DNA of 26,628 nucleotides from a virus. The notes below the pieces were generated by a model. That model was not told the DNA's origin. It saw nothing but the letters and a program-made list of their open reading frames with translations, and did no database searches. The position numbers and the translations under genes are program-made. Of this stretch, positions 1-26,628 are shown one piece after another (within the stretch, counting starts at the first letter, position 1; every line of letters starts with the position of its first letter). Where the stretch lies: positions 1-26,628 of IMG/VR virus record IMGVR_UViG_3300047566_000138. One strand, 5' to 3'.

Positions 1-1
1 A

Positions 2-115
2 ACCTTCAGGGGTTGGTTATGTGATCCATGCAATTTAGCTTTGGGTAAATTTAAGGAATCGATAAAAATTCTTGTGAGGGCAGCCAATTACATAAGAGGG
101 AATTTAAATGACTGA
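2..115 (+). CDS. 49: Recombination endonuclease VII (gp49-like), C-terminal end, partial
   Basis: The frame starting at base 2 is open from the window edge to a TGA at 113-115 and gives 37 residues. It begins with R-G-W-L-C-D-P-C-N-L-A-L-G-K-F-K, followed by a helix ending in A-A-N-Y-I. This is the typical end of the endonuclease VII / HNH family, in which the C-x-x-C pair belongs to the zinc site and the R-G-x-L-C-x-x-C-N...L-G-x-F pattern is very conserved. T4 endonuclease VII resolves branched DNA during packaging. The N-terminal catalytic half lies outside the window. The gene overlaps the start of gp62 by 8 bases, so the two are probably translated from one message. The family is clear, but whether this is the T4 gp49 orthologue or a relative cannot be settled from the tail. 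Confidence 0.75.
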   Translation, partial: TFRGWLCDPCNLALGKFKESIKILVRAANYIRGNLND

Positions 116-506
116 CATATTCAAAGACATTCTGCCTTCTATTTTGCAAACAAAGAAAGACGTTCTTATTGATGAGAAAGACTATGTTCCTTTTATCATC
201 AACAAGGCTCTTTCACATCACTATGATTGCATTCTTTATGCTAATCAGATGAATATGTATCCGAATCTAGATAAACGTCTTCAATATCAGTTTTATCTAA
301 ATAGTATCAGGTCATATAAAAGACCATTTCAAAAATGGTTGAAAAGAGAAACTATTGCTGATTTGGATATAGTAAAAGAATACTATAATATCTCAACTGA
401 AAAAGCCAAGGAAGCATTAACAATTCTCACAGAAGACCAACTTAATATTATAAAGAAAAAACTTGATAAAGGTGGCTCTGATGTTAGATTTAAAAGAACT
501 GATTGA
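108..506 (+). CDS. 62: Sliding-clamp loader small subunit gp62
   Basis: A 132-residue protein recognised as the short marine-phage form of T4 gp62, the subunit that with gp44 loads the gp45 clamp onto DNA. Telling stretches are I-I-N-K-A-L-S-H-H (about 30-38), Y-A-N-Q-M-N-M-Y-P-N-L-D-K-R (44-57), the Y-x-F-Y-L-N-S-I-R-S-Y-K-R-P-F-x-K-W turn (62-78) and D-L-D-I-V-K-E-Y-Y (85-93). T4 gp62 is longer, 187 residues. The start at 108 has an AGAGGG ribosome binding site at 95-100. The position just before regA matches the T4 order 44-62-regA. The 3' end overlaps the regA start by 26 bases, which suggests translational coupling. Confidence 0.85.
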   Translation: MTDIFKDILPSILQTKKDVLIDEKDYVPFIINKALSHHYDCILYANQMNMYPNLDKRLQYQFYLNSIRSYKRPFQKWLKRETIADLDIVKEYYNISTEKAKEALTILTEDQLNIIKKKLDKGGSDVRFKRTD

Positions 507-879
507 AGTGAAACTGTTAGAACCAGATGACTTCCTCAAAATAAAAGAAACACTAACTCGTATTGGTGTTGCTTCAAAGAAAGAAAAAACGCTGTATCAA
601 TCTTGTCATATTCTCCATAAACAAGGTAAATACTATATTATTCACTTCAAGCAACTTTTTCTTTTGGATGGTAAGAAATCAGATTTTTCAGATGATGATA
701 AAGCAAGACTAAATACTATTGCAAATCTGTTGCATGAATGGGAACTTCTTGATCTGATTGATGAAAACAAATCAAAGAGTCCTGTTGCTGCACTCAGTCA
801 AATCAAGATACTAACACACAAAGAAAAAGCAGATTGGAAACTAGTTACTAAATATACTGTAGGCAAAAAACAAAAGTAG
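481..879 (+). CDS. regA: RegA translational repressor
   Basis: This is RegA, the RNA-binding protein that represses translation of many T4 early mRNAs by covering their initiation regions. The core E-P-D-D-F-L-K-I-K-E-T-L-T-R-I-G-V-A followed by L-Y-Q-S-C-H-I-L is nearly identical to T4 RegA, and the C-terminal K-x-x-W-K-L-V-x-K-Y-T-V-G also matches. The start is placed at the ATG at 481 (M-L-D-L-K-E) rather than 463, because the homologous part begins there and AAAGGTGG lies at 468-475 at a suitable distance. This gives 132 residues. In T4, gene 43 follows regA closely; here about 15 kb separates them. Confidence 0.92.
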   Translation: MLDLKELIEVKLLEPDDFLKIKETLTRIGVASKKEKTLYQSCHILHKQGKYYIIHFKQLFLLDGKKSDFSDDDKARLNTIANLLHEWELLDLIDENKSKSPVAALSQIKILTHKEKADWKLVTKYTVGKKQK

Positions 880-885
880 AAGACG

Positions 886-2190
886 ATGGCACAGTTTAGA
901 AAAGATACTCATCAATATCTACCACAAGAAACTACCATATTTGAAGTAGTAATGCTTGCAGATCAGTATGGTAATCTTGTTGGACCAGCAAATCCTTCTG
1001 GCGTATCAGTAGATGCATTTGGTCGTGCAAGAATGGCACAACCATTGACCTTATTTGATTCTTCTCTTAGATATCAAGATGATACTAGATTTAATTATGC
1101 AAATTCGGCAACAGGCAGTTCTATAGTTTATGATGCAAATTCTTCTACAGTATCATTAAATGTCAGATCATCTGTTGCCAATTCTTATGCATATAGAGAA
1201 TCATCTAGAGTTTTTCCATATCAACCAGGGAAATCGTTACATACAATTCAATCTTTCTGTATGGCACCAGCACAAACAGGTCTAAGACAAAGAGTTGGTT
1301 ACTTCGGTTCACAAAATGGTGTTTATCTTGAATTAAATGGCAGCACATTAAACTTTGTTATTAGATCATTCAGTTCTGGATCATTAGTAGAAGATAAAAT
1401 ATCACAAGATGCATGGAATATTGATAAGTTAGATGGGACTGGTCCTTCATTACTAACTCTTGATATGACCAAAACACAATTATTCTGGACTGATATTGAA
1501 TGGTTGGGTGTAGGTACAGTAAGATGTGGATTTATTATCAATGGTCAGTTAATACATTGTCATTCTTTTCATCATTCTAATTTGGCTAATACAACATATA
1601 TGACCACTGCATGTTTACCATTGAGATATGAAATTGAAAATACTAATTCAATGTCAAATAATGCATCGTTGAATGTTATCTGTGCTTCTGTTATGTCTGA
1701 AGGTGGATATGAAGTTAGAGGACGTAATAAAACAATAGGACATTTACCTAATTCATCATATACATTAACGACTGCTGGTATATTTTATCCTGTAGCAAGT
1801 ATCAGATTGAAATCAGAAAGACCAGATGCTATAGTAGTACCTAAGAGTATTGCCCTTTTAGGTCTAGGTGGCAATGGTACACGCTTGGCATATAAGATAG
1901 TTGAAAATGCTACTGTAGGCAATGGTAGTTGGACATCAGCAGGAACAGATTCATCAATTCAATATAACTTGACCGCAAATAGTATCAGTGGTGGCACAGA
2001 TTTGGATCAAGGATATATCTATGTGACACGGCAAAGTTCATTCCCATTGACTATGCAAGATGATATCTTTAGACTACAACTAGGAAGAAATAGTTTTTCT
2101 AATACCAATACAACATTTACTTTGGCTGTAGCTGGAGCAGGTGCATCTGATACTTGTATTGGTGCTATAAATTGGATGGAAATAACTTAA
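886..2190 (+). CDS. Virion structural protein of marine T4-like phages (function unassigned)
   Basis: A 434-residue protein rich in Ser, Asn and Thr with mostly beta-strand-like sequence and no signal peptide. The opening G-R-A-R-M-A-Q-P-L-T-L-F-D (about 46-58), Y-Q-P-G-K-S-L near 110, L-R-Q-R-V-G-Y-F-G near 132 and F-W-T-D-I-E-W-L-G-V-G-x-V-R-C-G-F near 200 recall a widespread but uncharacterised structural protein in uncultured marine phages. It follows regA by 6 bases and precedes dUTPase by 18 bases, so a virion gene sits inside the early replication block. No TATAAATA late box lies directly upstream. The exact place in the virion (decoration, fibre or baseplate) is unknown. Assignment rests on recalled family resemblance, not a search. 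Confidence 0.6.
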   Translation: MAQFRKDTHQYLPQETTIFEVVMLADQYGNLVGPANPSGVSVDAFGRARMAQPLTLFDSSLRYQDDTRFNYANSATGSSIVYDANSSTVSLNVRSSVANSYAYRESSRVFPYQPGKSLHTIQSFCMAPAQTGLRQRVGYFGSQNGVYLELNGSTLNFVIRSFSSGSLVEDKISQDAWNIDKLDGTGPSLLTLDMTKTQLFWTDIEWLGVGTVRCGFIINGQLIHCHSFHHSNLANTTYMTTACLPLRYEIENTNSMSNNASLNVICASVMSEGGYEVRGRNKTIGHLPNSSYTLTTAGIFYPVASIRLKSERPDAIVVPKSIALLGLGGNGTRLAYKIVENATVGNGSWTSAGTDSSIQYNLTANSISGGTDLDQGYIYVTRQSSFPLTMQDDIFRLQLGRNSFSNTNTTFTLAVAGAGASDTCIGAINWMEIT

Positions 2191-2208
2191 CATTTTGGAG
2201 ATTATATA

Positions 2209-2739
2209 ATGACTACATTGAAAATTTATAAAACATTTCCTTCTGTTGAACTACCTAAATTTGCAACAGAACAATCTGCTTGTTTTGATCTATCATATCA
2301 ACCTCTAGGTAAATTTGAGTATACTGGTTATACCGGTATGAATAAGAAGTTTAGCAGACCATTTAAGGATGGTAGACTTTATGTTAATGCAGAAGATCGT
2401 GTAATGGTACCGACAGGACTTATCTTTGATATTCCAAAAGGATACTCTGTTCGTGTATATGCTAGATCAGGTCTTTCACTAAAGCAAGGTCTAGTTTTAG
2501 TCAATGCAGAGGGTATTATTGATTCAGATTATATTGAAGAAACGTTTGTTCTAATGACAAATCTATCAAATGTTGGTCAGTGGTTAAATCCTGGAGATAG
2601 AATTGCACAAGCAGAACTAGTGAAACAAGAAACATTCAAGATTGAAGAAACTAAAACTAGACCTGAAGTGAAGACTGATCGGAAAGGCGGAATGGGCTCA
2701 ACTGGAGTGACAATCAATGTTGCATCAACTATCACCTAA
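2209..2739 (+). CDS. dut: dUTPase (trimeric type)
   Basis: All five trimeric dUTPase motifs are present: A-C-F-D-L (24-28), A-R-S-G-L-S-L-K (85-92), G-I-I-D-S-D-Y-I-E (102-110, with catalytic Asp), G-D-R-I-A-Q (129-134) and the C-terminal R-K-G-G-M-G-S-T-G (158-166) that closes over the nucleotide. The enzyme hydrolyses dUTP to dUMP, keeping uracil out of phage DNA and feeding dTMP synthesis. At 176 residues it is longer than the usual roughly 150, because about 25 extra residues lie between motif 1 and the V-P-T-G-L strand, as in other marine phage versions. The ribosome binding site TGGAG is at 2195-2199. The 3' end overlaps the next gene by 23 bases. Confidence 0.93.
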   Translation: MTTLKIYKTFPSVELPKFATEQSACFDLSYQPLGKFEYTGYTGMNKKFSRPFKDGRLYVNAEDRVMVPTGLIFDIPKGYSVRVYARSGLSLKQGLVLVNAEGIIDSDYIEETFVLMTNLSNVGQWLNPGDRIAQAELVKQETFKIEETKTRPEVKTDRKGGMGSTGVTINVASTIT

Positions 2740-2977
2740 GAAAATCAAAGTTCGTGAATCAACATACATTGAAGTAGATGGTGGTGTAACGATATTTGTT
2801 GATGATCATAAAAATGTTTTTATAGACGGACATAATAAAGTGTATATCAAATCAAACGAAGACTTGAATCTTGAGGCAGAGAATATCAATCTCAACGCCA
2901 AAGAAAATGTCTATATTGGTTCTGGCAAAAACATTACTCAACAAGCACCAAGAATTGATTTGAACCCAAAGGAGTAA
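2717..2977 (+). CDS. Small baseplate spike protein, triple-stranded beta-helix type (gp5 C-terminal-like)
   Basis: An 86-residue protein made almost entirely of short alternating strands of the type V-x-I/V-x...N-V-F-I-D-G...K-V-Y-I-K-S...L-N-L-E-A-E-N-I-N-L-N-A, the pattern of the intertwined beta-helix in the T4 gp5, VgrG and gpV spikes. It lacks the OB-fold and lysozyme domains of T4 gp5, so it would be only the needle part. The start at 2717 lies inside the dUTPase end with TGGAGTGA just upstream. The next gene, 3 bases on, encodes a PAAR-like tip, which supports a spike-needle plus tip pair. An alternative is a chaperone-like or decorating fragment. The role is inferred from repeat pattern and neighbour. 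Confidence 0.6.
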   Translation: MLHQLSPKKIKVRESTYIEVDGGVTIFVDDHKNVFIDGHNKVYIKSNEDLNLEAENINLNAKENVYIGSGKNITQQAPRIDLNPKE

Positions 2978-2980
2978 ATA

Positions 2981-3277
2981 ATGCCATATGGTGCACATAG
3001 ACATGGTGATTCAAGAACATGTGGCGCAACAACTGTTGTAACTAATCAAGCTACTGTTTTTGTGAATAATAAACTTTGGGCAGTAGAGGGTGATAAAAAT
3101 ACAGACGGTGATGGTGATCTTGTTGCAGTAACAGGATCAACAGTTTTTGTTGAAAATAAACTTGTTATTGTACATGGACCAGACAATGCGTTTCCAGATG
3201 ACTTATGTCCAACAGTTGGCGGACAACATTGCACTCCATTCACAGCACAGGGTTCTGGTGATACCGAAGTATATTAG
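2981..3277 (+). CDS. PAAR-like spike tip protein
   Basis: A 98-residue protein with the N-terminal pattern G-A-H-R-H-G-D-S-R-T-C-G-A-T-T-V-V, two repeats of T-V-F-V-N/E-N-K-L (about 26-32 and 54-60) and late H-G-P-D-N-A. This fits the PAAR-like proteins of marine T4-like phages, which cap the central spike and sharpen it for membrane piercing. His and Cys residues near both ends (H7, H9, C14, C77, H84, C85) could bind a metal ion, as in the PAAR family. The ribosome binding site AAAGGAG at 2968-2974 overlaps the end of the previous gene. The order beta-helix needle then PAAR tip is functionally sensible. Confidence 0.72.
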   Translation: MPYGAHRHGDSRTCGATTVVTNQATVFVNNKLWAVEGDKNTDGDGDLVAVTGSTVFVENKLVIVHGPDNAFPDDLCPTVGGQHCTPFTAQGSGDTEVY

Positions 3278-3280
3278 CAC

Positions 3281-3309
3281 TTGACAAACAGCACAAAAAG
3301 TGTTATATA
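3281..3309 (+). promoter_or_regulatory. Consensus sigma70-type promoter P1
   Basis: TTGACA at 3281-3286, a 17-base spacer and TATATA at 3304-3309. The expected start is near 3316, exactly at the beginning of the first hairpin of the putative small RNA. No gene on this strand begins before 4194. Function is inferred from sequence only. Confidence 0.7.
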
Positions 3310-3315
3310 TAGTAT

Positions 3316-3380
3316 TGTTGGGATAAAGGTTTAGCGTACCCAACACGATTCTGCCGCAAGGAGAATCATTTAATAATTTT
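3316..3380 (+). ncRNA. Candidate small RNA or structured leader downstream of P1
   Basis: About 65 bases with two hairpins and no reading frame. Hairpin 1 pairs TGTTGGG (3316-3322) with CCCAACA (3339-3345). Hairpin 2 pairs GATTCT(g)CC (3347-3355) with GGAGAATC (3360-3367) around a GCAA tetraloop, and is followed by the T-rich stretch ATTTAATAATTTTT. The only ribosome-binding-like sequence (AAGGAG, 3358-3363) sits in hairpin 2 with no start codon after it. The parts promoter, 5' hairpin, second hairpin and U-rich end look like a short independent transcript. Alternatively it is the leader remnant of a gene displaced by the neighbouring homing endonuclease. Confidence 0.45.
3347..3380 (+). terminator. 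Possible intrinsic terminator with GCAA tetraloop
   Basis: Stem GATTCT(g)CC / GGAGAATC with a GNRA-type GCAA loop, then ATTTAATAATTTTT. The U-run is interrupted, so efficiency is uncertain. It would stop plus-strand transcripts from P1 and from the PAAR gene before they run antisense through the endonuclease gene. Confidence 0.5.
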
Positions 3381-3980
3381 TGCTTTCCATCCTTTGTGTT
3401 GATTTACTTTACCTAGTGCAACTGATCTTATTGCTGCCCTATTTAATTGTTTTTCTTTACACCACTTAGTAAATCCACCTGAAATAACATGAATATTACC
3501 TAACGGATCAATTAGTTCATATGTTGTTTTTCCATAATTAGGATTTTTTTCTGGATATATTTTATATAATTGTTTCAAATATTTGCTTTTATTTTCTCTT
3601 TGTTTTTGACGTGCTTCTGGATTATTCATATAGTACTTCTTTTTTGAAATACTCATTTTTTCTTTAGTTTCTGCCGTAACAAAACGAATTATTCCTGTTG
3701 TACCTTCACCACCATCTGTCATATTTCTAAGCATACCTGTTTCATTATCTTTACGACCATACCAACGTATTAAACGTCTTTCTAGTGCTAATGCACCAAT
3801 TTCGGTAAGATTAGATTCGCATATTATTATTCTAGATTTATCTTTAGGCGTTTTTGCATTTTTATGATTTATATGATCCCATGCTCTATAACCCTTACCT
3901 TTGCCAATATAGTAAGGACTGCCATCTTCTCTGAGATAAGCATATACATAGTATTCTAATGTTGATTGATAAATAGACAT
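3366..3980 (-). CDS. GIY-YIG homing endonuclease, free-standing
   Basis: A 204-residue protein with an N-terminal GIY-YIG nuclease domain: Y-Y-V-Y-A-Y (10-15), Y-Y-I-G-K-G (23-28), the following R32, the A-L-E-R-R-L-I helix with the catalytic Glu, and [11 protein letters not shown], as in phage Seg-type enzymes. A Lys-rich linker leads to a C-terminal DNA-binding part, F-T-K-W-C-K-E-K...A-I-R-S-V-A-L-G, which looks like a helix-turn-helix. Such enzymes cut alleles lacking the gene and spread it. The start is the ATG at 3980 (M-S-I-Y), preferred over one 60 bases upstream because GGGAG lies 9 bases before it and the HNH gene at 22773-23435 begins in the same way. It lies antisense between intact genes (PAAR protein and hsp20). 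Confidence 0.9.
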
Positions 3981-4038
3981 ATGCTGACACTCCCTATTAG
4001 TGTTAGAGTGGATAGATGTTTCCAGCATCGTGATCCAC
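3981..4038 (-). promoter_or_regulatory. Structured leader of the GIY-YIG gene, shared with the HNH gene
   Basis: Read on the minus strand, GTGGAT (4038-4033) pairs with ATCCAC (4013-4008). Inside it GATG pairs with CATC around the 7-base loop CTGGAAA. A second hairpin, ACACT / AGTGT (4003-3999 and 3991-3987), holds the ribosome binding site GGGAG in and beside its loop. The unpaired stretches ATCACG, ACTCTAAC and TCAGCAT are identical in the leader of the HNH gene at 23436-23490, while the stems differ by compensating changes. Confidence 0.7.
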
Positions 4039-4043
4039 AATAT

Positions 4044-4051
4044 TATTTATA
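4044..4051 (-). promoter_or_regulatory. T4-type late promoter for the GIY-YIG gene
   Basis: The minus strand reads TATAAATA, the exact T4 late promoter box recognised by the gp55 sigma-like factor. A start about 6 bases downstream would fall at 4038, the first base of the structured leader. No -35 element is needed for this class. Confidence 0.7.
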
Positions 4052-4067
4052 ATACTAAATAATTTAC

Positions 4068-4096
4068 TTGACATATTATTGTTAATGTAGTATATA
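4068..4096 (+). promoter_or_regulatory. Consensus sigma70-type promoter P2, for hsp20
   Basis: TTGACA at 4068-4073, a 17-base spacer and TATATA at 4091-4096. Near the expected start (about 4103) ACTGAAG (4106-4112) pairs with CTTCAGT (4131-4137), giving a hairpin at the 5' end of the message much as at P1. It lies 98 bases upstream of the hsp20 start. The two promoter cores share the same boxes and spacing. Confidence 0.7.
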
Positions 4097-4193
4097 TATA
4101 TTAATACTGAAGATTATTATGTTAAACATGCTTCAGTGTATGTCCTGCCTGATTGGAGGACAATTTCACATCTTGCTTAATAAGGAGAAAAAC

Positions 4194-4667
4194 ATGACAT
4201 ACAACGTTCCACACTTTGATCCATATTCATTTGCTACAAACTTAACTAAAGCAACTGTTGGATTGGATGAATTTGTTAGTAAAATTAGTGAAAATTTTAC
4301 TAAAACTTCTTCGTATCCCTTCTATAATATAATTAAAACTGGCGATAACACATATGTTATTGAAATGGCTGTTGCTGGTTTCGGCAGACAGGATATTGAA
4401 TTGGTTCTAGAAGATGGTGTACTATCTATCAAGGGTGAACTAAAGACTGATGAAAAGAATGATTATCTTTTCAAAGGTATTGCTGATCGTGCATTTACAC
4501 GTAAATTCACTCTTGCAGACACTATTGAAATCAAGAATGCTGATCTTCTTAATGGCATGCTTCGTATCTGGCTTGAAAAGTTTATCCCAGAACATAAGAA
4601 GCCACGCAAGATTGACATCAATTCTGAAGCAACGGAAAGTAAAAACAAGACATTTTTGAGAGACTGA
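4194..4667 (+). CDS. Small heat-shock protein Hsp20 family
   Basis: A 157-residue protein with an alpha-crystallin domain: Y-P-F-Y-N-I-I-K-T-G-D-N-T-Y-V-I-E-M-A-V-A-G-F near 41-63, then L-E-D-G-V-L-S-I-K-G-E-L, R-A-F-T-R-K-F-T-L near 100 and G-M-L-R-I-W-L near 122, where bacterial IbpA has the G-x-L x-hydrophobic strand. Such ATP-independent chaperones hold unfolding proteins. Hsp20 genes are common in marine T4-like phages. The start is the ATG at 4194 with AAGGAG at 4182-4187; the frame is open upstream to 4119 but without a good binding site. It is transcribed from P2 and followed by a strong hairpin. Confidence 0.9.
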   Translation: MTYNVPHFDPYSFATNLTKATVGLDEFVSKISENFTKTSSYPFYNIIKTGDNTYVIEMAVAGFGRQDIELVLEDGVLSIKGELKTDEKNDYLFKGIADRAFTRKFTLADTIEIKNADLLNGMLRIWLEKFIPEHKKPRKIDINSEATESKNKTFLRD

Positions 4668-4672
4668 AATAA

Positions 4673-4702
4673 ATCAACCGGGGGTTAGTTCTCCCGGTTG
4701 AT
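4673..4702 (+). terminator. Strong hairpin after hsp20, terminator-like
   Basis: ATCAACCGGG (4673-4682) pairs with CCCGGTTGAT (4693-4702), extendable by a G-T and a G-C pair to 12 pairs around the loop TTAGTT. It is the most GC-rich stem in the area and starts 5 bases after the hsp20 stop. There is no U-run after it, so it may serve mRNA stability or processing rather than termination. Confidence 0.55.
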
Positions 4703-4739
4703 ACTATATACTATCAAAGCATTATGTGGAGGTAATAAT

Positions 4740-6026
4740 ATGCAAGCAATGAATGTAACTATTGAAATGCAGAAACTATTATTTGATAATAAACTATTGC
4801 CCTTTGATGGTATTGACGGCAAAGTAGGAACACAAACAAGAGAAGCAATTGATAAGTATCTAAAGCAGATTGGTATTAATACTGATAATTGGTCATCTGC
4901 TAGAAAACTGATTGCAGCAGAGCAAGCAGTTTATAAAGATCAGAAAATCTATTTTGGTGATATTGATGGTCTTGTGGGACAACAAACACAACATGCTAGA
5001 GAAGCATATCAAGCCAATTTAGTTCTTACTTGGCGTGATCGTTATGAAAAAATATTTGGCAAGAATCCAGAACAAGTAACACAATATACAGCAATTGATC
5101 GGTCACAGTTCTTTGACGAATTAAAAGATATCAACGCTGTGCGTGCTTTTGCTGGACGAATGGCATCAGAAGTTGGTGGTCAAGGAAGAGATGCACAAGT
5201 AGCATGGGCAGAAACAACTTTCAATAGAGCAGCATCCCGCAAAAAAACACTTCTACAAACAGTGACGGGTTCTTATTTCCCAACAAATGATCCTGGTTCA
5301 TCAGACAATAAGACATTTCATCAAATCATTCGTGAAGTGGCAGAAAAGGGCACAAACACAACCAACGGTGCGACAGGTAATGCATCTGGTATGGTTGGAT
5401 TTGGTCAAGGTAAGACAGTAAAGAAAGATGATGGATCTATCTGGGCACCAGGGCAAACAGCACAATTTGGTGGTGAACGATTTGGTGTTGAGGCAGCAGA
5501 TAAGAATTGGATTCCAAAATATGTTACTTCCAATAACAGTGCTGTAACAGTAACCAAGATTATATGGCCACTTCAAAGAGATTGTATGTCATTCTTTGGT
5601 GATGTTGGTACTAATCAAGTTTATTGTAAGATGCCTTTTCCACTTGTTATTCCATGGGAAAAGAAAACTAAGTTGATGCAATATCAATGTCATAAATTAG
5701 TCAAAGAACCAATGGAACGAATCTGGCAACGTACACTTGATTTTTATGGTATTCAGAAGATTCAAGAGTTAGGAATCAATTTGTTCGGTGGCTGTTTGAA
5801 TGTGCGTCCTATTCGTGGCGGATCAACATGGTCAATGCATTCATGGGGAATTGCTGTAGATATTGATCCTGATCGTAATGCTCTCAATACATCATGGAAA
5901 AACTCTCAGATGTCTAAGCCTGAATATAAGAAGTTTGTTGAATTCTGGTATGATGAAGGAGCGATCAATTTAGGTAAAGAAGCCAATTTTGATTCTATGC
6001 ATTTTCAGTTTGCAAGACTAAGATAA
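4740..6026 (+). CDS. Modular endolysin with M15 (VanY-like) peptidase domain
   Basis: A 428-residue cell-wall enzyme. The N-terminus carries two peptidoglycan-binding-like repeats, each with F-D/G-x-I-D-G-x-V-G-x-Q-T (about 15-45 and 60-85). A middle region, about 140-270, has A-G-R-M-A-S-E-V-G-G-Q-G-R-D-A-Q-V-A-W-A and G-M-V-G-F-G-Q-G, reminiscent of cell-wall hydrolases, though I cannot name the family. The C-terminus is a zinc peptidase of the M15 type: H367-x6-D374 in S-M-H-S-W-G-I-A-V-D-I-D and H421 in S-M-H-F-Q-F supply the metal ligands. It would cut peptide stems of the wall during lysis. The start at 4740 has GGAGG at 4729-4733; the frame is open upstream to 4698. No holin gene is evident beside it. 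Confidence 0.8.
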   Translation: MQAMNVTIEMQKLLFDNKLLPFDGIDGKVGTQTREAIDKYLKQIGINTDNWSSARKLIAAEQAVYKDQKIYFGDIDGLVGQQTQHAREAYQANLVLTWRDRYEKIFGKNPEQVTQYTAIDRSQFFDELKDINAVRAFAGRMASEVGGQGRDAQVAWAETTFNRAASRKKTLLQTVTGSYFPTNDPGSSDNKTFHQIIREVAEKGTNTTNGATGNASGMVGFGQGKTVKKDDGSIWAPGQTAQFGGERFGVEAADKNWIPKYVTSNNSAVTVTKIIWPLQRDCMSFFGDVGTNQVYCKMPFPLVIPWEKKTKLMQYQCHKLVKEPMERIWQRTLDFYGIQKIQELGINLFGGCLNVRPIRGGSTWSMHSWGIAVDIDPDRNALNTSWKNSQMSKPEYKKFVEFWYDEGAINLGKEANFDSMHFQFARLR

Positions 6027-6041
6027 AAAAGGACTTATATA

Positions 6042-6785
6042 ATGCAATTGCGAATAGAAAACTCTGTTGTCGTGATAACACCTACTGTAGGCAAATCTCA
6101 ACTAAAAAATGCAATTGAAAGTGTTAGTAAACAAACATATAAGAATCTAACACATCTTATTGTTGTTGATGGAACAGAATATTTTCAAGATGTGTTGAGA
6201 GTCACACCTATTAAAGATACTGTGATTATTACTACAGCACCATATAATACTGGTGGTAATGGATACTATGGTCATAGAATCTATGCTGCATATTCTCATC
6301 TTGTAAATCATGATTATGTTGCATTTCTTGATGAAGATAACTGGTATGAACCTAATCATATTGAATCTCTGGTTGACACACTAGAGAAAAAAGATTATGA
6401 TTGGGTTCATTCTCTGCGTAAAGTTTATGTAGAAAATGAATATCTTGCTGATGATTGTTGTGAGAGTATTGGTCGTTATCCAATCTGGTTCTCACAGCCA
6501 GATAATCCACAACATCTAGTTGATACATCATCATATCTATTCAAACGTGACTTTCTAACAAGAGTTGCATCATACTGGCATTATGGGTGGGGAGGTGATA
6601 GAAGATTTTTCACTATCATAACTAAAGGTATGAATCATGATAATTATGGCACATCAGGTCAACATACATTAAACTATAAGTTACCTGATATGAATAAAGC
6701 ATATGGTGGTGATTTCAAATTCTTTGAAAAGGGCAATGAATATATCAAGCAACAGTATGGTGGTAAATATCCATGGACAGAATGA
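6042..6785 (+). CDS. Family 2-like glycosyltransferase
   Basis: A 247-residue protein with a GT-A fold signature: V-V-V-I-T-P-T-V-G-K-S-Q-L at the N-terminus, S-V-S-K-Q-T-Y-K-N-L-T-H-L-I-V-V-D-G (about 28-45) for nucleotide binding, and F-L-D-E-D-N-W-Y-E-P-x-H (about 95-106), the DxD-type site that holds the metal and nucleotide sugar. No membrane segments are seen, so it would act in the cytoplasm. It opens the sugar cassette 15 bases after the endolysin and overlaps the next gene by 13 bases. Donor and acceptor cannot be predicted. Confidence 0.8.
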   Translation: MQLRIENSVVVITPTVGKSQLKNAIESVSKQTYKNLTHLIVVDGTEYFQDVLRVTPIKDTVIITTAPYNTGGNGYYGHRIYAAYSHLVNHDYVAFLDEDNWYEPNHIESLVDTLEKKDYDWVHSLRKVYVENEYLADDCCESIGRYPIWFSQPDNPQHLVDTSSYLFKRDFLTRVASYWHYGWGGDRRFFTIITKGMNHDNYGTSGQHTLNYKLPDMNKAYGGDFKFFEKGNEYIKQQYGGKYPWTE

Positions 6786-7504
6786 ATCTTTCACAATTTC
6801 TATATTCTGTTGTTAATGCACAGAATGATGATTTGAATTACTTAAATCTTTTTGGCAAGTGTCTTTCTAGTATAGGAAAAACAACATCACAGAACTTTCA
6901 AGATGTATGGGTACTACACGAATTAAAAGATAAGCACAATGGCTTCTTTGTCGAGTTTGGTGCTACAAACGGCATTGATTGTTCAAACACATATATGCTA
7001 GAGAAAGATTATGGATGGAAAGGTATTCTTGCAGAACCAAATCCTTATTGGCATGATGCATTGTTCAGGAATAGAAATTGTGCTATTACAACAGAGTGTG
7101 TTTATACCAAATCAAATGAACAGTTAACATTCAATGCAGTTGCTAATGCCGCCGATCTTTCTACTATTCAAGGTTATGGTGATACTGATGAACATAGTCA
7201 AGTAAGAGAAAATCATTCTGCTATTACAGTAAGAACAGTTTCATTACTTGATCTGCTAAAGAAAAACAATGCACATCAAATCATTGATTATCTTTCAATT
7301 GATACTGAGGGGAGTGAATTGGATATTCTTACTCAGTTTTTTACCGAAAACACACAGTATCAAATTAGATGCATTACAGTAGAACATAACAATAACATTA
7401 TCATGAGATTTAAACTTAAAGAATTACTAGAAGAACAAGGATACACAAGAAAGTTTACTGAAATTTCAAGATGGGACGACTACTATTTTAAGGATGTGAC
7501 ATGA
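6773..7504 (+). CDS. FkbM-family methyltransferase
   Basis: A 243-residue SAM-dependent methyltransferase of the FkbM type. N-F-Q-D-V-W-V-L-H-E-L leads into G-F-F-V-E-F-G-A-T-N-G-I-D-C-S-N-T (about 55-71), the SAM loop in this family. W-K-G-I-L-A-E-P-N-P follows, with the acidic residue that binds the ribose, then V-S-L-L-D-L-L and D-Y-L-S-I-D-T-E-G-S-E-L-D-I-L. FkbM enzymes O-methylate sugars or polyketides. The neighbouring sugar genes suggest a glycan substrate. The start could be 6773 or the ATG at 6782, which overlaps the previous stop as ATGA. It is coupled to the next gene by another ATGA overlap. Confidence 0.85.
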   Translation: MDRMNLSQFLYSVVNAQNDDLNYLNLFGKCLSSIGKTTSQNFQDVWVLHELKDKHNGFFVEFGATNGIDCSNTYMLEKDYGWKGILAEPNPYWHDALFRNRNCAITTECVYTKSNEQLTFNAVANAADLSTIQGYGDTDEHSQVRENHSAITVRTVSLLDLLKKNNAHQIIDYLSIDTEGSELDILTQFFTENTQYQIRCITVEHNNNIIMRFKLKELLEEQGYTRKFTEISRWDDYYFKDVT

Positions 7505-8439
7505 CAAAAAATCTGATTATTGGCTTTGCTGCTAATTATGAATGGAGAGATTTACAGTATTGGGTTAATTCAATTCAGAAAACTAAGTATTCTGGTGATA
7601 TTCATATCGTCTCTGATAATATGAAAAGAGAGACAATTGAAAAACTATCATCAAAGAATGTCCAGTTAAGTTTGTATGGTAAGAAAAATGATAATGGTGA
7701 CTTTGTAGCAGAACAAAGCATTGCACCACATGTCAACAGATTCTTCTACATCTGGAACACTCTCAAGATGTTGAATGCTGATTATCGGTATGTTGTTACT
7801 ACTGATGTCAGGGATGTTGTCTTTCAATCTGACCCTATTGACTGGCTAGAAGAAAATCTAGTAATGCATTCTCTTGTTGCATCTTCGGAAGGATTAAAGT
7901 ATCAAGATGAACCATGGGGAAATAAAAATCTACATGATGCGTTTGGACCATTTTATCATAAACAGATGAAAGATAATCTGATATATAACGTCGGTACTAT
8001 TGCTGGTGATTATTATCATGTTCGTGGTCTATTGTCTCTGATCTTTCAATTGAGCATCAATAGACCAATTCAAATTGTAGATCAAGCAGTATACAACTAT
8101 TTGGTTAACACTGATCCTTTTTATAATGATACAATGTTCACAAGCAATAAAGATTGTTGGGCAATTCAATTAGGAACAACACTAGAAGCAGTTAGATCAG
8201 GATCAGGTGATTTAGGGCAAGCATACATAAGAGATAGAGCAGCACAATTACGATATCTTGAGGCATATGTTGATCATCCTGTCTTTATTGAAGATGGCAT
8301 AGTAAAAGATTTAGAGAAAAGACCGTATCCAATTGTTCATCAATATGACAGAATACCTGATTTGAAAATGAAAATACAACAGATTTATGGAGATAATGAT
8401 GTTTCTGAATCCAGAACAATTTTCTATCACTCAGTCTAA
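7501..8439 (+). CDS. Putative glycosyltransferase (GT-A type, DVRD motif)
   Basis: A 312-residue protein whose N-terminus, N-L-I-I-G-F-A-A-N-Y-E-W, and the stretch Y-R-Y-V-V-T-T-D-V-R-D-V-V-F-Q-S-D-P (about 97-114) fit a GT-A glycosyltransferase with a D-x-R-D metal site. Y-N-V-G-T-I-A-G (about 161-168) and V-D-Q-A-V-Y-N-Y (about 195-202) also fit, the latter at the usual place of a late acidic residue. No transmembrane segment is present. It overlaps both neighbours (ATGA at 7501 and 41 bases with the next gene), so it belongs to the coupled cassette. Family number and substrates are not recognised. Confidence 0.65.
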   Translation: MTKNLIIGFAANYEWRDLQYWVNSIQKTKYSGDIHIVSDNMKRETIEKLSSKNVQLSLYGKKNDNGDFVAEQSIAPHVNRFFYIWNTLKMLNADYRYVVTTDVRDVVFQSDPIDWLEENLVMHSLVASSEGLKYQDEPWGNKNLHDAFGPFYHKQMKDNLIYNVGTIAGDYYHVRGLLSLIFQLSINRPIQIVDQAVYNYLVNTDPFYNDTMFTSNKDCWAIQLGTTLEAVRSGSGDLGQAYIRDRAAQLRYLEAYVDHPVFIEDGIVKDLEKRPYPIVHQYDRIPDLKMKIQQIYGDNDVSESRTIFYHSV

Positions 8440-8905
8440 AGAGATGGGAATATGGCCACCAAGTGATCTTGTAGCGTCTAGTATTATTCCATATATCAAG
8501 AGAATGCCAAACAAAGTTAATATTCTTGATGTTGGAACAATGAAGGGTGAAAACGCATTTAGATTTCTTGAGTTGGACAGTAAGAATAAAATTGACACAA
8601 TTTTTACAATCAAGACAACAGATGAACATAATGATTTGATTGATACAAATCTCAAGGCACATTATGGTAAGGTAATCCTCACTGAACCAAAAGAACCTGT
8701 TGAAATAGTCTGTATCAACTCAAACACTGATCTTGACATCATCCTTAAAAAGTATTATGATCACGTGAAGACTAACGGTATATTTTGTGGCAATAATCAT
8801 TCTGATAGTAAAGTAAAAACAGCATTATCTAAGTTTAGACGTGAAAACAGAATTGGCACTCCTATTTCTGTTGCTTTAGACACATGGTTCTGGTACAGGA
8901 GATAA
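8399..8905 (+). CDS. Putative SAM-dependent methyltransferase, small
   Basis: A 168-residue protein with V-N-I-L-D-V-G-T-M-K-G-E-N-A (about 39-52), a class I SAM-binding motif, and weaker later strands. It is shorter than full methyltransferases, and the region after the first motif is divergent, so activity is uncertain. The start at 8399 is chosen because TGGAG at 8388-8392 lies 6 bases before it; in-frame ATGs at 8387 and 8396 are possible. It ends 2 bases before the epimerase start, whose ribosome binding site lies inside this gene. Confidence 0.5.
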   Translation: MFLNPEQFSITQSKEMGIWPPSDLVASSIIPYIKRMPNKVNILDVGTMKGENAFRFLELDSKNKIDTIFTIKTTDEHNDLIDTNLKAHYGKVILTEPKEPVEIVCINSNTDLDIILKKYYDHVKTNGIFCGNNHSDSKVKTALSKFRRENRIGTPISVALDTWFWYRR

Positions 8906-8907
8906 TT

Positions 8908-9930
8908 ATGAAAACAGCACTCTGCCTTGGAGCAGGCGGATTTATTGGCAACCATATGGTCAACAGACTGAAGAAAGATGGATATTGGGTTCGTGGCGTT
9001 GATCTCAAGACACCCGAATTCAGTAAAAGCATGGCTGATCATTTTGTTGTTCGTGATCTTAGAGAGCAAAGAGAAGTTCATGAACTGATTGGTTATGCTG
9101 GTTCATGCCGTGATCCTCATCAGATTTGGGCAATGGCATTTGATAAACCATTTGATGAAATTTATCAGTTTGCTGCTGATATGGGAGGTGCAGGATTTAT
9201 TTTTACAGGAGAGCATGATGCTGATGTCATGCATAATTCAGCAACTATTAATCTGAATGTTCTAAATGCAGTCAAGATGTATAATGAACACAATAAGGTA
9301 AATAAAACAAAGATTTTCTATTCATCTTCTGCATGTATCTATCCAGAACATAATCAGCTTGATCCTGATAATCCAAACTGTGAAGAATCTTCAGCATATC
9401 CTGCTAATCCTGATTCAGAGTATGGTTGGGAAAAACTATTCTCAGAGAGACTATATCTAGCGTTCAACAGAAACTATAATATTCCTGTTCGTATTGCTAG
9501 ATTTCACAACATCTATGGTCCATTAGGAACATGGCAGGGTGGTAGAGAAAAGGCTCCTGCTGCTATTTGTCGTAAAGTATTAACATCATATGATGAAATT
9601 GAAATCTGGGGTGACGGTAAACAGACAAGATCGTTCCTATATATTGATGATTGTATTGATGCAGTTAGACTTTTGATGGAATCTGACTTCATGGGGCCAG
9701 TTAATATTGGTTCTGAAGAAATGGTCACAATCAATAAATTAGTAGATATTGCATGTGCAGTTGAGAATAAGAGTCTGATCAAGAAACATATTGAAGGACC
9801 GACAGGTGTTCGTGGTAGAAACTCAGATAACAGACTTATTGAAGAAAAGCTTGATTGGAATCCAAAATATTCTTTGAATACAGGAATTACAAATACATAT
9901 AATTGGATCAAGACACAATTAGAAAGATAA
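8908..9930 (+). CDS. GDP-mannose 3,5-epimerase
   Basis: A 340-residue extended SDR enzyme matching GDP-D-mannose 3',5'-epimerase, which makes GDP-L-galactose (and GDP-L-gulose) from GDP-mannose. NAD binding: G-A-G-G-F-I-G (8-14). Family-specific stretches are A-A-D-M-G-G-A-G-F-I (89-98), S-S-S-A-C-I-Y-P-E (139-147) with the epimerising Cys143, Y172-G-W-E-K176, and R-F-H-N-I-Y-G-P-L-G-T-W with G-G-R-E-K-A-P (211-217), where K215 is the second acid/base. G-V-R-G-R-N-S-D-N near the C-terminus is also typical. The plant enzymes share these blocks. AGGAG at 8897-8901 supports the start. It precedes the GT10 gene by 4 bases, suggesting that its product feeds that enzyme. Confidence 0.9.
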   Translation: MKTALCLGAGGFIGNHMVNRLKKDGYWVRGVDLKTPEFSKSMADHFVVRDLREQREVHELIGYAGSCRDPHQIWAMAFDKPFDEIYQFAADMGGAGFIFTGEHDADVMHNSATINLNVLNAVKMYNEHNKVNKTKIFYSSSACIYPEHNQLDPDNPNCEESSAYPANPDSEYGWEKLFSERLYLAFNRNYNIPVRIARFHNIYGPLGTWQGGREKAPAAICRKVLTSYDEIEIWGDGKQTRSFLYIDDCIDAVRLLMESDFMGPVNIGSEEMVTINKLVDIACAVENKSLIKKHIEGPTGVRGRNSDNRLIEEKLDWNPKYSLNTGITNTYNWIKTQLER

Positions 9931-9934
9931 TATA

Positions 9935-10822
9935 ATGAATGTTCTGAAATTAGGGTTTACTGACACTTTTGGCGCAATTGAAAACTTCTTTACAAATATT
10001 CTATCTGAAAAATATCAGGTAATTCGTGATGATCAAAATCCAGACTATTTGATCTTTGGAGACAAGATTTTTGGTGGCAATAATGTCAACTACAATAACA
10101 GAAATTGTGTAAAGATATTCTATACTGGTGAGAATGAAAGACCATGGGATTATCAGTGTCATTATTCTATATCATTTGACCATAATGAATTTGAAGGACG
10201 AAATTACAGACTGCCTTTATATGTGATCTATGATTATGATAATCACCATAGAGATGTACCCAATACATCTACAATTCAAAGAATACCATCTGATCTGTTA
10301 GTAAAAAAAGATTTCTGCTCATTTGTTGTCAAGAATGGTGGATGTCAAAAGAGAAACGAATGGTTTCAGATTTTGAATTCATATAAAGGTGTTGCGTCTG
10401 GTGGTCCATTGTTTAACAACATTGGTTATGTGCTTCCAAGAGGAGAACAATCAGTACAAGCAAAGTTACAATTTCTAAATTCATATCGTTTTAATCTTTG
10501 TTTTGAAAACACATCATATCCTGGTTATGCAACAGAAAAACTATATGAAGCATTATGTGCTAAGACCGTTCCTATCTATTGGGGCAGTCCTACAATTGAA
10601 TGTGATTTCAACACTAAAGCATTCTTGAACTGGCATGATTATGGTAATGATGCTGATTTTCTTGATGCAATTAAAGAGATTGATGATAATCCAGATATGT
10701 ATGAAGAAATGTATCTTCAACCTATGTTTACAGACTATCAACGTGTAAACAAGTTTTTTGACAAAGACAGATTTCTAAACTGGTTTGATCGGAATGTATA
10801 TAAAGGTGTGTTGAATGCATAA
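9935..10822 (+). CDS. GT10 family alpha-1,3-fucosyltransferase homologue
   Basis: A 295-residue protein with the GT10 donor-binding signature near residues 189-219: F-N-L-C-F-E-N-T, then Y-A-T-E-K-L-Y-E-A and V-P-I-Y-W-G-S-P. It continues with F-N-T-K-A-F-L-N, as in bacterial fucosyltransferases such as the Helicobacter enzymes. GT10 enzymes move L-fucose from GDP-L-fucose to a glycan. No GDP-fucose synthesis gene lies in this window, while a GDP-L-galactose producer lies directly upstream. L-galactose is L-fucose with a 6-hydroxyl, so this enzyme may use it. No membrane segment or C-terminal amphipathic heptad repeats are obvious. It overlaps the next gene by 8 bases. Confidence 0.88.
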   Translation: MNVLKLGFTDTFGAIENFFTNILSEKYQVIRDDQNPDYLIFGDKIFGGNNVNYNNRNCVKIFYTGENERPWDYQCHYSISFDHNEFEGRNYRLPLYVIYDYDNHHRDVPNTSTIQRIPSDLLVKKDFCSFVVKNGGCQKRNEWFQILNSYKGVASGGPLFNNIGYVLPRGEQSVQAKLQFLNSYRFNLCFENTSYPGYATEKLYEALCAKTVPIYWGSPTIECDFNTKAFLNWHDYGNDADFLDAIKEIDDNPDMYEEMYLQPMFTDYQRVNKFFDKDRFLNWFDRNVYKGVLNA

Positions 10823-11552
10823 AGCACTGATTATTACTCCTACTGGATGTCCAATGTTCTTTGATGATGAATATGATAAAGATAATCATTGGAGATATGC
10901 TAAGCCAGAAAGAACATATGAAACATTAGTTGTGTCTTTCAAAGAAGACTTTATACCAGAAGAAAATTCATATGATAGATTTGTATATTATCCAATAAGA
11001 TACAAGTGGAAACAGACACCAGAACTGCTTGACATTTTTGATATCAAGTGGTATGATTATGATTATATTGGTATCTGGGATGATGATTATTGCACAGATA
11101 TTCGTTCTGTAAATAGATCACTAGAACTTGCTAGACAGTTTGACTTTCCATTCTTTCAGCAATCGTTGAAATCATGGACAGTGTATCCTTGTCTTGAACA
11201 AGATACAAATTGTTCTTTTGCTAAAACCAACTTCACTGAAATGGGCATCTGCTTTTATAGAACAGATGTGTTTAGTAAAGTTCTTAAACTATTGCGAGAC
11301 TATCAATACAATGAATCTGAATGGGGTATTGATAAGATCATGTGTGACTATCTAAAATTGCCTGCATATATAGTTCATGAAGTATCAGCTAAACACATGA
11401 GACGTGAAAGTTGGTATGATAAGTCAAACGCTTTCAAAGAAATGGACTACTTGATGAAAGAGTGGTTCCCAAAGTATATGAAAGAACAATTCGGTTCTGA
11501 TTATCAATATCATGATAGTCAGGTTGTCATTGAAAAATATAAATTAGGATAA
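10815..11552 (+). CDS. Putative glycosyltransferase, DUF707-like
   Basis: A 245-residue protein. Y-D-Y-I-G-I-W-D-D-D-Y-C-T-D-I (about 83-97) looks like a GT-A metal site, followed by R-S-L-E-L-A-R-Q-F-D-F-P-F-F-Q-Q-S-L, a pattern I associate with DUF707-type putative glycosyltransferases. W-G-I-D-K-I-M-C-D-Y-L later fits the acceptor side of such folds. No signal peptide or membrane segment is seen. It sits between the GT10 gene and the dehydratase gene. The general class is likely, the substrate unknown. Confidence 0.55.
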   Translation: MHKALIITPTGCPMFFDDEYDKDNHWRYAKPERTYETLVVSFKEDFIPEENSYDRFVYYPIRYKWKQTPELLDIFDIKWYDYDYIGIWDDDYCTDIRSVNRSLELARQFDFPFFQQSLKSWTVYPCLEQDTNCSFAKTNFTEMGICFYRTDVFSKVLKLLRDYQYNESEWGIDKIMCDYLKLPAYIVHEVSAKHMRRESWYDKSNAFKEMDYLMKEWFPKYMKEQFGSDYQYHDSQVVIEKYKLG

Positions 11553-11556
11553 AATA

Positions 11557-12600
11557 ATGAGAAAGCGATTGTTATTGACCGGTGGTGCCGGGTTTATCGG
11601 CCATCATGTAGTTGATATTTTTATGCAACAGACAGACTGGGATATCATATCACTAGATAGATTGGATTATTCTGGAAATCTCAATAGACTAAATTCTGTT
11701 GTTAGTTCGTATCCAAAATCAGAACAAAAACGTGTTAAGATTGTATGGCATGATTTGAAAGCAGATGTTCATGAGTTAACACAAAACTTTATTGGTGATG
11801 TGAATATCATTCTCCATCTAGCAGCATCAAGTCATGTTGATCGGTCCATTTCGCATCCAATGGAATTTGTTATGGATAACACCATTGGTACTGTCAATCT
11901 TCTGAATTATGCAAGACGATTGAACAATCTAGAACGACTGATTTACTTCTCCACAGATGAAATCTTTGGTTCTGCACCACCGGGTGTTCTATATGGTGAG
12001 TATGACCGATATAATTCAACTAATCCATATTCAGCATCTAAGGCAGCGGCAGAAGAATTTTGTGTGGCATATGAGAACACATATAAGTTGCCAATCTTTG
12101 TTACACACACAATGAATGTTTTTGGTGAGAGACAGCATCCTGAAAAGTTCATTCCTATGTGTATTCGTAAGATTCGTGATTCCGAGAAGATTTATGTACA
12201 CTCTGATCCCTCAAAGACACAAGCAGGCAGTAGATTTTACATCAATGCTAAGGATGTTGCTGAAGCCATGTATTTTCTTCTTCATATGAATGATACACAA
12301 CATATGATTATCAAGGATCATATGGCATCTCTTGGTGTTCGTTGTCCTAAGTTCAATGTTGTTGGTAAAGAAGAAATTGATAATCTATCAATGGTCAAGA
12401 TTATTGCCGAAGCACAGAACAAAGACCCTGTGTATGAGATGGTAGATTTTCACACTTCACGTCCTGGTCATGATCTAAGGTATTCTCTTGATGGCGCTTT
12501 TATGAAAAAGTTAGGATGGGAACCTAGAATCTCATTGCGTGAAAGACTTCATGAAGTAACACATTGGTCATTGACCAACAAAGAATGGATTGAACTATGA
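11557..12600 (+). CDS. NDP-glucose 4,6-dehydratase, RmlB-like
   Basis: A 347-residue extended SDR enzyme. NAD binding L-L-L-T-G-G-A-G-F-I-G-H-H (5-17), L-H-L-A-A-S-S-H-V-D-R-S-I (about 87-99), the dehydratase signature F-S-T-D-E-I-F-G (about 129-136) with the Asp-Glu catalytic pair, Y-S-A-S-K with the SDR Tyr and Lys, and C-terminal R-P-G-H-D-L-R-Y-S-L. All fit dTDP-glucose 4,6-dehydratase, which makes the 4-keto-6-deoxy intermediate of many deoxysugars. The nucleotide could be dTDP, UDP, CDP or GDP. No nucleotidyltransferase lies in the window, so the donor would come from the host or from phage genes elsewhere. It is coupled to the next gene by ATGA. Confidence 0.82.
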   Translation: MRKRLLLTGGAGFIGHHVVDIFMQQTDWDIISLDRLDYSGNLNRLNSVVSSYPKSEQKRVKIVWHDLKADVHELTQNFIGDVNIILHLAASSHVDRSISHPMEFVMDNTIGTVNLLNYARRLNNLERLIYFSTDEIFGSAPPGVLYGEYDRYNSTNPYSASKAAAEEFCVAYENTYKLPIFVTHTMNVFGERQHPEKFIPMCIRKIRDSEKIYVHSDPSKTQAGSRFYINAKDVAEAMYFLLHMNDTQHMIIKDHMASLGVRCPKFNVVGKEEIDNLSMVKIIAEAQNKDPVYEMVDFHTSRPGHDLRYSLDGAFMKKLGWEPRISLRERLHEVTHWSLTNKEWIEL

Positions 12601-13271
12601 GTGAACATACATTAAGAAATTATTTTGACAATACAAAACATTCTTCTGATAAGTGGGAACCATACTTTGAAGTGTATGAAAGACATCTTAGGAGATTTCT
12701 AATCAGAAGTAATGTACATCTAGTTGAAGTTGGTGTGCAAAAAGGTGGTTCACTTGAAATGTGGAGTAAATATCTACCTGCCGATTCAAGAATTACTGGT
12801 ATTGATGTTGATCCTGAATGTGCTAATCTCAAGTATGATACAGATAGAATATCTGTAATTATCGGCGATCAAAGTTCTGAAACTTTTTGGAATGAAACTC
12901 TACCATCATTAGGCAAGATTGATATCTTTATTGATGACGGTGGTCATTTTATGGATCAACAGATTCTAACATTTGAAAAAGTGTTTCCTCTGATGCCACA
13001 TAACTCAGTCTATATCTGTGAAGATACACATACAAGTTATATGCCATACAATGGTGGTGGTTTTAGAACAAAAGGCAGTTTTATTGAGTATGCCAAACAG
13101 TATATTGATGTGATTCATTCTAAGTGGATAGATGAACTGGACACAGAATTTGAGAGAAAGAAAAAGATTGCAAATGACTTGACATCAGTTCACTTCTATG
13201 ATAGCATGATAGTGTTTGAAAAGTTTGGAAAAAAGGATATGACTCGTGTTTCACCAATCAAATTCCGTTAA
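12597..13271 (+). CDS. Class I SAM methyltransferase (sugar O-methyltransferase-like)
   Basis: A 224-residue protein with V-H-L-V-E-V-G-V-Q-K-G-G-S-L-E-M-W (about 40-56), the SAM loop, then I-T-G-I-D-V-D-P-E-C with the ribose-binding acid. Next comes I-D-I-F-I-D-D-G-G-H-F-M-D-Q-Q (about 108-122), a metal-binding D-D-G-G-H signature found in macrocin-O-methyltransferase and related sugar methyltransferases. Y-I-C-E-D-T-H-T-S-Y follows. These enzymes methylate hydroxyls of deoxysugars. It overlaps the C-methyltransferase by 26 bases, suggesting joint work on one sugar. Confidence 0.75.
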   Translation: MSEHTLRNYFDNTKHSSDKWEPYFEVYERHLRRFLIRSNVHLVEVGVQKGGSLEMWSKYLPADSRITGIDVDPECANLKYDTDRISVIIGDQSSETFWNETLPSLGKIDIFIDDGGHFMDQQILTFEKVFPLMPHNSVYICEDTHTSYMPYNGGGFRTKGSFIEYAKQYIDVIHSKWIDELDTEFERKKKIANDLTSVHFYDSMIVFEKFGKKDMTRVSPIKFR

Positions 13272-14478
13272 GTTGAATAACTGTCTTGCTTGTGGATCAA
13301 CTGATCTAAAATTAACTCTTGATCTGAATACACAACCACTAGCCAACTCATACAAAAATACTAAAAATGAAGAACAAGAACAGTTTCCACTTGCTATCAA
13401 TAGATGTGAAAAATGTTATCATGTACAACTAACACATGCAGTTAACCCAGAACTTATGTTCAAAGAGTATTTGTATGTATCTGGCACATCAAATACAATG
13501 AAAGAACACTTCAAGTGGTTTGCTGATTTTAGTATTGAGTATTATAATCATTGTGGTAACGATGCATTATCTGTATTTGATATTGGCTGTAATGATGGTA
13601 CACAGTTAGATGCATACAGAAATATGAATATGATGACTGCTGGTATTGATCCTGCAGTTAATTTGTCTGCTAAATCAAAGTATAAAGGACATACAATCTA
13701 TGTAGATTTTTTTGATCCTAACTTTGTGCTCAATCATGATTTAACATATGACATTATCACAGCACAGAATGTATTTGCTCATAACTATGATCCTTTGACA
13801 TTCATGTTATGTGCAAAGAAGATTATGGATAATAACTCATTATTTTTTGTACAAACATCACAAGCTGATATGATTGTCAATAATGAGTTTGATACAATTT
13901 ATCATGAGCATATTTGTTTCTATAACATCAACTCAATGAATAATCTATGTAAAAGAGCAAATCTGCATTTGATTGATGTTATCAAATGTCCTTTGCATGG
14001 AAACAGTTATGTCTTTATTATTTCAAGAAATGAAGATAGAGCAAGACCTGCTCATGTTTTTAATCTAATTGAAATGGAAAGAAAGATAGGTCTATTGAAT
14101 GATGAGACATATATCAAATATTCAGAGAAGTGTAACTCTGTTGTTGATGATCTAAGAAAAGTAGTTGATGTTAATCAAGGCACATATAAAATTGTTGGTT
14201 ATGGTGCAGCAGCAAAAGGAATGACACTTTTGAACTATTCTGGCGTCAAACTTGATTATATCATTGATGATAATCCTCTAAAGCAAGGTAAGTTTACACC
14301 AGGATCAAATATTGAAATCTGTTCTATTGATAGACTTGATACAGAAACAGGACCAATCTTGTTTATTCCTCTGGCATGGAACTTCTTTACTGAAATCAAG
14401 AACAAAATCAAAACCAGAAGACAAAATGATTATGATAAGTTCTGTACATATTTTCCTAAAGTAGAGATTTCTTCATGA
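13246..14478 (+). CDS. NDP-sugar C-methyltransferase
   Basis: A 410-residue protein with the three-part layout of NDP-hexose C-methyltransferases such as TylC3. There is an N-terminal zinc domain (C-L-A-C-G near 13-17 and C-E-K-C near 54-57), a SAM domain with V-F-D-I-G-C-N-D-G-T-Q-L (about 109-120) and Y-H-E-H-I-C-F-Y (about 216-223, the catalytic Tyr-His-Glu-His block), and a C-terminal Rossmann-like domain with G-Y-G-A-A-A-K-G. These enzymes add a methyl branch at a carbon of a 4-keto sugar, the kind of product the RmlB-like enzyme makes. The start is GTG at 13246 with AAGGA at 13233-13237. It ends in an ATGA overlap with the next gene. Confidence 0.85.
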   Translation: MFHQSNSVKLNNCLACGSTDLKLTLDLNTQPLANSYKNTKNEEQEQFPLAINRCEKCYHVQLTHAVNPELMFKEYLYVSGTSNTMKEHFKWFADFSIEYYNHCGNDALSVFDIGCNDGTQLDAYRNMNMMTAGIDPAVNLSAKSKYKGHTIYVDFFDPNFVLNHDLTYDIITAQNVFAHNYDPLTFMLCAKKIMDNNSLFFVQTSQADMIVNNEFDTIYHEHICFYNINSMNNLCKRANLHLIDVIKCPLHGNSYVFIISRNEDRARPAHVFNLIEMERKIGLLNDETYIKYSEKCNSVVDDLRKVVDVNQGTYKIVGYGAAAKGMTLLNYSGVKLDYIIDDNPLKQGKFTPGSNIEICSIDRLDTETGPILFIPLAWNFFTEIKNKIKTRRQNDYDKFCTYFPKVEISS

Positions 14479-15260
14479 AGAATGTTTTATATTATCATGC
14501 ATACTTGACAGATGATCCAGCAGTTTGGTCATCTGTCATTCTTGAACAAATGAAATGTATGGAAGATGCAGAATTATTATCTAATCTGTCTGAAATCCGT
14601 ATGACTTGCATCACACAGCTTGATGCAAGGAACGAATATATTGCGCAATTATGCAGAACTTATCCTGTCAAGTTTTCTATAGAACTTATTGAAAATACAT
14701 ATAGTACAGACAGAGAAATGTTGTCTGGTCTAAATTCAGATAGAACTATTACTGAAAACTATACATATCGTAAAATCTATAATGATTGTCAAAAAGAAGA
14801 TATGAGAGTTTGTTATATTCATACTAAAGGTATTACTTCTGGTATGAAGATATCAAGAGATACTATACAGCAACACAAGAACTATTATTATTGGAGACAA
14901 TATCTTAATTGGGGTGTTATTGAAAAGTGGAAAGCATGTATTTCAGCATTACAAGATCATGATGTTGCTGGTGTAAACTATTATACTAAACCATCAAAAC
15001 ATTTCTCTGGTAATTTCTGGTGGGCTAATTCATCTTACATCAATAGTTTGCCTGATCCATCAACAATTGATTGGTGGAGAAAATTACAAAGAGAAACTAA
15101 TGATCAATGGCTCAAGTTCGCTTCTGACAGATTTAGAGACGAGCAATGGCTTTGTTCTTCTGATACAGTAAAAGTATATGAAGTCCACAAACTAAATCAA
15201 GCAGAAAATCCAGCAGCAACATTCTTACCTCGCAGGAGATATGATAATGAAGTTTATTGA
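14475..15260 (+). CDS. Putative glycosyltransferase (polysaccharide synthesis type)
   Basis: A 261-residue protein without membrane segments. V-C-Y-I-H-T-K-G-I (about 112-120), W-R-Q-Y-L-N-W-G-V-I-E-K-W-K-A-C (about 139-154) and H-F-S-G-N-F-W-W-A-N-S-S-Y-I (about 178-191) form a pattern I know from uncharacterised proteins in capsule and O-antigen clusters, probably glycosyltransferases. It closes the sugar cassette. The next gene starts inside its 3' end. The function is inferred from context and remembered motifs only. Confidence 0.5.
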   Translation: MKNVLYYHAYLTDDPAVWSSVILEQMKCMEDAELLSNLSEIRMTCITQLDARNEYIAQLCRTYPVKFSIELIENTYSTDREMLSGLNSDRTITENYTYRKIYNDCQKEDMRVCYIHTKGITSGMKISRDTIQQHKNYYYWRQYLNWGVIEKWKACISALQDHDVAGVNYYTKPSKHFSGNFWWANSSYINSLPDPSTIDWWRKLQRETNDQWLKFASDRFRDEQWLCSSDTVKVYEVHKLNQAENPAATFLPRRRYDNEVY

Positions 15261-15444
15261 GTTGACTGACTATCATTCCGGAACAGTTTTACTGATAAAT
15301 CTTAATAAAGTGATTACAATCAGAGATGGTTACAAGTCAACATTACAAAAAACAAAAAATGTTATTCTTGATTTTGGTAATGATCAGTATATCCACGTTA
15401 AAGAAACATATCAAGATATTAAAGAGATAATTGAGAAACATTGA
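15247..15444 (+). CDS. Small protein, FlbD-like in pattern, unknown function
   Basis: A 65-residue protein starting at the ATG at 15247, with AGGAG at 15235-15239. The pattern F-I-E-L-T-D...V-L-L-I-N-L-N-K-V-I-T-I...V-I-L-D-F-G-N-D-Q-Y-I-H-V-K-E-T-Y-Q-D-I-K-E-I-I resembles the small beta-rich FlbD-type proteins, but this is a weak resemblance. The stop overlaps the start of the next gene (TGATG). It belongs to a run of small coupled genes leading to the DNA polymerase. Confidence 0.65.
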   Translation: MKFIELTDYHSGTVLLINLNKVITIRDGYKSTLQKTKNVILDFGNDQYIHVKETYQDIKEIIEKH

Positions 15445-15629
15445 TGTTCTGGACTTTATTGATGATGATCAGCGGGCAAATCATTACTATTGATTTCAAT
15501 ACTAAAGATAACTGTGAAGATGCAGCAAAGCAAATAAAAAGTGTGTATGGTATTCAAGCACATATATGCTTATATAAAGGAGAAGGTAATGGAAATTTTG
15601 GAGACACAATTCGTCCAAAGAAGTTTTGA
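15444..15629 (+). CDS. Small secreted or membrane protein, unknown
   Basis: A 61-residue protein starting at the ATG that overlaps the previous stop. M-F-W-T-L-L-M-M-I-S-G-Q-I-I-T-I is a short hydrophobic N-terminus, followed by N-C-E-D-A-A-K-Q-I-K-S-V-Y and a second Cys in H-I-C-L-Y, which could pair as a disulfide after export. No family is recognised. The next gene starts inside it in another frame. Confidence 0.5.
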   Translation: MFWTLLMMISGQIITIDFNTKDNCEDAAKQIKSVYGIQAHICLYKGEGNGNFGDTIRPKKF

Positions 15630-15771
15630 TGGACGGTGGGAAAAGATTGCACGCATTGTTGATAAAGATAATGCGTATACATACAAGAATGAAACAGGGA
15701 CAAGTGTTACTTTGATTCCTGAAAAGTGGTTAACAATTGCGGTATATGACTTTCTGATGGAGATTCAATAA
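15589..15771 (+). CDS. Small hypothetical protein
   Basis: A 60-residue protein starting at 15589 with AAAGGAGAAGG just upstream; the frame is open from 15541 but without a binding site there. It is mixed charged and hydrophobic, with R-W-E-K-I-A-R-I near the N-terminal third and W-L-T-I-A-V-Y-D-F near the end. No known family. Its stop overlaps the next start (TAATG). Confidence 0.55.
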   Translation: MEILETQFVQRSFDGRWEKIARIVDKDNAYTYKNETGTSVTLIPEKWLTIAVYDFLMEIQ

Positions 15772-16094
15772 TGGCTATGAACGTAAAACTAATTAGACTT
15801 CTAACAGGTGAAGAATTAATTGCAGAGATGATTACAGATAATGATGATGATAATCTTGTTGTTATTAAGAATCCTCTTCGTATCCTTGTAATTCCTGCAA
15901 AATCAACACCACAAAATCCGACAGTTGGCTTTGCACCATGGATGGAATTTTCAGAGGACAAGACGTTTGAGCTTGACAAATCTCATATTTTGTGTATAAT
16001 GAATCCTATGAGAGAATTTCTCAATCAATATAATTCCGCTTTTGGTGGTATCATTACACCAACAACATCAAGTATTATTTTACCAGGAACATAA
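15771..16094 (+). CDS. LSm-like small protein upstream of DNA polymerase
   Basis: A 107-residue protein. V-K-L-I-R-L-L-T-G-E-E-L-I-A-E (5-19) followed by V-V-I-K-N-P-L-R-I and V-G-F-A-P-W-M is a pattern I recall from a conserved protein of cyanophages and other marine T4-like phages annotated as Sm/LSm-like. That fold often binds RNA, but no activity is known here. It ends 2 bases before the polymerase start and is probably cotranscribed. ATG at 15777 is an alternative start. Confidence 0.6.
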   Translation: MAMNVKLIRLLTGEELIAEMITDNDDDNLVVIKNPLRILVIPAKSTPQNPTVGFAPWMEFSEDKTFELDKSHILCIMNPMREFLNQYNSAFGGIITPTTSSIILPGT

Positions 16095-16096
16095 AC

Positions 16097-17593
16097 ATGA
16101 TGCATACATTCTATACTAATGTGCAAGCTTATGGCAATCACATTATGTACAGAGGCATAGAAGACAATAAGAAGATTAAGTACAAATTAGAATACAGACC
16201 TACCCTTTACATTCCAACAAATAAACAATCCGAATATAAAACAGTCACTGGAGATTATGTGTCTCCTGTGACTCCTGGTTCTATGCGTGATTGTCGTGAA
16301 TTCATAAAAAAGTATGATGATGTAGAAAACTTCAAAATTTATGGTAATCAGCGTCACGAATATTCATATATCTATGAAACATCATCAAAAGAAATTTTGT
16401 GGGATCGTACATTAATCAATGTGTGCAACATTGATATTGAAGTTGGTTCAGAGAATGGTTTTCCTGAACCATCAACAGCATCAGAACCTATCACTGCTAT
16501 TACATATAAGATGAACGATAAGTTCATTGTGTATGGTTGTGGTGACTTTATTAACACAAGATCGGATGTTAAGTATATCAAGTGTTATGATGAAGTTGAT
16601 CTAATCAAAAGATTTATAACAGACTGGTCAACAGATTATCCAGATATTATCACCGGATGGAATGTCAAGTTCTTTGATATTCCATATCTAGTAAATCGTA
16701 TCAATAATGTTCTTGGCGAGTCTTTTTCCAAGAAACTTTCACCATGGAATATTTTGTCTGAAAGAAAAGTCTTTATCATGGGTCGTGATCAAATTACGTT
16801 CACGCCATTGGGCATTGCTGTTCTGGACTACATTGAGTTATATAAAAAGTATGTTCCTGGTGGTACATCACAGGAATCATATAAACTTGATGCTATCTGT
16901 CATAATGATCTTGGTGAGCGTAAGTTGTCATATGAAGAATATGGTAATCTTCATACGCTATACAAAGATAATTATCAGTTATTCATTGAGTACAACATTC
17001 GTGATGTTGAGCTAGTAGAAAAACTAGATGCCAAACACAAGGTTATTGATCTTGTGCTTACACTGGCATATGATAATAAGTGTAACTATGAAGATGTATT
17101 CACACAAGTAAGAATGTGGGATGTAATCATTACAAACAGATTGCTAGAAAACAACATCATAGTACCACCATCTAAGAATCACAAAAAGAACGAGAAGTAT
17201 ATTGGTGCATATGTCAAAGATCCGCTCCTTGGTATGCACAGATGGGTTGCATCCTTTGATTTGAACAGTTTGTACCCTCATCTTATAATTCAATATAATA
17301 TTTCTCCCGATACTATTATTGAACCAGAAAACTATACTAATGAACATAGAAAAATACTATCACAAAGAATAACAATTGATAGTATGTTGATTAAGAGTGT
17401 TGATACTTCTTTACTCAAAGATTGTACACTGACACCAAACGGTCAACTGTTTAGAACATCACAACAAGGTTTTCTACCTAAGATCATGGAAGAAATGTAT
17501 AATGATCGTTCTAAGTATAAGAAAGAAGCAATTAAAGCTAAGAAAGAATTAGAAGAAATCAATAATGAAATAGAAAAACGAAAGAAATCATGA
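16097..17593 (+). CDS. 43: DNA polymerase gp43, N-terminal piece (exonuclease and motif A)
   Basis: The first 498 residues of a T4-type family B replicative polymerase. It opens like T4 gp43 (F-Y-T-N-V-Q-A-Y-G-N). The proofreading exonuclease motifs are visible: D113-I-E115 (Exo I), G-W-N-V-K-F-F-D-I-P-Y (Exo II) and Y-N-I-R-D-V-E-L (Exo III). Polymerase motif A is S-F-D-L-N-S-L-Y-P-H with D388. The piece stops in a Lys/Glu-rich helix (E-I-E-K-R-K-K-S) in the fingers, before motif B. Motifs B and C are in a second piece at 18405-19503, with a Vsr-like endonuclease gene between. Neither piece can polymerise alone. Split gp43 genes are known in some Aeromonas T4-like phages, where two proteins associate. 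Confidence 0.93.
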   Translation: MMHTFYTNVQAYGNHIMYRGIEDNKKIKYKLEYRPTLYIPTNKQSEYKTVTGDYVSPVTPGSMRDCREFIKKYDDVENFKIYGNQRHEYSYIYETSSKEILWDRTLINVCNIDIEVGSENGFPEPSTASEPITAITYKMNDKFIVYGCGDFINTRSDVKYIKCYDEVDLIKRFITDWSTDYPDIITGWNVKFFDIPYLVNRINNVLGESFSKKLSPWNILSERKVFIMGRDQITFTPLGIAVLDYIELYKKYVPGGTSQESYKLDAICHNDLGERKLSYEEYGNLHTLYKDNYQLFIEYNIRDVELVEKLDAKHKVIDLVLTLAYDNKCNYEDVFTQVRMWDVIITNRLLENNIIVPPSKNHKKNEKYIGAYVKDPLLGMHRWVASFDLNSLYPHLIIQYNISPDTIIEPENYTNEHRKILSQRITIDSMLIKSVDTSLLKDCTLTPNGQLFRTSQQGFLPKIMEEMYNDRSKYKKEAIKAKKELEEINNEIEKRKKS

Positions 17594-17605
17594 AAACAAA
17601 GTTAT

Positions 17606-17613
17606 TATAAATA
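17606..17613 (+). promoter_or_regulatory. T4-type late promoter of the Vsr-like endonuclease gene
   Basis: Exact TATAAATA, 13 bases after the stop of the polymerase N-piece. The expected start near 17619 falls inside the 5' arm of the hairpin that hides the ribosome binding site. Confidence 0.72.
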
Positions 17614-17641
17614 CTTCTATAGTTCAATTATAGGAGTATTT
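17609..17641 (+). promoter_or_regulatory. Hairpin that hides the ribosome binding site of the Vsr-like endonuclease
   Basis: AAATACTTCTATA (17609-17621) pairs with TATAGGAGTATTT (17629-17641), 13 pairs including one T-G, around a 7-base loop. The ribosome binding site TAGGAG is wholly inside the 3' arm, and the TTG start follows 3 bases later. Read-through transcripts would form the full hairpin. Transcripts from the late promoter would lack most of the 5' arm. This is the arrangement described for T4 intron endonuclease genes. Confidence 0.72.
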
Positions 17642-17644
17642 GAT

Positions 17645-18433
17645 TTGTCAAATCAAAACACAAAAATAACAAAAGAGTTAGATTCAAGAATAACTGAAAT
17701 AAAAAGTTTATTACTCGAAGAATATTCTGTTTCTGAAATATCTAAAATAATAGGATTTGGATATGCTTCGGTTTATAATGCTATTCAAAGAAATGAGTTG
17801 TCCAGTTTAATTAGTGTTAAGAATAATGGAAAAAGTAAAACATCTAAAAAATACTACGAAGATAGAAATTTATTTGATAAATCAACATTATTGAGAGAAT
17901 ATGTAGACAATAAACTTAATTTATATGAAATTGCAGAAAAGTATAAAACATCAGCAGCAAATGTTCTACTTTATATGAGAAAGTATGATATTAAAACAAG
18001 AACAAAAAGCGAAGCAACAAAATTACTTTATGAAAAACATGGTGATATACTTAGAGAAAAACACAGACAAAACGCATACAACGGAATAACAGGAATTCAT
18101 CGTAAGGGATATAGTAGAACCGAAACATGGATAGAAAAATTTTTTGAGAAATATTGTATTGATAATAATATTAAATATGAAAAACAATATCAGATAAATT
18201 GCAAAGGACATAGATATGATTTTTTGATATATGATAATCTTTTAATAGAGTTAGATGGTAATTTTTGGCATAACACAGAAAAACAAAAAAAACTTGATGA
18301 AAGTCATAATTATCTTGCAAAAGAAAATGGTTATGATATAATAAGATTTACTGATTCAGAAATTAAAAAAACGAAAGGATCGTGTTTTGAAAAAATTAGA
18401 GAATATGACAATGGACGAACTAATTGCTTATAA
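17645..18433 (+). CDS. Vsr-like homing endonuclease inserted in the DNA polymerase gene
   Basis: A 262-residue protein starting at TTG 17645, 8 bases after GGAG. Two helix-turn-helix segments, about 26-52 (V-S-E-I-S-K-I-I-G-F-G-Y-A-S-V) and 86-113 (L-Y-E-I-A-E-K-Y-K-T-S-A-A), would read DNA. The nuclease part, 157-240, has E160, R-Y-D192-F-L-I, L-I-E202-L-D-G-N-F-W-H209 and G-Y-D-I-I-R-F. This is the Vsr / E-D-x-H-D type described as a homing endonuclease family in fractured phage genes (Dassa and colleagues 2009). The reading frame ends inside the start of the polymerase C-piece. It is probably expressed late. Confidence 0.85.
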   Translation: MSNQNTKITKELDSRITEIKSLLLEEYSVSEISKIIGFGYASVYNAIQRNELSSLISVKNNGKSKTSKKYYEDRNLFDKSTLLREYVDNKLNLYEIAEKYKTSAANVLLYMRKYDIKTRTKSEATKLLYEKHGDILREKHRQNAYNGITGIHRKGYSRTETWIEKFFEKYCIDNNIKYEKQYQINCKGHRYDFLIYDNLLIELDGNFWHNTEKQKKLDESHNYLAKENGYDIIRFTDSEIKKTKGSCFEKIREYDNGRTNCL

Positions 18434-19503
18434 ATCTGGAGTAGAAAAAACGATTGCAAGATATAATAATCTGCAATTAGCTAAAAAGGTGAGTCTTTAA
18501 CTCAGCATACGGTGCACTTGGTAATGAATACTTCCGGTTTTTTGATGTTCGTCAAGCATCTGCAATTACTACTGCTGGTCAATTATCCATTCGCTGGATT
18601 GAAAACAAACTTAATTCTTATCTAAATAAATTACTATCAACACAAGATAAGGATTATGTCATTGCATCAGATACGGACTCGATTTATCTATCTCTTGATG
18701 AATTGGTGCGCCAAACTATTGGAAAAACAATTGATGCTAGTGATTCTTCAAAAACGATCACATTCTTGGATAAGGTCTGTGAGAGTAAAATACAACCGTA
18801 TATTGATAAATGCTACAATGAACTTGCTAGATATACTAATGCCTACGCCCAAAAAATGATCATGAAGCGTGAAGCATTATGTGATAAAGGTATATGGACA
18901 GCCAAGAAACATTATGTATTGAATGTCTATAATAATGAAGGTATTGCATACAAGACTCCTCAAGTAAAAATTATGGGTCTTGATATGATTAAGTCTTCAA
19001 CACCATCTGCTTGTCGTGTAAAGTTGAAAGAAGCACTTGATGTTATTTTGAGCAAGTCCGAAACAGATATGATTGAATTTATTGAGAAGTTTAGAAAAGA
19101 GTTCAAGAAACTTCCTGTTGCAGATATTGCGTTTCCTCGTGGTGTAAATGGTGTTAACGAATACACAGACAAAGAAACATCATCTCCTAAGAAAGGTACA
19201 CCGATTCATGTCCGTGGTTCTATTATGTACAATAACAGTATCAAAAAGCATAAGTTGCATAAAAAATATCCAATGATTATGGAAGGTGAGAAGATCAAGT
19301 TTATCTATTTGAAAGAACCAAACACTATTCAAAGTAATATCATATCGTTTCATCAGATATTGCCCGTTGAGTTTGATCTGAATAAATATATTGATTATGA
19401 TATACAATTTAATAAATCATTTCTTGAACCACTTAAAACACTGTTAGACAGTATTGGATGGAAGACAGAACAAGTTAATACACTAGAGGCATTTTTCTCA
19501 TAG
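18405..19503 (+). CDS. 43: DNA polymerase gp43, C-terminal piece (motifs B and C), with +1 frameshift
   Basis: From ATG 18405 (or 18411) the frame reads M-T-M-D-E-L-I-A-Y-K...I-A-R-Y-N-N-L-Q-L-A-K-K-V-S-L and then meets TAA at 18498. One base further on, the frame from 18499 reads N-S-A-Y-G-A-L-G-N-E-Y-F-R, so joining at +1 restores motif B K-K-V-S-L-N-S-A-Y-G exactly. It goes on to motif C S-D-T-D-S-I-Y (about 18661-18681) and ends L-E-A-F-F-S, like the clamp-binding end of T4 gp43. The downstream frame has no start codon before the catalytic D-T-D-S, so it depends on the upstream one. The result is about 365 residues. The cause is a programmed shift, a mutation or a sequence error; see the separate entry. 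The 5' end overlaps the endonuclease gene by 29 bases. Confidence 0.85.
18487..18501 (+). promoter_or_regulatory. Candidate programmed +1 frameshift site (prfB-like)
   Basis: AGGTGA (18487-18492), a perfect match to the 16S rRNA anti-Shine-Dalgarno end, then GT, then CTT-TAA-C. The RF2 gene uses a Shine-Dalgarno-like element, 3 bases, then CTT-TGA-C. The two frames overlap only at 18493-18497, because the downstream frame has TGA at 18490-18492 and the upstream frame has TAA at 18498. The shift must therefore happen on CTT. Confidence 0.45.
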
Positions 19504-19512
19504 GAACATCAA

Positions 19513-19746
19513 ATGAACTCAGATTTGTTTTGTGAAGATTTCTTTACCACAGCTGACAAGAACACTATTAATCTTGTTCAGCAGATTGTGATGTGGAAAA
19601 GAAAAAATCTGATGTTATATCCAGATGATATTTTGAATATGTTGATAGATAATAATCTGATTACGATGGTTGAAGTAGAACAAATTATTGACATGACCAA
19701 TCAAAAATCACTTGACATTTCTCTTCCTACCAGATATATTAGTTAG
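19513..19746 (+). CDS. Small hypothetical protein downstream of DNA polymerase
   Basis: A 77-residue acidic, mostly helical protein, 9 bases after the polymerase stop with AGGA at 19503-19506. D-D-I-L-N-M-L-I-D-N-N-L-I-T-M-V-E-V-E-Q-I-I looks like two amphipathic helices. No family recognised. It is followed by the tRNA genes. Confidence 0.55.
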   Translation: MNSDLFCEDFFTTADKNTINLVQQIVMWKRKNLMLYPDDILNMLIDNNLITMVEVEQIIDMTNQKSLDISLPTRYIS

Positions 19747-19754
19747 TATGAATT

Positions 19755-19833
19755 GCCCACTTAGCCCAACCGGTCAGAGGCAAAGGACTTAAAATCCTTT
19801 CAGTGATGGGTTCGAATCCCTCAGTGGGTACCA
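19755..19833 (+). tRNA. tRNA-Leu (anticodon UAA), with an extra base in the T stem
   Basis: Acceptor GCCCACT pairs with AGTGGGT, followed by A and an encoded CCA. The D stem is GCC/GGC, and the anticodon stem AAGGA/TCCTT encloses CTTAAAA with anticodon TAA. The T loop TTCGAAT is canonical, but the 5' T stem reads GATGGG against CCCTC. Removing T19807 would give a perfect five-pair stem. The variable region is short for a leucine tRNA. It reads UUA, a favoured codon in an AT-rich phage. Confidence 0.8.
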
Positions 19834-19837
19834 ATAA

Positions 19838-19913
19838 AGGCACGTAGCTCAATGGTTAGAGCCACCCGCTCATAACGGGTTGGTTGGGGGTTCAAGTCCC
19901 TCCGTGCCTACCA
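19838..19913 (+). tRNA. tRNA with CAU anticodon, probably tRNA-Ile2, possibly Met
   Basis: Acceptor AGGCACG pairs perfectly with CGTGCCT, then A and encoded CCA. D stem GCTC/GAGC, anticodon stem ACCCG/CGGGT with loop CTCATAA, T stem GGGGG/CCCTC with loop TTCAAGT. The D-loop and the TTGG...TTCAAGTCC stretch resemble bacterial tRNA-Ile2 (CAU modified with lysidine to read AUA) more than elongator tRNA-Met. This is a judgement by eye. It lies 4 bases after tRNA-Leu. Confidence 0.85.
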
Positions 19914-19943
19914 ATCTTTTATATTCAACAAAACAAAGGAGTC

Positions 19944-20759
19944 ATGAGAAACACAATATTGGCCGTAATAGTATTCCTCACTGGAATATCATTATCGGTT
20001 GTTGCTGCTTTCTATTCTATAATAGGGCTGACAACAATTTTCGCTGGTGCCTTTTGGCCAGTCATTATTATGGGCACCGTTCTTGAAATTTCAAAACTTG
20101 TAAGTGTCTCTTGGTTACATCATAATTGGTCTGAAGCATCTAGATTCATTAAGTATTATATGCTCTCTGCTATTTTAATTCTCATGTTCATAACATCCAT
20201 GGGAATTTTTGGTTATTTGTCTAGAGCACATATTGAACAGCAAGTTAAATTGAATACAGGCGTTTCAGCGGAATTGCAACTTATCAATAATGAAATTAAA
20301 ATTAAAGAAGATGTCATCAAAGATATTGATTCACAGATAGCAGTGATTGATAAGTCTATCAATTCTATGATTGAAAAGGGTAAGTCAAAAGACTCTTTGT
20401 CGGCATCAGATAAACAGCGTAAAACAAGAGACACGCTTATAGCAAGAAAGAATGAAGAGGTACAAAAACTAAATGAAGTCAAAACAAAGAAAATAAAAAA
20501 TGAAGGAGAAGTTCGTAAGTTAGAAGCAGAAATTGGACCATTGAAATATGTTGCTGACTTCTTTTACGGTCAATCAGATGAAAAAACTGTTGACTTAGCA
20601 GTAACATATGTTATAATCATAATCATCTTTGTGTTTGATCCATTAGCAATTATGTTATTGCTAGCATTCAATCATACTATGAGAAAAAGAGAAGAAGAAT
20701 ATGATATTGAATTTATGGAATATAGTCCACGAAGAAGAAAACTTAGACGTTCTAAATAG
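19944..20759 (+). CDS. Membrane protein with long cytoplasmic coiled coil, unknown function
   Basis: A 271-residue protein starting at 19944 after AAAGGAG. Three hydrophobic segments occupy about residues 4-27, 28-52 and 71-93. A charged, heptad-like region, about 105-215, is rich in Lys, Glu, Ile and Asp, and a last membrane segment T-Y-V-I-I-I-I-I-F-V-F-D-P-L-A-I-M-L-L-L follows near 225-250, before a basic tail R-R-R-K-L-R-R. Similar membrane proteins lie near uvsX in marine T4-like phages, but no function is known. It could act at the host inner membrane, for instance in lysis timing or exclusion. That is speculation. Confidence 0.75.
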   Translation: MRNTILAVIVFLTGISLSVVAAFYSIIGLTTIFAGAFWPVIIMGTVLEISKLVSVSWLHHNWSEASRFIKYYMLSAILILMFITSMGIFGYLSRAHIEQQVKLNTGVSAELQLINNEIKIKEDVIKDIDSQIAVIDKSINSMIEKGKSKDSLSASDKQRKTRDTLIARKNEEVQKLNEVKTKKIKNEGEVRKLEAEIGPLKYVADFFYGQSDEKTVDLAVTYVIIIIIFVFDPLAIMLLLAFNHTMRKREEEYDIEFMEYSPRRRKLRRSK

Positions 20760-20762
20760 CAA

Positions 20763-20786
20763 TATAGAAACGAGATTGTTTCTATA
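20763..20786 (+). terminator. Perfect 9-pair hairpin before uvsX
   Basis: TATAGAAAC (20763-20771) pairs with GTTTCTATA (20778-20786) around the loop GAGATT. It is followed by AACAAAATAAGGAG rather than a U-run, so it may be a weak terminator or an mRNA processing or stability element just upstream of the uvsX ribosome binding site. Confidence 0.45.
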
Positions 20787-20806
20787 AACAAAATAAGGAG
20801 ATACTT

Positions 20807-21853
20807 ATGGAAGATTTATTTAATTCTCTTCTCAAAGAGACAGGAAACGAGTATGCTGCTATTGCCGAAGATGGAATTGAAGCAGGTGATATCACGGGCT
20901 TTATTAGCACTGGTAGCTATAGTCTTAATGCTCTATTGTCTGGCTCCATTTATGGTGGCATTGCTGCTAACAAAGTAACAGCATTTGCTGGTGAGCCATC
21001 AACCGGCAAAACATTCTATGCACTTAATATTGTAAATGAATTCCTCAAAGAAAATCCCAAAGGCTATGTATTCTATTTTGAATCAGAATCTGCAATTTCA
21101 AAGCAGATGCTGGTTGATCGTGGAGTAGATATCAAGCGTGTTGGTGTGCTTCCTGTGGCCACTGTTCAAGAGTTTAGAACACAAGCAGTAAAAATTCTTG
21201 ATAGATATATGGAACAAAAAGAAAGACTACCGATGCTTTTTGTCCTAGACTCTCTTGGTAATCTGTCAACAGACAAAGAAGTGTCTGATATGACGGAGGG
21301 TAAAGATACTCGTGATATGACTAGAGCACAATTGATTCGTGGTGCATTTCGTGTTCTTACTTTGAAGTTGGGTAAAGCAAAAGTAGCATTGATTGTAACA
21401 AATCATACTTACGATGTCACTGGTGCATATGTTCCTATTAAGAAGATGGGAGGAGGATCAGGACTGGAATATGCAGCATCAACAATTATCTTTCTTTCAA
21501 AGAAAAAAGACAAGATGCTTGATGATGATGATGGACGAACAGGTGCAGTTATTACTGCACACACAAAGAAAGCACGTCTAACAATTGAAGATAAAAAGGT
21601 TGAGACATGGTTAAACTATACTGATGGTCTTGATCCTTATTATGGTCTACTTGAAATTGCAGAAAGAAATAATATCATCAAAAAGGTCTCTACAAAATAT
21701 GAGTTTCCAAATGGTGATAAAGTTTTTGAGTCACAAGTCAAAAAGAATCCTGAAAAGTATTTTACTAAAGATATTCTGGATCAGATTGAAGAAAAATGTG
21801 CAGGAGATTTTTTGTATGGTAAAGCAAATGTAATTAAGGAGGAAGTATCATGA
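20807..21853 (+). CDS. uvsX: UvsX recombinase (RecA-like)
   Basis: A 348-residue RecA-family recombinase. G-S-Y-S-L-N-A-L-L-S-G precedes Walker A G-E-P-S-T-G-K-T (62-69). F-Y-F-E-S-E-S-A holds the catalytic Glu region, M-L-F-V-L-D-S-L-G-N-L (about 143-153) is Walker B, and K-M-G-G-G-S-G-L-E-Y-A-A-S is typical of phage UvsX. It coats single-stranded DNA and drives strand invasion for recombination-dependent replication with UvsY and gp41. AAGGAG lies at 20795-20800. The stop overlaps the next start (ATGA), and gp41 follows, so recombinase and helicase share an operon. Confidence 0.95.
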   Translation: MEDLFNSLLKETGNEYAAIAEDGIEAGDITGFISTGSYSLNALLSGSIYGGIAANKVTAFAGEPSTGKTFYALNIVNEFLKENPKGYVFYFESESAISKQMLVDRGVDIKRVGVLPVATVQEFRTQAVKILDRYMEQKERLPMLFVLDSLGNLSTDKEVSDMTEGKDTRDMTRAQLIRGAFRVLTLKLGKAKVALIVTNHTYDVTGAYVPIKKMGGGSGLEYAASTIIFLSKKKDKMLDDDDGRTGAVITAHTKKARLTIEDKKVETWLNYTDGLDPYYGLLEIAERNNIIKKVSTKYEFPNGDKVFESQVKKNPEKYFTKDILDQIEEKCAGDFLYGKANVIKEEVS

Positions 21854-22152
21854 TTCTTGGTGAAGATTATATGTTTATTGATAAGATCAAAGCAGATACC
21901 ACGCCGCTAAAACTCTTGACAGGACCATATAAAGATGTAGTATATAGATACATCAATATGTCTGTTAAGGAAAATACAGACGATACTGCTACATTGGTTT
22001 TTGATTATGAATTATTTGAAATGGGTAATCATACAGAAACAACTCTAAGAAAAGATGATAGATTCACAGAACATATTGGTTTGGTGCTGAATGCATTGAT
22101 TCTAGAGGCAGTAGAATATACTGAGAAAACACAAACAAGTAAAGTGACATAA
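21850..22152 (+). CDS. Conserved small protein between uvsX and gp41
   Basis: A 100-residue acidic protein, coupled to uvsX by ATGA with GGAGG at 21839-21843. F-I-D-K-I-K-A-D-T-T-P-L-K-L-L-T-G-P-Y-K and V-V-Y-R-Y-I recall hypothetical proteins at the same place in cyanophages. It is mixed alpha/beta with no catalytic motif visible. A link with recombination or helicase loading is suggested only by position. Confidence 0.65.
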   Translation: MILGEDYMFIDKIKADTTPLKLLTGPYKDVVYRYINMSVKENTDDTATLVFDYELFEMGNHTETTLRKDDRFTEHIGLVLNALILEAVEYTEKTQTSKVT

Positions 22153-22153
22153 T

Positions 22154-22798
22154 ATGGAAATTGATCAACTCATACTGAAAAATCTGATTAGAAATGAAGA
22201 ATACACACGTAAGGTTCTTCCGTTTCTAAAGGAAGAATACTTCCTGTCAGATGACAGTAAAGTGTTGTTTCAAACTGTCCATGAATTTATCATCAAATAT
22301 AATACACCGCCAACTTACGATGCCCTTTTAGTAGAAGTAAATACTAAACAAGGGCTTCGTGAGGAAACTGTCAAGAACATTAAACAAAATCTTGATACAT
22401 ATATGACCAGTCAAGAGGATACAAATCTTGACTGGTTAATCAATTCTACAGAACAGTTTTGTCAGGAAAAAGCAATATATAATGCTATCATGAAGTCTAT
22501 TGACATCATGAATAATACAAAAGCACAACAATCAAAAGGAAGCATACCACAGTTACTTTCTGATGCTTTATCTATATCTTTTGATCCAAATATTGGTCAT
22601 GATTATTTACAAGACTTTGATCAGAGATATGAATATTATCATCGTGTAGAAGAAAAGATTCCTTTTGATCTTGAATTCTTCAATAAGATTACAAAGAATG
22701 GATTGCCAAAGAAAACTTTGAATATTGCGCTTGCTGGGTGTGTACATCCAGAAACAAAAGTAAAAATTAGATTTAGGAAGAAGAATACTGATTCTTAG
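22154..22798 (+). CDS. 41: Replicative helicase gp41, N-terminal piece fused to a 19-residue split intein N-part
   Basis: Residues 1-195 match the N-terminal domain of T4 gp41: A-L-S-I-S-F-D near 142, I-G-H-D-Y, I-P-F-D-L...N-K-I-T-K-N-G and T-L-N-I-A-L-A-G, which is the first half of the ATP-binding P-loop. At residue 196 (TGT, 22739) the sequence changes to C-V-H-P-E-T-K-V-K-I-R-F and stops after 19 residues. A Cys followed by x-x-x-D/E-T-x-V/I is intein block A. The partner C-part and C-extein are at 23519-24682. Without splicing the helicase has no intact Walker A. An N-intein of 19 residues is far shorter than the canonical roughly 100 and resembles the atypical split inteins AceL-TerL and VidaL. 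The last 26 bases overlap the convergent HNH gene. Confidence 0.9.
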   Translation: MEIDQLILKNLIRNEEYTRKVLPFLKEEYFLSDDSKVLFQTVHEFIIKYNTPPTYDALLVEVNTKQGLREETVKNIKQNLDTYMTSQEDTNLDWLINSTEQFCQEKAIYNAIMKSIDIMNNTKAQQSKGSIPQLLSDALSISFDPNIGHDYLQDFDQRYEYYHRVEEKIPFDLEFFNKITKNGLPKKTLNIALAGCVHPETKVKIRFRKKNTDS

Positions 22799-23435
22799 AA
22801 GGATGTGGAGACCCGAAGATATAACCATCATTCAAATATGATTGTATATCTTCGGGTTTCACTCTGACAAAAGTTTTGTCTCCTGGTCTATACATACATT
22901 TTTTGCCTTTGTGTGTTTTACCGCCCAAAGATGCTCTTTTCTTTCTACCATCTTTGCTTGCCCAATAGGACCATGGATTATTAGGAGAAACTATTGATGC
23001 TTTACCGCCCAAAGATGCTCTCTCCTTTCTGCCTTCATTTGTAGACCAATAATAAAATGTTTCTTTGGTATTATTTTGTTTTTGTGTTTCTAAACCTTTT
23101 TGTTGCGCTTTTTTTCTAACTTCTGGATCATGATATCCTATTTTGTTTTCTTTACACCATAAACCCACAATTCTTCTTTGTTCATATGTTAGATTTGCAC
23201 CAAGCATTTTCATTGAACGAATATCATTTGGATTTTTGTGGATTTTCCAGAGAAGAAAGTGCGCAATGATATGTTCTCTGATTGTGAGATATGTGAAATT
23301 AGAATCATCGTCTGTACCACCAGAATGTTTAGGAATGATATGATGCCTATGAAGATTAGAACCAGATTGCCAACTTTCTTTTAGTTGACATCTACTTTGA
23401 CATAGATTATAATAGATGACAGAATAAATACTCAT
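22773..23435 (-). CDS. HNH homing endonuclease, antisense between the intein halves
   Basis: A 220-residue protein. H31-H32-I-I-P-K-H-S-G-G-T-D-D-D-S-N46-F and R-E-H55-I-I-A-H59 form an HNH nuclease site of the H-H-N-H type. Downstream lie two near-identical modules of the form Y-W-x-x-x-x-G-R-K-x-R-A-S-L-G-G-K (NUMOD3-like), and a C-terminal stretch with V-K-P-E-D-I-Q-S-Y-L-N-D-G-Y, presumably DNA-binding. The start is the ATG at 23435 (M-S-I-Y, as in the GIY-YIG gene), with GGAG 7 bases upstream inside a hairpin; the frame is open to 23492. It would cut helicase genes lacking the insertion and so mobilise it. Its 3' end overlaps the tail of gp41-N. Confidence 0.88.
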   Translation of the reverse strand: MSIYSVIYYNLCQSRCQLKESWQSGSNLHRHHIIPKHSGGTDDDSNFTYLTIREHIIAHFLLWKIHKNPNDIRSMKMLGANLTYEQRRIVGLWCKENKIGYHDPEVRKKAQQKGLETQKQNNTKETFYYWSTNEGRKERASLGGKASIVSPNNPWSYWASKDGRKKRASLGGKTHKGKKCMYRPGDKTFVRVKPEDIQSYLNDGYIFGSPHPSKNQYSSS

Positions 23436-23490
23436 GCTGATGCTCCGTCTAGCGTTAGAGTCCATGGGTATTTGCAGTACCGTGATGGAC
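23436..23490 (-). promoter_or_regulatory. Structured leader of the HNH gene, shared with the GIY-YIG gene
   Basis: On the minus strand GTCCAT (23490-23485) pairs with ATGGAC (23465-23460). Inside it GGTA pairs with TACC around CTGCAAA. A weaker hairpin, ACGCT / AGCAT with one mismatch, carries GGAG. ATCACG, ACTCTAAC and TCAGCAT are identical to the leader at 3981-4038. The stems differ there as GTGGAT/ATCCAC and GATG/CATC, so pairing is kept while the bases change. Confidence 0.7.
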
Positions 23491-23495
23491 ACTTT

Positions 23496-23503
23496 TATTT
23501 ATA
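23496..23503 (-). promoter_or_regulatory. T4-type late promoter for the HNH gene
   Basis: The minus strand reads TATAAATA exactly. A start about 6 bases downstream falls at 23490, the first base of the outer stem of the leader, as in the GIY-YIG gene. The box lies only 15 bases upstream of the start of the gp41 C-piece on the other strand. Confidence 0.72.
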
Positions 23504-23518
23504 AAACAAGAGGTTTCA

Positions 23519-24682
23519 ATGTCTGATTGGTGTGAAAAAGAAATTTCTATATCTGAAATACAAACATTACTTAATAATCATTATGAAGTTGAAGTTGATT
23601 CGCCTGATGGATGGGTTGGTGTGAATTTTTTTATTGATAAAGGTAAATGGGATGAATATGTATTAACAACAGTAAATGGTTTAGAGGTTAGATGCAACGA
23701 AGACCATTTATTTAAAACCAACATGGGTTGGGTTCGTGCTAAAAATATGATTAATCCAGATTCTTTATGGATTGTTGAAACAAATAAAGGACCAAGTGTG
23801 GCTAATGTAATTAAAACAAACAATGAAATACAAATCGTTGATATTAATGTTAATCATAAAAATCATAGATATTATACCAATGGTGTTGAATCACATAATA
23901 CGGGTGTTGGTAAATCTTTGTTCATGTGTCATGTTGCAGCGTCTTGTTTGAATATGGGTAAAAATGTTCTTTATATAACACTTGAATTGGCGGAAGAAGA
24001 AGTTGCCAAAAGAATTGATGCTAATCTAATGAATATTACGTTTGAAGACTTAATGAGTTTAACTAAAGATATGTATGATAAGAAAGCAAATTCAGTTAAG
24101 AATAAAACCAATGGTAAACTGATTATCAAAGAATATCCAACAGCTTCAGCATCAGCAATACATTTCAAAGCATTGTTGAATGAACTATATCTTAAGAAAA
24201 CATTTCGGCCAGATATTATCTTTATTGATTATCTGAATATCTGTTCTTCTGCTAGAGTTAAACCAGGTGCACAAGTAAACTCCTATACATATGTTAAATC
24301 TATTGCCGAAGAACTTAGAGGTCTTGCTGTTGAATACACTGTACCTGTTGTTTCTGCTACACAAACAACCAGATCTGGTTATGTTAGTTCTGATGTTGGA
24401 CTGGAAGATACTTCAGAATCATTTGGACTTCCTGCTACTGCTGATTTCATGTTTGCTTTAATCTCTACAGAAGACTTAGAGAAACTAGGACAAATCATGG
24501 TCAAGCAATTGAAGAATCGGTATAATGATCCTTCATTGAATAAACGCTTTGTTGTTGGTATAGATAGGAGCAAGATGAAACTATATGATGTAGAAGATAC
24601 AGCACAAACAGAAATTATTGATTCTGGTCAAACATTCGTCAATAATGTAGTCAAGAACAAGTTTAAGACATTAAAGGTGTGA
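23519..24682 (+). CDS. 41: Split intein C-part (127 residues) fused to the C-terminal piece of helicase gp41
   Basis: Residues 1-127 are the intein C-part: V-D-S-P-D-G-W-V-G-V near 26-35, block B-like V-R-C-N-E-D-H63-L-F-K-T, block F-like V-D-I-N-V-N-H (107-113) and H116-R-Y-Y-T-N, and the terminal splice block G-V-E-S-H126-N127 followed by Thr as first extein residue. From 128 on the sequence is gp41: T-G-V-G-K-S, E-L-A-E-E-E-V-A-K-R-I-D-A-N, I-I-F-I-D-Y-L-N-I-C (Walker B) and S-F-G-L-P-A-T-A-D-F. Joining A-L-A-G to T-G-V-G-K-S rebuilds a Walker A motif and a 455-residue helicase (T4: 475). AAGAGG at 23507-23512 supports the start at 23519. Trans-splicing is inferred, but every required residue is present. 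Confidence 0.9.
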   Translation: MSDWCEKEISISEIQTLLNNHYEVEVDSPDGWVGVNFFIDKGKWDEYVLTTVNGLEVRCNEDHLFKTNMGWVRAKNMINPDSLWIVETNKGPSVANVIKTNNEIQIVDINVNHKNHRYYTNGVESHNTGVGKSLFMCHVAASCLNMGKNVLYITLELAEEEVAKRIDANLMNITFEDLMSLTKDMYDKKANSVKNKTNGKLIIKEYPTASASAIHFKALLNELYLKKTFRPDIIFIDYLNICSSARVKPGAQVNSYTYVKSIAEELRGLAVEYTVPVVSATQTTRSGYVSSDVGLEDTSESFGLPATADFMFALISTEDLEKLGQIMVKQLKNRYNDPSLNKRFVVGIDRSKMKLYDVEDTAQTEIIDSGQTFVNNVVKNKFKTLKV

Positions 24683-24683
24683 T

Positions 24684-24911
24684 ATGGAAAAGTATACAAT
24701 TCATGAAGTAGATTATGAATCAACCACATTTTATTGTGTGTATGAACATGCAACAGAACAAGTATATGATTACTTTCTGTTTGAGAATGAAGCAAAAACT
24801 TGCAAGAGATTTCTTGATCTTGGCGGTTCTTTTGACGGATTTACACCATCGTTTATGCTCAAGAAAATTGTTGTTTCGGCAGATATAAATACAAAGTTCA
24901 CTGAATTGTGA
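24684..24911 (+). CDS. Small hypothetical protein
   Basis: A 75-residue acidic protein following gp41 by 1 base, with AAGGTGTG at 24674-24681 as binding site. H-E-V-D-Y-E-S-T-T-F-Y-C-V-Y-E-H-A-T and R-F-L-D-L-G-G-S-F-D-G-F-T-P-S-F suggest a small alpha/beta fold. I recognise similar short proteins in marine phages but no function. Its 3' end holds a late promoter box. Confidence 0.55.
   Translation: MEKYTIHEVDYESTTFYCVYEHATEQVYDYFLFENEAKTCKRFLDLGGSFDGFTPSFMLKKIVVSADINTKFTEL
24884..24891 (+). promoter_or_regulatory. T4-type late promoter box
   Basis: Exact TATAAATA inside the 3' end of the small gene at 24684-24911, 110 bases upstream of the SprT-like gene. It could drive 25001 onward. Because it lies in coding sequence it could also be chance. 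Confidence 0.4.
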
Positions 24912-24918
24912 TATGTGG

Positions 24919-24943
24919 TTTTTGCATATCTGGTGTGCAAAAA
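24919..24943. terminator. Symmetric hairpin TTTTTGCA / TGCAAAAA
   Basis: TTTTTGCA (24919-24926) pairs with TGCAAAAA (24936-24943) around a 9-base loop in the 89-base gap between genes. The stem is AT-rich, so it would be a weak terminator, but it works in both orientations in principle. Confidence 0.35.
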
Positions 24944-24949
24944 TAGCAG

Positions 24950-24978
24950 TTGATCTTCCTTTTTTGTTGTGTTACTAT
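24950..24978 (+). promoter_or_regulatory. Possible sigma70-type promoter
   Basis: TTGATC (24950-24955), a 17-base spacer and TACTAT (24973-24978), 22 bases before the SprT-like gene start. Both boxes deviate from consensus, so support is moderate. Confidence 0.4.
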
Positions 24979-25000
24979 CATTCAAACTAGGAGAACATAT

Positions 25001-25447
25001 ATGGAAATTTCAGTCCGAGGAAAAAACAATAAGTTGACTAAGAAAGAGATTAGAGATATTATATCATTCTCTAGTAAAATTCTTCTTGGTAAAAGGTTAT
25101 CTAAATATGTATCAATTACAGTCTTAAACAGCAAACTCAAAAAATACGAATGGGGGTACTGTGGACCTACAGATTGGAATAATAGCAAGCGTAGAGAGTT
25201 TGAAATATTACTTAATAACTCTGCATCAAGAAAGAATCAGATCATCACAATCCTTCATGAGATGGTGCATCTAAAACAATATGCCAGAAATGAACTGGTA
25301 CAATATCATAATGATAAGTATAAGTGGTTAGGTAAAAAGATTCGTATTGAAACAACACAATATGAAACTTTACCATGGGAAATAGAAGCGACGAAAACAG
25401 AAAAAGTATTGTTTGAACTTTATCGTGAACATGTGAGATCACAATGA
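25001..25447 (+). CDS. SprT-like zinc metallopeptidase
   Basis: A 148-residue protein starting at 25001 after TAGGAG at 24989-24994. I-I-T-I-L-H86-E-M-V-H90-L-K-Q-Y holds the H-E-x-x-H zinc and catalytic site, and the Glu-rich P-W-E-I-E-A further on could supply the third ligand. The N-terminal beta-strand region, V-S-I-T-V-L-N-S-K-L-K-K-Y-E-W-G-Y-C, is typical of small SprT/WSS-like phage proteins. Cellular SprT relatives cut DNA-crosslinked proteins. The role in phages is unknown. It overlaps the deaminase gene by ATGA. Confidence 0.72.
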   Translation: MEISVRGKNNKLTKKEIRDIISFSSKILLGKRLSKYVSITVLNSKLKKYEWGYCGPTDWNNSKRREFEILLNNSASRKNQIITILHEMVHLKQYARNELVQYHNDKYKWLGKKIRIETTQYETLPWEIEATKTEKVLFELYREHVRSQ

Positions 25448-25908
25448 ACAATGTAATACCTTACCCGAGAATGGCTGAGACTTCTACCAAAGTCTTGGCC
25501 GTTAAACATACAAAATATTTGAATACTCTTTCAAAAATTGCATCAGATTTATCTCCAGTAAAAAGTGCCAGAATTGCAGCATGTGTTGTTTTACAGAACG
25601 ACATTGTATCTTTTGGTGTAAATGAAATGAAATCACATCCATTTCAAGCAAGATATGGTAAAAATCGGGATGCTGTATTTCTTCATGCTGAAACATCAGC
25701 CATCAAAAATGCACTCAAATATATTTCAATAACAGATTTAACACGGTGCACACTGTATATTTGTCGTGTCAAGTATACGGATGCATCCAAGACCAAACTC
25801 ATGTTTGGTACAGCAAAACCATGTCCTGGATGCTTCAGGTGCATCAATACCTTTGATATATCAAGGGTTTATTATACGCTTGACAACCAGCAGTGTGATA
25901 TGCTATAA
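25444..25908 (+). CDS. Cytidine/deoxycytidylate deaminase-family protein
   Basis: A 154-residue zinc deaminase: F-L-H81-A-E83-T-S-A-I-K-N-A carries the first zinc ligand and catalytic Glu, and A-K-P-C127-P-G-C130-F-R-C-I the two Cys ligands. The length and the K-S-A-R-I-A-A-C-V-V-L-Q strand fit the CMP/dCMP deaminase group. With the phage dUTPase upstream, a dCMP deaminase would supply dUMP for dTMP. The family also includes nucleic acid deaminases, and the usual allosteric region of T4 dCMP deaminase is not obvious, so the substrate is open. Confidence 0.78.
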   Translation: MNNVIPYPRMAETSTKVLAVKHTKYLNTLSKIASDLSPVKSARIAACVVLQNDIVSFGVNEMKSHPFQARYGKNRDAVFLHAETSAIKNALKYISITDLTRCTLYICRVKYTDASKTKLMFGTAKPCPGCFRCINTFDISRVYYTLDNQQCDML

Positions 25909-25911
25909 ATA
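25880..25911 (+). promoter_or_regulatory. Overlapping sigma70-type and T4 late promoter
   Basis: TTGACA (25880-25885), an 18-base spacer and TATAAA at 25904, which is also the start of an exact TATAAATA late box (25904-25911). The start would be near 25917, in the short gap before the exported protein genes. It could work early with host sigma factor and late with gp55. Confidence 0.6.
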
Positions 25912-25940
25912 GTCCAGAATCTATGACAAAGGAGTCTAAG

Positions 25941-26234
25941 ATGAAATATGTAAGTTCAATTATCGCTACTATTCTTGGTGTTGCTGTTATTTTCTCTGCA
26001 CCAGCCAAAGCACAAGTATCAGACAGAGAAGCTGCTGCAATTGCTCTAGGAGCAGCAGCTATCATTGCAGGAGCAGCAATTGCATCTCAGCATAGACGCC
26101 GTGAAAGACATCATCATCACTATCATCCAGTACCATCACATTCGTATCCTCCTCCGCTCCGATATCGCTATTATGAGCCAATGCCTGCTCCTTCTCCATA
26201 CTATCATCATCCATATCGTAGACACTGGCACTAA
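25941..26234 (+). CDS. Small secreted Ala/Gly- and His-rich protein
   Basis: A 97-residue protein starting at 25941 with AAAGGAG at 25928-25934. A signal peptide (about residues 1-25, ending P-A-K-A before Q-V-S) is followed by an Ala/Gly-rich hydrophobic segment A-A-A-I-A-L-G-A-A-A-I-I-A-G-A-A. The tail is very rich in His, Arg, Pro and Tyr, including H-H-H-H-Y-H. Proteins of this look are common in alphaproteobacteria. It would be periplasmic or membrane-inserted. Metal binding through the His residues or attachment to the envelope are possibilities, not shown. It shares a promoter with the secreted nuclease gene 9 bases on. Confidence 0.75.
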   Translation: MKYVSSIIATILGVAVIFSAPAKAQVSDREAAAIALGAAAIIAGAAIASQHRRRERHHHHYHPVPSHSYPPPLRYRYYEPMPAPSPYYHHPYRRHWH

Positions 26235-26243
26235 GGAAACACA

Positions 26244-26628
26244 ATGAAATTTGTTATTACATTTATACTAACACTCTTTTTTGTATCAACAGCAAGTGCG
26301 GAACAATATTCTTTCAGAGTGCTGAGAGTTATTGATGGTGATACTGTGCAGATTGATGCACCTTTTTTACCAAAAGAACTACATCAAACACTTTTAGTTC
26401 GTATCAATGGTGTTGACACTCCAGAAAAAGGTAAAAGAGCAAGATGTGATTATGAAGATAAGTTATCACAACAAGCCAAACTTTTTGTTGAACTAGAACT
26501 TAGAAATGCCAAGAGTGTTCTGATTCAACTCAAGGGATGGGATAAGTATGGTGGTCGTGTTCTAGGTGATATTATCATTGATGGTATTCCACTGAGTAAG
26601 AAACTTGTAGCACAAAACTATGCTGTAC
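26244..26628 (+). CDS. Secreted Staphylococcal-nuclease-like (SNase) protein, cut by window end
   Basis: The frame from ATG 26244 (AAGGAAA at 26233-26239) stays open to the window edge, giving 128 residues. A signal peptide occupies about 1-19 (F-I-L-T-L-F-F-V-S-T-A-S-A). The SNase fold follows: V-I-D-G-D-T-V-Q-I (29-37), L-V-R53-I-N-G-V-D58-T-P-E61 and W-D-K-Y-G-G-R105-V-L-G. R53, E61 and R105 match the catalytic Arg35, Glu43 and Arg87 of Staphylococcal nuclease, and D58 the calcium site. It should be an active Ca-dependent nuclease acting outside the cytoplasm. The C-terminus is missing from the window. Confidence 0.88.
   Translation, partial: MKFVITFILTLFFVSTASAEQYSFRVLRVIDGDTVQIDAPFLPKELHQTLLVRINGVDTPEKGKRARCDYEDKLSQQAKLFVELELRNAKSVLIQLKGWDKYGGRVLGDIIIDGIPLSKKLVAQNYAV

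Follow-up and report, generated by a model that had tools for sequence, protein, structure and literature searches.

How can a phage replicate when the gene for its essential replicative helicase, the T4-type gp41, is cut in two inside the loop that should bind ATP? The question is posed by a 26,628-base viral contig from IMG/VR (hereafter the window), in which the two pieces of gp41 are separate genes. Taken as a whole, the locus is very probably explained by a VidaL-type split intein in the Walker A motif of gp41, which would rejoin the helicase by trans-splicing, spread by HNH-driven homing and, in related phages, decay and re-fuse. Related viral loci and contigs compared with the window carry L-numbers (L001, L158 and so on).

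On the plus strand, gp41-N (22154-22798) encodes a 195-residue N-extein that ends ...TLNIALAG (22154..22738), followed by a 19-residue tail starting with Cys (IntN, CVHPETKVKIRFRKKNTDS, 22739..22798 with its stop codon). Downstream on the same strand, gp41-C (23519-24682) is preceded by a Shine-Dalgarno-like AAGAGG 5 nt upstream of its start codon (23508..23513, plus strand). It opens with a 127-residue head (IntC, MSDW...VESHN, 23519..23899) that carries a block B N-x-x-H motif and a terminal His-Asn, and continues into a C-extein of 260 residues whose first residues are T(+1)GVGKS (TGVGKSLF, 23900..24682). Translation thus bears out both ends as the preliminary description had read them: A-L-A-G, Cys and 18 further residues in gp41-N, and a 127-residue head ending S-H-N, then T-G-V-G-K-S, in gp41-C. 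The same description placed the break inside the P-loop, and the helicase profile agrees: PHROG_19 (DnaB-like helicase) matches residues 1-195 of gp41-N over profile positions 161-361 (E 7.9e-42) and residues 128-369 of gp41-C over positions 362-592 (E 5e-75; Pfam DnaB_C, 2.4e-16). Because this match breaks at 361|362, the exteins abut without gap or overlap. The insertion point lies between A-G and T-G-V-G-K-S of Walker A, the N-extein end (...ALAG) supplying the first two residues of the loop. In fact, when related gp41 loci were fetched with the C-extein alone, LAGTGVGKS ran uninterrupted through the site in 74 of 80 (LAGTGVGKT in one); among the other six, L031 and L098 carry the intein and the remaining ones start at or near the site. 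Intein-free gp41 also occurs in a sibling phage (L181/L269), where the neighbouring genes are the same.

The arrangement in the window is confirmed as real. A search with IntC retrieved 27 viral contigs and a profile search 141, from which we retained the 80 best; the intein is present in about 90 viral contigs, and chance is excluded because the same arrangement is recovered in them. In all sufficiently long loci, gp41-N ends in a short Cys-started tail and the gp41-C head ends in His-Asn, followed by Thr. One residue-pattern search demanded the Cys and SHN, and we did not rely on the conservation that it returned alone: every complete IntC found by tblastn has the His-Asn end and then Thr, every N piece seen begins with Cys, and all complete loci recovered in this way were checked to match the pattern. 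N60, H63, H126 and N127 are invariant in an IntC alignment (A1) built without it. Megablast of the window against 50,697 phage records gave no match, and no relative was found in GTDB genome contigs. Among the matches listed for cultured phages, the relatives of IntC were inteins of UvsX and TerL, at about 33% identity, and none lay in gp41.

Are the two parts halves of one intein? Six contigs (L156, L158, L159, L160, L164 and L027) carry a contiguous intein at the same Walker A site of gp41. The first five have nearly identical sequence, and the ORF is 598 residues long in four of these; the contig of L027, the sixth, is truncated. IntN aligns to residues 1-15 of the contiguous inteins L158 and L027, and because these relatives carry both parts together, the 19- and 127-residue parts are one intein. 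An AlphaFold2 model of the L158 intein (pLDDT 95.2, pTM 0.86) adopts the HINT fold, with splice junctions at both its N and C termini. It matched 85 PDB chains at Z >= 5, those listed being inteins or HINT domains of the hedgehog or BIL type. VidaL is its best match (VIA-align Z 21.0, 1.5 A over 136 residues, 32% identity), ahead of gp41-1 (Z 18.2); Foldseek gives the same order of preference (3.0e-12 for VidaL, 1.2e-07 for the next). By sequence VidaL again comes first (profile E 5.7e-15, against 9e-07 for the next), and the IntC of the window itself matches VidaL 6vgv at E 6.4e-11. A short-N split intein, as first proposed, is therefore what the contiguous relatives, the predicted fold and the sequence match all describe, and the parts proved related to known inteins.

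The position of the break specifies the type further. It falls between model strands E7-13 and E19-24, that is, beta strands 2 and 3. Split sites have been sorted into S1, past the second beta strand, as in VidaL and PolB16, and S2, past the first helix, as in AceL-TerL (PMC13014065). With a break just past beta strand 2, an IntN of 19 residues (under the ~20 of this type) and VidaL as the closest solved intein, the element belongs with VidaL. The AceL-TerL type is ruled out, the first helix (H25-33) lying entirely in IntC. The preliminary description had named both as models of the atypical class: VidaL stands, AceL-TerL does not. All residues of a class 1 intein are present in complete copies (Cys1, block B H63, H126-N127 and Thr+1). 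The evidence thus supports a VidaL-type, class-1-like split intein in a host gene and at a site that differ from those of VidaL.

It could be argued that the intein halves are vestiges of a plainly fractured gene, whose products gp41-N and gp41-C assemble non-covalently. T4-like phages do contain working split enzymes, among them NrdA of phage Aeh1, which is split by mobE, and gp43 of phage 25 (PMC2988022), and no intein halves were recognised at the break of the window's own fractured gp43. Vestiges would hardly have kept Cys1, the block B His, the terminal His-Asn and Thr+1 in all complete copies, nor a HINT fold that is intact in the model. Both intein parts are in fact under purifying selection, as is the HNH gene (dN/dS against L001: IntN 0.13, IntC 0.18, HNH 0.15), and a break inside Walker A would be hard to bridge without ligation. 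We therefore give this reading very little credence and favour a split intein that splices; neither gp41 piece would be expected to bind ATP alone.

The fractured gp43 of the window deserves a remark of its own. Its C piece requires a +1 frameshift at an RF2-like site, for which the candidate sequence is AAAAAGGTGAGTCTTTAACTC. The site is common to 12 other viral contigs and, as far as can be resolved, occurs in fractured gp43 genes only. The combination recalls gene 60 of T4, in which a split by a homing endonuclease and a signal for recoding are found together (PMC5009743).

What, then, occupies the break in gp41? As first described, an HNH gene is nested there antisense: a homing-endonuclease-like ORF on the minus strand (22773..23492; Pfam HNH 1.8e-5, phrog_655 homing endonuclease 1.5e-16) with a GTG start and a 3' end that overlaps IntN. 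Its true start is likely the ATG at 23435 (220 aa), where the alignment of family members begins. A homologue sits in the gap of about 60 loci, nearly always antisense (sense in L021, L023 and L024), and nearly all sufficiently large gaps contain the antisense gene. The family has HNH catalytic residues, with H29, H31, N46, H55 and H59 invariant in 18 diverse aligned copies; a DNA-binding tail is indicated in the L113 relative by a weak match to an I-TevI-type DNA-binding domain (8e-05, below Pfam's cut-off). A model of the HNH protein (pLDDT 91.7, pTM 0.58) had no PDB match below E 0.001.

The HNH gene and gp41-C, which point in opposite directions, also appear to carry separate promoters. 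The preliminary description credited the HNH gene with a late promoter, and a T4-type late-promoter octamer, TATAAATA, does lie in the gp41-C leader (23496..23503, minus strand). A single such octamer is no evidence alone, with five in the 26-kb window against 3.9 expected, and it is its recurrence that makes the motif credible: of 44 related loci, 40 have it immediately ahead of the HNH gene, compared with 1.8% of shuffles. Facing the other way, a putative sigma-70 promoter for gp41-C (TTGACA-17-TATAAT, 12/12 matches; 23385..23413, plus strand) lies within the 5' part of the HNH coding sequence, on the opposite strand. A sigma-70-like promoter of at least 10/12 is directed at gp41-C in 40 of the 44, in most cases within the 5' end of HNH, against 8% of shuffles; both counts come from related, hence not independent, sequences and overlap with HNH coding constraint. 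In T4, homing endonuclease genes are known both with embedded promoters of downstream genes and with late promoters of their own (PMC2988022).

Does the element move? In its relatives it has done so recently, between diverged phages and with breaks at the insertion site. In the L004/L013 pair, the exteins are separated by dS of 1.73 and 1.51 and the IntC by 0.03, and identity, 77% ahead of the insertion site, rises there to 98-100% and then drops back to 80%. The same signature is found in L118/L151 (exteins 1.40 and 1.10, IntC 0.03), L135/L148 (1.14 and 1.36, 0.04) and L155/L158 (1.28 and 1.03, 0.04), and 36 of 1275 non-redundant pairs combine an IntC above 95% identity with an N-extein below 80%. 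Co-conversion extends a short way on the C side in L135/L148, and L007/L013 share ~600 nt at 100%. The window copy itself records an old exchange only, judged against its nearest relatives L001 and L002 (dS against L001, the nearest: IntC 0.60, HNH 0.87, C-extein 1.72). The pattern among the relatives fits homing, with the HNH protein as the presumed cutter.

Who is moving whom is less straightforward. The HNH gene might be an independent, free-standing homing gene that invaded the weak point of the intein, leaving the intein as a passive passenger and the split as damage. In L113/L151 the HNH gene was exchanged separately from the intein (IntC 98%, HNH 66%), and in L118/L151 HNH and IntC moved while IntN was left behind; splits and contiguous forms free of HNH occur, and the gene is in sense in L021/L023. 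Yet IntN and IntC were transferred jointly in L004/L013 and L155/L158, and the breaks fell where the intein is inserted; an HNH gene spreading by itself would not give this result unless its target is the intein-free gp41 site. On balance we find a passenger intein doubtful, and prefer an intein that homes with its HNH gene. That said, IntN, HNH and IntC move together often, not always. The complete mobile unit of the preliminary description thus holds in so far as transfer is seen in relatives, and fails as a strict unit: the HNH gene can be lost or replaced on its own, and transfer does not always include IntN.

Loss of the HNH gene can be followed almost step by step. Across L011, L013, L007 and L004, which share flanks and have nearly the same IntC, the gap between the pieces shrinks from 707 to 390, 172 and 37 nt, a series in which the HNH gene is evidently undergoing deletion. 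Splits without any endonuclease are found in L002, L098 and L166, with gaps of 55, 44 and 2 nt. And the contiguous inteins? In the IntC tree, of which we used shallow placements only, 15 of 42 inner branches being open, the contiguous L158 nests among the split copies L147, L149, L155 and L163, and L027 joins L003. The fusion junctions differ, reading TTCTTG|GTGGATTG in L158 and AGGAAA|TTTATG in L027, and in the latter the start codon and leader bases that had belonged to gp41-C are now read through as codons. The simplest reading, from a shallow tree and with L027 on one truncated contig, is that the intein re-fused twice independently, which would set the direction from split to fused.

Alternatively, the contiguous form could be ancestral in the family, with several later splits. 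A contiguous relative does exist in another gene, the UvsX of Salicola phage SCTP-2, and the L158 junction is compatible with a clean insertion. This order of events is harder to reconcile with a tree that puts L158 inside copies with split and HNH and L027 beside L003, with the start codon and leader bases kept by L027, and with the fact that all splits, that of VidaL included, lie at about the same place. We consider it unlikely and retain the order of split first, then re-fusion. We further envision the split state as a phase through which a homing element passes and from which it can return: HNH keeps the break open, the promoters separate early helicase from late endonuclease, HNH decays and the halves re-fuse into a working contiguous intein, on at least two independent occasions; we would put the chances of this broader proposal at about even. 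If true, wild phage populations would hold a natural cycle of protein splicing, from cis to trans and back to cis, resolved at the level of sequence.

These observations suggest how the locus may work. The gp41-N (195 aa plus the 19-aa IntN) and gp41-C (127-aa IntC plus 260 aa) proteins would be produced from separate genes, their intein halves would associate, and trans-splicing would join the exteins and so rebuild the ATP-binding loop. The antisense HNH would be the homing engine, most likely cutting intein-free gp41 alleles late in infection, after which repair would copy IntN, HNH and IntC with short flanks into the new genome. Meanwhile, the sigma-70 promoter within the HNH gene would maintain early expression of gp41-C. 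Once targets are exhausted, HNH would decay, leaving a split without endonuclease, and occasional deletions would fuse the halves into a contiguous intein. The anatomy, homology, predicted fold, purifying selection, transfer and deletion series are there to be seen in the data; splicing, the cleavage specificity of HNH, the use of the promoters and the direction from split to fused are inferred.

If the ATP site of the helicase exists only after ligation, phage replication would depend on trans-splicing. As tools for protein ligation, split inteins whose N part is very short are in demand, and only a handful have been characterised; here are about 90 natural alleles, diverse in sequence and split state, in a host gene and at a site other than those of VidaL. 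They also bear on the origin and persistence of split inteins, for which related phages offer endonucleases that are intact, in decay or gone, alongside contiguous inteins. As classes, the VidaL-type split intein, the fractured gene and the HNH homing gene were already known. Judged by the literature examined, the novelty lies in an intein of this type in the P-loop of gp41, in a family of HNH genes that lie antisense, in evidence that a short-N split intein has homed recently, and in the series of decay and re-fusion. The screening paper that introduced VidaL may already name an intein of a T4-like helicase, so priority for the gp41 site is uncertain.

How does the element compare with known systems? 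Fractured-gene loci were reportedly described by Dassa et al. 2009, with an essential phage gene split within an intein and an endonuclease gene in the break. Inteins of the gp41-1 type have a late, canonical split (about 90 + 37 residues) at another gp41 site, and their fractured loci carry a Vsr-like endonuclease family; the element described here differs from them in its short-N split and in its site. A split PolB intein with an HNH gene in phage MIJ3 is comparable, in a different host gene, and is a canonical late split because blocks A, N2, B and N4 are all in its N part. AceL-TerL is likewise a short-N atypical split intein, unlike ours in that it lies in a terminase and breaks past the first helix (S2; PMC13014065).

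The closest parallels lie in UvsX. Using the VidaL C part from the PDB search as query, we found four viral contigs (L170-L173) in which UvsX-N ends FAGESG|CLPKEAVVQIRLTKKG and UvsX-C has ...IVSHN|SGKS, so the native gene of VidaL is a UvsX on viral contigs and the early remark that known members come from phage-like sequences was right. An endonuclease-like gene separates the pieces in L170 and L171 (that of L170 is in sense and weakly MTES_1575-like), and none does in L172 and L173. The split UvsX intein of these contigs also occurs in a cultured phage, PA5oct of Pseudomonas. As in PA5oct and its relatives, IntN (there CLPETAKVKIRLSKKQS) lies in a separate small gene and another gene stands between the pieces, a hypothetical one of 477 aa in PA5oct, and the IntC parts are 33% identical; unlike in the window, the host gene and site there are those of UvsX, the intervening gene is in sense and the phage is cultured. 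With VidaL (6vgv/6vgw), our element shares a P-loop insertion in a phage RecA-fold ATPase, a break past beta strand 2, an IntN of 16-19 residues and a fractured locus in which some copies include an endonuclease gene. It differs in its site, gp41 LAG|TGVGKS instead of UvsX FAGESG|SGKS and thus two P-loop positions earlier, in an HNH gene that is antisense in the break, in contrast to the sense gene of L170, and in a +1 residue that is Thr and not Ser.

A sibling phage of the window, the 164 kb contig IMGVR_UViG_3300005805_000045 (loci L181 and L269), has the same neighbouring genes and a gp43 that is likewise fractured and frameshifted, and its gp41 is intact and carries no intein. It thus constitutes a natural empty-site reference for the gp41 intein insertion.

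In the window, the frameshift in the fractured DNA polymerase gene gp43 lies in gp43-C (region 18409-18520). In translation, a stop codon directly follows ...NLQLAKKVSL, and the +1 frame resumes with NSAYGALG (motif B), followed by DTDS. The frame changes at AAAAAGGTGAGT-CTT-TAA-C, which, with its Shine-Dalgarno-like AGGTGA and CTT stop C, is predicted to be an RF2-like programmed frameshift site. A like site was found in 12 further viral contigs (L258-L269) and in none of 73 contiguous gp43 genes.

The break between gp43-N and gp43-C holds an endonuclease gene of the DUF559/MTES_1575 type with a helix-turn-helix (17594-18433); roughly half of the gp43 loci with the frameshift contain this gene, and others lack it. 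The octamer TATAAATA occurs at 17606-17613, just upstream of this endonuclease, and again on the minus strand at 4044-4051, immediately upstream of a GIY-YIG-like endonuclease gene (3366-4051, minus strand, weak Pfam match). The contig has three endonuclease genes, each with such a late-promoter octamer, and these three are among the five octamers of the window. Separately, a long gene run upstream of the replication genes (6042-15260) encodes products resembling, as judged from their translations, glycosyltransferases, NAD-dependent sugar epimerases and methyltransferases.

Accessory genes seem to gather in the intein break. A sense gene of ~120-280 aa is added beside HNH in nine related loci (L018, L109, L119, L123, L129, L135, L138, L143 and L152), and one in this size range replaces HNH in L167. 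The additional genes belong to various unknown families, and some show weak matches to a metallopeptidase (L129), a RyR domain (L135 and L167) and a nucleotidyltransferase (L018).

A cultured phage, PA5oct (L175, NC_071039), also carries a split intein without annotation: its annotated 81-aa hypothetical protein (763-1008) corresponds to UvsX-N plus an 18-residue IntN, and IntC stands at the start of the downstream UvsX-like recombinase.
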